48,072 nt of DNA. It comes from a virus. Below, one piece after another: positions 1 to 48,072 of the stretch. The stretch is from the IMG/VR virus record IMGVR_UViG_3300047557_002948, positions 1 through 48,072 of that record; one strand, 5' to 3'. The notes under the pieces were generated by a model that saw only the letters and a program-made list of their open reading frames with translations, was not told where the DNA came from and did no database searches. Positions within the stretch are counted from its first letter, which is position 1. Every line of letters starts with the position of its first letter. Both the position numbers and the translations under genes were made by a program.

Positions 1-760
1 CGTTATTTGTGGCGATAATGATCTTGCGAAGGTCTTTGGAGCAAAGATAGTTCAGCAGTGCTGGAGAGCAGTCCAATCCAAAAGTAACGAGGTTATGAGC
101 GTAGCCTTCTTCTGTCAAGGCCAAGCTATCTCCAATGCTTTCTACTAAGATGACTTCCTTTTTCTCATCAATAAGAGAATCAACTGTTTGCTCTCTTGGA
201 ACAAATGCTGGATAAACCCATCGAGTTTTTGTGCCAACATGCTTCCACTTTGGAGCTTCGTTATTATCGTTGATTTTTCTGCCGCTAAAACCAAAAATCT
301 CACCATCAGAGTTATAAACTGGAAAAACAATTCTTTGATACATTTGGCCATTACCAGCCAAACCGCACTGATAGAGTTTTTGCGTTTCTTCACTGATTCC
401 ACGCTTCTTATAAAAGGAAAAGTTTGGGAACAGCCTGTTTAAGCATTCTTTGGGGTAAATTTTATCCATTTCTATTTTTTCTTTCGCGATATAGTGGGCC
501 TGAATCTCTTGATTAGTTGAGACATATTCTTTGATGATTTTGGGGTCTTTTGTTTGTAGCGTTAGTTCAACCAGCTTAACAAGCGGCATGGAAGAATGAC
601 CCTGCACATAGTCTTGCCATACTCCACTATTCTTATACACTTTAATCGCTGTGGGATTATCGCCGCCACGATACAAAGCTTTGGTTCTCCAATGATTGCC
701 AAAATCCTTTAGAGTATAGCCAAGCTTTTCGAGCGAGTTTTTTATTTCATCAGAGTTCAT
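1..760 (-). CDS. DNA primase (DnaG/TOPRIM type), 3' end off the window
   Basis: This would make RNA primers for phage DNA replication, working with the helicase just upstream. It is read from ATG at 760 to the left edge, 253 codons without a stop, so the C-terminus is missing. Near residues 145-160 there is a DnaG-like segment (IVFPVYNSDGEIFGFSGR), and near residues 208-217 a TOPRIM-like VESIGDSLAL with the acidic Glu and the GD pair. No N-terminal zinc-finger cysteines are seen, so it may be a short phage primase lacking that domain. The start overlaps the helicase stop by 11 bases; another ATG at 750 is out of frame. The primase call is good; the subfamily is uncertain. Confidence 0.85.
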   Translation of the reverse strand, partial: MNSDEIKNSLEKLGYTLKDFGNHWRTKALYRGGDNPTAIKVYKNSGVWQDYVQGHSSMPLVKLVELTLQTKDPKIIKEYVSTNQEIQAHYIAKEKIEMDKIYPKECLNRLFPNFSFYKKRGISEETQKLYQCGLAGNGQMYQRIVFPVYNSDGEIFGFSGRKINDNNEAPKWKHVGTKTRWVYPAFVPREQTVDSLIDEKKEVILVESIGDSLALTEEGYAHNLVTFGLDCSPALLNYLCSKDLRKIIIATNN

Positions 761-2294
761 CAAAGTCGGGAGCGGTGTTTCTGCCATTCTCTTCTGCGCC
801 TTCTCCAATATCATTGAATTCAACAACATCGCGAAGATCACCTCTTTCAGTGATGCAGAAGTTTTTAAATTCCAAATTAATAAAGTTCTTGCGAAGAGTG
901 TCTCCAACGCGCACTGGTTCAACTGCACCAGCAATATCTTTGCCCAAGTGTCGAGCTTTCACGTTAATCAATTTATGAGTGCCAAATCTAACGCCTTCAT
1001 TTAGAACTTCATCCGTTGTCTTATTTCGCAAGATGAACATGTGAGAGCAGAATTGAGTGATTCGGTCAGATAAAGAAACAATGCTTTCATCGTCAATGAC
1101 ATTTTGTGAATTGCGATTATTGGTAATGCCAGAGCGATTGGATTGAACAGAAGTAATCATGGGAATTATGGGCAATCCATCATGCAAGATTTCTTTCTGC
1201 ACGCAGCGCTTAAATTTATCAACCATCTCTCCAACCATTTGCCACTCTGTTTTGTTTGCGCCACCATTATCAGATGTTGTTTTGATGTAGTCGAAGCTAA
1301 AAATCATTCGATTGCCACGCCCAACCTTGGAGTAGTAAAAACGCTTTAGCGTGTTGATCATGGAATCAACATCCAATCCCCCAACATTATAATAATAAAA
1401 TTGCATCTTCTTGACCTTTGCCCAAACAGACCGAACCTTATCAACTGTTTCTTTGCCTGCTCGCAGCCATTGACCACTTTCAATCAAATGCATTGGAACT
1501 CCACTAAGAGCAGAACACTGGCGCATAATGAGTTCTTCCTTGCTCATTTCTCCATTATCAAAATGAAGAACAGGAACATTATATTTCAAACTCACCTTGG
1601 TTGAGTAATCCATAGTAAACTGAGTCTTGCCGACACCAGATCGAGCAACAATGACGGTGATATTTCCTGGTCTAAGCAATGAACCATAGATGCTATTAAT
1701 TTTTTCATGTGGTCCCATCATGCCGAACTCGCTAACAGGATTTGCGCCACGATCTTCAATCATTACCTCCATTTCATCATAGATGTTTTCTGGAGAATCG
1801 TTACCAACTTCATACTGATTGATGCGGCTGTTGTATTCTTTATCAGCTACAGAAATGATTTCTGAATAGGAGCTTTCTGCTGGCAAGCTTTTCATCTTCT
1901 TCGCAATGTTTTGCGAAGACTCGTAGATTTCTCGGCGGATAGTGTACTTCTTGAGTTCTTTGGCTGTTTTAATGAGACTGCCATCAGCAACCTTTCTCAT
2001 GCCAAGACTCTTCACATATTCTGCCACATTCACTACATCATCGAATGTGATGCCAAGATTCTGAACTCGCTGTGCGATGATTACATCGTCAATTTCTTCA
2101 TGCGCTTCTAGTGCCTGACGAACAATTGTGAAGATCGTTTTATTTAAACTGTTGTCTTCACTATAGAAATCTTTTTCATTTATGAATGCAGAGATTTCAA
2201 AATAGTTCTCTGGCTTTTTAATGAGAGCCGCCAGCAATTGTTTTTCAAGTTCATAAGAGTATATCATGCTACTCTTACGATACTCAGCAATCAA
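750..2294 (-). CDS. Replicative DNA helicase, DnaB-like
   Basis: This is the hexameric ATP-driven helicase that unwinds the phage replication fork. The 514-residue protein has an N-terminal helical domain (about 10-120), a linker, then a RecA-fold motor. Walker A is ARSGVGKT at 217-224 after the typical RPGNITVIV strand, and a Walker B-like FSFDYIK follows. Length fits phage DnaB proteins (about 450-520). ATG at 2294 overlaps the upstream stop as ATGA, implying translational coupling; a second Met at residue 10 could also serve. It sits directly before the primase, the usual partner. Confidence 0.93.
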   Translation of the reverse strand: MIAEYRKSSMIYSYELEKQLLAALIKKPENYFEISAFINEKDFYSEDNSLNKTIFTIVRQALEAHEEIDDVIIAQRVQNLGITFDDVVNVAEYVKSLGMRKVADGSLIKTAKELKKYTIRREIYESSQNIAKKMKSLPAESSYSEIISVADKEYNSRINQYEVGNDSPENIYDEMEVMIEDRGANPVSEFGMMGPHEKINSIYGSLLRPGNITVIVARSGVGKTQFTMDYSTKVSLKYNVPVLHFDNGEMSKEELIMRQCSALSGVPMHLIESGQWLRAGKETVDKVRSVWAKVKKMQFYYYNVGGLDVDSMINTLKRFYYSKVGRGNRMIFSFDYIKTTSDNGGANKTEWQMVGEMVDKFKRCVQKEILHDGLPIIPMITSVQSNRSGITNNRNSQNVIDDESIVSLSDRITQFCSHMFILRNKTTDEVLNEGVRFGTHKLINVKARHLGKDIAGAVEPVRVGDTLRKNFINLEFKNFCITERGDLRDVVEFNDIGEGAEENGRNTAPDFDEL

Positions 2295-2578
2295 TCTTCG
2301 TCAACATCATCTTCATCATTTCTTCCCATTTCTCCAAGATTGTATGCGGTTTCAGCATCGTCTGAATTTTGAAGATATTTTTCCAAAGCTTTTCTCATGC
2401 CAAATTCAACCACTTGAGAATCATATTTACAGTAGATGACTGGAGTTCCATCTTCTGAAACATAAGCTAATAGCACACCCTTATACTTGTCCGCATTGCC
2501 GCTTAACTCATAAATTTGTTCGATAAAGTTTGAAGGCATTTCAAACTGAGGAATTTCCTTGATTTTATTCTTCGGCAT
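2291..2578 (-). CDS. Small acidic-tailed protein of unknown function
   Basis: This 95-residue protein is not recognised. The N-terminus is lysine-rich and the last ten residues are almost all Asp and Glu, a kind of tail often used to contact or mimic nucleic-acid-binding partners. It lies between the nuclease gene and the helicase and is coupled to the helicase by an ATGA overlap, so a role in replication is plausible but only from position. No transmembrane segment or cysteine motif is seen. Confidence 0.7.
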   Translation of the reverse strand: MPKNKIKEIPQFEMPSNFIEQIYELSGNADKYKGVLLAYVSEDGTPVIYCKYDSQVVEFGMRKALEKYLQNSDDAETAYNLGEMGRNDEDDVDED

Positions 2579-2586
2579 ACCTTATA

Positions 2587-2994
2587 TTACAGATAAATTT
2601 CGTACGATTCAAAAAAATCTTTATTCAATTCCGAAACGCTATAAATTTCCACAAGCTTAATGCCGTTTATTTCGCAAAACTCAAGCTTTTTATTGTCTCT
2701 TTTTAATTGCTGCAAGAATTTATTTCTGCTGCCATGAAAGAAAGGAACAAATTTTGTGTGTTGCTGTCCTTGGACCTCGATTGCTATTTTTTTGTTGGCA
2801 TTGTAAAAATCAAAAGTCATTCTTGTGTCAATGACTCTCAGTTCTTCAAATACAATGTCTTCACTCCAGTAAAGCTTCAAGAATCTTTTAACTTCGTCTT
2901 GAAATTTGCTACGAGTTTTTTTGCGCCAATTGATTAAATATTTTGACGCATTCTTGAGATATTTTTCTTTTCCGTATAGAGTTTTAAACCTCAT
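2587..2994 (-). CDS. Small PD-(D/E)xK-like endonuclease
   Basis: This 135-residue protein probably cuts DNA. After a basic N-terminus, a nuclease-like core reads TFDFYNANKKIAIEVQGQQH around residues 60-79, with Asp62 and Glu73 as likely metal ligands; the usual Lys position appears to be Gln75, or Lys83 may substitute. A later NGIKLVEIYS strand resembles the end of VSR and DUF559-type nuclease folds. The start overlaps the recA stop by 11 bases, so it belongs to the recombination and replication operon. It could be a repair nuclease, a Holliday junction nuclease or a small homing-type enzyme. Confidence 0.6.
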   Translation of the reverse strand: MRFKTLYGKEKYLKNASKYLINWRKKTRSKFQDEVKRFLKLYWSEDIVFEELRVIDTRMTFDFYNANKKIAIEVQGQQHTKFVPFFHGSRNKFLQQLKRDNKKLEFCEINGIKLVEIYSVSELNKDFFESYEIYL

Positions 2995-4123
2995 TGGAAA
3001 TCATTTTGCGAAAATATTCAATTAAAAACTTCAATAAAGCTGCATCATCCTCAACAGTTTTAAACAAGGAAGCCTCGCCTTGAATCTTAGCTGGAAACTC
3101 AAGAGAATTTTCAGCTAATAATTGCAGGAAGTCTTCGCTTGGAGAAAACCAAGCTCCGCTCTTATTAACAAGTTCCCAAGCAAGCAGTAGGTCAACAATC
3201 TCCTTTTCAATCCAGATGGATTTGCCACCTGTGCGACCATATCGAATAGGATATGGAATAGTGAGATTGGTTTTCTCGTTTGGAGACTTTTTGACTGTGA
3301 CTTTGGCCCAATGTCCAATTGGCGGATTTTTTTCCAAGTCAATGCTTTTTTCGCTAGGATTTTTAAGAATAAGATCGCCTTTAAAGCGGGGTTCGAACTC
3401 AAGAATCCAGTTGGCAAAGTGTAGCAAGGCATTGCCTCCTGTAGCAGAGGTTTGGCGAATTGGTGCTTTTGAATATGGGTCAAGCTTGATGTCTGCTCGA
3501 ACTTGAGAGATAAAGATTGCCATGTGACCGCGCTTTGCAAGCGCAATCGAAAGTTTCTTCATGAATGTCGCAGCAATCACTGCGCCACCCGCAACCTTTG
3601 AACTTTCCTCAAAGGATTTGTCCATATCATTCTTGGCAATAAGGCCATCAACCGCATCCAAGAGGAAACAGAATTTGATCTTCTCTTCGTTCTTGGAAAC
3701 TAATTGTCTCATAGCATCAACAACAGTTTCATAGATGTTGCTCTCAAAAACAAAGCAAGTTCCAGCCACCCAATCTTCTGCTGAAAATACAAACTTGATG
3801 CCAGAACGCTTTTGCATTTCTGGAGAAAGGCGACCTTCTGCCTTGATGTAAAAGCCTTTGCTATTTGGAATATCAAGCAGGAAATTCTTCATCACTTCAA
3901 GAGCTTCGCTAGTTTTGCCACCCTCATTCATACCCACGAACCTGTGCAGTCCTGGACCAAAGCCGCCACCAAGTTGCAAGTCAAGCTGGAGTGAACCACT
4001 CGATACTTTATAATCTACTGTTTCTTCAAAGTTGTAGTGATCTTCCGCATTTTGTTTCAGGAAAGATTCAAGCACTTCGCTTGAAGTAATCTTCTTTTCT
4101 TCTGTGTCTTTAGTCTTTTTCAT
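2984..4123 (-). CDS. recA: RecA/UvsX-type recombinase
   Basis: This protein would form filaments on single-stranded DNA and catalyse strand exchange for repair and recombination-dependent replication. In its 379 residues Walker A is variant, GMNEGGKT at about 64-71 rather than GPESSGKT. A hydrophobic strand KFCFLLDAVDGL gives Walker B, FISQVRAD follows, and TSATGGNALLHFA resembles the DNA-binding loop L2. Length is close to E. coli RecA (353) and T4 UvsX (about 390). It is followed by the nuclease and the replication genes, and overlaps the upstream unknown gene by 14 bases. Confidence 0.92.
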   Translation of the reverse strand: MKKTKDTEEKKITSSEVLESFLKQNAEDHYNFEETVDYKVSSGSLQLDLQLGGGFGPGLHRFVGMNEGGKTSEALEVMKNFLLDIPNSKGFYIKAEGRLSPEMQKRSGIKFVFSAEDWVAGTCFVFESNIYETVVDAMRQLVSKNEEKIKFCFLLDAVDGLIAKNDMDKSFEESSKVAGGAVIAATFMKKLSIALAKRGHMAIFISQVRADIKLDPYSKAPIRQTSATGGNALLHFANWILEFEPRFKGDLILKNPSEKSIDLEKNPPIGHWAKVTVKKSPNEKTNLTIPYPIRYGRTGGKSIWIEKEIVDLLLAWELVNKSGAWFSPSEDFLQLLAENSLEFPAKIQGEASLFKTVEDDAALLKFLIEYFRKMISNEV

Positions 4124-4463
4124 TTAAAAAGTCTCTAATGGTTCTAGGTTTACGTTCAATTAAAACTGGTTGATGCAATGGGTCATCTTTCAAGATGATT
4201 TGCGGTTCTCTACTTATACGAGATTCGCTGCTATAAATTTTGAATCTTTTATCCAAGTCTTGAAGGATTTTTGGCGCAAACAAAATAGCTAAACTATCTC
4301 CTTTAAAGGAGAAGCTGGTATCTCTTAAAAATTCTAAGCTATATCTTTCAACCAAACGAGCCAATAAAACATATTCTCTTTGCCAAAATTCTCGCTTTGA
4401 TTTAGCGGGAATCTCGACAAATTTGGAGACTATAAGTTTTTTATTTGGTTTTTTCTGCGGCAC
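4110..4463 (-). CDS. Hypothetical basic protein before recA
   Basis: This 117-residue protein is not recognised. The N-terminus is rich in Lys and Pro, followed by an Arg- and Leu-rich helical stretch and a C-terminal basic segment (ERKPRTIRDFL). The only good start is GTG at 4463; there is no internal Met. It overlaps the FkbM gene upstream by 23 bases and recA downstream by 14, so it is coupled to both. Its position suggests a DNA-related accessory role, but nothing in the sequence proves this. Confidence 0.6.
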   Translation of the reverse strand: MPQKKPNKKLIVSKFVEIPAKSKREFWQREYVLLARLVERYSLEFLRDTSFSFKGDSLAILFAPKILQDLDKRFKIYSSESRISREPQIILKDDPLHQPVLIERKPRTIRDFLNEKD

Positions 4464-5007
4464 AATTATATTCAGATATTTGCTTTACAGAATATCCATG
4501 ATACTCAAACTTTTGCAAGAGAAAATGATGCATGATACCAGGATTAAATGTGTCTTGACCATGATAAAATTCATATTCAATATATGGAATAGTAAAATAT
4601 TCATCTTTCATGTGCATTAGTGTTTTAACATCTAAACCTTCAATATCAATATATAAACGGTCTAGCGGTGGTAAATTTTTTAAAAAGTCATTAATATCAA
4701 TACATTCGGCGTCAATAAAATTCACATTGGGATGATGATGTTTCAATACATGATCTTTATTTAAAGATGCATGTGCAGATTCTTCATCGCCCTCTGGAAA
4801 GTAAAATCTACAAGTTGTATTTTCCAAACCGATTGCTTTGTTAAATACTTTTAAGTTATTAACAAAACTATAAACTTTTTGAGCCTTTTCGCAGCATTTG
4901 GGCAGAGCATCAACAACAAAAAAATTCTCAATAACATTTTGGTTATCTTTGACGAAATCAAAAACATGATCGTCACAATTATTACATCCTATTTGAAGAA
5001 TATTCAT
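4441..5007 (-). CDS. FkbM-family methyltransferase-like protein
   Basis: FkbM-type enzymes transfer a methyl group from S-adenosylmethionine, often to a sugar hydroxyl or nucleotide sugar. Residues 1-7 (MNILQIG) look like the first strand of the SAM-binding fold. Near residue 130 a pattern ECIDINDFL...LYIDIEGLD matches the FkbM-type core in which the acidic D-x-E-G follows a hydrophobic strand. The open frame extends to 5136, but the ATG at 5007 starts exactly at the conserved fold and lies 4 bases after the dehydratase stop, giving 188 residues. Substrate is unknown; position after GDP-mannose dehydratase suggests a sugar. Confidence 0.75.
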   Translation of the reverse strand: MNILQIGCNNCDDHVFDFVKDNQNVIENFFVVDALPKCCEKAQKVYSFVNNLKVFNKAIGLENTTCRFYFPEGDEESAHASLNKDHVLKHHHPNVNFIDAECIDINDFLKNLPPLDRLYIDIEGLDVKTLMHMKDEYFTIPYIEYEFYHGQDTFNPGIMHHFLLQKFEYHGYSVKQISEYNCAAEKTK

Positions 5008-5011
5008 AAAA

Positions 5012-6049
5012 TTAATTAATGTAAGGCCAACCTGAGTCTCGCGCAACCATTTTCTCAACAAGTTGAGAAAAAGATGTGTTTGGAATCCAGCCAAGCTCTT
5101 CTCTTGCTGGTGTCGAATCACCCCAAAGAAGATCAACTTCTGCTGGACGATAGAAAGCTGGATTAATTACTACAAGCTTTTGTTTCGTGTTTTTGTCAAT
5201 AAAAACTTCATCTAAACCGTTGCCAATCCACTCACCTTCAATAGAAGCAGCTTCGAAGGCTAGTTCAATAAATTCTCTTACTGAGTGAGTTTCATTAGCA
5301 GAGAGAACATAGTCTTTTGGCTTTTCTTGATTAAGCATCAGCCAAACACCGCGCACAAAATCTTGAGCATCGCTCCAATCTCTTTTGGCGTCAACATTGC
5401 CAAGCTCCATTGGCAAGAAAGATTCGTCACTTTTTTTGGCGTTATAGATTCTTGCTACATTTTTAGTGATTTTTCGCGTTACGAACTCTTCTCCGCGACG
5501 AACGCCTTCGTGATTAAATAAGATTCCTTGAACAGCATAAATGTCATAAGACTCTCGGTAAACCTTTACCAAATGATGCGCAGCGCACTTAGAAGCGCCG
5601 TATGGCGATCTTGGACGAAATGGATGGTTGATGTCTTGTGGAGAATATGCAACATCTCCGAACTGTTCGCTGCTGCCAGCATTATAGAATCTAGTTTCTG
5701 GAGAAAGGTTTCTAATAGCTTCAAGACAATGAAGCACTCCCATGCAGTTTGTTTGCATGTGATTAATTGGCATCTTCCAACTATTGCCGACAAAAGAGTT
5801 TGCAGCGAAGTTGATGAAGTAATCTGGCTTGATTTCTCTAATTGCTTGATTAATGCTTTCCGCATCAGTAAGGTCCAACTCTAACAATTTAAATCTTTCG
5901 TGGTTCTTGATATTTTCAATGTTTTGATGATTTGGAACACTCAAGCGTCTATGCGCCCCGTAAACAAAGTTGTTTGGGTCTTTTAGCAGATGGTCTGCCA
6001 TCAGCGAGCCATCTTGACCAGTAATACCAGTTATAATAATTGTTTTCAT
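5012..6049 (-). CDS. gmd: GDP-mannose 4,6-dehydratase
   Basis: This enzyme turns GDP-mannose into GDP-4-keto-6-deoxymannose, the precursor of fucose, rhamnose, perosamine and related sugars. The 345-residue protein is full length. The NADP-binding GITGQDGS lies at 8-15, the catalytic SSE at 126-128, and the Tyr-x3-Lys pair at Tyr150 and Lys154. The NHEGVRRGEEFVTRKI segment is typical of Gmd. No reductase or epimerase partner (fcl, rmd) is visible here, so the keto sugar must be finished by host enzymes or genes outside the window. ATG at 6049 overlaps the previous stop as ATGA. Confidence 0.95.
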   Translation of the reverse strand: MKTIIITGITGQDGSLMADHLLKDPNNFVYGAHRRLSVPNHQNIENIKNHERFKLLELDLTDAESINQAIREIKPDYFINFAANSFVGNSWKMPINHMQTNCMGVLHCLEAIRNLSPETRFYNAGSSEQFGDVAYSPQDINHPFRPRSPYGASKCAAHHLVKVYRESYDIYAVQGILFNHEGVRRGEEFVTRKITKNVARIYNAKKSDESFLPMELGNVDAKRDWSDAQDFVRGVWLMLNQEKPKDYVLSANETHSVREFIELAFEAASIEGEWIGNGLDEVFIDKNTKQKLVVINPAFYRPAEVDLLWGDSTPAREELGWIPNTSFSQLVEKMVARDSGWPYIN

Positions 6050-6393
6050 GATTTAAGTTCTGTAGTTTGTATATCGGGGAAAAATTTATTTTGTAAAGCC
6101 ACTTTGCAATAATACCTTTTCATATTTAAATCGTCCACTTCTTTTGCGGAAATCTTTCCATAACGAGCTTCTTCTACAGCTTCAAAAGTTTTAAAATTAG
6201 CGTCAATTAAATTTTTAAATTCTTGAGAACGCACAATTTTAATATGTTGGTCTTCTGGTATTTGATTCAGGATATGTTCATTACATAAAGTTCTTGCGGT
6301 AAGGGTTTTTTCATTATTGAATATTTTGTGTTTAACCGCAAGGATGGCTAAATAATCATAAGCATACCCCTCATCTACTAAAATTGTGATCAT
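6046..6393 (-). CDS. Unknown protein in the sugar block
   Basis: This 115-residue protein is not recognised. It starts MITILVDEGYAYDYLAIL and contains a basic helical middle and a C-terminal KRYYCKVALQNKFF. The open frame could extend to 6432, but ATG at 6393 overlaps the upstream stop as ATGA and is preferred. It is coupled on both sides, to the GT9 upstream and gmd downstream, so a role in the same glycan pathway is inferred only from context. Confidence 0.65.
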   Translation of the reverse strand: MITILVDEGYAYDYLAILAVKHKIFNNEKTLTARTLCNEHILNQIPEDQHIKIVRSQEFKNLIDANFKTFEAVEEARYGKISAKEVDDLNMKRYYCKVALQNKFFPDIQTTELKS

Positions 6394-7088
6394 AATTGAT
6401 AATATGTAATTGATGGATGATTGTAATTCCACTCATCTGCATTGAATAGTGGATGATTTTGTGGCTGAATAACTTGACAATGAGCGCCAACAGAAATAGC
6501 CAAGTGCATATCTCCAGTATTGCATCCAACATAAAGGCCCACTTTTCTCAATAAGCAAATATATTTACTCAGTTCCAAGTCTGTTAAAATATTTTCATAT
6601 TTAATAGAAACTGGATTACTAGAGCTTTGACAAATAATTGGAGTTAAGCCATCAGAAATTAATTTATCAAATAACTGCTCATAACTATCAACCTTTAAGC
6701 TTCTTACTTCATGCCACTGTTTTGCACAATGCGGCACAAAAATTACTGGATTAATCTTATTGATAAGATAATTTGCAGTCCAAATTTCTGATTCTTGATT
6801 TGAATGTAAAACTAAAGGTCTATTATCTAATAATTCTGCATGTTGAAAAAAATTTCTTAGTTTTCGTGTAGCATAGTGACCCCCACCAAGATCGGGCAAA
6901 TATTGATTAACGTCTTCTATTATAACATCAGCGATGCCATCAAATAAAATAGAAAACCTTTTTATTTTAGCAGGCAATGAAACAATTGGTTTTTTATTAT
7001 TTGCAAGCAAGTGCTTACAAATACAAGTAAGTATTAACGTATCACCTAACCCCTCGGATGGACAAGATAATTTAATTAAATTATCCAT
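6390..7088 (-). CDS. Glycosyltransferase family 9-like (heptosyltransferase fold)
   Basis: GT9 enzymes have a GT-B fold and move sugars, classically ADP-heptose, onto lipopolysaccharide. Seen here are an N-terminal GLGDTLILT (about 13-21), which matches the GDxL(x)2P-type opening of GT9, and a C-terminal LYVGCNTGDMHLAISVGA, which matches the donor-site pattern with the conserved Gly/Asp and His. At 232 residues it is shorter than usual (about 320-350), so it may be a reduced version. It is flanked by GT2 and gmd genes. The acceptor is unknown. Confidence 0.7.
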   Translation of the reverse strand: MDNLIKLSCPSEGLGDTLILTCICKHLLANNKKPIVSLPAKIKRFSILFDGIADVIIEDVNQYLPDLGGGHYATRKLRNFFQHAELLDNRPLVLHSNQESEIWTANYLINKINPVIFVPHCAKQWHEVRSLKVDSYEQLFDKLISDGLTPIICQSSSNPVSIKYENILTDLELSKYICLLRKVGLYVGCNTGDMHLAISVGAHCQVIQPQNHPLFNADEWNYNHPSITYYQL

Positions 7089-7089
7089 G

Positions 7090-7860
7090 TTATAATTTTA
7101 ATTTATGTTTAAGATAAGGGTATTCAAAGTCTTCGTGTTTCATGTGAATCTTGTGAGCGGGGTCTTGCCCACCGCCTTCAACATACCAATGTTCGTGCCA
7201 GAACTCATGGTTTCTCTTTAGTCGAGAGTCTAAATCTACATAACCAAAATGAACAACAAATGGTGAAACACCAAGCTCCAAGCGTTGCAGATCAGTTGTG
7301 GTTGCCATTGTTGAAACAAATTCTCCATCAGCATTAACCAAGTCACAACCATCGCTCATTTTAGTATTAATTGTGCCGTCTTGTTTTCTGGCCGCTTTAC
7401 TTGGCGCACGATAAGCTTGTCCTTTATTGAAATATTGCTTGTTAGTAATTGAAGAATAGTGATTCCAATCTTTATAAAGATTCACAGATGCAACTGCTGC
7501 ACACTGAACTGGACTAAGAGCAATTTGCATGGCTAAAATTTCCCACAGTGGTTTTTGCCACAATGGAATGTACTCATCGAGATCGAGTTGAATCTTAAAA
7601 TCTTGCGTGCAAGCTTGAAGGGCGGCATTTTTAATCTTGCCATCAAGCCAAGGGTCTTGATATGAAAAATCGGTTTCTATAATTTTCCAGTTAGAAAAGT
7701 CTTTTAAAGTTTCTGAGATTGCTTCCTTTGTATTATCTACGGAAGTATTAACTGCGATGATTACTTCATCTGCAAATTTGCATGAATTTTGAACGCTGTT
7801 TTCCCAACCAACAAAGCCATGCTTGATGAGGTTAAATGCTGAATGATAAATGCTAAACAT
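7090..7860 (-). CDS. Glycosyltransferase family 2-like
   Basis: GT-A fold enzymes of this type add one sugar from a nucleotide donor. The 256-residue protein has an N-terminal pattern of GT2 type: a helix, then the strand DEVIIAVNTSVDNTKE at about 32-47, then KIIETDF and QDPW. The metal-binding position appears to be QLDLDEY near residue 90-96, where Asp-x-Asp follows a strand. It has no membrane segment, so it is probably soluble. ATG at 7860 overlaps the downstream end of the SemiSWEET-like gene by 8 bases. Confidence 0.72.
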   Translation of the reverse strand: MFSIYHSAFNLIKHGFVGWENSVQNSCKFADEVIIAVNTSVDNTKEAISETLKDFSNWKIIETDFSYQDPWLDGKIKNAALQACTQDFKIQLDLDEYIPLWQKPLWEILAMQIALSPVQCAAVASVNLYKDWNHYSSITNKQYFNKGQAYRAPSKAARKQDGTINTKMSDGCDLVNADGEFVSTMATTTDLQRLELGVSPFVVHFGYVDLDSRLKRNHEFWHEHWYVEGGGQDPAHKIHMKHEDFEYPYLKHKLKL

Positions 7861-8119
7861 GTTTTTTGTAAATGTAATAAATTGCCACCATGACTGTTGC
7901 AGAAACTAGGCCACAAAAATAATTTACTATCCACCAAAAATCCCATCCAACACGCAAAAGGGTATATCCCATTGCTGAGACATACCCAATTATTGAAAGA
8001 ATAAACATGCCAACGCTAACGTCTTGCACATTTTTTGTCCTCAAACTTTTGGAGATTTGAGGAATGTAGCAGACTGAGAAGCAGAACGTATAAATAACAC
8101 CTAGAATCTGTTCGATCAC
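7853..8119 (-). CDS. SemiSWEET / PQ-loop small sugar transporter
   Basis: SemiSWEETs are three-helix proteins that dimerise to carry sugars down a gradient across the inner membrane. The protein here is about 88 residues with three hydrophobic stretches. The first ends in YIPQISKSLRTKN, the PQ-loop signature, followed by the DVSVGMFILSIIGY pattern typical of bacterial SemiSWEETs. Two starts are possible: TTG at 8137 or GTG at 8119; the GTG matches the usual 85-95 residue length. It leads the sugar block before GT2, GT9 and gmd. Other PQ-loop functions are possible. Confidence 0.72.
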   Translation of the reverse strand: MIEQILGVIYTFCFSVCYIPQISKSLRTKNVQDVSVGMFILSIIGYVSAMGYTLLRVGWDFWWIVNYFCGLVSATVMVAIYYIYKKHV

Positions 8120-8152
8120 TAGGATAATACGAAACAATAAAGAATTTTCTAA

Positions 8153-9187
8153 TTAAATTCCAACTTCCTCTTCAATGTAATAAACATTGTCTAGTAGGGG
8201 ATTAAGGGCTAAAACTTCTTCTTGAGAAGGAAAGTCTTCTTCATTCAAAATAGCCTCAGACATTCTGATTTCTCTTTCGGCTTGTTTGATATAGAATGCT
8301 TCGATTGGGTCTTCGCTGCTAGTAACTTCGGTCACGGTTTTACCCTTTTCCCAAGTTCTACAGGCCCAATATCTAGCTTTCCATTTAGGTCCAGGGTTAC
8401 TGTCGCACTGATGTCTTGCGCGGAAATTCTTGCGGCGTTCAGGGTCATCGCGTTTGATTTCCATGTTGGGGTCGCCAAATTTAACCATCACAGTGTTGCC
8501 TTTGTCGTTTTTAACATAAACGCCAAATTTCTTATTAGAGCCAGAAGGAAGTCTGAATGGCTTATTAAGAGTTTTCTTTTCAGCTTCGGTATAGTCAATG
8601 TCTTCATTGAAGATGTCCATTTCTTCGAATAAAACACCAGCTTCGATTAGATTAATGTGAGCTAATTGAAGCTCAAGGTCTTCAAAATCATAATAGTCGT
8701 GGTTATGATCAAAAGCTTCGGAACCTTTGGCAATGTCGCCATCAGCAGCTTTATATGCATCTTTAACCTTTTCACCACGCATCATTTTCAAGAAAGTATT
8801 GACGCGAGCCATTGCCCACTGCTGACGACTCTTGCCTGGACGATGAGTAGAGCTAAAAGCACCCAAGCCGCGACGATAAACTTTCTTTAATTGAGAAAGA
8901 GAAACTTTGCGACTATGCTTTGAGTTATGATCCTCTACTTTCTTTTTTAGAGATTCAGTGATTTTATCGTTAAAAGTAATTTCAGCTTTGACAATTTCTT
9001 TCTTGTCATCTTTCTCAAGATTTTTTTCAGCACGCTCTTTAGCATCTGGAGTAGTGCCAGCAGAGCCTGGCTCATTCATTTTTGAACCCTTTTTACGCTC
9101 ATCTGGCTTCGCAGGAGTTTGTGCGGAGCTTTTTGGTCCAGGGCGGTTTTTGGCCTCTAAAATCTGTTGAGAAAAATCTACTTCCAT
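8153..9187 (-). CDS. Structural-like protein with conserved phage C-terminal module
   Basis: Function is not established. The first 60 residues are low-complexity, rich in Lys, Pro and Glu. Around residues 90-140 a segment (KVSLSQLKKVYRRG...QQWAMARVNTFL) recalls a DUF5824-like phage domain. Around residues 220-270 a second segment (FGDPNMEIKRDDPERRKNF...ARYWACRTW) contains a Cys- and Trp-rich pattern that I recall from proteins near phage capsid genes. In this window it stands alone between nrdA and the SemiSWEET gene. A virion or capsid-assembly role is possible but not shown. Confidence 0.6.
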   Translation of the reverse strand: MEVDFSQQILEAKNRPGPKSSAQTPAKPDERKKGSKMNEPGSAGTTPDAKERAEKNLEKDDKKEIVKAEITFNDKITESLKKKVEDHNSKHSRKVSLSQLKKVYRRGLGAFSSTHRPGKSRQQWAMARVNTFLKMMRGEKVKDAYKAADGDIAKGSEAFDHNHDYYDFEDLELQLAHINLIEAGVLFEEMDIFNEDIDYTEAEKKTLNKPFRLPSGSNKKFGVYVKNDKGNTVMVKFGDPNMEIKRDDPERRKNFRARHQCDSNPGPKWKARYWACRTWEKGKTVTEVTSSEDPIEAFYIKQAEREIRMSEAILNEEDFPSQEEVLALNPLLDNVYYIEEEVGI

Positions 9188-9217
9188 GTTTACTTTTTAC
9201 ACTTAAAAAATTATTTT

Positions 9218-9223
9218 TATCAA
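9218..9223 (-). promoter_or_regulatory. Weak candidate -35 box before the structural-like gene
   Basis: TTGATA reads leftward 36 bases before the ATG at 9187, in the 43-base gap after nrdA. The matching -10 (TGTAAA, 16-base spacer) is poor. It has the same spacing to the ATG as the clearer promoters in this window, so it is listed with low confidence. Confidence 0.25.
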
Positions 9224-9230
9224 CAATTAG

Positions 9231-10877
9231 TTAAGCTTCACAAGACTTACACTCATTAAGTGAGCGAGCCAACAACTGACTTGGATTACTGGACTTTTGG
9301 TAATAAAAACCCTTGATTCCTTGTTGCCAACCAAAGATCATTAATTTGCTCACTTCTCCAACAGTTGTTGATGGAGGAATCATAAGATTGAGGCTTTGTC
9401 CTTGGTCAATGAACTTCTGGCGTTGAGCAGCTTGGATGACAATCTCCTTTTGAGAGATTTCTCCAAAGGTCTTGAACACATCCTTCTCATGTTCGGTCAA
9501 GAATTCAAGATGCTGAACTGACCCACCATTTTCCAAAATACTCTTCCAAACTTCTTGGTCGTCCTTGTCTTTTTGTTTCAGGAGTTCTTTAAGATATGGA
9601 TTCTTGTATGTGAAAGAGCCTTTTGCGAGTTTCTTGACATAGTAATTGGAGTTTTGAGGCTCAATGCCTTGAGAAACTTGACCAAGAATAAAAGAAGAGG
9701 AAACTGTTGGGGCGATAGCTAAACGAGTCACCATTCTTTCGCCATATCCCTTGAGCATGTCTGGCTCACCATATTTTTCAGCCATTTCTTTGCTTGCCTT
9801 CAAACTTTTTTCTGCAATAAGCTTAAATACGCTTGCATTCAGTAGCTTGGCTTCCATGCCTTCCCATGCAATATTCTTGGCTTGCAAGAGAGAATGCCAA
9901 CCTAAAACTCCAAGACCAACTGCTCTCTGCTCTTTTGCAAACTTATTAGCAGCAGCCATAAACGGCATATTTTCAGTCTTGCGAATGTATTCTTCGGTTA
10001 CAGTGTCAAGGAAGTAGGTCAACACTTCAACAGCGTCAGTGTCCTTCCACTCATCATAGTGTAGTAGGTTGATGCTTGAAAGCACGCAAACAAATGAAGT
10101 GTCCTTGTCAGAAGAAAGGTTAATTTCATTACAGAGATTGCTGGCATAAATTTTTACGCCTTTGTCTTTATAAACTGCTGGCGCTTGCTCATTTGCATTG
10201 CCAGTGAAATGAATGTATGGATAGCCGCTTTCAAAGCGCTTCTTGATAACTTGGCCCCAAATTTTGAGCTTGTCTTTGTCTTTATTCAAAAGACCTTCCA
10301 TCCATTCGTTTGAAATGCAAACACCAATACTGAGTTCTTGGATTGGATGTCCTTCGCTGCGAATACGAAGAAACTCTTCCAAATCTGGATGATCAATATC
10401 CAAATACGCTGCCATTGAACCACGGCGCACATTGGATTGGGAAACAATATTGGCCACCTTGTCAAAGAGTTCCATGAAATGAACGCTGCCACTTGATGTT
10501 CCGCCAGAACTAATGGTTGCGCCTCTTGGACGCAGCTTGCCAAAATAAGCAGATGTTCCAGCAGCGTTCTTTGTCATCATTCCAATTTCAGCATTCTTAT
10601 ACAAAATGCTATCCATTGTATCGTCAATGAATGAGCCATTGCATGAGCAAGGTAAGCCTCTTTCAAGACCATAGTTTGCCCATACTGGAGAGGACAAACT
10701 AAACCAGCCACGCGACATGTAATCTTCGAACTTGTCTGCAAAGCCTCTGATCTTCAAATACTTTTCGGCAGTTTCAGCAATTTCTCTAACTCTTTCTTCT
10801 GCGGTTTGATCTTCTCTAACGTAACCGCGAGCAAGAAATTCGCGGGATTTTTGATTTAGCCAGTAGTATTTTGTCAT
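9231..10877 (-). CDS. nrdA: Class I ribonucleotide reductase, large subunit
   Basis: This subunit converts ribonucleotides to deoxyribonucleotides using a radical supplied by NrdB. All key residues are visible: an active-site Cys in PCSC (about 77-79), the N-x-C-x-E motif in NLCNEINL, the partner Cys in CVLSSINL, the radical-transfer YY in GFYYQK, and the C-terminal redox pair in ECKSCEA. At 548 residues it is shorter than E. coli NrdA (761) and lacks an N-terminal ATP-cone, so overall activity is probably not shut off by dATP. It lies one base after nrdB and shares its promoter. Confidence 0.95.
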   Translation of the reverse strand: MTKYYWLNQKSREFLARGYVREDQTAEERVREIAETAEKYLKIRGFADKFEDYMSRGWFSLSSPVWANYGLERGLPCSCNGSFIDDTMDSILYKNAEIGMMTKNAAGTSAYFGKLRPRGATISSGGTSSGSVHFMELFDKVANIVSQSNVRRGSMAAYLDIDHPDLEEFLRIRSEGHPIQELSIGVCISNEWMEGLLNKDKDKLKIWGQVIKKRFESGYPYIHFTGNANEQAPAVYKDKGVKIYASNLCNEINLSSDKDTSFVCVLSSINLLHYDEWKDTDAVEVLTYFLDTVTEEYIRKTENMPFMAAANKFAKEQRAVGLGVLGWHSLLQAKNIAWEGMEAKLLNASVFKLIAEKSLKASKEMAEKYGEPDMLKGYGERMVTRLAIAPTVSSSFILGQVSQGIEPQNSNYYVKKLAKGSFTYKNPYLKELLKQKDKDDQEVWKSILENGGSVQHLEFLTEHEKDVFKTFGEISQKEIVIQAAQRQKFIDQGQSLNLMIPPSTTVGEVSKLMIFGWQQGIKGFYYQKSSNPSQLLARSLNECKSCEA

Positions 10878-10878
10878 T

Positions 10879-11853
10879 TTAAACGAGTTCTTCTAGTTCG
10901 AATGTTTTGTTTTTCTTTGCGTAGTCAACGGGGCGTTGGTAGAAAAAGTCAACAGCATTGTTTGCCAAGACTTCTTCATCCATCCACTCATAGTCTCTAG
11001 CAAGCGTTTTGTCAATGGTAAATAAGGGTTTGAAACCAATCTCTTTCAAAGAATCATTGATTCTATTTTTCACATACTCTTTGAGAATATTAGCATTCAT
11101 TCTTTGTGCGCTAAAGTCGCCAATAATCCAATCAATAATTTTGGATTCTGCTTTGAAAGCTTCTTCTGCTTCGTGCAAGATTCTTTGCTCCAAATCAGCA
11201 TCGAAAAGCTCTGGACACTCTTTGCGAATCACGTTCACAAGTTTCATGCCAACTTTAGCATGAATGAGTTCTTCGTTCTTGGTATAGGTGACTTGTTGAG
11301 TTGTGTCTTTGAGCACATTGCGATAACGCCCGAACCAAAGAATGATGTAGAATTGAGAAAACAAAGAAACATTCTCAATGAAAAGAGTAAAAAGAATGAG
11401 TGCATAAACATATTGTTTACGAGAGTCTTTGTAGAAACGATGAGTGTATTTGCGAAGATAGTTGACGCGACCAGACACAACATCAAGCTTGAGATTTTCC
11501 TCAAAGATTTCTTCCATATCAAGAACTTCAAGAAGACGCTGATAAGCATTATTGTGAATCACTTCCACTCCAGCCATCACATAACCAAGATCAGTGAGTG
11601 ATGGGTGCGGAAGATTGTCTCCGAGCTTGGCCCAAAACTTTTTAACCGCCACTTCGATCTGACCAATGGCAGAAAGCGTGCGAATAATAACTTCTTGCTC
11701 TTCTTTGCTTAGATTTACTTTGAAATCTTGAAGATCACTGGAGAAGCTAAATTCTTTATGCGTCCAGAACCCTTCGTGCATTGCTGAAATAAAATCTTGA
11801 ACCCAAGGATACCGATCTGGCTTGCGCGAAATTTGCTCGTCGAAAATAGTCAT
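10879..11853 (-). CDS. nrdB: Class I ribonucleotide reductase, small (radical) subunit
   Basis: This subunit carries a di-metal centre and tyrosyl radical. Visible ligands are E97-x2-H100 and the radical Tyr104 in EVIHNNAY, Glu160 in FIENVS, and E195-x2-H198 in EELIHAK. The first ligand, Asp in E. coli, appears to be Glu67 in GQIEVA, as in some other lineages; this alignment is by eye. The frame extends to 11913, but ATG at 11853 starts at the usual MTIFDE... position and lies 33 bases from a strong TTGACA box, implying a leaderless message. The product is 324 residues. Confidence 0.94.
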   Translation of the reverse strand: MTIFDEQISRKPDRYPWVQDFISAMHEGFWTHKEFSFSSDLQDFKVNLSKEEQEVIIRTLSAIGQIEVAVKKFWAKLGDNLPHPSLTDLGYVMAGVEVIHNNAYQRLLEVLDMEEIFEENLKLDVVSGRVNYLRKYTHRFYKDSRKQYVYALILFTLFIENVSLFSQFYIILWFGRYRNVLKDTTQQVTYTKNEELIHAKVGMKLVNVIRKECPELFDADLEQRILHEAEEAFKAESKIIDWIIGDFSAQRMNANILKEYVKNRINDSLKEIGFKPLFTIDKTLARDYEWMDEEVLANNAVDFFYQRPVDYAKKNKTFELEELV

Positions 11854-11858
11854 ACGAT

Positions 11859-11886
11859 ATATTACACACTGGTTGGTCGCTGTCAA
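11859..11886 (-). promoter_or_regulatory. Sigma70-like promoter for nrdBA and the leftward operon
   Basis: Reading leftward, TTGACA (11886-11881), a 16-base spacer, and TAATAT (11864-11859). Only 5 bases separate the -10 from the ATG at 11853, so transcription should begin at or next to the start codon. Both boxes are near consensus. Confidence 0.75.
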
Positions 11887-12059
11887 GAATTTTGAAACAG
11901 AAAAATTTCTCAAACTTTTTTCACATTTTTTGAAAGAAATACCCCCTCTCCCTTCGTATCCCTAGCGTTCTTTCCTTGCCGAACGTAAATAGTCCTTAAA
12001 ATAATATTTATACTAAAGTTTCTTTAAAGTATATATCGTATAAATATAGAAAAATCTTC
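11887..12059. other. AT-rich divergent control region
   Basis: This is most of the longest gene-free stretch (11854-12093) and separates the leftward nrd/replication operon from the rightward dUTPase/sigma operon. It holds the leftward promoter at one end and a TTGACA box for the rightward genes at the other. Between them are AT-rich runs, a short pyrimidine-rich segment near 11945-11985, and an imperfect inverted repeat around 12013-12030 (actaaag / ctttaaagt). It may hold operators or a replication origin, but no clear iterons are seen. Confidence 0.5.
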
Positions 12060-12087
12060 TTGACAGAAGATGTTTTCTGGAAGAAGT
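12060..12087 (+). promoter_or_regulatory. Candidate promoter for the rightward operon
   Basis: TTGACA at 12060-12065 lies 34 bases before the ATG at 12094, the same geometry as other promoters here. The -10 is poor (AGAAGT with a 16-base spacer), so it may need an activator or a different sigma factor. Confidence 0.4.
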
Positions 12088-12093
12088 TGAGAT

Positions 12094-12381
12094 ATGGTTA
12101 TCCTCAAAAACTTCAAACAAAAAATCTTCCTTGTCCAAAGTGGCGATTGGGAGTGTGTAGTTAACGCAGAAGACGTTACAGATGCTTGCTCAAAAGCACT
12201 AGAACAAGCAATGGCTTGCTACAAAGAAGCTGGTCTTGAAAATATCAGTCTTGGTTTTTTAATGTCTTGTCAAGAAATTCAGGAAGATTTAGAAAATATT
12301 TCGTATGTTCATACAGCGGCTATTTTAGCAAACAACGGCCACTACGAACTCGCTAAAAATTTAGATAATGAATTTTCCTGA
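12094..12381 (+). CDS. Hypothetical protein leading the rightward operon
   Basis: This 95-residue protein is not recognised. It begins with a short beta-like segment (KIFLVQSGDWECVVNAEDVTDA) followed by helices with several Cys and Ala residues, and ends in an acidic tail. As the first gene after the control region it may be an early regulator, but nothing in the sequence proves this. Its end overlaps the dUTPase start by 14 bases. Confidence 0.65.
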   Translation: MVILKNFKQKIFLVQSGDWECVVNAEDVTDACSKALEQAMACYKEAGLENISLGFLMSCQEIQEDLENISYVHTAAILANNGHYELAKNLDNEFS

Positions 12382-12901
12382 CCTGCTTTATGTTGTTGAT
12401 CAAGATTCAAATTTATCCCATCCTGCCCATGATGGCGATGTTGGATATGATGTAGTTGCAGCTTCAAATCCCAAAATTGTTGGTGAATGTTTTGAAGACA
12501 CCAACATTTACAAAAGAATTGATTACATTGAGTATGATTTAAACGTCAAGGTTGACGGCTTTCAACCAGTCAATTCGCCAAATGAAGACATCTACACTCT
12601 TGTTTTTCCAAGATCAAGCGTGAGCAAATATAACTTGCTTTTGGCAAACTCCATTGGAGTTGTTGACTCTGGTTTTCGATCTACAATTAAAGTTAGATTT
12701 AAGTATATCATGCAGCCAGAAGATTTAGTATTTTTTGATAATAAAATTCTCTGTATAGTTAATGAAAATAAAATTTATCAAAAAGGTGATAAAGTTTGCC
12801 AATTAGTGTTTCAAAAGCATTTTCACCCATCTATTGAATTTGTTGAAGAGCTTGAACAAACAGAAAGAAACGAAGGAGGCTTTGGCAGCACTGGCTTATG
12901 A
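12368..12901 (+). CDS. dut: dUTP diphosphatase
   Basis: This enzyme hydrolyses dUTP to dUMP and pyrophosphate, keeping uracil out of DNA and feeding ThyX. The 177-residue protein shows all five trimeric dUTPase motifs: HDGDVGYDV (about 21-29), PRSSVSKY (81-88), GVVDSGFR with catalytic Asp100 (97-104), KGDKVCQLV (139-147), and the C-terminal RNEGGFGSTG (167-176). In motif 3 the usual Tyr is Phe103 and the following Gly is Ser. A longer spacer between motifs 1 and 2 makes it somewhat larger than the 150-residue norm. It overlaps the next gene by 4 bases. Confidence 0.95.
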   Translation: MNFPDLLYVVDQDSNLSHPAHDGDVGYDVVAASNPKIVGECFEDTNIYKRIDYIEYDLNVKVDGFQPVNSPNEDIYTLVFPRSSVSKYNLLLANSIGVVDSGFRSTIKVRFKYIMQPEDLVFFDNKILCIVNENKIYQKGDKVCQLVFQKHFHPSIEFVEELEQTERNEGGFGSTGL

Positions 12902-13512
12902 TTATTGGAATTTCAGGAGTAGCCCGAAGTGGCAAAGACACTCTTGCCAACAACTTTGTAAAAATTTTTAAACATCTTGGCATCAAAGCTAAGAGATATG
13001 CTTTTGCAGATGAGCTAAAGAGAGAAGTGCGCCCATTTCTTAAAAAGAAAACTGGACTAGACTCCTTCACTCAAAATGATGATGAAAAGAAAATGATTCG
13101 TCCATTTCTTGTTGCTTACGGCACGCATATTCGCAGAGCGCTCAATGAGAACTGCTGGATTGATACTCTTTCTTCATATTTAAAAAATAACGAAATCGCA
13201 ATCATTTCTGACGTTCGATACAAGAACGAGGCTGATTGGATTCAAAAAAATGGCTTTCTTATTCATATTGCGAGGCTTGATAAAGAAAACAATCTCATCA
13301 AACCAGCAAATTCAGAAGAGCTTGAAAATGACCCTATTCTACAAGCACAAGCCAACTTGTCTTATGTTTGGCAAACAGTAGAAGAAAGCAAGGAAAAAGA
13401 TAATCCATTCTCGCTTTCTGAATATAGCTGGGCTATTTTTGAACAATGCTTCGACTCGGAGGAAATCACACAATGGCAGACGACTTATCCCTTATCGAAG
13501 AAATCAAAATAA
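12898..13512 (+). CDS. Deoxynucleoside monophosphate kinase (T4 gp1-like)
   Basis: This enzyme would phosphorylate dNMPs to dNDPs for phage DNA synthesis. It has a P-loop GVARSGKDT at about 7-15, the same kind as T4 gene 1. Later segments include a basic lid-like region (FLVAYGTHIRRAL) and ISDVRYKNEADWI, typical of this family. At 204 residues it is slightly shorter than T4 gp1 (241). It is coupled to dUTPase by an ATGA overlap and its end overlaps the sigma factor start by 40 bases. Confidence 0.87.
   Translation: MIIGISGVARSGKDTLANNFVKIFKHLGIKAKRYAFADELKREVRPFLKKKTGLDSFTQNDDEKKMIRPFLVAYGTHIRRALNENCWIDTLSSYLKNNEIAIISDVRYKNEADWIQKNGFLIHIARLDKENNLIKPANSEELENDPILQAQANLSYVWQTVEESKEKDNPFSLSEYSWAIFEQCFDSEEITQWQTTYPLSKKSK
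13458..13463 (+). promoter_or_regulatory. Strong ribosome binding site for the sigma factor
   Basis: GGAGGA lies 9 bases before the ATG at 13473, inside the end of the dNMP kinase gene. Few genes in this window have such a clear site, so it decides the sigma factor start. Confidence 0.7.
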
Positions 13513-14039
13513 ATAACAACGAAAGTTGTTTAAAAGAATTGATCGCAAAACACTCTGGAATTTATTTACAGATTGTTAACCAAACAATTTCTGATCAGTC
13601 AAATATCAATAAAAACGATATTATTGACGATAAAGACCTTTTCATCTATGAGAAGGCTCTAAAGTTTGACCCCAACAGAAGAATCAAGTTTTCAACTTAT
13701 TTAGGCAACGAAATAAAATGGAAATGTTTGAATATTCATAATAAGGTTAAAAAGTATGAATACTGTGATGTTGGTGATTTGTCTGAACATTTAGTTGACA
13801 AAGATTATATTGGCGAGTATATTAACCAAGAAATCATCTCACTGATTTATGATAAGGCAGACAAATACCACGATGAAAGGGTAAGAAAAATTATTCAAAT
13901 GCGTTATAGAGATTGCAAAAAGAATAAACTAACACCGTGGAAAAGAATTGCAAAAAAATTGAAATTATCAATACAAGGATGCATTAATATTCACAATAGG
14001 TTCATCAAGGAAATTAAACACGAATTAAACAATAATTAA
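13473..14039 (+). CDS. Sigma70-family RNA polymerase sigma factor
   Basis: This would redirect host RNA polymerase to a class of phage promoters. The 188-residue protein contains a region 2-like core near residues 55-80 (KALKFDPNRRIKFSTYLGNEIKWKC), where the FDPxR.IKFSTY pattern is typical of sigma factors. A C-terminal helix-turn-helix of region 4 type follows (TPWKRIAKKLKLSIQGC...RFIKEI). It could serve as a late-gene sigma, like T4 gp55 in role. ATG at 13473 has a strong GGAGG site at 13458-13462; the open frame starts 27 bases earlier but without such a site. Confidence 0.8.
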   Translation: MADDLSLIEEIKINNNESCLKELIAKHSGIYLQIVNQTISDQSNINKNDIIDDKDLFIYEKALKFDPNRRIKFSTYLGNEIKWKCLNIHNKVKKYEYCDVGDLSEHLVDKDYIGEYINQEIISLIYDKADKYHDERVRKIIQMRYRDCKKNKLTPWKRIAKKLKLSIQGCINIHNRFIKEIKHELNNN

Positions 14040-14047
14040 ACACGAAT

Positions 14048-14491
14048 ATGGTAAATAAAACAATTCTCTACGGCTTTTTGGTTGCTGACCCCGAAGCTCG
14101 ATACACAAAAACTGGCAAGTGCGTTTGCAATCTTCGCATTGCTCATCGCGAAAATTATAAGGATGAAAACAAAGACCCTCTTTATATGAGCGTTGATGTT
14201 TGGGATAAACAAGGCGAAATTTGCGCCAAAAATCTCAAGAAAGGTTCTAGTGTTATTGTTGATGGTCGCTTGGCTACCGATACTTACGAAAACAAAGAAG
14301 GTAAGAAAACTACCAAGACCTTTATTGTTGCTGATCGTGTTAACTTTGTTCCTCGATTTGAAAAGTCTGAAAAGACTGAAAGCTCCCCAACACAAAAAGA
14401 AAAGAAAGTCGCACCAAAGAAGGTCGCGGCCACAGTTGAGGAAGAAGAGTCTGGGACTGGCGGTGAAGAGGGTGATGACATTCCATTTTAA
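14048..14491 (+). CDS. ssb: Single-stranded DNA-binding protein
   Basis: SSB coats exposed single-stranded DNA during replication and recruits partners. The 147-residue protein has an OB fold in residues 1-105 (ILYGFLVADPEARYTKTGKCVCNLRIA, then GSSVIVDGRL), a Lys/Pro/Ser-rich linker, and an acidic C-terminus ending DDIPF, matching the DDIPF tip of bacterial SSBs that binds repair proteins. This suggests it may hook into host repair factors. It sits between the sigma factor and a glycosyltransferase in the rightward operon. Confidence 0.95.
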   Translation: MVNKTILYGFLVADPEARYTKTGKCVCNLRIAHRENYKDENKDPLYMSVDVWDKQGEICAKNLKKGSSVIVDGRLATDTYENKEGKKTTKTFIVADRVNFVPRFEKSEKTESSPTQKEKKVAPKKVAATVEEEESGTGGEEGDDIPF

Positions 14492-14493
14492 TT

Positions 14494-15564
14494 ATGCAAT
14501 TAATTGTTGAAGCTCCAATTAATTCCCTTTCCTTTGGAAATGTGGCAATTAATCTACTGCGCGAGATGTGGCGCAAAAATATGCAAGTTGGTCTTTTCCC
14601 CATTGGAAAAGTTGACCCATCTGCTCACAATCTTGAACCAGAGTTCTCCAATTGGCTTCAAAACGCAGTTAATAATCGGTTCTTATACTTGAAGAAAGAA
14701 GTGCCAAGTTTGAAACTTTGGCATCTAAACGGTAGCGATAATCGCAAAACTGAAAAGCAATATTTAATTACTTTTTATGAAGCGTCTCAACCAACATTTG
14801 TTGAAAAAGCTCTCTCCAATCTACAGACAAAAACTTTATTTTGTGGAGACTATGCCGCAAATGCCTTTAGGAAAGAAGGTTGCGAAAACATCGCCTCATA
14901 TAAACTTGGATTTGACCAAACCTTTCATGTCACTGGTAAAAAATACTTGCCAGAAAGAATTCACTTTGGACTCATGGGCAAGTTTGAAAATCGCAAACAT
15001 ACTGCTAAAATCATTCAAACTTGGCTAGAAAAATATGGTAATAATCCACGCTACTTGTTAAGTTGCTGCGTTACAAATCCATTCTTGCCGCATGAGCAAA
15101 TGAAGCAGATTTATGATTCTGTTCTTGGAGGAAAGAGGTATAGCAACATCAACTTCTTGCCATTCCTTCAAACCAATGCGGAAGTCAATGATTTTCTCAA
15201 TGCTATTGACATTGACCTCACTGGCTTGAGTGGAGCAGAAGGTTGGAACTTGCCAGCTTTCAATGCTACTTGTTTAGGTAAGTGGTCAATTGTCTTGAAT
15301 GCAACCGCTCACAAAGATTGGGCCAATGAAACCAACACTATTCTTGTTGAACCTAATGGTATGATTCCAATTTATGATGGAGTTTTCTTCCGCGAAAATG
15401 ACATGTATAATCAAGGAAATATGTGGAATTGGAGTAAGGAATCTGTGATTTCTGCGTTTGAAAGAGCAGAGCAAAAAGTTGGAACAGTTAACGAGGCTGG
15501 CATTCAACTCTCCAAAGAACTAACCTACGAAAACACTCTTAACCAAATCATCTCTCACCTATGA
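14494..15564 (+). CDS. Glycosyltransferase family 4-like (GT-B)
   Basis: This would transfer a sugar from a nucleotide donor. The 356-residue protein has a two-domain GT-B layout: an N-terminal acceptor-like domain with a FYEAS segment near residue 95, and a C-terminal donor domain starting near 156 (IHFGLMGKFENRKH). The donor site GAEGWNLPAFNAT at about 247-259 matches the E-G-W-G-L-P-x-x-E pattern of GT4, although the second Glu is replaced. No membrane segment is seen. It lies 2 bases after ssb and overlaps the Hsp20 gene by 4 bases. Confidence 0.82.
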   Translation: MQLIVEAPINSLSFGNVAINLLREMWRKNMQVGLFPIGKVDPSAHNLEPEFSNWLQNAVNNRFLYLKKEVPSLKLWHLNGSDNRKTEKQYLITFYEASQPTFVEKALSNLQTKTLFCGDYAANAFRKEGCENIASYKLGFDQTFHVTGKKYLPERIHFGLMGKFENRKHTAKIIQTWLEKYGNNPRYLLSCCVTNPFLPHEQMKQIYDSVLGGKRYSNINFLPFLQTNAEVNDFLNAIDIDLTGLSGAEGWNLPAFNATCLGKWSIVLNATAHKDWANETNTILVEPNGMIPIYDGVFFRENDMYNQGNMWNWSKESVISAFERAEQKVGTVNEAGIQLSKELTYENTLNQIISHL

Positions 15565-15806
15565 AAGAAGACCTAGTATTAGAAATCCAAGCGCCTGGAT
15601 ATAAGAAAAACGAAATTCAAATCGAATTCGATAACCGCTACTTAATCATTTCAGCAAATAGCGAAAAGTATGGTTCGAGTTATCTTGCAGAAACTATTCC
15701 TCAAGCTTATGAGATTACCAGCACTTCTGCTAAACTTGAAGATGGCATCCTAGAAATCAGGATTCCTCAAAAGCCAAAAGAAACAAGAGTTGTTCAAATT
15801 CAATAA
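15561..15806 (+). CDS. Small heat-shock protein, Hsp20/alpha-crystallin domain
   Basis: Small heat-shock proteins hold unfolding proteins for later refolding; phage versions are thought to help virion protein folding or host stress tolerance. The 81-residue protein is just the alpha-crystallin core: APGYKKNEIQIEF at the start of the domain, then YLIISANSEKY, and LEDGILEIRIPQK, which carries the A/L-x-x-x-G-x-L motif. It lacks the N-terminal arm of bacterial IbpA (about 140 residues). It is followed at once by a terminator. Confidence 0.82.
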   Translation: MKEDLVLEIQAPGYKKNEIQIEFDNRYLIISANSEKYGSSYLAETIPQAYEITSTSAKLEDGILEIRIPQKPKETRVVQIQ

Positions 15807-15810
15807 TAAG

Positions 15811-15843
15811 AAAAGCGGGTTGAAAAACCCGCTTTTTTGTTTT
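15811..15843 (+). terminator. Rho-independent terminator after hsp20
   Basis: An 11-base-pair stem (aaaagcgggtt / aacccgctttt) with a GAAA loop is followed by a T-rich tract. It ends the dUTPase-to-Hsp20 unit and lies inside the upstream extension of the next open frame, which shows that frame must start after it. Confidence 0.9.
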
Positions 15844-15846
15844 AAA

Positions 15847-16236
15847 ATGGTTATGCCGCTATACTGCTATCGTAACCCGCAAACTGGTGAAGAGATTGAA
15901 ATCATTCAAAGAATGAATGACATTCATGAATTCGTTGATTCAAATGGACTAAAATGGGACAGAGTGTTTTTTTCGCCCAATGCAAGCATTGATACAAAGA
16001 TGGATGCTTTTAGTCAACAGAAGTTTGTAGAGCGCACAGCGGCCAAGAAAGGTTCTTATGGAGACTTGCTTAATTATAGCGCAGAAATGAGTGCTCAACG
16101 AGCAGAGAAAGCTGGCGGTGTTGACCCTGTTAAAAAGCAATACTTGGAAGACTATTCTAAAAAGAGAAATGGTGCAAAACACGCCTCAGAGCAACCTAAA
16201 ACCATTGAGAGCAAAAACATTAAGGTCGAATTATGA
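15847..16236 (+). CDS. FmdB-like small protein without zinc cysteines
   Basis: This protein is of unknown function, about 129 residues. The start MxMPLYCYRNPQTGEE resembles the opening of FmdB-type zinc ribbons (MPxYEYRCxxCG), but the paired cysteines are gone; a Lys/Gln-rich helical C-terminus follows. The open frame runs from 15790, but that would read through the terminator, so ATG at 15847 (or 15853) is chosen. It is the first gene after the terminator and overlaps the 2OG oxygenase by 4 bases. Confidence 0.7.
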   Translation: MVMPLYCYRNPQTGEEIEIIQRMNDIHEFVDSNGLKWDRVFFSPNASIDTKMDAFSQQKFVERTAAKKGSYGDLLNYSAEMSAQRAEKAGGVDPVKKQYLEDYSKKRNGAKHASEQPKTIESKNIKVEL

Positions 16237-16793
16237 ACATCCCTAAGTTTACTGATAAGGGTTTTTATAAAACAAAAATTCCAGAAAAATCATGGCAAAT
16301 GATTCAAGAGGTTTTGGCCAATCATATTAATGAGCGAGTTCCAGAATATTCTGATACCCTAAAGCCAGACTTAAAAGGGTGGATTAAATCAAGTCAATTT
16401 GAAGTTGCCACAGACCTACTTTGCTTGCAGAGATTTCCAGAACTTAAAAAACAAGTTATACTAGAAATGTATGATGCTCTTTCATCTTGGTCGGGTGCAA
16501 AACTAAACCCCAAAGGAATCATTTACGGCATTCGCTTCTATAAGAATGGGGCCACTTTAGGAATGCATGTGGATAAAAAAGAAACGCATCATATTAGTGT
16601 AAACATGAGCGTGGCATTAGATGGGCAACCTTGGCTATTTGACATTGTGGACCATTCTGGAGTTGAGCATCAAGTTTTAATAGAACCTGGAGAATGTGTT
16701 TATTATGAATCTGCTCTCTGTCTTCATGGACGTAAAACATCGTTTAACGGCAATTATTATGCCAACATGTATTGTCACTTCACACTAGAATAA
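16233..16793 (+). CDS. 2-oxoglutarate/Fe(II) oxygenase
   Basis: This would use O2, Fe(II) and 2-oxoglutarate to hydroxylate a substrate. In its 186 residues the iron ligands are visible: His112-x-Asp114 (GMHVDKK) and His165 in CLHGRKT, with Arg167 or Lys168 for the co-substrate. The core follows a double-stranded beta-helix pattern. The substrate is unknown, perhaps a protein side chain or sugar. It is directly followed by a sulfotransferase whose ATG overlaps the stop (TAATG), so the two may act on the same molecule. Confidence 0.78.
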   Translation: MNIPKFTDKGFYKTKIPEKSWQMIQEVLANHINERVPEYSDTLKPDLKGWIKSSQFEVATDLLCLQRFPELKKQVILEMYDALSSWSGAKLNPKGIIYGIRFYKNGATLGMHVDKKETHHISVNMSVALDGQPWLFDIVDHSGVEHQVLIEPGECVYYESALCLHGRKTSFNGNYYANMYCHFTLE

Positions 16794-17410
16794 TGTTTTT
16801 TTCGGTCTATAAAACCATCTTTGTGCATATTCCTAAAACTGGAGGTTCCAGTTTAGAATTTGCTATTTGTAAAAAACATCTTCCAGAAAGCTCCAACTTA
16901 AACGAAGACTCTTATAAGATATTCACCATCAGAGGCGCAATGTGTTGCATAGAAAAAAACACGCCTCGCGGACACCCTCATAGTTATATTTCAGAGTATC
17001 ACAAATTCTTACAGATTAATTCTTATTTAAAATTTACTGTATTAAGAAATCCATTTGATCAGGTTACTAGCCTATATAACCAGATGAAATCGTCCATGAA
17101 GATTCCTTCATTGGAGCACTTCATCTTATCAGATGAAAAGAACTCATTTCAGAATTTAAATCACTACATTAATCAATACGAATACACTCACCTTAATGGT
17201 GAATTAGCTATTGATAAAGTATTTGTTTTTGATCGTTACCATGAAGCGCAGGATTTTGTAGAAAAACAATTTGACTTAAAAATTGAAAGAGATAAAAAAC
17301 TTTGGGCCACAACATATACTGGAGAGTCTTGGTCCAAAGAAATGAAGGATAAATTTACTTCTGTTCATTATCAATCTATTGCTTTATATCATAGATTTTT
17401 GAAACAGTAA
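16793..17410 (+). CDS. Sulfotransferase (first of three)
   Basis: Sulfotransferases move sulfate from PAPS to a hydroxyl, commonly on a glycan or tyrosine. The 205-residue protein has the 5'-phosphosulfate loop HIPKTGGSS at 12-20 and the 3'-phosphate site VLRNPFDQVTSLY around 83-95, with Arg85 and Ser93. It is shorter than many (about 250-300), so acceptor loops may be reduced. The frame could begin at 16772 but ATG at 16793 overlaps the upstream stop and starts just before the conserved strand. PAPS must come from the host. Confidence 0.85.
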   Translation: MFFSVYKTIFVHIPKTGGSSLEFAICKKHLPESSNLNEDSYKIFTIRGAMCCIEKNTPRGHPHSYISEYHKFLQINSYLKFTVLRNPFDQVTSLYNQMKSSMKIPSLEHFILSDEKNSFQNLNHYINQYEYTHLNGELAIDKVFVFDRYHEAQDFVEKQFDLKIERDKKLWATTYTGESWSKEMKDKFTSVHYQSIALYHRFLKQ

Positions 17411-17424
17411 ATTTACTATCCTAT

Positions 17425-17883
17425 ATGAATCTCGCCTTCTACAAGCCAAATAGCAAAAATACTGGTTGCGCCTTTTCTTTCCAACTATCTTCCAAAGGAC
17501 AACCAACCGTTTATGTAAACGGTATTCAACAATTCTCTTGGAATGAGCAAACAAAAAATGGATCATTTTCTGGCAACCAAAAGAACCCTGAAAAGACCAT
17601 AGCCATTAAGCTCAACGAAAATGAGATTGGTGGATTGATTCATGCAATTCGCACTTATGGCGAATGGAAAGCTTTTCACTCATTTGAAGAAAATAAAACT
17701 CAAATCTCTTGGACTCGATACAAAAAGAAAGATGGCGCAGATGCCTTCTCATTCTCTGTTTCTCGCAACGGCAATCAAAAATTTGGCATGGGTGTAGAGC
17801 TTTCAGAAGCAGAAGCTCTAAGAGTGTTTCTTGAAACCTGCCTAGTTAAAATTTTTGAATCAAAAGCCCAAGCCTCAGAATAA
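17425..17883 (+). CDS. Unknown protein with two similar halves
   Basis: This 152-residue protein is not recognised. It is rich in beta-forming residues and has two related segments: CAFSFQLSSKGQPTVYV near residue 15 and DAFSFSVSRNGNQKFGM near 110, each followed by an acidic helix. The pattern recalls PUR or PC4-type nucleic-acid-binding folds in which beta strands precede a helix, but this is by eye only. It lies in the rightward operon between a sulfotransferase and a glycosyltransferase. Confidence 0.6.
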   Translation: MNLAFYKPNSKNTGCAFSFQLSSKGQPTVYVNGIQQFSWNEQTKNGSFSGNQKNPEKTIAIKLNENEIGGLIHAIRTYGEWKAFHSFEENKTQISWTRYKKKDGADAFSFSVSRNGNQKFGMGVELSEAEALRVFLETCLVKIFESKAQASE

Positions 17884-17884
17884 C

Positions 17885-19774
17885 ATGAGAAAAAAAAGAA
17901 TTCTATTTCATACTAATTTTTCGCGACTCTTTACTGGCTTCGGGAAAAATAATAAAAACATTTTACGCAAACTGCATGAAACTGGCAAATATGAACTCAT
18001 AGAATTCGCTAATGGCTTGCCTTGGGATGCGCCAGATTGTAAGTTTCAACCTTGGCAGTGCTATGGTTCCATGCCAAATCCAAATGTCATGGCACAAATT
18101 AAGGGAGACGCTGGAAAAGAAAGAGCGGCCCATTATGGTGCTTACGGCATTGACAATGCTATTGAAAAATTAAAGCCAGATGTTTATCTTGGCATTGAAG
18201 ATATTTGGGCCTTTAATGGTTTTTGTGACAAGCCTTGGTGGAATCACATCACATCAATCATTTGGACCACGCTAGATTCGCTTCCAATCCTTCCTGACGC
18301 TGTTGATGCAGCGCCAAAGGTCAAGAACTATCTTGTATGGGCCTCGTTCGCAGAAAAGGCTTTAAAAGAGATGGGATATGGCCATGTGAGAACACTCCCT
18401 GGAACTCTCGATGTCAACCAGTTCTATAACCTTGGTCCAAAAATTAAAAACGACCTGAGAAAAAAATTCAATATCAAAGACAACTTTGTTATTGGGTTTG
18501 TGTTTCGCAATCAGCTTAGAAAAAGCGTCCCAAATCTTTTAGATGGTTTTTGCGAATTCAAAGCAAAAAATCCAGAATCAAAACCCAAGCTATTGCTTCA
18601 TACTCACTGGATGGAGGGATGGGATATTCCAAGACTCTTGAGAGAAAAGAATATTGATAATTCTGATATTTTAACAACATACTTCTGCAAGAATTGCCGC
18701 CAATACGAAATTAAGCCATATCAGGGCCAAGACTTGAACTGTCCATACTGCAAAGCTCAAAAAAGCGTTTCCACAACTAATATTGTTCATGGAGTCAATG
18801 AGACACAACTGAATGAGGTTTACAATCTCATGGATGTTTACTGTCATCCATTCACAAGTGGTGGTCAAGAAATTCCTGTTCAAGAAGCCAAGCTCGCTGA
18901 ACTCATCACTTTGGTCACAAACTATTCTTGCGGCGAAGACTACTGCACAGATGAGAGTGGAGGCTTGCCCTTGGATTGGTCAGAGTATCGTGAGCCAGGA
19001 ACTCAATTTATTAAGGCATCAACCAGTGCATTTAGCATTTGTAAACAATTAGAAAAAGTTTACAATATGAAGCCTGAAAAACGTGCTGAAATTGGCAAAA
19101 AGGCCAGAGATTTTGTAATCAATCATTGCTCTATTGAGGTTGTTTGCAAGCAATTAGAAGAGATGTTTGATAATGCGCCTTTTGTTGAAGATTGGAACAT
19201 TCAAGAGAGATTTAAAAATCCTAACTATCAACCTCCAAATATTGAAGATAATTGTGAATGGATCATTGACTTATACAAGAATATTCTTGGAGAAACAGTT
19301 GATCGCAATCATCAAGGCTGCTTGCATTGGATTGAAAGGCTCAAATCAGACCTTAATAGAGAGCAAGTTTTAAATCATTTTAAAAATACTGCTGCTAAAA
19401 TTGAACCCAAAACAATTGATATTGGAGATGTTTTGGATAAAGATGATGAAGGAAAAAGAATTGCTGTTGTTATGCCTCAATCTGCTGGTGACGTATTAAT
19501 GGTGAATGCGTTGCTAGAAAATTTGCAAGAACTTTATCCAAATTATCATATTTATTTTATTACGCTGCCACAGTTTTTTGAGATTGTAGATGAGCATCCG
19601 TGCGTTCATAAAGTTTTACCATATTCGCCAATCTTTGACAATCTTCTTTTCTTAGAAGGGCAAGGCGAGCACAAAGGATATTTTGAACTAGCGTTCTTGC
19701 CTTTCGTCACCACACAAAGACATTTTACCTATCAACATAATGGAAAAGACCGAACTCAATTGCAATTTCATTAA
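17885..19774 (+). CDS. Multidomain glycosyltransferase: GT4 + DUF4214-like + N-terminal half of GT9
   Basis: The 629-residue protein has three parts. Residues about 1-440 form a GT4-type GT-B enzyme (ILFHTNFSR..., then a donor domain from FVIGFVFRNQ; site GGQEIPVQEAKLA). Inside it is a zinc-ribbon-like insertion CKNC-x16-CPYC near residues 270-293. Residues about 460-505 (YKNILGETVDRNHQGC) resemble DUF4214. Residues about 524-629 (IAVVMPQSAGDVLMVNALL) match the N-terminal half of GT9 and then stop. The missing half is in the gene at 20134, after a cupin gene. The frame begins at 17855 but ATG at 17885 is chosen as it follows the upstream stop. Confidence 0.8.
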   Translation: MRKKRILFHTNFSRLFTGFGKNNKNILRKLHETGKYELIEFANGLPWDAPDCKFQPWQCYGSMPNPNVMAQIKGDAGKERAAHYGAYGIDNAIEKLKPDVYLGIEDIWAFNGFCDKPWWNHITSIIWTTLDSLPILPDAVDAAPKVKNYLVWASFAEKALKEMGYGHVRTLPGTLDVNQFYNLGPKIKNDLRKKFNIKDNFVIGFVFRNQLRKSVPNLLDGFCEFKAKNPESKPKLLLHTHWMEGWDIPRLLREKNIDNSDILTTYFCKNCRQYEIKPYQGQDLNCPYCKAQKSVSTTNIVHGVNETQLNEVYNLMDVYCHPFTSGGQEIPVQEAKLAELITLVTNYSCGEDYCTDESGGLPLDWSEYREPGTQFIKASTSAFSICKQLEKVYNMKPEKRAEIGKKARDFVINHCSIEVVCKQLEEMFDNAPFVEDWNIQERFKNPNYQPPNIEDNCEWIIDLYKNILGETVDRNHQGCLHWIERLKSDLNREQVLNHFKNTAAKIEPKTIDIGDVLDKDDEGKRIAVVMPQSAGDVLMVNALLENLQELYPNYHIYFITLPQFFEIVDEHPCVHKVLPYSPIFDNLLFLEGQGEHKGYFELAFLPFVTTQRHFTYQHNGKDRTQLQFH

Positions 19775-20132
19775 AGAAGGATGCAAGACTTCACACTATG
19801 TCCCTAAAGGATGGGGATATGAAAAATGGTTAGTAAATCGCGATGATTATTGCGGCAAACTTCTTTTTCTTTTTAAAGGAAAAAAGCTTTCTTGGCATTA
19901 CCACGAAAAGAAAACTGAAACCTTCTATGTGAACAAAGGCTCTGTTGTTCTTTATTATGGAACTGGCAACGATATAAATGCAGCTATCATGCAAGAGCTT
20001 TATGAAGGAGATATTTTTCATGTTCCAGTTGGTTTGCGGCATCGCCTATTAGCTTTGGAAAATTCAGAAATTATTGAGTTTTCCACTCACCATGAGGATA
20101 GCGATTCTATTCGCATTGAAAAAGGAGATTAA
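19740..20132 (+). CDS. Cupin, sugar-phosphate isomerase-like
   Basis: Single-domain cupin of 130 residues. Cupin motif 1 is complete: His53-x-His55-x4-Glu60 and Gly67. Motif 2 follows with Gly90, Pro96, Gly98 and His101, so metal binding is likely. It is closest in style to the C-terminal domain of mannose-6-phosphate isomerase/GDP-mannose pyrophosphorylase (ManC), which would fit the gmd gene in this phage, but WbuC-like or other roles are possible. It starts inside the end of the GT4/GT9 gene in another frame and separates the two GT9 halves. Confidence 0.82.
   Translation: MEKTELNCNFIKEGCKTSHYVPKGWGYEKWLVNRDDYCGKLLFLFKGKKLSWHYHEKKTETFYVNKGSVVLYYGTGNDINAAIMQELYEGDIFHVPVGLRHRLLALENSEIIEFSTHHEDSDSIRIEKGD
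20122..20128 (+). promoter_or_regulatory. Strong ribosome binding site for the GT9 C-half
   Basis: AAGGAGA lies 5 bases before the ATG at 20134, inside the cupin end. It is one of the best sites in the window and shows that the C-terminal GT9 half is made as a separate protein. Confidence 0.8.
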
Positions 20133-20133
20133 T

Positions 20134-21297
20134 ATGAGCCATTTAATACAAGAATACGCTAAAAGTTTAGGGGTAAAAATCGGCAAACCAATTTTCCCCA
20201 CCCACTACATTCCTGTGATTGACGATAAATATATCACGGTTCATGTGGACAACAAAATTGATTCAAAATTTTACGAGTTCTTTCCAGAAGTTATTGAGCT
20301 TTTAAAGAATTTGCTGCGACCACTTGGATATAAAATTTATCAAATTGGTGGCGGCGACGATCCTCAGTTACCTCTTGTTGACAAAGCTTTCCTTGGTTTC
20401 TCCAGAAAGCAAACATCATACATTGTTAAAAATTCAAGCCTTCATTTGGGAATTGATAGTTTTCCTGTTCATCAAGCGAGCGCTTTTGATGTGCCAATTG
20501 TTGTTCTTTACTCTCACATTTATCCAAGCCATGCCAATCCGTATTGGAGCACTCCAAGCAAAGTTCGCATCTTAGAGGCTGATCGCGGTGGTCGTAAACC
20601 AAGCTACACTTATCACGAAAAGCCCAAATCAATCAATACCATTAAGCCAGAAGATGTTGTTAAAAATGTGTGTGAATTGTTAAATGTGCCATACACAAAA
20701 AGCATCAACACCAAATTCATTGGCGAACTTTATTCACAAGCTGTTGTTGAAATCATTCCAGACTTTTATGGCTTTGCCGAAGAATTAAAAAATAGACTCA
20801 TCAATATCAGAATGGATTATTTTCATAATGAAAACAATCTACTTGCTTGGTGCTCAAACTATGCTTGCCACGTTATAGCGAGCCAACCAATTGAGACTAA
20901 TCTTTTGGCTCAGTGCAAAAACAATATCAAAAAAATCACTTTTCAAATCCAAAACACAAAAGACTTTTCCAAAGAATATTTAGAATCAGTCAAGAACTTG
21001 GGTTTAGATATTTCTTGTTCAACTAAAAATAAAGAAGAGTTAGCAGAGATTCGCAATTTTTATTTTGATTTTAGAGTTGAGCTTGATGAACCGCCAAATC
21101 AAGAAAGAGTAAGTGAGCTATCTCAAATTCCAAATTTGAAATTTTTGACCAAAAAGGATATTTTTTCCAGCGGCAAGCGTTATCCTTCCAAAGCTCATGT
21201 TGATTGTGATCAAGTTTTTGTTGACAGAGCATCAGATGTGATCTATAATGAATCATTCTGGACAGATTTAGATCACTATTTTATTTATGAATCCTAA
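20134..21297 (+). CDS. C-terminal half of GT9 glycosyltransferase plus unknown domain
   Basis: The first about 185 residues (IQEYAKSLGVKIGKP..., then YKIYQIGGGDDPQLP, SSLHLGIDSFPVHQASAFDVPIVVLYSH) match the donor-binding half of GT9 enzymes, with the conserved G-x-D-S-x-x-x-H. Residues about 200-387 form an extra domain of unknown type. The N-terminal GT9 half is at the end of the 17885 gene, so activity would need the two polypeptides to pair. ATG at 20134 is preferred over the earlier in-frame start at 20074, because of the AAGGAG site. Confidence 0.72.
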   Translation: MSHLIQEYAKSLGVKIGKPIFPTHYIPVIDDKYITVHVDNKIDSKFYEFFPEVIELLKNLLRPLGYKIYQIGGGDDPQLPLVDKAFLGFSRKQTSYIVKNSSLHLGIDSFPVHQASAFDVPIVVLYSHIYPSHANPYWSTPSKVRILEADRGGRKPSYTYHEKPKSINTIKPEDVVKNVCELLNVPYTKSINTKFIGELYSQAVVEIIPDFYGFAEELKNRLINIRMDYFHNENNLLAWCSNYACHVIASQPIETNLLAQCKNNIKKITFQIQNTKDFSKEYLESVKNLGLDISCSTKNKEELAEIRNFYFDFRVELDEPPNQERVSELSQIPNLKFLTKKDIFSSGKRYPSKAHVDCDQVFVDRASDVIYNESFWTDLDHYFIYES

Positions 21298-22021
21298 CAA
21301 ATACAAGCGTAACGAAATGGGCCTTATCGAAGGCGTTGAATATAAATTCAATGAAGACGGCTCAATTAACTGGCGAGCAATGATCAAACCAGAGCATTTA
21401 TATCCTAACAAGGATTGGTTTGAAACTCGTAAAATGCAAATGCCAGATTCAATTGAAGGTCTTGGTGATCATCAGCTTCTTATTAAGCTTGCAGGCATCA
21501 AAGAACTAGCTCGTTTTCGTGGTCTTGAAACTGTTCGTTATACAATTAACACTGTATCTTCAAATTACGCAACAGCGGTTTGCGAAATTCGTTGGATGCC
21601 AAACTATGAAACAAATGGAATTTCCCAAATTTTTAGCAGCACCGCAAACGCCACGTTTGACAACTGTTCAGGCTTTGGCATTAAGTTTCTTGAGACTATC
21701 GCTGAAAATCGCGCTTTTGTTCGTGCTGTTCGCAATTATCTCAACATTCATATTGTTGGTGACGATGAAATTGATAAGTCTAAAAACAAGGTCGCTTATG
21801 AGGAAAGCGAAGCGATTGTTCAATCGCTAACACCACAGAACGCTCTCAAGAATGCGGCTAAACAAAATCTTGGCTGCGCAGATTTTGAAGCTTTCAAAAA
21901 GCATTTGAGAAAGATGTGGAAAGACGAAACCTATAAGAATGAAGAGGCTGCAAATTGGAACTCTTTCGAAGATATTCCAATCAAAGAAAGCCGTAAGCTA
22001 TTGTCCCTTGTGACAAAATGA
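21287..22021 (+). CDS. Possible Rad52/22-type annealing protein
   Basis: This 244-residue protein is tentatively assigned to the ssDNA annealing group. A segment near residues 145-165 (TIAENRAFVRAVRNYLNI) resembles the ENRA-x-x-RA-x-x-x-L-N helix of Rad52/ERF/Sak-type proteins, following a beta-rich core. The C-terminal third is charged and helical. Such proteins pair complementary single strands and would complement the phage RecA and SSB. It could also be an unrelated conserved phage protein. It overlaps both neighbours by a few bases. Confidence 0.5.
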   Translation: MNPNKYKRNEMGLIEGVEYKFNEDGSINWRAMIKPEHLYPNKDWFETRKMQMPDSIEGLGDHQLLIKLAGIKELARFRGLETVRYTINTVSSNYATAVCEIRWMPNYETNGISQIFSSTANATFDNCSGFGIKFLETIAENRAFVRAVRNYLNIHIVGDDEIDKSKNKVAYEESEAIVQSLTPQNALKNAAKQNLGCADFEAFKKHLRKMWKDETYKNEEAANWNSFEDIPIKESRKLLSLVTK

Positions 22022-22473
22022 TTGAAAAAGTCATATCTGCTCAGAAGTTTGAAAAAGCTTTCAGAGATTTAGAATCCATTTTCAAAGAGGAAAACTCCAA
22101 ATATGGACACGCATATTTACCGATCAATCCTCAATGCGTCATTGATTCATTTGCTCATCCAGCATTACTAAATAATAATATTCACTGTTGGGCAAATTTT
22201 GAAAATGAAAAGGCAGACGGGATGATTCTATTCACGGATAGCATCCATCCCTTTTTGGCACAAAGAATGTTTATGGAATATTTTTGGATTAGTAAAAATC
22301 CCAAAACATCATTTGCATTATATCATCGAGCCGTTAAATTTGCCAAAGCCAAGGGCATCAAATACATCAACATGAACTGTGTCGAAAACTATCCCACTTC
22401 CAAAAGATTAAAGAAAATTTATCAAAAAATGGGTTTTAAAAAAGATTCAGAATCGTATATCAAAAGAATATGA
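22018..22473 (+). CDS. GNAT-family acetyltransferase
   Basis: This 151-residue protein has the layout of GNAT enzymes, which transfer acetyl from acetyl-CoA to an amine. The mid-section ADGMILFTDSIHPF is the central strand pair, FALYHRAVKFAKAKGIKYINMNC covers the helix and strand near the CoA site, and KRLKKIYQKMGFKKDSESYIK is the typical GNAT C-terminus (Y-x-K-x-G-F). The substrate is unknown. It is coupled by ATGA overlaps on both sides. Confidence 0.75.
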   Translation: MIEKVISAQKFEKAFRDLESIFKEENSKYGHAYLPINPQCVIDSFAHPALLNNNIHCWANFENEKADGMILFTDSIHPFLAQRMFMEYFWISKNPKTSFALYHRAVKFAKAKGIKYINMNCVENYPTSKRLKKIYQKMGFKKDSESYIKRI

Positions 22474-22676
22474 GAAAAACAATCGCAAAACAACTTAGAG
22501 CAATCACTAACGCAGAAGATAACGCTATCAACAAAAGAGTTTATAGGCGTTTAAAGAAGCAATACAACAAGGTTCCAAAACATGCACGAAAAGACTTCAT
22601 CGAAGCAACAAAGCAATTCTACGAATTGGTCCAAAAACAATCTAGGGAGCCTGTGGCTGAAACAGGGCAAGAATAG
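22470..22676 (+). CDS. Small basic protein, unknown
   Basis: This 68-residue protein is not recognised. It is rich in Lys and Arg (KRVYRRLKKQYNKVPKHARKDF) and mostly helical, so it may bind nucleic acid. It starts with an ATGA overlap on the acetyltransferase gene, and the next gene starts inside it in another frame. Confidence 0.55.
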   Translation: MRKTIAKQLRAITNAEDNAINKRVYRRLKKQYNKVPKHARKDFIEATKQFYELVQKQSREPVAETGQE

Positions 22677-22824
22677 CAAATATCTATCTGGTAAGATAGT
22701 GCTGCAAGACTCAAACGGAGAAACAATCACTCAAAATATTATTGTTTTCAAAAACAAGTATAAAGAAAAAGACAATCATCCAGATTATGTAATCTTTAAA
22801 CCTTTTGAGGCAAATCAAAACTGA
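22582..22824 (+). CDS. Small conserved-type phage protein, unknown
   Basis: This 80-residue protein overlaps the previous gene by 95 bases in a different frame. Its core (SLWLKQGKNSKYLSGKIV, then IIVFKNKYKEKDNHPDY) resembles a short phage family with a YLSG strand and a final FKNK-x-K-x2-PDY. The N-terminal 20 residues are low-complexity, as expected if this part is constrained by the other frame. The only Met is the first residue. Its stop abuts the convergent sulfotransferase stop, with no clear hairpin between. Confidence 0.6.
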   Translation: MHEKTSSKQQSNSTNWSKNNLGSLWLKQGKNSKYLSGKIVLQDSNGETITQNIIVFKNKYKEKDNHPDYVIFKPFEANQN

Positions 22825-23415
22825 TTACATTTTATAATTAAATCTATCAAAGTCTTCTGCGTAAACTGATTGAACTATTTTTTTTAGTTCTTTCGTCCAT
22901 TTAATATTTTTTTTCTCAATTGGTTTTCTTTCGAGTCCAAATTCTAGCGGACCATATTTAGAATTTAAATAGTCAAAACATTCATTTATTTTCTCGTAAT
23001 GAAAGATTTTGATTCTGTCTTCATAACCTTTAACAAAGGAACCCTGAGTCTCTAAGTGACCATCAAAAATGTATTTTCTCTCTACTTGGTCCAAGTTTGG
23101 AATTAGTTTTATAAATTCTTTAAATGTTGCATGTTTGAGCTTGAATAGCCATTCGTTATTTTCAATATAGTTATATTCAGAAACCAATCTATCATAAGGG
23201 TTTCGAACAATTGTCAATAGTTCAAAATCGGCTAAGTCAATTTCATGTGATAGTTCTTCGCATGTCAAGTGCTGCGGACAAACGCAATAGTGTTTGAACT
23301 TATATTCATTATAGAAATTATTAATAGTTTTCATTCCCAAAGCTGTTTCAATTGTGGTTCCAGCAGTTTTAGGAATATGTATAAAAGCTAATTTTTTATC
23401 TTGACAAATAGGCAT
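22825..23415 (-). CDS. Sulfotransferase (second of three), downstream of the fibre
   Basis: The 196-residue protein has the PAPS loop IPKTAGTT at 14-21 and the 3'-phosphate site TIVRNPYDRLVSEY at 68-81 (Arg71, Ser79), the pattern of the Sulfotransfer_2 group that includes carbohydrate sulfotransferases of animals. It is short, so the acceptor part is reduced. It is the last gene of the tail operon (fibre, GT8, this) and its start overlaps the GT8 gene by 20 bases. This suggests that it acts on the fibre or on a glycan added to it. The target is inferred only from context. Confidence 0.87.
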   Translation of the reverse strand: MPICQDKKLAFIHIPKTAGTTIETALGMKTINNFYNEYKFKHYCVCPQHLTCEELSHEIDLADFELLTIVRNPYDRLVSEYNYIENNEWLFKLKHATFKEFIKLIPNLDQVERKYIFDGHLETQGSFVKGYEDRIKIFHYEKINECFDYLNSKYGPLEFGLERKPIEKKNIKWTKELKKIVQSVYAEDFDRFNYKM

Positions 23416-24583
23416 GAGAATATTCTTTGATGAAGTTTGATTTTGCGATTGGCTCCAAACAAGGACCGATGAAATGTATCAAAACATCCGATTCTTTTAT
23501 TTCGGGATTATACCTAGATTTATTTTGATCTATGGCGGAATGAATTTTTACCTTGTTATTAAAAGTAATATATTCGGTTAAATTATAGTTGCAAAAATAG
23601 TAATTCATGAATGATTGCTCAAAAAAGTATTCGCTTGGCCATGATTTCATCAGCCAATTGACATTATAAAAATGCTCTTTCATTAATTCGCAGTTCATAA
23701 ATAAAAACTGACCAGCATTAAATGGCATTTGTTGATTTTCACATATTCTCTTATAGAATGCATCATCTTTCACTATACCGTGATATTGACCCAAGTGAGA
23801 ATCTAGTTTAATAATTTTTTCACTATATGCTGTATATAGCTTACCATTTTCTATTTCGAGATCAAATACTTCATTGATATTTTTAATAGCAATCACATCG
23901 CTATCTATAAAAAGAATTTTTGCGAATTCATTAACTTTATCAAAATCATAAATCTTCGTTTTATTTTTTGAGATTTCAACGCCGTCAGTTGAATCATCTA
24001 CAGTGTGAAAATGATAGTTGATGCCCCTTAATCCGTCTAAATTTTTAATTTTAGATTGCCAAGATTCGGGGCATATAAATAAAAACTCAAAACTCTTTTC
24101 GCTTGTTAAACTCACAATCGAATTGATAGAGGTTTCTAATAAGCTTAGATAATTTAAATCTCCGCCAACAGCATAGTATATTAAATTTTTAGTTCCAACT
24201 GTTTCTTTTGAGCAGTTTTGAATTTTTGAGAAGCGAGCGTCTAGTATTTTTAAAACAGTTTTTTTGCCAAAATCACTATCATCATAAAAAGAGTTTTCAT
24301 TCTTTCTTAAATAGAACTGAATGTTCTTAGGTTTTTGGCCATTAATCCATTCATATTTATCGCTTCTTCTAAATTTTTCAATTGACCCATCTTTGTATTC
24401 TAAGATCAAAACCAAAAATGCACATTTGTCAAATTCTTTCTTAGGCATTTGAAAATGATCTTGCCTAATTTTACTAGGGTCTAAAAATAAATCTTCATAA
24501 TCATGATCGCTATACCATACTCTTAAAGAGGCTTTATTAATTTCTTTTAAGTTTAAATTCGCAAAAGGAATCAATTTTATCAT
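23396..24583 (-). CDS. Glycosyltransferase family 8-like
   Basis: GT8 enzymes are GT-A retaining transferases (galactose, glucose, xylose). After an extra N-terminal domain of about 130 residues, the GT8 core begins with LIYYAVGGDLNYL at 134-146. The metal site is DSD at 227-229 in AKILFIDSDVIAI, the NAGQFLF motif is at 289-295, and the final His370 in IHFIGP matches the usual C-terminal H-x-x-G. It starts 1 base after the fibre gene and overlaps the sulfotransferase, so all three are made together. The fibre's Ser/Thr/Pro hinge is a natural candidate acceptor, though this is inference. Confidence 0.86.
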   Translation of the reverse strand: MIKLIPFANLNLKEINKASLRVWYSDHDYEDLFLDPSKIRQDHFQMPKKEFDKCAFLVLILEYKDGSIEKFRRSDKYEWINGQKPKNIQFYLRKNENSFYDDSDFGKKTVLKILDARFSKIQNCSKETVGTKNLIYYAVGGDLNYLSLLETSINSIVSLTSEKSFEFLFICPESWQSKIKNLDGLRGINYHFHTVDDSTDGVEISKNKTKIYDFDKVNEFAKILFIDSDVIAIKNINEVFDLEIENGKLYTAYSEKIIKLDSHLGQYHGIVKDDAFYKRICENQQMPFNAGQFLFMNCELMKEHFYNVNWLMKSWPSEYFFEQSFMNYYFCNYNLTEYITFNNKVKIHSAIDQNKSRYNPEIKESDVLIHFIGPCLEPIAKSNFIKEYSHAYLSR

Positions 24584-24584
24584 T

Positions 24585-27500
24585 TTATGGATAAGCGGCT
24601 GGTTTAATTAGTTCAATAGCATCTATATTAGCTGCCCATCTAGTATTTTGACCGCTAACTCCGCTGCCAAAAATACAAAAAACATCACTATAACTTCCTG
24701 TATTAAAACTGCCCGTTACAGAAAAGACCGCTTTACCAGCGTTTTCTAAATCAGTTCCTATTGATTCAATATGATGGATTCTTTGGTATCCTGAATTAGA
24801 TGCAAGAGTGCTAATAACTGCTTTTCTCATATATTGAGAAAGATTAGCATCTTCATCTACACCAAGAACTTTAACTGTAAGCATCATGACTTTATCGGTT
24901 TGGTTTTCTAAAATATTAAAATATAAACCCGCACCATCCATAGATAAAACTGAAACTCCAGAATTATAAGTGGTAGCGTTTAAAACAAACTGAATATTTT
25001 GACAATCTCCATCAGCACTAAATTTATCTGAACTGTAAGCCCTTGAACCATAACGATCAGCTTTAGAGTAGTATCCAGCAGCAATTGAATATGCCGCATT
25101 TGGAGTTGTGCTACAACCTATACCTGCCAAAATAGCCGAACACAAACCTCCAGCACTATTATTCTCTCCACCCAAACAAGATGCTGAATATCCACTAGAA
25201 GTATTATAGTAGCCCCCTAAAACAGAAGCGTAACTATTACTTGCTAAATTATTTTGACCACCGCCAATTGTGGCATAAGAACCAGAAGTGATATTACCTA
25301 CCCCGCCCAAGATAGATTGCCAACTACCATCATCTGTTTTATTGTTCCATCCACCAGCAATTGTATTATGAGAACCAGTATTTAATACGTTACCTTGACC
25401 GCCACCAATCAAACCATAGCGAGAATTTCCAGAGTTTCCAGAACCACCAGCAATTGTTGGATAGTAATTTTGAACATAACTACCAAAAGAATTATTTTTA
25501 CCAAAAAACCCAGTTTCAGTAATAAGCTTTCCGATAAAAGTTTTTTCTCCACTGATGGTTTGGTTTCCAGTTGCATAAACTACATCACCAATAGAAGCAT
25601 TATCGGTAAATGAACCAGAAATTGTTTGCCCATTTCTAGGATATAAGAAAAGAGTTTTTGTTGTTGTGCCAGAAAATTGTAAGCCAGTAATTGATTGATT
25701 ATATCCAGTAATTGCGCGACCACTAATATATAGGCCATCAGATTTTTTTAAATATGTTTGATCAATGTTTCCAGTAATTTCCTCATAGGGCAAAATAGTT
25801 TTCCATTGTCCAGACTTGACTAAATAAAGATTTTGTCCAGAGCTTCCTGTTTGGTAAATAAGTGCTCCATCTGAATTTGGAACATCAGCAGGTGAATTGT
25901 AGCCGCTAAAGAAATTACCCGTTCTCCGATCAAAGGATAGGGTTGGCGGAATACCATTGGTGTAAAATAATTGCTCTGGCGGAGAGAACAAATACCCGCT
26001 CGTTTCTTCTCCATAAACATAGCCAGTTCCAAAGTCGTCTTGGCCCACAAATTTATAGTAAACAAACTGATTGTTTGGAACTTCATTGGCAAAAATTGAA
26101 AAGCTTTGCGAAGAAGCGTTTTCCAAGAAATTGACTGTTTTCAATAATGTGAAACCAGATAATGAATATGGCGTTCCAGTGTTAGAACCAGTATAAACAT
26201 CAATCCCTTTCGTAATATAATTTTCAACAGCATCAGCATCGAAATTAACTGTAAAATTAATTTGGCCGCTCAAAGGTGAACTGGTTAATTGTGTGATACC
26301 AGTTATTTCTTGAATAACAATTGTTGAACCGCTTGCTGGAGGAAGATTAAAAACTAATTGATCATTATTTCCATCAATAGAATAATCTCCAGAAAGTTCT
26401 TCAAAGCCATCAATAAATGCTCTATAGTTTGTTGATAAAAATCCCGTGTTTCCTGTTAATTCAACAATGTTCAAGAAAAATCCACTTGGTAAACTAAAGA
26501 AATTAATTTCTGGTGTTGGATTTGAAAATTTTATTTCATATTCACTTGTGGAAACTAAATTGCCACCAGAGTAAACTTGATAAAAGTCTCCACTATTCAC
26601 ATAACCAGTAATTGCAAAACCAGAAACATTTCCAGTTGGGAAATACTCCCAATTTAAAACTTGAGAAAGGCCAGAAGTCAATCCAGTAATGAATGGATTG
26701 GTTCTGCCAGTGACATCAAAACCTGTTAAGACCCCATCGCCAACATAATTCCATGTTGTTAAAACACTATTGACAATTCCAGAAGTTTGAGTTGAGAAAT
26801 AATCTTCAACACCAACAAAATCAATATTAGCTGGTAAATGATAAACTGTTGCTAATACAGAGTTTTCAGAGCCTTGATTTCTTATGTTAAATAGCAATGA
26901 ATAATATCTTTCTCCAGAAGGCAATCCAAAAAGTTCAGCATTTTTTGTTTGAGGAAAATTAAAAGATAAACTTGTTTGATTTGTTGCAAAACCCGAAGCA
27001 ATTAAATGTGATGGAGCAGTGGCAGGCGTAGCTCCAGTGGAAAGCAGAGAAGCTTTGTATGAGAAATTGTAATTGGCAAAGCCTTGATTTTGCGCTAACT
27101 GTAAATCGCTTGTGATTTCATTGTCATAAATATCCTTGTATTGAAAATTAAAAGACGAGTCTTTGAATCTTGAATAGTAGAAACTCTCTCCCGTGCCTTT
27201 GGACGTTGCTGATGGATAAAAACCAACTGGAAACGGTGGCGCTGGAGGCGCTGGCGGAATAATTGGCGGCGGTGTAGGCGAAGGCGGTGTAGGCGAAGGC
27301 GGTGTAGGCGAAGGCGGTGGCGGTGTAGGAGGCGGTGTAGGCGGCGGTGTAGGCGGAGACGGCGGTGAAGGCGTTGGTGATGGTGGTGAAGGTGGCGGTG
27401 AAGGCGGTGGAGTTGGGCAATCATAAGGATATGATATGCCGTTAGAATAAAATAAAGAATTAAATTCTCCATAAAAACGCGAAGATAAAGCAGAGTCAAA

Positions 27501-27596
27501 ATAAGCAATATCAGTTGAAACCCATGTGGGGTTTTCAGTATAAAGACCTACTGTATTACCACTACAATCTTGACCAGTATGAAAATAAGAAGGCAT
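24585..27596 (-). CDS. Tail fibre with extensin-like proline hinge and YadA-like roll
   Basis: This 1003-residue protein follows the J-like hub and is probably the receptor-binding fibre. Residues 1-60 probably anchor to the tail. Residues 61-124 are almost only Pro, Ser and Thr in PPSP, SPTPP and TPPP units, like plant and algal extensins. Residues about 125-720 are beta-rich and have many Gly, Ser, Thr and Asn. Residues about 726-865 carry repeats of the GG-x-x-N-x-x-SG-x-Y-A-x-x-x-GG type, as in the left-handed beta-roll head of YadA trimeric adhesins. A C-terminal cap follows. It probably forms a trimer. Confidence 0.85.
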   Translation of the reverse strand: MPSYFHTGQDCSGNTVGLYTENPTWVSTDIAYFDSALSSRFYGEFNSLFYSNGISYPYDCPTPPPSPPPSPPSPTPSPPSPPTPPPTPPPTPPPPSPTPPSPTPPSPTPPPIIPPAPPAPPFPVGFYPSATSKGTGESFYYSRFKDSSFNFQYKDIYDNEITSDLQLAQNQGFANYNFSYKASLLSTGATPATAPSHLIASGFATNQTSLSFNFPQTKNAELFGLPSGERYYSLLFNIRNQGSENSVLATVYHLPANIDFVGVEDYFSTQTSGIVNSVLTTWNYVGDGVLTGFDVTGRTNPFITGLTSGLSQVLNWEYFPTGNVSGFAITGYVNSGDFYQVYSGGNLVSTSEYEIKFSNPTPEINFFSLPSGFFLNIVELTGNTGFLSTNYRAFIDGFEELSGDYSIDGNNDQLVFNLPPASGSTIVIQEITGITQLTSSPLSGQINFTVNFDADAVENYITKGIDVYTGSNTGTPYSLSGFTLLKTVNFLENASSQSFSIFANEVPNNQFVYYKFVGQDDFGTGYVYGEETSGYLFSPPEQLFYTNGIPPTLSFDRRTGNFFSGYNSPADVPNSDGALIYQTGSSGQNLYLVKSGQWKTILPYEEITGNIDQTYLKKSDGLYISGRAITGYNQSITGLQFSGTTTKTLFLYPRNGQTISGSFTDNASIGDVVYATGNQTISGEKTFIGKLITETGFFGKNNSFGSYVQNYYPTIAGGSGNSGNSRYGLIGGGQGNVLNTGSHNTIAGGWNNKTDDGSWQSILGGVGNITSGSYATIGGGQNNLASNSYASVLGGYYNTSSGYSASCLGGENNSAGGLCSAILAGIGCSTTPNAAYSIAAGYYSKADRYGSRAYSSDKFSADGDCQNIQFVLNATTYNSGVSVLSMDGAGLYFNILENQTDKVMMLTVKVLGVDEDANLSQYMRKAVISTLASNSGYQRIHHIESIGTDLENAGKAVFSVTGSFNTGSYSDVFCIFGSGVSGQNTRWAANIDAIELIKPAAYP
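27225..27416 (-). repeat. Proline-rich coding repeat in the fibre gene
   Basis: This segment encodes the Ser/Thr/Pro hinge. It is very rich in GGCGGTGTAGGCGAA-type units; three exact tandem copies of this 15-base unit lie at 27268-27312, with degenerate copies on both sides. Tandem structure of this kind can expand or contract by recombination, changing hinge length. Alternative frames stay open here only because of the repeat composition. Confidence 0.85.
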
Positions 27597-27600
27597 AGAG

Positions 27601-30600
27601 TTATTTATTAATTACGAATCCTTGAATGATTCCGTTTGTTCTTACTGGAGCCACATAAGATACAACAGATAGCGATCTGGATGCGGTTGCTGATATTGGG
27701 TTTGGATATGAACCAGTGTTTCTGGCAGTTACTTTGAGAGTAAAGGTTCCAACTTCTGTTTGGTCTTCAAAAATAGCAGAGTTGCCAGTTACAGTTTGTT
27801 TGATGCTTTTAAATTTTGGAGTAATTAATTCAACATTATAGGCGTTTGCACCATTAACAGGCAACCAACTTCCAGACAAATCTGCTGTATCTGTTTGCAT
27901 GTCCCAATTGCCAGTTCTCAATGTTAAAATTCTTGGGAATCCCAAGTCATACACATATTTATTTTGCAACAATTCTCCCTGACCCTCGCTGACCGCTGTA
28001 TTTCTAGCTGGTGGGAAAGCAGAGAAGAAGTCTTGCATTAAGCCAGTTTCGCCTTGCTCAATCTCTGCAAATTTACCAGTGTCAAACTTTGAAGCAATGA
28101 CCTCATATTCGTTGAGGTTTAGCTCTTTGATTGATTGAATTTTATAGATTTGTTGTTTAGTGTTGGCGATTGTAATAGAGCAAGGTGTTCCAGCGCGAAC
28201 TTGCTGCAACAATGGATAGCCAGAACATCCAGTATCAATAAAGAACTTTGAACCATAATCCAATGCTGGAGAAGAGTCCATGACTTGAGTTCCAGTTGTT
28301 TGAAGCGTTACTCTGATTGGAACATCTGTTTGATAGAGTTCAGAAACGCTTAACTTGGTTGGAGACTTTGCCAAATTATAAAAGTCATTAGACTGATATT
28401 TACCAGTTGGAATCAGAACAGAAATTTCTCCCGTTAGTCCAGAAGAACTAAAATCAGACGATTTAAGAGAAACATTAGTATATATAGAATTATTAATTGG
28501 ATCAACATCTAAAACTCGGCCCACATGATTTTTAAGGGTTTTAACATTATCATTGATTGAGATCAAATCTCCTGGTCGGCACAAGAGAGTTTCCAAGTTG
28601 CCAACAAAGGCCACGTTTTCGTCTTCATTAATGGTTGAGTAGATGATGTGTTCACCAAGGCGTTTGGCGTGAGCGCGGCTAGTAATGCCAAAAGTTTGTG
28701 CCGAGGTTCTCAAAATACCGCGAGTTTTAATGTCATCAGGGTCTTCTACATATTCAATTTTCTGCTTGAACAAGTCGTCGCGATCCAAATAAGTCACTTC
28801 AATAACATTATATTGCAAATCTCGACGCTCATTTGAGTAGTTGAACATGCCATCTTTCACATTCGAATTATTAAAGAAGGCCATGATTGGCTTGAGCCTA
28901 TCGTTTGTGAAGTTGATTTCTGAGTTTGTATAGAACATGTTGCCTCTAAAGCAAGCCACTAGAGACTTCAATGATTCAAACACATTGGTTTTATCAGCAA
29001 TCACACCGTTAAAGGCATATCTTGGCTCTAGTCCGCCATCAGCAGCAGGAACGCCAACAAATACGCCATTAGTATCAACACCATCACAATAGCGGCCAAT
29101 CTTATAAAGCTCCCAATAGTTAACCTCAGATGGCGAAATAAAGTTGCCTAATCCATATCTACGATTGATTAGAATATCAAAAAGAACCCAAACAGGATTA
29201 TCGGTCCATGCTAGTTTAAATGTTCCATCCCAATTGCCTTTATAAATTATTTTTTCATCGCTAGAATTGCTTAGGCTATTAAATGAAGCCAAATTTTTTC
29301 CAAGAACATATCTTTTATCTTGGCCATTTGCTTTGAGTGGAAAGTAATTACTTGGAACGAAAACCTTCTTAAATCTCGCATCATAACTGCGAGCAGGAAT
29401 TGAATTAAATGTTCGTGCATCCAATTTTAAACCACAAATGGTTGAGTATGGATAAGAGAATGGAATGTTAATAATTTCAGTAATTTTTTTCAAATAAATT
29501 TCGCGACGAATAAGTGAAGAATAAGATTCCGCAGTTGTTCTATAAACTCTCACAAATCTATTCTTATTAACCACATAAGGAGGAAGTGAAATTGGCTTTG
29601 CAATATTTTCACTTCCAAGAATAAAACGGCTATATTCTTGAATAGCGGCAGCATTTTCTTCTCGACCAACATCAATTGATGCGGCAGAACCATTTACTAA
29701 ACCTCTAGCTTGATAAAGTCTTGACGTAAATATCTCTTCTTCGCCATTTAAAGTTTGATAACCTGTTTCAATTTTAAATTCAATAATGGAAGGTATGTTT
29801 GTTCCAGCTTCAACACTTTGATTAACACCATCAGCTTTTAATAAAGTCATATTACCTTGTGCGGTGTCTGTTAAAGAAGTAATCTGCAAAGATGCAAAAA
29901 CCTGATCAACATTTGGGTTTAAAACAATATGAGTAATTCTTGAGGCTGGTTCAGCCAAGTATTTCACATAGTTCCTATTCCAATCACTATAATTTTCAAC
30001 CGCTCCATTAGCCAAACGAGCATCATTTCCGCCTTCATTATAATAAGAAACCTCCAATAATACCCTACAAAGGATTGTAAATAACCAAGGCCATCCATTA
30101 GTGGGTTTTACGTTTCCAGGACTTAAAATTAAATTAAGACTAGGCGCAAAGTTTACTGTTGCATCTTTAATAAAAACCGTATCTGACAATAAAATGTCAA
30201 ATTGAGTGGGCGTAACTCCAGAAAAATTAACAGTTTTTAAAAAACATTTGGTAGTTTTATTAAAACTAATAGTTAAAGTGCCAACTTGTAAGCCGTTAGG
30301 GTAAAGTTGACTTGCGTTTGGGTAAAAAAAATTAAATACCACAGAAATTAAAGACCCAACCAGTTGAATTTTATTAAAATTAAACGTCATATTTCCAGTG
30401 GAAAAATTTGCACGGCCTATAATTGCATTTACTGCACTTTTTAAAGATTCATCATTAGCGACATTGAAAAGGCCCGAATGCAAATTTTTATACTCATTCA
30501 GTTCTTGATCAGAGATAATTTTTGTTGTGTAAGCTCCATAAGTAAAATCAGATATGAGTCCACTTCTTCCAGCAGCAGAATTTGCATTATATCTTGAGTC

Positions 30601-31737
30601 AACTACAGTAGAATCTGAATTTAAAAGTGTTAAAACTGGTTTACTTATATCAAATGGACCCCTTAGTTTAGAGTTAAATTCTGTATCTAAATAAGTTTTA
30701 TTAAACAATGATAGTGGTTTTTGAAGATCAACACCATCTCTGAATTCGAATGTAGCATTTGCATAATTAAATTTTGCCGAAGTGTTTAATAGTTTAACTG
30801 ATTTTATGTAATTAATAATCGCTGAAACACCATTCTCAAGAACAAAACCGTTTCTTTGATAAAAGAAAACATAAAAATCACCTTTGACTAAGGTGCTGCC
30901 ACTAATTGTTTGAAAAAAACAAGTGTTTAGTTTCTTTTTAGGAGAAAGGATTTTTTTGTTTTGAAGTTCTGTTGGCTCCAAATCATAGTAAATTTGATTG
31001 TATATATCTTCTGATAAAACAATTAAATCATCAATTGAATGAGCATAATTACTAGCTGTAACACTTGCATTTAAAGAAATTTTTAGCGCCAAAAATGGAT
31101 AATCGCTTGAAAAATACTCTGGAAAATCTGGCAATAGATAAGCCAAAACTTCTGCTTGAGAAGTGAAATTAAATTGCGCCCTTAGCAATCTCAATTGTTT
31201 AAATATAGAATTGCTGTAACCCATTGTTGACATACTGGCGTATGCCGTCTCAATATTTTGAATTGATTGTCGGATTGAACTTGCTATCTGGTCTTTTTTG
31301 GACAAAACACTAAAAGAGACACTGTTATTTGAGTTGGAGCCTATCAAATCATTTAAATTAGAAACAGAAGTTTCTATAAACTGATTGTTTGAATAAAACT
31401 TATTTTGAAAAGCTGAACCAATAAAACCCAAATCATAACTTTGAATTACGGTTGAAGATTCGCTATCAACAGTTTGTCGCACAACAACATCTTGTAAGTA
31501 AATACCTTCAAATAAGCGAATATTATCAATATATTCCCCGTTTGGACTAACTAATCCATCAATTTCTCCATCAGAAATGAGATCAATATTTTCAACATAA
31601 TCGTATGAAGATATAGCTTGCAAATCGCCCAATCTTGGCGGCTTGAAAGTGGGCGGGGGAGGTGGTGGTGGAGCACCACCACCACCACCGCCGCCGCCAA
31701 CAATGCCTTTGATATATTTTTTAGAAAAATGACTCAT
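27601..31737 (-). CDS. Central tail hub / tip attachment protein, lambda J-like
   Basis: This 1378-residue protein is the distal tail hub that contacts the host. Just after the start (about residues 14-32) there is a run of eight Gly then Ala and seven Pro. The next part (SSYDYVENIDLISDGEIDGLV) is the J-family opening. Around residues 830-1050 a region with RYGLGNFISPSEV and CRPGDLISIND resembles the hub domains of lambda J, and a fibronectin-like domain lies near the C-terminus (LSGSWLPVNGANAYNVELI). It is longer than lambda J (1132), mostly in an N-terminal insertion. Its place after the I-like gene and before the fibre fits. Confidence 0.9.
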   Translation of the reverse strand: MSHFSKKYIKGIVGGGGGGGGAPPPPPPPTFKPPRLGDLQAISSYDYVENIDLISDGEIDGLVSPNGEYIDNIRLFEGIYLQDVVVRQTVDSESSTVIQSYDLGFIGSAFQNKFYSNNQFIETSVSNLNDLIGSNSNNSVSFSVLSKKDQIASSIRQSIQNIETAYASMSTMGYSNSIFKQLRLLRAQFNFTSQAEVLAYLLPDFPEYFSSDYPFLALKISLNASVTASNYAHSIDDLIVLSEDIYNQIYYDLEPTELQNKKILSPKKKLNTCFFQTISGSTLVKGDFYVFFYQRNGFVLENGVSAIINYIKSVKLLNTSAKFNYANATFEFRDGVDLQKPLSLFNKTYLDTEFNSKLRGPFDISKPVLTLLNSDSTVVDSRYNANSAAGRSGLISDFTYGAYTTKIISDQELNEYKNLHSGLFNVANDESLKSAVNAIIGRANFSTGNMTFNFNKIQLVGSLISVVFNFFYPNASQLYPNGLQVGTLTISFNKTTKCFLKTVNFSGVTPTQFDILLSDTVFIKDATVNFAPSLNLILSPGNVKPTNGWPWLFTILCRVLLEVSYYNEGGNDARLANGAVENYSDWNRNYVKYLAEPASRITHIVLNPNVDQVFASLQITSLTDTAQGNMTLLKADGVNQSVEAGTNIPSIIEFKIETGYQTLNGEEEIFTSRLYQARGLVNGSAASIDVGREENAAAIQEYSRFILGSENIAKPISLPPYVVNKNRFVRVYRTTAESYSSLIRREIYLKKITEIINIPFSYPYSTICGLKLDARTFNSIPARSYDARFKKVFVPSNYFPLKANGQDKRYVLGKNLASFNSLSNSSDEKIIYKGNWDGTFKLAWTDNPVWVLFDILINRRYGLGNFISPSEVNYWELYKIGRYCDGVDTNGVFVGVPAADGGLEPRYAFNGVIADKTNVFESLKSLVACFRGNMFYTNSEINFTNDRLKPIMAFFNNSNVKDGMFNYSNERRDLQYNVIEVTYLDRDDLFKQKIEYVEDPDDIKTRGILRTSAQTFGITSRAHAKRLGEHIIYSTINEDENVAFVGNLETLLCRPGDLISINDNVKTLKNHVGRVLDVDPINNSIYTNVSLKSSDFSSSGLTGEISVLIPTGKYQSNDFYNLAKSPTKLSVSELYQTDVPIRVTLQTTGTQVMDSSPALDYGSKFFIDTGCSGYPLLQQVRAGTPCSITIANTKQQIYKIQSIKELNLNEYEVIASKFDTGKFAEIEQGETGLMQDFFSAFPPARNTAVSEGQGELLQNKYVYDLGFPRILTLRTGNWDMQTDTADLSGSWLPVNGANAYNVELITPKFKSIKQTVTGNSAIFEDQTEVGTFTLKVTARNTGSYPNPISATASRSLSVVSYVAPVRTNGIIQGFVINK

Positions 31738-31738
31738 T

Positions 31739-32356
31739 TTAATATTGTGGGTTGCTCAAAACCGAATCCGCACTATCAATAATAGCAACTTCGTTGGCAG
31801 ATTTTTTAGTTGTTGAATTTAAGAATTCGTCTGTTAAAGTGAGTGTGAGTGGGAAAGATTTGATGGAACTTTGAACAACAAAAGAGCCAACCTTTAATCG
31901 CCCATAAACAAGAGGAACTGGATTGCCTTGCTCGGTAATATTCTCTCGATTGGAGAAAGATAAAGATTTAGAACTAGCAGATGAAACTCCTTCTGCTCCA
32001 GGGATTTGAGGATACTGTTGTTTACCAGCTTGAACATAGGAATATACGGCAGAAGCGATAGAGATAACAAGGGAGATTGCAACAATCCACATCGTAGGGG
32101 TGCTGCCAATAATAGCTGGAACAAAATCAATTTTTTTTATTCTATCTCTTTTAAAAAAAGAATCTCCTTGTACCCACTGATTGTCTGCGACAATCGTATA
32201 AACGATATTTTTCTTTAGCAGGTCTTTAAGGTCTTTTGAGAAATTTTCATAGTTAGCTTCTAAAGCGCGGACTATATCTCTAGGCTCCTTGATTGCAAAT
32301 CTATGCAATCGCCCATATTTTTTACCTAAAATACCGTGTAGATGAATTTCTGTCAT
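31739..32356 (-). CDS. Tail assembly protein, lambda I-like
   Basis: Lambda I helps build the tail tip before J. The 205-residue protein starts with a ubiquitin-like beta-grasp region (EIHLHGILGKKYGRLHRFAIKEPRDIVRALEANY). A hydrophobic stretch at about 88-106 (PTMWIVAISLVISIASAVYSYV) is typical of gpI homologues, and a later GNPVPLVYGRLKVGSFV is also typical. It is one base before the J-like gene and overlaps the K-like gene by 4 bases. Confidence 0.88.
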   Translation of the reverse strand: MTEIHLHGILGKKYGRLHRFAIKEPRDIVRALEANYENFSKDLKDLLKKNIVYTIVADNQWVQGDSFFKRDRIKKIDFVPAIIGSTPTMWIVAISLVISIASAVYSYVQAGKQQYPQIPGAEGVSSASSKSLSFSNRENITEQGNPVPLVYGRLKVGSFVVQSSIKSFPLTLTLTDEFLNSTTKKSANEVAIIDSADSVLSNPQY

Positions 32357-32757
32357 AAGAAGCCTTTTACCTTATTAAGAGTATTTACATCAACTTCATG
32401 CTCTTTTGGCTCATAAATTGCAAATTTCTTAGTTTGGAGTGAGTAAATAATAGACGGCAAGCAAGTGGCTTCTGAATTTGCGATGTCCATTTCTGAAAAA
32501 GACTCGTTTCCATCAGGGTGAGAGTGAATCAATGAAATAAATTCGTTTTCGTTTTTGAACTTCAAATAGTCCAAAGGATCAACGCAAAAAAACTGTTTTG
32601 GATTTGGGGAGCGATTGCTGACAAACTGAACAATATAGTCTTTGCCCTTTTTACCTACGAAGCCGCAGCATTCTAGTGCAAAATACCTATCGCAATGCTC
32701 GCGAACAGACTCCAGAACTTTTTTAAAGCTTTTATTTTTGACGATAGGATTGTCCAT
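32353..32757 (-). CDS. JAB/MPN metalloprotease domain, lambda K-like
   Basis: Lambda K is a tail-tip protein with an N-terminal JAMM isopeptidase and a C-terminal NlpC/P60 peptidase. The 134-residue protein here has only the JAMM part: Glu29, then His78-x-His80-x7-Ser88-x2-Asp91, all zinc and catalytic residues intact. The NlpC/P60 half is absent, so it may be a tail processing protease without cell-wall cutting. The frame could start at a TTG at 32790, but ATG at 32757 is preferred. It overlaps the L-like gene by 26 bases. Confidence 0.9.
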   Translation of the reverse strand: MDNPIVKNKSFKKVLESVREHCDRYFALECCGFVGKKGKDYIVQFVSNRSPNPKQFFCVDPLDYLKFKNENEFISLIHSHPDGNESFSEMDIANSEATCLPSIIYSLQTKKFAIYEPKEHEVDVNTLNKVKGFL

Positions 32758-33748
32758 ATTGATAATTGTCTGTAGCTGGAAAACCCCCAAATGGCAGATA
32801 AAATGCGCCTAAACTAGCTGTTTGAGTGCTAGGAACTGGATTATAAACAGAGCCAGTAACAGTTTGAGAGCCAGAAATACCGCTATAGGAGAGGGTGGAA
32901 TTATAAAACCGCTTTTTGCAAGCTCCAATAGACTTGGAGCAACCATCTTTTTCCCAAGGAGCATCATCAAGTCCAGGCATGTTGTTTTCTGTTGCTATAT
33001 GTGTTTGCGTGCAAACATACCAAGTTCTAAACGGGTCTTTCGGAGTAGAAACATAAACAATCATTCCTGGATTGTAGGTCACATTATAGGTCCACTCATT
33101 AATACTGCTTTGAAAATTAAAGCTGCCAGTTGGAACATAAGTGAATGGCGTGTCATCTTCTTGACAAACTGGAGCGCCAAAATAGTGACACCCCAATCCG
33201 CGATACTGCCAATAGCAGTACCTTCCCATCACCAATCTCCCAGGGATGGTAAAGTTTTCCAAGTCAAATGGAGCAGTCAATTCAAACTCCACAAGAGACT
33301 TATTCTCTTGCATTTTTTGAGAAATTACATAAGAGTCGCGAGAGATTTCCGAATTTGGGTCTGCAACTCCATAAGGATTAATGCCTCCTTCAAAATTTAC
33401 ATCGTCAATGTATTTGACAAAGATTTTAATTCTTTCTAGTTTTGCAAATTTAAAATCGTTTTTTCGACGCAAAATCTGACTAATCATCAACTGTTCATTG
33501 CTGATTCTAATCTTTGGACGACTGATTCGATTAAAAATATTTGTTTCAAAGTCCTCAACTTCAACTGCCAAAGGCACATAAGCAATGTTATTCAACACAA
33601 TCTTGCCTTGTAATCCATTAGAGCATGGATGGAACGGGAAGAAAGAGTCAGGCTCATTAACCGTATCGTAATAGATTTTGTAAAACTCTAAAACGGCTGT
33701 TGGCTCTAAATCAAGTAAGTCTTTAGAAACTTTGTTGTTAATGGGCAT
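32732..33748 (-). CDS. Minor tail protein, lambda L-like, with CBM5/12-like insert
   Basis: Lambda L lies at the tail tip and carries a 4Fe-4S cluster. In this 338-residue protein the central part is L-like (FVKYIDDVNFEGGINPYGVADP, then VEFELTAPFDLENFTIPGRL). Candidate Fe-S cysteines are Cys178, Cys187, Cys270 and Cys277, with an extra Cys195. Between the two Cys pairs, residues about 218-267 (NEWTYNVTYNPGMIVYV...TWYVCTQTH...APWEKDG) look like a CBM5/12-type carbohydrate-binding fold. The end PFGGFPATDN is also typical of gpL. ATG at 33748 shares a CATG with the rightward gene. Confidence 0.85.
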   Translation of the reverse strand: MPINNKVSKDLLDLEPTAVLEFYKIYYDTVNEPDSFFPFHPCSNGLQGKIVLNNIAYVPLAVEVEDFETNIFNRISRPKIRISNEQLMISQILRRKNDFKFAKLERIKIFVKYIDDVNFEGGINPYGVADPNSEISRDSYVISQKMQENKSLVEFELTAPFDLENFTIPGRLVMGRYCYWQYRGLGCHYFGAPVCQEDDTPFTYVPTGSFNFQSSINEWTYNVTYNPGMIVYVSTPKDPFRTWYVCTQTHIATENNMPGLDDAPWEKDGCSKSIGACKKRFYNSTLSYSGISGSQTVTGSVYNPVPSTQTASLGAFYLPFGGFPATDNYQYGQSYRQK

Positions 33749-34271
33749 GACTAAAAATAATAACAGTTCAAACTATAAATTACACGAATTTTTGGGAAGT
33801 GAGGACGAAAGGCAAAAACTGCTGCTTGTTTACTTGGAATTCTTTAATCGTTCCAAGCCTTTAGATTTCAAATCTAAAACTCTTTCTGAGCAAAACGGCA
33901 AATATCTAAAGCACTTTCAATACTTAACTGACGAAACAAAAATCTTCTTTGGTTGTCAAAATGATAGATTTCTTGGGTTCATATCTTTCGATATTGATTT
34001 AAAAACATTGGAAATTCCAAGCAGCATAGCTCACGTTATAAAACCAGAACAAACATGCGAATTTGTTTTTGCCGCTTCAAGAAATTTTGATTGGAAACTT
34101 TTCCGCGAAGCTGTTTTTGATGTTTTTCAGTTGATTAAGACCAAATATAATGTAAAATATATAGCTGGAAACGTGCGCAGAAAACACAAAAAAAGACAAT
34201 TCATTGCAATTGCCCAAAAACTTTTTAAATTTAAAACCATAGAAGACTTCGCATATTATGAAATACCGTAA
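33747..34271 (+). CDS. Acetyltransferase-like protein, uncertain
   Basis: The 174-residue protein may have a GNAT fold: KIFFGCQNDRFLGFISFDID is like the central strand pair, TCEFVFAASRNFDW the next, and VKYIAGNVRRKHKKRQFIAIAQKLFKFK resembles the helix and the final strand. A clear acetyl-CoA loop is not seen, so it may be only distantly related. ATG at 33747 overlaps the divergent L-like start by two bases in CATG; the frame also has Mets at 33732 and 33741. Confidence 0.5.
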   Translation: MTKNNNSSNYKLHEFLGSEDERQKLLLVYLEFFNRSKPLDFKSKTLSEQNGKYLKHFQYLTDETKIFFGCQNDRFLGFISFDIDLKTLEIPSSIAHVIKPEQTCEFVFAASRNFDWKLFREAVFDVFQLIKTKYNVKYIAGNVRRKHKKRQFIAIAQKLFKFKTIEDFAYYEIP

Positions 34272-34776
34272 TCAGTTTGACTACAATGGCCAATGTTCTG
34301 ATTCAGGATACTCTGCCGAAACTCTTTTTTCAGAAATGGCTGAAAAACGAGGCTGGAAAGTCTCAAAAGCAGATCGCAAACAACAACTTTCTCATGTTGA
34401 TGTTTATTTAGACCACAAAAAACACGGCACTGTTTCTTTTGATGTTAAAGCTCAAAAGAAAGTGAAACGCACAGACTCAAATACAAACGATAAATATTTG
34501 TGGGTAGAGTTCGCGAATGTGGCTGGCAAAGAGGGCTGGCTTCGCGGCAGTGCTGATTTGATTGCTTTTGAACAAGAGAAGAATTTCTTAATTGTAAGGA
34601 GACAAGCTCTGTTAGATTTTTGCGAAAAGAATGTTGATTTTTCTGACAAGGTGGACAAGTCAAGCGAGGCAGTTTATCGCATTTATCAGCGCAAAGGCCG
34701 AAAAGACGAGATTTCACTGATTCCCATCAAAGATATTAGGGAGCATTTATCTTATTCTCTTTGGAAAAAGCCATGA
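34258..34776 (+). CDS. PD-(D/E)xK-like nuclease or related fold
   Basis: This 172-residue protein has a restriction-endonuclease-like core: an N-terminal helix with Glu27 (TLFSEMAEKRGWKV), then HVDVYLDHKKHGTVSFDVKAQKK at about 46-68, with Asp48, Asp62 and Lys64 as likely D...D-x-K residues. The last third is charged. It could cut host DNA or act in repair or recombination. It overlaps its upstream neighbour by 14 bases and the third sulfotransferase gene by 4. Confidence 0.6.
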   Translation: MKYRNQFDYNGQCSDSGYSAETLFSEMAEKRGWKVSKADRKQQLSHVDVYLDHKKHGTVSFDVKAQKKVKRTDSNTNDKYLWVEFANVAGKEGWLRGSADLIAFEQEKNFLIVRRQALLDFCEKNVDFSDKVDKSSEAVYRIYQRKGRKDEISLIPIKDIREHLSYSLWKKP

Positions 34777-35456
34777 TAGAGTTTTCTCCATGTTCTCAAA
34801 AATGGATTTGGAATGTTATTGCTATTCGCAATCCTAGATGCGGATCAACGTCTCTTTGGGAACATTGTGGTGATTTTAACTTAATAAAAAAATACGAAAA
34901 AATATTTGATGATGTTTTGATAAAAAATAAAACTTATAATGGCATTTTTCGCTGCAATCACGCTAAATCTCAAGAAGTCTTCAATATATTAGGGTCGAGA
35001 GTTAGGGAATATTTGTCATTTGTTTCTATTAGAAATCCTTGGGACCGTATTGTTTCAATGTATCATGGAATACATAAAATAGACCTCATAACTTTGGAAA
35101 AGGTTAAAAAGATTTATAATATACAAGATCAGCAGCTAGATAATTTCGAAAATTTTTGCCTTCTATTAAAAAAATTTTTTGATGATGGTAATAAACATTT
35201 CATGTTTATCCAGAATCAAGTAGAGTGGATTGAGGGAGATTTTAAACCCAATTACATTCTTATATTTGAAAATTTACAAGAGGATTTCAAAGAAATGATT
35301 GATTCTCACAATATTAAACATATATCAAATCAACTTTTGCATACCAACGAATCAGCACATAGAAAAAACTACCATTATTATTACAATAATAAAACAAAAA
35401 AGATAGTTGAAAAAATCTTTGAAAAAGACATTGACACATTCAAATATACCTATTAA
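34773..35456 (+). CDS. Sulfotransferase (third of three)
   Basis: The 227-residue protein has a variant PAPS loop AIRNPRCGSTSLW at 17-29 and a clear 3'-phosphate site FVSIRNPWDRIVSMYHG around 87-103. The PRCGSTS form is found in some glycan sulfotransferases. The rest is helical and very rich in Lys and Asn. The TTG at 34761 is an alternative start, but ATG at 34773 overlaps the upstream stop as ATGA and is preferred. It is AT-rich compared with its neighbours. Confidence 0.8.
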   Translation: MIEFSPCSQKWIWNVIAIRNPRCGSTSLWEHCGDFNLIKKYEKIFDDVLIKNKTYNGIFRCNHAKSQEVFNILGSRVREYLSFVSIRNPWDRIVSMYHGIHKIDLITLEKVKKIYNIQDQQLDNFENFCLLLKKFFDDGNKHFMFIQNQVEWIEGDFKPNYILIFENLQEDFKEMIDSHNIKHISNQLLHTNESAHRKNYHYYYNNKTKKIVEKIFEKDIDTFKYTY

Positions 35457-35459
35457 GGT
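35431..35459 (+). promoter_or_regulatory. Candidate leaderless promoter before 35465
   Basis: TTGACA at 35431-35436 lies inside the end of the sulfotransferase gene, 34 bases before the ATG at 35465. The -10 is only fair (TAAGGT with a 17-base spacer). An AAGG close to the ATG could also act as a ribosome site. Confidence 0.4.
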
Positions 35460-35464
35460 AAGAT

Positions 35465-35758
35465 ATGACTGGTAAAATTAAAATCATTGGCGCAAACAAT
35501 CAAGCTCATCTTGATTGGATGGAAAAAGAATTTGAGAACTGCACAATTGAACACGCTGGCGGAACTGCGGCAGTTCACAGCGTTAAAGTTCCAGATCGAG
35601 GCGAGTTTCCTTTTGAACTTTACAAAACTATTGTTATTCAAGACCGCATCATATTTGAGGGCTACGCTCATTTTGAAGATAATCTTGGCCGTTTAGCAAT
35701 TGAATTCTTTCCTAAGCCTATTGAGGTTGACCCAAACAATGAAGTATTTAATTATTGA
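35465..35758 (+). CDS. Hypothetical protein
   Basis: This 97-residue protein is not recognised. It has several beta-like strands (KIKIIGANNQ, VHSVKVPD, TIVIQDRIIFEGYAHF) and an acidic end. No cysteine pattern or membrane helix is visible. The next gene starts inside its end with a 20-base overlap. Confidence 0.6.
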   Translation: MTGKIKIIGANNQAHLDWMEKEFENCTIEHAGGTAAVHSVKVPDRGEFPFELYKTIVIQDRIIFEGYAHFEDNLGRLAIEFFPKPIEVDPNNEVFNY

Positions 35759-36662
35759 TTCTCATAAAGGTTCTCTAAAAGAGCCTCAAAATCTTCACTG
35801 GTTGAACGCTAAGAAGATCAAAGACTTTTTGATTCAAAGCGGTCATGAGGCTGACCTCATTTGGAGTTATCCAACTGTGAATGACAACATTAAAAGCGGT
35901 TATGATCGAATTATCTTTAATCATGCAAGCCACTATTCTTATGTTGACTACGCTTGGCTAAAGGCTAGTCCAGAAGCGCGAATCTTCTACATCACCAATG
36001 AATATAATCTTGGCGAACCAAGAGCATTGTGGATGGGAGTTAAAGAAGGTCGCCGTTACGAAGTTATCGCTAATCATGGTGGTAGTATTTCTAAAATTGT
36101 AGAAAAATATTTAGATAGTTGGCATTTTGTTAATCTTAATTGCTTGGTTTTTGACCCCAAAGAAACAACTAATCCTAAAGAAGGATGCATTTATTATGGT
36201 TCTTTTCGCAAGAATCGCGAAGTCTCATTCCGTAAATATTTAAAAGGCAAAGTAACTGTTTCAACACACCAAAAAAACCGTGAAAAATTTAACGCAATTG
36301 AGGTCAACGGCCCATTCATTGATCGAATCAACTGGTCAAAAGAAGGACTCTCTGCTTTCTACTCTAGTCTCTACATTGAGGATGAGATTAACCATGTCAA
36401 CTATAATTGTTTGGCTAACCGATTCTATGAAGCTCTCAATTATAGCGTTCTTACTCTATTCGATTATGAGTGTAAAAACACCATTGCCATGTCTGGTTAT
36501 GACGTACCTCCTTATTGCATTATTGGTAATGAGCAAGAACTCGCACTAAAAACTCAATTTCAAATGCCAGAAATTCGCGACTATTGTTTGCGAGTCTGGA
36601 AAGAAAAAGCAGCAGAAGAGGTAAAAGAAACCTTGACAAAAATCCTTCTCATTGTAGAATAG
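35739..36662 (+). CDS. Glycosyltransferase-like protein of unknown family
   Basis: This 307-residue protein has a GT-B-like feel but no diagnostic motif. The N-terminus (YLIIDSHKGSLKEPQNLHWLNAKKIKDFLIQSGHEADLIW) is typical of the first Rossmann half of a glycosyltransferase, the middle includes RIFYITNEYNLG, and the end has NRFYEALNYSVLTLFD, where a conserved Glu and aliphatic pattern resemble donor sites. It may act on DNA, glycan or protein. The frame begins at 35700, but ATG at 35739 starts at the conserved strand. Confidence 0.5.
   Translation: MKYLIIDSHKGSLKEPQNLHWLNAKKIKDFLIQSGHEADLIWSYPTVNDNIKSGYDRIIFNHASHYSYVDYAWLKASPEARIFYITNEYNLGEPRALWMGVKEGRRYEVIANHGGSISKIVEKYLDSWHFVNLNCLVFDPKETTNPKEGCIYYGSFRKNREVSFRKYLKGKVTVSTHQKNREKFNAIEVNGPFIDRINWSKEGLSAFYSSLYIEDEINHVNYNCLANRFYEALNYSVLTLFDYECKNTIAMSGYDVPPYCIIGNEQELALKTQFQMPEIRDYCLRVWKEKAAEEVKETLTKILLIVE
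36633..36660 (+). promoter_or_regulatory. Sigma70-like promoter with an A-rich leader
   Basis: TTGACA at 36633-36638, a 16-base spacer and TAGAAT at 36655-36660. The expected start lies near 36667, giving a leader of about 40 bases that is mostly A with no Shine-Dalgarno sequence before the ATG at 36708. It lies in the end of the previous coding region. Confidence 0.75.
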
Positions 36663-36707
36663 TTAACAACAACACAACCACAAACAAATAAAAAATAAAT
36701 AAAACCT

Positions 36708-36959
36708 ATGAGCAACACCATTGCCAAGGCAATTGAAAAAAGCGGACCCGAACAGATTGACCTCTGTTGGGCAATCCTCAAGTATAAGGAAATCGGCGTT
36801 CTTCGCAAAGTCAAAGCCCTTTGTTCGGCATTTGGTTTGGACTTGGAACAAGTAGTGTCCGAGCTTCCAAAAGAAGAAAATGGTCGCATCATTGATTGGG
36901 AAACCCGTCACATGATTCACGACTCCCTTATCAAGATGACCAAAATCAACAAGCAATAA
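36708..36959 (+). CDS. Hypothetical protein
   Basis: This 83-residue protein is not recognised. It is mostly helical with a short acidic middle and two Cys residues (DLCWAILKYKEIGVLRKVKALCS). It is the first gene after a clear promoter and an A-rich leader without Shine-Dalgarno sequence, so it might be strongly expressed. Confidence 0.65.
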   Translation: MSNTIAKAIEKSGPEQIDLCWAILKYKEIGVLRKVKALCSAFGLDLEQVVSELPKEENGRIIDWETRHMIHDSLIKMTKINKQ

Positions 36960-36960
36960 C

Positions 36961-37158
36961 ATGGAAAACAAATCAGGCGTTAAGTGGTATTCAGTTTATA
37001 GTCAAAAGGGCGAGCATCAAGCCTCTTATGATCAGTATTTCTCTGATGCGTATGTTTGGGCCTTAGATTGTGCCAAACATATTGGTGGCTACATTTGCGA
37101 GTGCGAGGTTGGCCAAGAGGAAAAAGTGATTTTCAATGCTCTCAAAAAGCAGCCGTGA
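36961..37158 (+). CDS. Hypothetical small protein
   Basis: This 65-residue protein is not recognised. It is rich in aromatic residues (VKWYSVYSQKGEHQASYDQYF) and ends in an acidic and lysine-rich helix. The stop overlaps the GTG start of the next gene as GTGA. Confidence 0.6.
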   Translation: MENKSGVKWYSVYSQKGEHQASYDQYFSDAYVWALDCAKHIGGYICECEVGQEEKVIFNALKKQP

Positions 37159-37403
37159 AAATATTGGACGCAATTCCTTTGTTATTGCAGCTTGCGGTTG
37201 AATACTTCAAGTTGCGTAATAAATCCTTTCTTTTCGATATTTTGGAGAAGTTTGACAACAGGATTGATAAACTAACCTCTCAAAGAAATCAAGCGCGTCA
37301 AATACCCACTCCCGAAGGCCAGAAAAGAGCCACTGAATTCGATGAAGAAATTATTGAAGAGCAGCAAAAAATGCACATCTTCTTACAAGATTTAAAAAAA
37401 TGA
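37155..37403 (+). CDS. Helical coiled-coil protein, possible spanin partner
   Basis: This 82-residue protein starts at GTG 37155, overlapping the previous stop as GTGA; the longer open frame from 37056 would overlap it by about 100 bases. The start is moderately hydrophobic (ILDAIPLLLQLAVEYF), followed by a charged coiled-coil-like helix. It is coupled to a lipoprotein-like gene. The pair could be an inner and outer spanin, but the hydrophobic stretch is too short for a sure transmembrane helix. Confidence 0.5.
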   Translation: MKILDAIPLLLQLAVEYFKLRNKSFLFDILEKFDNRIDKLTSQRNQARQIPTPEGQKRATEFDEEIIEEQQKMHIFLQDLKK

Positions 37404-37624
37404 AAAAGACTATTCTAGCATTAATGATTTGCGGATGCTGCCAAAAATATATTCCCGAAAGGAATTTGGAACAGCAGCCTCCAGAGCTTTTCATTCCGCC
37501 AAATACAAGCGTAGCCACCACTCAAGGAGTCTATACCACTGGTAAAGACATTGAAATCTGGCACTCTCACAAGAAATACTCTTCTTTGCAAGACGAGCTT
37601 TCCAAATTCAGGCCACTAAACTAA
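37400..37624 (+). CDS. Putative lipoprotein, possible outer spanin
   Basis: The 74-residue protein begins with a short signal-like MKKTILALMICGCC. Cys13 could be lipidated; the residues before it (I-C-G) are a fair lipobox, though the Cys at -2 is unusual. The rest is Pro-rich near 28-36 and charged. Size and overlap with the coiled-coil gene resemble Rz/Rz1 pairs, which are outer-membrane spanins of Gram-negative phages. If correct, it points to a Gram-negative host. Confidence 0.5.
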   Translation: MKKTILALMICGCCQKYIPERNLEQQPPELFIPPNTSVATTQGVYTTGKDIEIWHSHKKYSSLQDELSKFRPLN

Positions 37625-37631
37625 AGAAATA

Positions 37632-38219
37632 ATGAGCGAACTACAAGAACGTCAACTCTCTGATTGGAACAACAGCAAAAGCTGGAATGCATTTTTTGAA
37701 CAATTTAATGAGTATTTAAAGTCTCTAGCTCAATCGTATAAGCTGCCATCACAAGATGTTGATGATGTTGTTCAAGAGGTTTTCATTTCAATGGCGAATT
37801 ACTTTCGCGAAAATAAGTTCGACTCGTCAAAGGGAAACATTTATTCTTGGGTCACAACATTTGCCAAGTGGAGAATGGTTGACATTATTCGCCGCAATCA
37901 ACGCCAGCACAAGCATGTTACAACTGGCGACGATCTTCTCATGGAAATGCAGCCAGACGAGAATCAAGACCTTGATGCAAAACTTGAGAATAATTATCAG
38001 CAAAAACTCTTTGTTCAAGCTTTGAAAAATCTTGGCAAAGCTCACAAGAGCAAAGACTATATGATTTTTTGCGATATGCATTTTAACCAACTAAATAATG
38101 ATCAGTTGATGAAGAAATACAAAGTGAACTGTGGCACAGTTTACATTGCTAAACACCGCATGATCAAAAAAATCAAAGAGGAAGTCAGCAGAATCCTCTG
38201 CGAAGAGCCAAACTACTAA
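37632..38219 (+). CDS. ECF-type sigma factor
   Basis: This 195-residue protein has sigma region 2 at about 40-90: DVDDVVQEVFISMANYF, then KFDSSKGNIYSWVTTFAKWRMVDIIRR. The form with VVQEVF and W-x-x-x-x-x-x-W-R-x-x-D is common in ECF-like sigma factors of Planctomycetota and Verrucomicrobiota. Region 4 (NNDQLMKKYKVNCGTVYIAKHRMIKKI) ends the protein. It is the second sigma factor in the window. The stop overlaps the kinase ATG as TAATG. Confidence 0.82.
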   Translation: MSELQERQLSDWNNSKSWNAFFEQFNEYLKSLAQSYKLPSQDVDDVVQEVFISMANYFRENKFDSSKGNIYSWVTTFAKWRMVDIIRRNQRQHKHVTTGDDLLMEMQPDENQDLDAKLENNYQQKLFVQALKNLGKAHKSKDYMIFCDMHFNQLNNDQLMKKYKVNCGTVYIAKHRMIKKIKEEVSRILCEEPNY

Positions 38220-38650
38220 TGCAATTTAAAAAAGGCGTTTCAACAGAGAAGGTAGAGTTAGGAAACTGGCGCGGAGAAACTGCTGTTTTTAAATACCTAA
38301 AAACAGATGGCAAATTCATAAAAGAACTAGATGCTTACAAAATACTGGAGTCTTGCGAGTTTGTGCCAAAATTATTGGCAAGTTCCATAGATGATAGAGT
38401 GATTGTGACTAAATATGTTGGCCAATCGTTAAATTTAAAATACCTTCCACCAGAGAGAAAAAAGTTTAAAACTCAAATCCAAAATATGAATCATGAATTA
38501 GTTCATGTTTATGGAATTCATCACAATGACATTCGGTGGAAAAATGTGGTAGAGTCTGATGACGGCAAATTGTTTTTAATTGATTTTGAATCTTGGACCT
38601 CAACAGAAAAAGGCTCCAAAGAGCGCGACCCTGAAAAAATCTTATCTTGA
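38219..38650 (+). CDS. Minimal kinase-fold protein
   Basis: This 143-residue protein keeps the catalytic residues of the kinase fold in a very short frame: Lys25 (AVFKYLK), Glu36 (IKELDAY), the loop H102-N-D104-I-R-W-K-N109, and D122-F-E124 in place of DFG. The C-lobe after the DFG-like motif is almost absent, so it resembles RIO or KdkA-type (sugar or lipid A kinase) enzymes more than typical protein kinases. The target could be a protein or a sugar. It is coupled to the ECF sigma gene. Confidence 0.72.
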   Translation: MQFKKGVSTEKVELGNWRGETAVFKYLKTDGKFIKELDAYKILESCEFVPKLLASSIDDRVIVTKYVGQSLNLKYLPPERKKFKTQIQNMNHELVHVYGIHHNDIRWKNVVESDDGKLFLIDFESWTSTEKGSKERDPEKILS

Positions 38651-38674
38651 CAAAGGGCAAGCATGGGTTACTGT
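38647..38674 (+). promoter_or_regulatory. Leaderless-type promoter for the UV endonuclease
   Basis: TTGACA at 38647-38652, a 16-base spacer, and TACTGT at 38669-38674, then 5 bases to the ATG at 38680. The spacing matches the nrdB and phosphatase promoters. The -35 overlaps the kinase stop codon. Confidence 0.6.
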
Positions 38675-38679
38675 TTAAT

Positions 38680-39591
38680 ATGAACCTATCCCTTTGCTGC
38701 ATCTCAAAAACATTGTCTGATAACGGGCAGAGCTTTCGCTCTATGACTTACACGCAGTTTGCCAAGCTGCCATTCAACGCTGCTATCAGCGAGCTTTCCG
38801 AGCGCATCTTGCACAATTTCAAGATGACGCTCAATACTATTCGCTTCTGTCAGCTTAACAACATTCAAGGCTATCGCTTGTCCTCTTCTCTTGCTCCAGT
38901 ATTGACGCACAAGAACGTCAATATGCGCATTGCAGACTTGCCCAATATCGCTGCTATCCGTAGTGTTTGCGACTCTATCAAGCAGCTTTTGACGCAGCAT
39001 CCTCTTCGCTTGTCTGCTCATCCTAGCGAATACATCACACTATCGTCTGACAATCCAGAATGCATCAATAACAGCATCCTTGACCTACAGCAGCACGCAG
39101 AAGTGTTTGACTTGCTTGGTCTTCCTCAAGACTATCGTTCGCCGCTCAACATACATGTTAGACAGGATGGCGACCCTCAAACCATTGCAGACAAGGTATT
39201 GCGCGTTTACGATCAACTGCCAGACAATATTCGCCAACGCCTTGTGCTTGAGAACAATGACAATGCCAAAGGTGTTTGGGGCATCAAGAATCTTGTCAAG
39301 TATTTCTACGGTTCTCGCAACATCCCCATCACTTACGACTCTTTGCATCACAGCATCTTGCATGACAATCTAGCAGCAGAGGAAGCATTCAATCTTGCTT
39401 ACGAAACTTGGCCAACTACTCCATTGTTTCACTACAGCGAAGGCATTGATGGTACTCGTAAACATGCTGACATGCCAGTTTCAGTTCCCAACAACTATGG
39501 CCGTGATGTTTATTTTGATGTGGAACTCAAACACAAATGCCAAGCTATTTTCCGCATTCGTGAGTTGACAAAGCAAGCAATCCCTGCATAA
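38680..39591 (+). CDS. uvdE: UV damage endonuclease (UvdE/UvsE)
   Basis: UvdE nicks DNA 5' to UV dimers and abasic sites. This 303-residue protein has the family pattern of a TIM barrel with metal-binding His and Glu residues: LSAHPSEYITLSS (about 105-117), NIHVRQDGDPQTIADK, then RLVLENNDNAKGV, ITYDSLHHSIL, and LFHYSEGIDG with terminal DVELKHKCQAI. The open frame extends to TTG at 38647, but that codon is the -35 box; ATG at 38680 is the real start. Two 60-base lines I counted (38821-38940) were 42 and 47 percent GC, higher than neighbours. Confidence 0.9.
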   Translation: MNLSLCCISKTLSDNGQSFRSMTYTQFAKLPFNAAISELSERILHNFKMTLNTIRFCQLNNIQGYRLSSSLAPVLTHKNVNMRIADLPNIAAIRSVCDSIKQLLTQHPLRLSAHPSEYITLSSDNPECINNSILDLQQHAEVFDLLGLPQDYRSPLNIHVRQDGDPQTIADKVLRVYDQLPDNIRQRLVLENNDNAKGVWGIKNLVKYFYGSRNIPITYDSLHHSILHDNLAAEEAFNLAYETWPTTPLFHYSEGIDGTRKHADMPVSVPNNYGRDVYFDVELKHKCQAIFRIRELTKQAIPA

Positions 39592-39592
39592 T
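39565..39592 (+). promoter_or_regulatory. Leaderless-type promoter before 39599
   Basis: TTGACA at 39565-39570, a 16-base spacer, CATAAT at 39587-39592, then 6 bases to the ATG at 39599. It lies in the end of the uvdE gene. Both boxes are good. Confidence 0.65.
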
Positions 39593-39598
39593 ATAAGC

Positions 39599-40168
39599 AT
39601 GAAAAACAAATTTTGGTACCCTGTTCCAGCTTCTCAAACATGGGAGGGTTGGGAAACTTGGCGCAAAAACACCAAGAAACAATATCCAATTCAGTATTGG
39701 ATGCGCGAAACTGCGCCTCATTGGTTCTCAATTCATATCAAATGGCCATGTCGAGAACTATATTGGAAAGTTTATCGCTTTTTCAAGCCATGTCATAAGG
39801 ATATTCGCAAGGTTATTCCTCGTCAGTGGAGCGACATCTCTAATTTAATTGTTGAGGTTAATTTTGCCATGATTCTTTCGTTTAAGAAAGAGGCTGAATC
39901 TTCTTTCGTAGATTGGGATGGCACACCCGAACATCGCAAATTCAAGAACTGGCTTGATTCCGCTGTTCATTGGATTGAAGAAGGCAGGCCAAATTGTGAA
40001 GCGCAGCGAGACGTTTTGTATCCTCCACATCCTCTGCCGCCAGAATTAAAAAATAAAACTTATGATGAACTTTATGGTGAACTTAATAAAGTTGAAGCAC
40101 TGATTGCTCAAACAGACACTAGCATTCTCAAACAAATGGTTGAATACCGCGATTACTTTTGGACATGA
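39599..40168 (+). CDS. Tryptophan-rich unknown protein
   Basis: This 189-residue protein is not recognised. It has many Trp residues, especially in the first 60 residues (WYPVPASQTWEGWETWRKN, then IQYWMRETAPHWFSI), and basic and helical segments after that. It has no transmembrane helix. It is expressed from its own promoter and coupled by ATGA to a small gene before thyX. Confidence 0.6.
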   Translation: MKNKFWYPVPASQTWEGWETWRKNTKKQYPIQYWMRETAPHWFSIHIKWPCRELYWKVYRFFKPCHKDIRKVIPRQWSDISNLIVEVNFAMILSFKKEAESSFVDWDGTPEHRKFKNWLDSAVHWIEEGRPNCEAQRDVLYPPHPLPPELKNKTYDELYGELNKVEALIAQTDTSILKQMVEYRDYFWT

Positions 40169-40323
40169 AAATCAATAGAGAAAAACTATACGAACTTTAT
40201 CTACAAGCAATGGATGAAATTCTTGACGAGTGCGATTGGAAAACGCATTTCACTGCACAAGAATGCGTATATCTTGTATCGAGAGTTTTAGAACAAAACC
40301 CCGAACTAATTAAAAATGACTAA
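40165..40323 (+). CDS. Small acidic helical protein before thyX
   Basis: This 52-residue protein starts with an ATGA overlap on the previous gene and its end overlaps the thyX start by 8 bases. It is mostly helical with Asp, Glu and Cys residues (EILDECDWKTHF). The tight coupling on both sides supports it as a real gene. Function is unknown. Confidence 0.6.
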   Translation: MKINREKLYELYLQAMDEILDECDWKTHFTAQECVYLVSRVLEQNPELIKND

Positions 40324-40993
40324 TAAAGTTGAACTCATTGGATTCTATGGTAGCGACGAGATTCATGCATGTTCTGCTTGGACATCCACTAGCCGCGACA
40401 TCACAGAAGAAAAGCGCGAACGCATTCCTAAGCTTTTGAAGATGCTTGCAGAACAGGGGCATCATACTCCCTTCGAAAAAAGCAGCCTGCATTTTCTTGT
40501 GGATTGCGACATTGCTTCTCACATCCACCTACTTAAACACCGTATTGGTGTTTCGATCAATGGAGAAAGTGCTAGGTACAAAGAACTGAAAGAAGATAAG
40601 TTTTATATTCCTGATGATTGGGCTGCATTAGATGGTCATAGTGGTGAGGAATGGGGCTGTCCTTGGACAAATTTTTCTGTTGATAGTTGGGCAGAAACAC
40701 TTCAAAAGTTTACCGAAGAAGGTAATGCATTATACCATCAGTGCCTCAAAGAGCTTGAACCCGTTCTTGGTCGCAAACGCGCAAAAGAATCTGCTCGCTT
40801 CTTCAAGACTTACAATTCGCAAATTCAAGCTGATGTGATGTTCAATTGGCGCAGCTTCCATCATTTCTTAGAGCTTCGCAACAAACCAGAGGCGCAGAAA
40901 GAAATTCGCGATATTGCAGAATATATGCTTCTTCTTGTAAAATATATTGAAGGCAACCCCTTCAAATACACACTTGACGCTTTTGGATATTAG
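40316..40993 (+). CDS. thyX: Flavin-dependent thymidylate synthase
   Basis: ThyX makes dTMP from dUMP using FAD and methylene-tetrahydrofolate, completing the dUTPase-to-dTMP route. The 225-residue protein has HHTPFEKSS at about 49-57 and the signature KHRIGVSINGESARY at 74-88. Compared with the usual RHR-x7-S motif, the first Arg is Lys and the gap is one residue longer, a form that I recall from other phages. C-terminal WRSFHHFLELR is also typical. Confidence 0.95.
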   Translation: MTNKVELIGFYGSDEIHACSAWTSTSRDITEEKRERIPKLLKMLAEQGHHTPFEKSSLHFLVDCDIASHIHLLKHRIGVSINGESARYKELKEDKFYIPDDWAALDGHSGEEWGCPWTNFSVDSWAETLQKFTEEGNALYHQCLKELEPVLGRKRAKESARFFKTYNSQIQADVMFNWRSFHHFLELRNKPEAQKEIRDIAEYMLLLVKYIEGNPFKYTLDAFGY

Positions 40994-41001
40994 TCTATAT
41001 T
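40974..41001 (+). promoter_or_regulatory. Leaderless-type promoter for the phosphatase gene
   Basis: TTGACG at 40974-40979, a 16-base spacer and TATATT at 40996-41001, then 5 bases to the ATG at 41007. The boxes span the thyX stop. This is among the clearest examples of the class. Confidence 0.7.
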
Positions 41002-41006
41002 GCAGC

Positions 41007-41441
41007 ATGAATACAATCAACCACTACACAGACTTTGCCAATGCTGAAAAATATGCTAAAAATTATGACGCAGTAGTTTCTCTTGGTCATTTTCTTCCTG
41101 AAAGATTTCGTGAAGGGAAAAAATATCTGTTTTTAGATTTTGAAGACGAAACCTTTGCCTCTATTAATATAGACCCAACTAATGCAAAATATGCTCCCCA
41201 AGAATCCCATATACAAAAGTTTTTGGATTTCATTCGCGATTTGTATCCTATTGACAAGTTGTTGGTTCATTGTTTTGCTGGATACAGCCGCAGCCCAGCA
41301 GCAGTCGCAATCGCAAAATGCGAGCGTGATAGAAAAAGCCTTGACATCGCTCTACAAGAGTTGTATGATGCAAGGATTCCAGACAAATTGAAGCCACATC
41401 CAAACGATGTAATACTTCATCAATACACAATGATTCGATGA
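41007..41441 (+). CDS. Dual-specificity-like protein phosphatase
   Basis: This 144-residue protein has the cysteine phosphatase signature LLVHCFAGYSRSPAA, that is H88-C89-x5-R95-S96, which forms a phosphocysteine intermediate. Asp46 or Glu47 (DFEDE) is a candidate general acid. It could dephosphorylate proteins, RNA caps or sugars. With the minimal kinase at 38219 it gives the phage a potential phospho-signalling pair. The frame starts at 40947 but ATG at 41007 has the promoter. Confidence 0.85.
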   Translation: MNTINHYTDFANAEKYAKNYDAVVSLGHFLPERFREGKKYLFLDFEDETFASINIDPTNAKYAPQESHIQKFLDFIRDLYPIDKLLVHCFAGYSRSPAAVAIAKCERDRKSLDIALQELYDARIPDKLKPHPNDVILHQYTMIR

Positions 41442-41929
41442 AACTACTAGGATTTACAAACGGCAAACAAATTGTAGCGTCAATTGCACGTCATGACTAC
41501 AATAGTCTTGGCGAGGGAACTGAATACATTATGGCTGATGGTGGCCAACCGAACATTGGAGACTCAGCAGGTTACAATAGGAAACATGGCAAACGAGTTT
41601 GGTTCGAGGTTCTTCAAACTTTTGCCGAACTCTACAATGATTGGAACCAGTCACTTAATAAACCAAGAAAATATGGAACTTGGAACTATAATGAAGTAAA
41701 AATCCTAACGCCAGAAGAGGTTCCCAATACTGAAAGTTTTGAGTGGCAAGCTGAAAACGCTATTTGGGGAACGTGTGGAATTAATGGCGATCAACCAACT
41801 TCTTATATTATGCTGAAAGACTGTTCGCCTGAACATTTAATAAACATTAAAGAACTGTGCGAAAAGCGCGAAAACAATTCACTACTAAAAATAGTCAATT
41901 TTTGGGTCAGCCAAAAGTGTAAAGAATAG
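41438..41929 (+). CDS. Hypothetical protein
   Basis: This 163-residue protein is not recognised. It is rich in Asn, Trp and Gly with likely beta strands (KLLGFTNGKQIVASIARHDY, AENAIWGTCGINGDQPTSYIML). No membrane helix is present. It overlaps the phosphatase by 4 bases and precedes the holin-like gene. Confidence 0.65.
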   Translation: MKLLGFTNGKQIVASIARHDYNSLGEGTEYIMADGGQPNIGDSAGYNRKHGKRVWFEVLQTFAELYNDWNQSLNKPRKYGTWNYNEVKILTPEEVPNTESFEWQAENAIWGTCGINGDQPTSYIMLKDCSPEHLINIKELCEKRENNSLLKIVNFWVSQKCKE

Positions 41930-41930
41930 T

Positions 41931-42110
41931 ATGATTAATTGGATTATCACTCATCAACTTGACATCTTTCATGCAGTTACAGCCACGATTGCGGCCTTTG
42001 CTGCAATTGCAGCTTTGACTCCAACTCCGAAAGACGACACTTGGGCAGGCAAGCTCTACAAGATTGTGGATTGGCTCGCTCTCAATGTTGGCAAAGCCAA
42101 GGATAAATAA
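41931..42110 (+). CDS. Small membrane protein, holin-like
   Basis: This 59-residue protein has one hydrophobic stretch at about 10-29 (LDIFHAVTATIAAFAAIAAL), followed by TPTPKDDTWAGKLYKIVDWLALNVG. The TPTPxDD step after a single helix is found in small phage membrane proteins called holins or holin-like. It would pierce the inner membrane late in infection if so. It is the last gene before a terminator. No endolysin is visible next to it, apart from a metallopeptidase on the other strand. Confidence 0.6.
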   Translation: MINWIITHQLDIFHAVTATIAAFAAIAALTPTPKDDTWAGKLYKIVDWLALNVGKAKDK

Positions 42111-42143
42111 TACCCCTCTTATAGACTTCGGTTTATAGGACGC

Positions 42144-42179
42144 AGAGCGGCTCTATTTTGAGCCGCTCTTGCATTTTTT
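42144..42179 (+). terminator. Rho-independent terminator after the holin-like gene
   Basis: A perfect 10-base-pair stem (agagcggctc / gagccgctct) with a TATTTT loop is followed by TGCATTTTTT. It stops rightward transcription. The leftward metallopeptidase stop codon lies in the hairpin, but the other strand lacks a good T tract. Confidence 0.9.
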
Positions 42180-42854
42180 GTCATAGCGCTGAAAAAGCTC
42201 AAAATACTCTTCTGATAAGTTTTCAAACTTACTAAGGATTTTTTGCGGGAAATTCCTATAGAAGCATTTGTTTTTAATCTCTATAGTTTCAGAAATCCAC
42301 TTGCGCGATTGCGCCATATACAAGTAGGAAAACATGTAAGCATTAGCAGACTGAGCATAAGTTTCGGGCGAAATAATGTGCGACCATCTCCTTTTTATTT
42401 TTTTGATGGACCGTCTCTCACAGTCAGACTCAAGAGCAATCACATGTTTGGCTGTTTCTGTGGGATTTTTAATGTTTTTAATCTTGAGCAACCAATCAAA
42501 AAAGCTATTAAAATTGCGCGAAACTTTCTGATTGTGCCATATAGACTGACGGTTTAGCCACTGATCAAAGTGGGAATCTTCGTGAACAAGAGTGGCAATG
42601 ACCCATTTTAAAGGTTTATTTACTGCAATAGCTAGTTCCTTGGGAGAATCAGAGAAGAAACCGCCACAACTTCCGCCTCCAGAATAAACAACAGAACCGC
42701 TGGAAACTCTAAACTTGACTCCGTGTTTTGCGCACTTTTCGTTGATTTCTTGAAAATAGTCCTGCACATCTTTGGGAAAAGAGTTTAAGATGGCGCGAGC
42801 TTTCCTGTCTATTTTCACAGAAATATTTACACCTTGGAGCCGTACTTCTTGCAT
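42153..42854 (-). CDS. Zinc metallopeptidase-like protein
   Basis: This 233-residue protein has the HExxH zinc site LVHEDSHFDQW at about 90-99 (His91, Glu92, His95), preceded by a Gly-rich stretch (SGGGSCGGFFSD). Further on are Glu-rich helices with ALESDCERRSIKK that may give the third ligand. It has no signal peptide or membrane helix in this start. It might process virion proteins, act on host proteins, or aid lysis beside the holin-like gene. ATG at 42854 shares CATG with the prolyl hydroxylase start; the frame goes on upstream to 42977. Confidence 0.7.
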   Translation of the reverse strand: MQEVRLQGVNISVKIDRKARAILNSFPKDVQDYFQEINEKCAKHGVKFRVSSGSVVYSGGGSCGGFFSDSPKELAIAVNKPLKWVIATLVHEDSHFDQWLNRQSIWHNQKVSRNFNSFFDWLLKIKNIKNPTETAKHVIALESDCERRSIKKIKRRWSHIISPETYAQSANAYMFSYLYMAQSRKWISETIEIKNKCFYRNFPQKILSKFENLSEEYFELFQRYDKKCKSGSK

Positions 42855-43665
42855 GAAAAAGACCAGTTTTGACGATTCTTGGAAATTTTGGATTTGGGAC
42901 AACGTAAAAAGGGGTTCATCTAAGAGAGAATTGGCACAGATTTTGCTTGACAAAGGCTTTGATGAAAGCCTAATCATTCAAGAATTTTGTATGCCAGACA
43001 TTTTAAAAAAGGTTGAAGGCATTTCTCCACCTGTTAAAATTGAAGATTTGACTGATAAATTTGGCGCAGAAAAACTCTCTGATAAATTAAACATCTTTAA
43101 AATCAAGAACGCTTTGACACAGGACCAGTGCTCTCGCGCCATTGAAATCATCAAGAATCGCTGTCAAAAGTCTTCTGTGATTGACTATGATAATGGCGGG
43201 AATAAGATTTCCGACTTTCGCACAAGCTCTACTGCTCATTTGTTTCGCAATTCTGACCCCACAATTGCTGAGATTGAAGATGCAATTTTAAACATTGTTG
43301 GCATTCCAGAGCAATACAGCGAGCAAGTTCAAGGCCAATACTACAAAGTTGGCGAACAGTTCAAACCTCATTTTGATTCTTTCTTTCCCCTTAGCGACGA
43401 TCAAAAAAAACAGTTAGAGCGACACGGCAACCGCACTTGGACAGCAATGGTTTACTTGAATGACACTCCCAAAGGAGGTCACACTAGATTCACAGAGATA
43501 GACTTGGAAACAAAGCCCGAAACTGGCACAATGATTCTTTGGCAAAATACTAGAGAAGGTTCAAATATTCCCGAATCAAAGCATTGGGGAATGCCAGTTG
43601 AAGAAGGAGAAAAATTCATTCTGACAAAATGGTTTCGCGAAAAACCTTACCAAAATCTTTCTTGA
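42853..43665 (+). CDS. Prolyl 4-hydroxylase (2OG-Fe(II) oxygenase)
   Basis: This enzyme family hydroxylates proline, as in collagen and plant extensins, using O2, Fe(II) and 2-oxoglutarate. In the 270-residue protein the ligands are all visible: His173-x-Asp175 (KPHFDSF), His244 (ESKHWGMPV) and Lys254 (EGEKFILTKW). The region GNRTWTAMVYLNDTPKGGHTRFTE is the P4H core, with the G-G-x-T-x-F step. An N-terminal 60-residue helical part is separate. The obvious phage substrate is the Pro-rich fibre hinge, but that is inference. ATG at 42853 overlaps the metallopeptidase start. Confidence 0.9.
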   Translation: MKKTSFDDSWKFWIWDNVKRGSSKRELAQILLDKGFDESLIIQEFCMPDILKKVEGISPPVKIEDLTDKFGAEKLSDKLNIFKIKNALTQDQCSRAIEIIKNRCQKSSVIDYDNGGNKISDFRTSSTAHLFRNSDPTIAEIEDAILNIVGIPEQYSEQVQGQYYKVGEQFKPHFDSFFPLSDDQKKQLERHGNRTWTAMVYLNDTPKGGHTRFTEIDLETKPETGTMILWQNTREGSNIPESKHWGMPVEEGEKFILTKWFREKPYQNLS

Positions 43666-43689
43666 CAACTGAACCTTTGGGGTTATAGT
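43662..43689 (+). promoter_or_regulatory. Sigma70-like promoter at the start of the small-gene block
   Basis: TTGACA at 43662-43667, a 16-base spacer and TATAGT at 43684-43689, then 9 bases to the ATG at 43699. Both boxes are close to consensus. It would give a leader of only about 3 bases and drive the small-gene block. Confidence 0.75.
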
Positions 43690-43698
43690 GTTGCTCAC

Positions 43699-43785
43699 AT
43701 GACACTATTTTTTATTTTTGTATTAGCAATGATTGCTGCTTTTTCAAGTGATACAGAACTATTTGAGAGCTTTTTTAAACGATGA
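43699..43785 (+). CDS. Tiny hydrophobic peptide (28 residues)
   Basis: MTLFFIFVLAMIAAFSS at the start is a clear hydrophobic helix, followed by an acidic and Phe-rich end. It is placed directly after a strong promoter and its stop overlaps the next start as ATGA, so it is likely to be translated. It may be a small membrane-acting protein. Confidence 0.55.
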   Translation: MTLFFIFVLAMIAAFSSDTELFESFFKR

Positions 43786-43988
43786 TTATGAACGAAGAAA
43801 TGTTAAATGACCAAATTGCGCAACTGCAAACTGACTTGCTAATCATGCGCAAAAAGAAAGAATACTATGAGCAATTTCATAATCCTTGCTTGCGCATTTA
43901 TTATGGTCGCATTGCAATGAGTAATGAAGCCATTCTTGCAGGCATCGAAGAGATTGAAAAACTTTTCAGAGAACCAAACATGAACTAA
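43782..43988 (+). CDS. Small coiled-coil protein
   Basis: This 68-residue protein is mostly charged helix (NDQIAQLQTDLLIMRKKKEYYEQF), with a short Cys-containing part and a second helix. It is not recognised. It is coupled to the tiny membrane peptide upstream by ATGA. Confidence 0.6.
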   Translation: MIMNEEMLNDQIAQLQTDLLIMRKKKEYYEQFHNPCLRIYYGRIAMSNEAILAGIEEIEKLFREPNMN

Positions 43989-43992
43989 TAAA

Positions 43993-44553
43993 ATGGGCCT
44001 TTTTGACAATATCATTTTTAACAAGTCAGTTATCCAAGGAATTGCGCCAGAAGTTGATAAATATCTGCGACTCTTGAGACAAGAAGAAGTCACCTTTCAA
44101 ACCAAAGACTTTGACTGCGCCTTAAAAAACTTCTTTATTGAAGAAGGCCGTCTTTTTGCAGAACACATTGAAGCCCAATGGGTTGAAGAGAACGGTCCTT
44201 TTGGCGGTTTCATGGAACCAATTTCCAAAGAAAAGAAACCGTGCAATAAAACTTGCACCATTCAAGCTTATGACGCGCTTAATTCGGAAGAGGTTGATAT
44301 TTGGATTGAAATTCAGTTTGTATTTATTGATGGGTTTTTGCAAAAAGCCTCACTGGTAGGATATGAGGAAACGGATGCAGCAATCAGAATTGAGCGAGAA
44401 AAACAATTCCAAAAAAGGTTAGCAGAATCAATTGCATTCGGCAAAACTTTTCGAGGCAAAGTGCAGAGGGTTTTTGGGCAATTTTTAATCAAGCTCTCAC
44501 GCAAGATTATTAATTTTGGCAATCTCATACAACGAATTTCATTCAAATTCTAA
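43993..44553 (+). CDS. Hypothetical protein
   Basis: This 186-residue protein is not recognised. A beta-like core with two Cys (PCNKTCTIQAYDALNSEEVDIWIEIQFVFIDGFLQ) lies in the middle, and the C-terminal part is a basic helix (EREKQFQKRLAES, then GKVQRVFGQFLIKL) that could contact membrane or nucleic acid. It leads to the next gene with a 1-base gap. Confidence 0.6.
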   Translation: MGLFDNIIFNKSVIQGIAPEVDKYLRLLRQEEVTFQTKDFDCALKNFFIEEGRLFAEHIEAQWVEENGPFGGFMEPISKEKKPCNKTCTIQAYDALNSEEVDIWIEIQFVFIDGFLQKASLVGYEETDAAIRIEREKQFQKRLAESIAFGKTFRGKVQRVFGQFLIKLSRKIINFGNLIQRISFKF

Positions 44554-44554
44554 T

Positions 44555-45160
44555 ATGGAAGAGGATTTTGAAATGCGTCTCATGAATAAATATCCAAGTT
44601 TGTTTTCCAAGAACGAACTTGGAGAACTAGAATGCCCTTGTGGGATTTGGGTTCCTCAAGGCTGGGAAAAAACCGTGGATAGTCTTTGTGGCGCAATCGT
44701 GGATTACACCACTCTTACATATCGCCAAGGTCAGGAAATCCTGTCAAAGAAATATTATCTTTGGCGCGTTCCGCATTTCTTGCTTAAAAAAATTCACTAT
44801 AAAATCATTAACCTCTTTCCAAAACTGAACGGTTACGAGTTAAATAAACCATTTTATAATTTTCTACACAAGCTTTCGGCCAATGCATTAAAACACGCAA
44901 AATGGATTAAAATATACCCACCTGCTGTAAAGATAGAACAAATCAAAGAAAAATATGCTTCGTTACGCTTTTATTACACAGGTGGCGACAAGCAAGTTGA
45001 AGGCATGGTTCACATGGCAGAATATCTTTGCAGTAAAACTTGTGAAGCTAGTGGAGAAGAGGGCGCTCTCTGCATTAGGGGAGGTTGGTTGCGAACACTC
45101 TCTCCAAAGCTGCTTGAGCAAGAGCCATACAAAGGCTATAAAATAGCTAAACAAAAATAA
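44555..45160 (+). CDS. Conserved-type phage protein with cysteine motifs
   Basis: This 201-residue protein belongs to a pattern that I recall in several phages: an N-terminal C-P-C-G-x-W step (LECPCGIWVPQGW), a DSLCGAI segment, and a C-terminal IKEKYASLRFYYTGG, then CSKTCEASGEEG and GWLRTLS. The Cys pairs (CPC, CSKTC) may bind zinc. Function is unknown. ATG at 44555 is chosen over the earlier frame start at 44516, which lies inside the previous gene. Confidence 0.7.
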   Translation: MEEDFEMRLMNKYPSLFSKNELGELECPCGIWVPQGWEKTVDSLCGAIVDYTTLTYRQGQEILSKKYYLWRVPHFLLKKIHYKIINLFPKLNGYELNKPFYNFLHKLSANALKHAKWIKIYPPAVKIEQIKEKYASLRFYYTGGDKQVEGMVHMAEYLCSKTCEASGEEGALCIRGGWLRTLSPKLLEQEPYKGYKIAKQK

Positions 45161-45169
45161 AAAAAAACA

Positions 45170-45394
45170 ATGTCAGCAGGCAAAGGCGATAAACTCCGCA
45201 AAGGCGCAAATCTTCCCTCTTATTGGGACAACTATGAAAAAATCTTTGTCAAGAGAAAAACCATGAAAGAGTGGCAAAAACATTTTGGTCATTTAATTCT
45301 TGACTTTAGTGGTTTCCGCGAATATAATTCGGACGATCTTCTCACAGAAGACGAGTATAAAAAAGCATATAAATTCTGCCATGAAAATCATTAA
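45170..45394 (+). CDS. Small phage protein of a MSAGKGDK type
   Basis: This 74-residue protein starts MSAGKGDKLRKGANLPSYWDNYEKIF, an opening that I recall in many small phage proteins of unknown function. The rest is helical and acidic at the end. The A-rich DNA before it has no Shine-Dalgarno sequence. Confidence 0.65.
   Translation: MSAGKGDKLRKGANLPSYWDNYEKIFVKRKTMKEWQKHFGHLILDFSGFREYNSDDLLTEDEYKKAYKFCHENH
45300..45328 (+). promoter_or_regulatory. Possible internal promoter in the small-gene block
   Basis: TTGACT at 45300-45305, a 17-base spacer and a perfect TATAAT at 45323-45328. It lies inside a coding region and could drive the genes from 45381 on. The -35 is one base from consensus. 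It may be chance. Confidence 0.4.
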
Positions 45395-45503
45395 AACAGA
45401 AGGCTGTACAGCCTATGGCTGGTCTTTTGACGGTAAACGCTCAGTGGACCTATCTCCAGAAGAAGAAAAACTATGGAAACAAATCAATGAAAACACATAT
45501 TGA
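45381..45503 (+). CDS. Very small protein (40 residues)
   Basis: This starts MKIIKTEGCTAYGWSFDGK and ends with an acidic helix. It overlaps the previous gene by 14 bases and the next by 17. It is not recognised; an upstream extension of the frame to 45300 is less likely. Confidence 0.5.
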   Translation: MKIIKTEGCTAYGWSFDGKRSVDLSPEEEKLWKQINENTY

Positions 45504-45888
45504 ACACCACACTCATATTCGCAAACCCAATCTTGAACTTCCAATTCTTTTGAAGAATTTGGAGGTTGTCAAGAACAAAAAGAGCCAATGGACTATTAGG
45601 TTTTCCAGCGAAAACCATAAGTATCTTTGCGTTGATTATAATTGCAGCACTTCTCATATTGAAGATGAGCTTTGCGAGCATGGAATGGCTCAGGGTTTCA
45701 CAATTGAAACACCTGAAACTTATTTCGACGAGCGAAGCAAAATTGATTTCCCCGAAGACTCACTAGAACTTTATCTGATTCCAGAAAGTAAAGAAGAAAG
45801 TGATGAACTAAGTGGTGTCGCTGCCATTTTGCCACACAAACACGCATACAGCGTTTGCATTGTGCCATTTAAAGACTTTTATGATTGA
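45487..45888 (+). CDS. Hypothetical protein with His-rich start
   Basis: This 133-residue protein starts MKTHIEHHTHIRKPN, so the N-terminus could bind metal. The rest is beta-like with acidic patches (YLCVDYNCSTSHIEDELCEHG) and several Cys. It is not recognised. Its end overlaps the next start as ATGA. Confidence 0.6.
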   Translation: MKTHIEHHTHIRKPNLELPILLKNLEVVKNKKSQWTIRFSSENHKYLCVDYNCSTSHIEDELCEHGMAQGFTIETPETYFDERSKIDFPEDSLELYLIPESKEESDELSGVAAILPHKHAYSVCIVPFKDFYD

Positions 45889-46309
45889 AGATTTCGCCAT
45901 TCCAAATGATGTGTGGGAAGCTGCGCTCACTGTTTCTAACTACGCTAAAATGCAGGGTTGGAGTGACAATTGGTGCATTGCTGATGTTTGTTCGCGAGAA
46001 ACCATGAACGCTCTCAACAAAGAAATCAAACAGTGGAAAGCCAACCACGACAATCAGGTAAAATTAAAAAGCATTTTAATTCAGCGTCCAGACCTCAAAG
46101 ACCGCGCAAATCGCATGTCAAAATTCATGAAAGAAAACCAAAAACTCCAAACTCGCCTCCAAGAACTAATCTCTTCTTACGAAGCTGACCTAAAAGAGTT
46201 TGAAGAGGGATATAATTATGTCGAAAATGAGCTTGACTTTTACATGCAAAAGGGTAAAATGAGCAAACTAGAAGACATCGTTAGTGAACTAAAACAATTA
46301 CTACAATGA
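45881..46309 (+). CDS. Coiled-coil-like hypothetical protein
   Basis: This 142-residue protein is helical, with charged heptad-like segments in its second half (NRMSKFMKENQKLQTRLQELI, then ADLKEFEEGYNYVENELDF). The N-terminus has several Trp and Cys. It is not recognised and is coupled on both sides. Confidence 0.6.
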   Translation: MIEDFAIPNDVWEAALTVSNYAKMQGWSDNWCIADVCSRETMNALNKEIKQWKANHDNQVKLKSILIQRPDLKDRANRMSKFMKENQKLQTRLQELISSYEADLKEFEEGYNYVENELDFYMQKGKMSKLEDIVSELKQLLQ

Positions 46310-46704
46310 ACTCTCTCACTCGCATTGCTAACAAAACTCAACTCTATAAAAAAGTCGGCAAAAAATACGTTGAGCACAATGACCCTTATGCTCATGACGG
46401 ATTGACGAATGGCTGGTGGCTTGTTAAAGTTGAGCCAAACAGTAAGACTATTCGCTCCATTGTTTATCCGCACAATGCAGAAATCATTGCTGCTGCCAAG
46501 GACAAAGAAGATGAGCTTGTAGCAATCATTCGTGATGCTAGTGAAGCCAAGCCCAAAGAAGGCATTCCTTTGAGTGAACAAGCTCGCAAAGATTGGGAAT
46601 GGTTCATCTCTCGACATGGGAAAGAATTCAGCACAATCTTCTTCCCATCCTTTCAAGAAAACGCCGAAAAGATTGTCAAAGCCTTAATTGGTGAAAAGAA
46701 ATGA
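46306..46704 (+). CDS. Hypothetical protein
   Basis: This 132-residue protein is not recognised. It has a Trp-rich beta-like segment (NGWWLVKVEPNSKTIRSIVYP) and a helical end. The start overlaps the previous stop as ATGA. Confidence 0.6.
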   Translation: MNSLTRIANKTQLYKKVGKKYVEHNDPYAHDGLTNGWWLVKVEPNSKTIRSIVYPHNAEIIAAAKDKEDELVAIIRDASEAKPKEGIPLSEQARKDWEWFISRHGKEFSTIFFPSFQENAEKIVKALIGEKK

Positions 46705-46713
46705 AATAAATTT

Positions 46714-46917
46714 ATGAACTACGAACAATTCGCAATATGGCTGCATGGATTCCTTGAAATTACCAATGCAGAAACAATTGACAAACAACAGACTCAAATC
46801 ATCAAAGATCACTTGGCCTTGCTGTTTGAAAAGAGAACCCCTGATCGCAGCAAAAATAAAGAGCCTGAAATGAAATTCAATGCAGAGACATTGACTCGAC
46901 CAAAAACATACTGCTAA
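46714..46917 (+). CDS. Small phage protein, unknown
   Basis: This 67-residue protein starts MNYEQFAIWLHGFLEITNAETIDKQQ, an opening similar to small phage proteins with a FxxWLxGF segment. It is helical with a basic end. Function is unknown. Confidence 0.65.
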   Translation: MNYEQFAIWLHGFLEITNAETIDKQQTQIIKDHLALLFEKRTPDRSKNKEPEMKFNAETLTRPKTYC

Positions 46918-46918
46918 T

Positions 46919-47215
46919 ATGAAAAACAAAGACGTAGAAGACATTGTATTCAAAGCACTCTCTGAATATTCAGATAAGCAACGCACTTGGTGTACTGACG
47001 TTGACACGATCACCAAAGAAGCATTTGCTGCTCATCGTGGGCAACGCATCACAGAACTTCAAATCAAAAACCTCGAAAGATTTTTAGAAGACAAAGACAA
47101 AGAAATTTGGCAACATAAAAAAGCCATTGAAAATCTTCGCGGTTACATGAGCTTTTTGGAATCTCAAATTGAGCAATACAAATTCAGGCTTGATGAACAC
47201 GAAGACAGTTATTGA
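46919..47215 (+). CDS. Coiled-coil small protein
   Basis: This 98-residue protein is mostly helix with a long charged segment in its second half (LKIKNLERFLEDKDKEIWQ-like). It is not recognised. It begins 1 base after the previous gene. Confidence 0.6.
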   Translation: MKNKDVEDIVFKALSEYSDKQRTWCTDVDTITKEAFAAHRGQRITELQIKNLERFLEDKDKEIWQHKKAIENLRGYMSFLESQIEQYKFRLDEHEDSY

Positions 47216-47218
47216 TTT

Positions 47219-47362
47219 ATGAACACATTACTAGCACTCACACTTGAAATTCCTGATTGGCTTTTTTCTGGCCAATATTGGGGTGGATTTTCTACAGCAG
47301 TTGGACTTGCCTTTGCCTTGCTGCTTTATGCAGCAGCAAATTTTAACCCTTTTGGTAGATGA
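47219..47362 (+). CDS. Small membrane protein (47 residues)
   Basis: After MNTLLALTLEIPDWLFSG there is a hydrophobic helix at about 25-40 (TAVGLAFALLLYAAANF). It overlaps the next gene as ATGA. It may be a small inner-membrane protein of unknown role. Confidence 0.6.
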   Translation: MNTLLALTLEIPDWLFSGQYWGGFSTAVGLAFALLLYAAANFNPFGR

Positions 47363-47631
47363 ACGAAGAACAGTTCAAAGAACGATGCAAAAGTCGTGAA
47401 TGGGAATGGCCCCATATTGGCGACAAAGCGAAATTCAAAGGTGCTGATGGAATGTTCTATCCACACCATGTCAATGTCATTCAATTTGCCAAAGACAATT
47501 TAGAGGTTGGAAAAATCTATACAGTTCGAAATTGTGAAGTTTACTCTTCGTGGTGTGCGGTATGGTTGGAAGAAATTGAGGGCGATCATTTCTTTCATCT
47601 CTCTATGTTTGAATGGCCCATTAAAGAATAA
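47359..47631 (+). CDS. Hypothetical protein
   Basis: This 90-residue protein has a beta-like pattern of aromatic and acidic residues (IGDKAKFKGADGMFYPHHVNVIQFAKDNLEVGKIYTV), with SH3-like features, then a Cys- and Trp-containing strand (CEVYSSWCAVWLEEI). It is not recognised; it may be a small beta-barrel. Confidence 0.6.
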   Translation: MNEEQFKERCKSREWEWPHIGDKAKFKGADGMFYPHHVNVIQFAKDNLEVGKIYTVRNCEVYSSWCAVWLEEIEGDHFFHLSMFEWPIKE

Positions 47632-47637
47632 AAAATT

Positions 47638-47802
47638 ATGTTTGAAGGATTTCCAAACGGACCAAATGATGAAGATGAAGACTATGTTCCACCACCTATG
47701 GCATGGTGGGAGAAAATTTATATGGTAGGAGGTATGAGCTTGTTTATCGTGAGCGTCTTAAACTTACTCAAATCATGCAGTGAAAATAAATGCCCATTTT
47801 AA
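47638..47802 (+). CDS. Small membrane protein (54 residues)
   Basis: It starts with an acidic and Pro-rich part (GFPNGPNDEDEDYVPPPMAWWEK), followed by a hydrophobic helix (IYMVGGMSLFIVSVLNLL) and a short Cys-containing tail. It is likely to be an inner-membrane protein. Function unknown. Confidence 0.6.
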   Translation: MFEGFPNGPNDEDEDYVPPPMAWWEKIYMVGGMSLFIVSVLNLLKSCSENKCPF

Positions 47803-47805
47803 ATT

Positions 47806-48072
47806 ATGATTCCAATCAAAGACAAAAAATACATGATCAATTTCAAAGGCCATTGGGGGTCTTATGTTGGTGAAGGCGTATGCACGGGTGATGTTAATGG
47901 CTTTTGCGGTGAAAACGGCGATACTTTTACCTATGGATTTAAAATTCCCCTTGATGAAGAAACTTGTTTCTTTCTTGAAACAGACATTGTTGCGGAAATT
48001 GCTGACGATAATCAAGTCAGACCACTAATTTGTGACCCTGACAATTATCCAGAAGATTCTGACTACTGCAAA
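47806..48072 (+). CDS. Hypothetical protein, 3' end off the window
   Basis: The frame is open from ATG 47806 to the window end, 89 codons. It is beta-like with several Cys and an acidic end (TYGFKIPLDEETCFFLETDIVAEIADD). It is not recognised and is incomplete. Confidence 0.6.
   Translation, partial: MIPIKDKKYMINFKGHWGSYVGEGVCTGDVNGFCGENGDTFTYGFKIPLDEETCFFLETDIVAEIADDNQVRPLICDPDNYPEDSDYCK

Follow-up and report, generated by a model that had tools for sequence, protein, structure and literature searches.

We propose, at about even chances, that the stretch of DNA analysed here (IMG/VR virus record IMGVR_UViG_3300047557_002948, positions 1 to 48,072; 48,072 nucleotides, called the window) encodes a modular tail fibre on a gpJ tail tip. 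The fibre would consist of two parts that differ in history. A GT8 glycosyltransferase and a sulfotransferase would be linked to its distal tip, and its hinge is a candidate substrate of a prolyl 4-hydroxylase (P4H). The first part, a Pro/Ser/Thr spacer with a conserved core, would be general in the phage group. The spacer would be a flexible, extended arm whose prolines stand out as the most plausible candidate substrate of the P4H, a core gene that may act on them. In the second part, an ordinary short tip was probably exchanged for an adhesin-like, putative beta-roll tip in the window's lineage. This tip, a likely receptor binder, would move with the GT8 and sulfotransferase genes as one block, the two genes being coupled to that of the fibre where the tail operon ends. 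Acting in the cytosol at a late stage of infection, the two enzymes would most likely put together a sulfated hexose on a tip-linked glycan. The favoured acceptors are a host envelope glycan to which the tip binds (as receptor masking) or a glycan carried by the fibre tip.

Fibre gene and adjoining enzymes

Features of the locus and of related genes elsewhere in the window are listed in Table 1.

Table 1. Features of the window, with positions counted from its first letter.
Feature	Coordinates	Strand	Evidence or remark
Convergent gene, 80 aa; right edge of swapped block	22582..22824	+	ORF; comparison with relatives
Sulfotransferase, 196 aa	22825..23415	-	PF03567, phrog_3347; both PAPS-binding motifs
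GT8 glycosyltransferase, 395 aa	23396..24583	-	PF01501 over residues 139-374
Tail fibre, 1003 aa	24585..27596	-	ORF and IMG/VR relatives; directly downstream of gpJ-like gene
Fibre residues 617-1003, lineage-specific tip, putative beta-roll (UspA1-head-like) repeats	24588..25748	-	Missing from relatives
Fibre residues 125-616, conserved core	25749..27224	-	69-75% identity in L004-L008
Fibre residues 61-124, Pro/Ser/Thr hinge	27225..27416	-	Composition
Fibre residues 1-60, small N-terminal module	27417..27596	-	In window, G001, G002, G003, G009, G010
gpJ-like central tail tip protein	27601..31737	-	phrog_31 E 2e-102; Gly and Pro runs at N-terminus
P4H family protein, core gene of group	42853..43665	+	PF13640; phmmer to solved P4Hs
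Second 2OG-oxygenase-like gene	16233..16793	+	Homologous to domain fused to P4H in L195
Second sulfotransferase	16772..17410	+	PF03567 E 2.1e-4 (at cut-off), phrog_3347 E 2.7e-6; overlaps 16233 gene
Third sulfotransferase	34761..35456	+	PF03567 E 5.4e-11; ~3 kb upstream of gpJ

The gpJ-like gene has both marks of a lambda gpJ-type tail tip, the phrog_31 match and, immediately upstream, a tail assembly gene (31739-32356; phrog_32, E 4.7e-28). L004, a short homologue of the fibre, has a C-terminus that resembles a PHROG tail protein (E 5.5e-5). The hinge contains 42 Pro, 8 Ser, and 8 Thr among 64 residues. The richest 64-residue segment in other stop-to-stop frames of at least 64 aa has 10 Pro (gpJ-like gene), and shuffling the fibre (n=1000) gave a maximum of 15. 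Hinge DNA is a short-period tandem array (GC 0.66 vs 0.37). The beta-roll label of the tip rests on its repeats and is provisional. A phmmer search matched the tip to UspA1 (E 1.6e-7, with composition or repeat bias possible) and, on another part of the tip, to WD-40 repeats (E 9.6e-7).

An earlier sequence-only reading had placed the hinge, and the order fibre, GT8, and sulfotransferase, at coordinates that proved exact. The GT8 starts 1 base after the fibre stop and the sulfotransferase overlaps the GT8 end by 20 nt. Its term extensin-like holds for composition, but Ser-(Pro)4 (SPPPP) repeats are the extensin signature, and this motif of extensins and hydroxyproline-rich glycoproteins is absent from residues 61-124.

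The GT8 belongs to its family by score (PF01501, E 1.4e-12, 48.2 bits; cut-off 24.3) and by a DxD motif (LFIDSD), and also carries HFIG; its N-terminal ~138 aa fall outside the Pfam match. A single-sequence structure model gave no usable fold (pLDDT 35.6), no solved relatives were found at E 0.1, and a scan of genome_contigs, sensitive to close relatives only, detected none. The sulfotransferase scores above cut-off against PF03567 (E 1.3e-11, 45.6 bits; cut-off 22) and matches phrog_3347 (E 9.9e-19), labelled 'Galactose-3-O-sulfotransferase' in PHROG. Its motifs HIPKTAGTT and IVRNPYDR correspond to what we take to be the 5' and 3' PAPS-binding motifs, and score and motifs together identify a PAPS sulfotransferase. 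The function of phage sulfotransferases is called unclear in the relevant part of PMC10580990.

Prolyl 4-hydroxylase and other sugar genes

The P4H (Met at 42853) matches PF13640 (E 1.2e-14, 55.5 bits; cut-off 27) and, by phmmer, P4HA2, Bacillus anthracis P4H, and Chlamydomonas P4H (E 1e-20 to 1e-22). Aligned to peptide P4Hs, it keeps HxD, the distal His, Lys, and RTS, so the P4H noted earlier stands on family and motifs, as a prediction. Alignment to the Chlamydomonas enzyme shows two changes, Tyr to Phe and His to Arg, at residues presumed to be peptide-binding in that enzyme. All 11 related records that cover its locus retain the gene; G013, G014, and G016, contigs of the Thr-rich kind, end before that locus and are outside this count.

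The gene at 16233 had been read as another 2OG oxygenase. HxD and a distal His are present, and it is homologous to the second half of a fused P4H-2OG protein from another phage (31% identity, E 5e-31), but its Pfam match is weak (E 0.061, below cut-off). The 2OG half of the fused protein matches an annotated 2OG-Fe(II) oxygenase gene of Synechococcus phage S-SCSM1. A gene in another record (L154:4435-5010) was considered as a 16233-type oxygenase and rejected, as it has no similarity.

The several other glycosyltransferases claimed are weaker: Pfam scores stay under the cut-offs for the candidates at 6390, 7090, and 17855, and no family match was obtained for 14494, 20074, or 35700. The GDP-mannose dehydratase at 5012 is certain. 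PF03567 matches occur in most related records, with one in G013 ~3.1 kb upstream of gpJ. Phage P4Hs, like phage sulfotransferases, are regarded as auxiliary genes without a settled purpose; what viral P4H serves for is called cryptic in the part of PMC9301287 concerned with it.

Comparison with relatives

Related records numbered 29, window included, and family searches covered 26, omitting short records L052, L054, and L056 (4.7-6.9 kb). In seven syntenic relatives (L004-L008, L046, and L049), gpJ is followed by a fibre with a P/S/T- or Thr-rich tract. A convergent 81-aa gene overlaps the fibre end by 19 nt in all seven, with nothing between, and GT8 and sulfotransferase are absent from the fibre site despite the retained tract. 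No aligned nucleotide bin was found for ~22.8-25.8 kb of the window in L004-L008 and L046; flanking bins align at 64-75% on the fibre side and 79-86% on the other side. The nine complete fibres not of window type (G004-G008, G013, G016, G023, and G024) all end in YLYAATG.N.WGR. As sole queries, the tip, GT8, or sulfotransferase each retrieved the same three contigs in a search sensitive to close relatives only. GT8 is found in 4/26 related records, representing two distinct viruses, both with the window's tip.

In the window's lineage the ordinary short tip is thus replaced by one block of new tip, GT8, and sulfotransferase and, because relatives keep the tract, the two enzymes go with the tip rather than the hinge. 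Dependence of the enzymes on the hinge was rejected on the same ground. The sequence-only reading of one tight unit around the hinge is therefore partly supported: the genes form one unit, but one tied to the distal tip. Co-occurrence in relatives, which it had proposed as a check, favoured the P4H but not the GT8 and sulfotransferase.

The hinge motif of the window's lineage is SPPP/TPPP, versus TP, SPTP, or PPTS in relatives, and the N-terminal module differs too; both leave room for an enzyme-hinge link. The tract shows microsatellite-like drift and is almost pure Thr in G013 and G014; a P/S/T- or Thr-rich tract was present in every fibre start inspected. In L069 and L070 the genes after the fibre are of other kinds. 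With the block in only two distinct viruses, one event could have placed tip and enzymes together without a functional link.

Hinge-bearing fibres in other phages

The idea that hinges of this kind are rare was rejected: at least 120 (S/T-P)8-coding tracts occur in IMG/VR viral contigs. An open frame contains the tract at the 80 loci listed, as is near-certain from the pattern itself, and some of these frames are <100 aa and may be no genes. A few other phages have a P4H-type gene and a PF11397 glycosyltransferase gene beside an (S/T-P)n fibre. We take PF11397 to be the family of the Skp1 hydroxyproline GlcNAc-transferase (Gnt1). In L195 a gap of 39 nt separates the (TP)n fibre from the fused P4H-2OG gene, which is followed by genes for radical SAM and the PF11397 glycosyltransferase. 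Genes of the 2OG/P4H and PF11397 kinds are likewise grouped near a (TP)n fibre in L189 and L147. PF11397-like genes were found at 8 loci, three being queries; without these, 5/117 hinge loci and 0/92 controls were positive, in tests set post hoc after L195 was seen and with modest statistics. L104 and L126 were already positive before the whole-record PF11397 test, leaving 3 new positives. Controls were random positions rather than hinge-less fibres, and a general fibre-neighbourhood effect is possible.

Whole-record searches used 25 of the at least 120 hinge records and 25 of 92 controls, hand-picked from 80 listed of each by length and, for the hinge set, by a long open frame; at least one record that fitted, L148, was omitted. 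Hinge records were not enriched for PF13640 (2/25 vs 1/25 controls), GT8 (1/25 vs 2/25), or sulfotransferase (0/25 vs 2/25, weak matches), and most of the 25 lacked P4H, sulfotransferase, and GT8. Genes for 2OG enzymes or PF11397 were not closer to the hinge gene than others (within-locus permutation, p 0.18 and 0.43). No PF11397 starter enzyme of the Skp1 type was found in 26 records of the window's group, which are fragments.

The phages collection gave no match for the window fibre or GT8 (E 1e-3), or for the L195 fibre or L147 PF11397 gene (E 1e-5); the L189 PF11397 gene matched only Xanthomonas phage XacN1. P4H-bearing Microcystis phage Mel-JY01 and Erwinia phage Y3 had no P/S/T tract by the criterion applied in 12.6 kb each, and P4H-bearing Salmonella phage Sen-NF had none in its first 50 kb. 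Related sulfotransferases occur in 46 phage records. Two were inspected, both in glycosyltransferase or nucleotide-sugar clusters, a setting that fits host or free glycans, and one had a tail fibre gene 1.75 kb downstream.

Alternative explanations

The explanations weighed here overlap, and their chances need not sum to one. At less than even chances, the enzymes would, in a manner like seroconversion, add sulfated galactose or glucose to host LPS or capsule and leave the virion unmodified, so that progeny avoid the lysing cell. The exchange of the enzymes as a block with the tip, the PHROG galactose-3-O-sulfotransferase label, and the sugar clusters around two related phage sulfotransferases are consistent with this, as are P22-like phages, in which glycosyltransferase genes lie beside the tailspike. 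In the gtrABC seroconversion cassette, GtrA (a flippase) and GtrB (a polyprenol transferase) are encoded close to the attachment site. A place at the end of the tail operon argues the other way, as it suggests expression that would come late for receptor masking. That the GT8 and sulfotransferase instead glycosylate and sulfate the putative beta-roll tip is rather unlikely, although they share operon and block with it. Serine-rich adhesins are glycosylated by accessory enzymes, which is a parallel by analogy, but no acceptor site is known on the tip. In mycobacteriophage Che8, the phage's own glycosyltransferases modify the virions (as cited in the pertinent part of PMC11256854).

It is somewhat doubtful that the genes are accidental neighbours, with a plain Pro-rich spacer needing no modification, cargo at a fibre-tip hotspot, and a P4H whose target is another protein of phage or host. 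The abundance of tracts in records mostly free of these enzymes, the microsatellite-like drift, and the other gene kinds in L069 and L070 would fit, but the P4H is strictly kept, every inspected fibre start has a tract, and P4H-type genes adjoin hinge fibres in some other phages. The sequence-only model, in which the hinge is hydroxylated by the P4H and second 2OG enzyme, GT8 adds sugar to its hydroxyproline or Ser/Thr, and the sulfotransferase caps the glycan, is improbable. All its enzymes are encoded, with the P4H as a core gene; L195 has a member of the second 2OG family fused to P4H beside its (TP)n fibre; a PPP-rich hinge motif is peculiar to the lineage that bears GT8 and sulfotransferase; and hydroxyproline glycosylation occurs in the cytosol on Toxoplasma Skp1 (PMC6939170, in part). 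However, tracts persist without GT8 and sulfotransferase in seven syntenic relatives, neither enzyme is enriched in hinge records, and the hydroxyproline-glycan starter is missing from the 26 related records.

A bolder and unlikely hypothesis, kept alive by the (S/T-P)n fibre/P4H/PF11397 loci, is that some tailed phages make their own hydroxyproline glycoproteins, with P4H-hydroxylated (S/T-P)n spacers glycosylated by PF11397/GT60 or GT8 enzymes and, here, sulfated. The P4H would act with a second 2OG oxygenase, which is fused to it in L195. If true, such phages would encode a cytosolic equivalent of the Skp1 and plant-wall pathways, giving a stiff, charged, protease-resistant hinge. The joint role of P4H and hinge claimed earlier gains some support from P4H retention and from P4H/PF11397 genes beside some fibres, but not from PF13640 enrichment or proximity. 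The window locus and the L195, L189, and L147 clusters provide concrete candidate P4H substrates, and GT8 and sulfotransferase genes that can belong to a fibre-tip block make tip-linked glycan editing testable.

Comparison with known systems

Plant extensins and arabinogalactan proteins combine Ser/Thr/Pro repeats with P4H. The window likewise has a Ser/Thr/Pro hinge and a P4H but, unlike extensins, no SPPPP in the hinge and no secretion route. To our knowledge, the hydroxyproline transferases described so far belong to other GT families. The window P4H is nearer to collagen, bacterial, and Chlamydomonas P4Hs (1e-20 to 1e-22) than to 5c5t (3e-7), presumably the PBCV-1 P4H. PBCV-1 also encodes a P4H but is an algal virus; hydroxyproline in its proteins has been proposed (Eriksson 1999, as cited in the section of PMC9301287 consulted).

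The Skp1 pathway of Dictyostelium and Toxoplasma (PhyA, GT60 Gnt1, and GT8 Gat1) resembles the window in joining a P4H to glycosyltransferases, GT8 included, and resembles L195, L189, and L147 in their 2OG/P4H and PF11397 genes near a (TP)n fibre. In Toxoplasma the GT60 enzyme acts first and the GT8 last (PMC6939170, in part). The window's group differs in having PF11397 in 0/26 records. The Skp1 glycan, as described in that part of PMC6939170, has no sulfation, and the window has a sulfotransferase.

In Che8 and relatives, glycans occur on structural proteins and phage-coded glycosyltransferases are implicated (as cited in PMC11256854). The portion of that account drawn on here concerns the capsid rather than the fibre and includes no sulfotransferase or P4H. 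Cyanophage and pelagiphage Galactose-3-O-sulfotransferase genes (phrog_3347) share their family with the window's enzyme at ~28-31% identity. In the two inspected records these genes stand beside glycosyltransferases in sugar-gene clusters, uncoupled from a fibre gene, whereas the window's sulfotransferase is coupled to the fibre through the GT8.

Fibre locus

Among the window's open reading frames, the minus strand carries a gpJ-like gene, a 1,003-aa fibre, a GT8 glycosyltransferase and a sulfotransferase in this order (see table), and a convergent 80-aa gene abuts the end of this run after the sulfotransferase. The sequence-only reading had described fibre, GT8 and sulfotransferase as contiguous around a Pro-rich hinge, and the description held. 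One base separates the fibre stop from the GT8 start, GT8 and sulfotransferase overlap by 20 nt, and Pro occupies 42 of the 64 hinge residues (fibre residues 61–124). The next-highest 64-residue segment in all stop-to-stop frames of at least 64 aa in the window has 10 Pro, and shuffled fibres (n=1,000) reached at most 15. The hinge DNA is a short-period tandem array.

The first 35 residues of the gpJ-like protein have Gly and Pro runs at the N-terminus (GGGGGGGGAPPPPPPP), at positions kept across six aligned sequences. This start is another possible substrate of the prolyl 4-hydroxylase (P4H), and perhaps a ribosome-stalling site. A hypervariable stretch of the gene has 58–77% nucleotide identity to the related record G002 (flanking bins, 83–85%).

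Features of the window and of other viral loci (L numbers)
Feature	Position	Strand	Remarks
2OG-oxygenase-like gene	16233–16793	+	
Second sulfotransferase	16772–17410	+	PF03567, just at cut-off
Cupin gene	19740–20132		
Sulfotransferase next to GT8	22825–23415	−	PF03567
GT8 gene	23396–24583	−	PF01501
Fibre	24585–27596	−	
gpJ-like gene	27601–31737	−	phrog_31, E 2e-102
gpJ hypervariable stretch	about 29700–31500		
Third sulfotransferase	34761–35456	+	PF03567
P4H	42853–43665	+	PF13640
L195	1–4208		Modular (TP)n fibre, 39 nt, fused P4H–second domain, radical SAM gene, PF11397 glycosyltransferase (E 1.7e-34)
L189	2–4099		Same four genes as L195, different order; fused enzyme truncated by stretch edge
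L147	838–5801		Fibre, 79-aa gene, PF13640 gene, radical SAM, PF11397
L046	10813–13710		Thr-rich or poly-Thr tracts alternating with Cys-rich modules, same site as Pro hinge
L047	11599–12159		As L046
L049	5597–8095		As L046
L050	14157–15183		As L046
L069 (distant relative)	9787–14777		Extra genes after fibre, including proteins with fascin-like and DUF285 repeats

Encoded enzymes

GT8 (48.2 bits), the adjacent sulfotransferase (45.6 bits; PHROG label galactose-3-O-sulfotransferase) and P4H (55.5 bits) score above their Pfam cut-offs and contain family-typical motifs. The proposed P4H was borne out by alignment to peptide P4Hs from human (P4HA2), Bacillus anthracis and Chlamydomonas (187–194 residues, E 1e-20 to 1e-22; query start two codons upstream of the Met at 42853). 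Several other glycosyltransferases had also been proposed; a GDP-mannose dehydratase is present, but the further glycosyltransferase candidates fall below the Pfam cut-off. PF03567 matches three window genes, and matching open frames in relatives form two length classes (221–229 and 231–238 aa). The third sulfotransferase has 61–62% nucleotide identity to G002 between bins of 89% and 96%, and in this profile resembles an exchanged allele. PHROG families matching the 2OG-oxygenase-like gene are labelled ferrochelatase, which looks like a mislabel.

Tip exchange

Related IMG/VR records numbered 29 including the window, and family searches covered 26, with three short ones omitted. G000 and G001 are one virus, and G002 and G003 are near-identical. 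The order gpJ, fibre, convergent gene is kept in L004–L008, whose fibre cores are 69–75% identical to the window's, and in the more distant L046 and L049. In all seven, fibre and convergent gene overlap by 19 nt, with no GT8, sulfotransferase or any other gene between them. Their fibres end in YLYAATG.N.WGR plus a few residues, as do those of records G023 and G024; this ending occurs in 9/9 complete fibres of the non-window type. The window and G002/G003 instead have, from about residue 617, a 387-residue beta-roll-like tip followed by GT8 and sulfotransferase. The tip resembles the head domain of UspA1 at E 1.6e-7, in a match subject to repeat bias. Against L004–L008 and L046, no 300-base bin aligned between about 22.8 and 25.8 kb, and the bordering bins have 64–75% (fibre side) and 79–86% (opposite side) identity. 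Tip, GT8 or sulfotransferase as sole query each retrieved the same three contigs in a search sensitive to close relatives only. By these comparisons, GT8 and sulfotransferase are part of a tip-exchange block. The extra genes after the fibre of L069 suggest that the fibre end may be a tip hotspot.

In L008 the 2OG–sulfotransferase pair gives way to two different candidates for glycan genes, one capsule-synthesis-like and one GT9-like, each scoring below its cut-off. Bin 19801–20100, over the cupin gene, is unaligned in L005, L006, L008 and L046. Both places are candidate further variable glycan sites.

Hinge and P4H in the group

A low-complexity tract was found in every fibre start examined within the group, with varying motifs (SPPP/TPPP, SPTP, TP, PPTS, PPTPTP). 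Tracts of G013 and G014 are nearly pure Thr (Pro at 3/35 and 2/30 residues of the tract detected), that of G016 is rich in Thr, contains TTTVEP repeats and is accompanied by another run of poly-Thr, and that of G017 has TP plus poly-Thr. Cys-rich modules are interspersed between tracts of the Thr-rich type. The hinge looks like a spacer evolving via repeat slippage and constrained to remain P/S/T-rich; extended shape or O-glycosylation would either one produce this pressure. Five contigs (L040, L041, L042, L044 and L055) terminate within the tract, which suggests that hinge repeats interrupt assembly and conceal the genes downstream.

Co-occurrence in relatives, suggested as a check, favoured P4H but not GT8. 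P4H is present in 6/9 and 5/17 records of the two sets searched, exactly the 11 whose contigs extend 11.1 kb or more upstream of gpJ, its place in the window; by contig coordinates, the remaining 15/26 end short of this place. P4H is thus a core gene, since all 11 spanning records have it. Contigs G013, G014 and G016, with their Thr-rich tracts, do not extend to the P4H site, and the group offers no contrast case. GT8 family matches occur in 4/9 and 0/17 records.

Hinge-bearing loci of other phages

Scanning for DNA coding (S/T-P)8 gave at least 120 stretches, and an arbitrary 15-base control pattern gave 92. Whole records showed no enrichment of PF13640 (2/25 hinge vs 1/25 control), PF03567 (0/25 vs 2/25, both below cut-off) or PF01501 (1/25 vs 2/25). 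Near the hinge, a P4H profile whose seed sequences came from other records than the hinge set matched 9/120 hinge loci among the matches listed (1.09 Mb) vs 1/92 controls (0.69 Mb), a local excess (one-sided Fisher p 0.026, post hoc). PF11397-like frames were found by phmmer in 8/120 hinge loci among the matches listed vs 0/92 controls (p 0.0095, post hoc), three of the eight being the phmmer queries themselves. The PF11397 Pfam model matched 5/25 hinge records vs 0/25 controls (p 0.025, post hoc; two of the five known beforehand) and 0/26 records of the window's group. In 3/5 positive records (69–229 kb), PF11397 lies within 1.2 kb of a hinge frame; taken together, the five would lie this close by chance with a probability of 0.019 (post hoc). 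Within the locus stretches analysed, by contrast, distance to the hinge gene was no shorter for 2OG genes (p 0.18) or PF11397 genes (p 0.43) than for the rest.

Joint decoration of the hinge by P4H, GT8 and sulfotransferase, as first proposed, survives in part. A P4H–hinge link is plausible and gains modest independent support. GT8 and sulfotransferase go with the tip, and seven relatives lack them at the site. As their acceptor, the hinge is less probable than the tip or a host glycan, because tracts exist without both enzymes.

Comparison with known systems

Literature searches, with most subscription journals outside their range, found no paper uniting phage tail fiber glycosylation, glycosyltransferase and sulfotransferase, none on a phage tail fiber with a proline-rich linker plus glycosyltransferase, and none on bacteriophage PF11397; among the matches listed, none concerned phage-fibre hydroxylation by title or abstract start. 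Collagen-like phage tail proteins are the subject of PMC3368898.

L195, L189 and L147, from uncultivated phages, combine a (TP)n fibre with a P4H or 2OG oxygenase, a radical SAM/SPASM gene and PF11397. The L195 P4H is 38% identical to the window P4H over 190 residues, and its fused second domain is 31% identical to the window's 2OG-oxygenase-like gene (E 5e-31). These clusters are perhaps more interesting than the window. PF11397 is the family of Skp1 Gnt1. The CAZy family of Gnt1, GT60, also includes a Trypanosoma cruzi polypeptide GlcNAc-transferase, according to PMC6939170.
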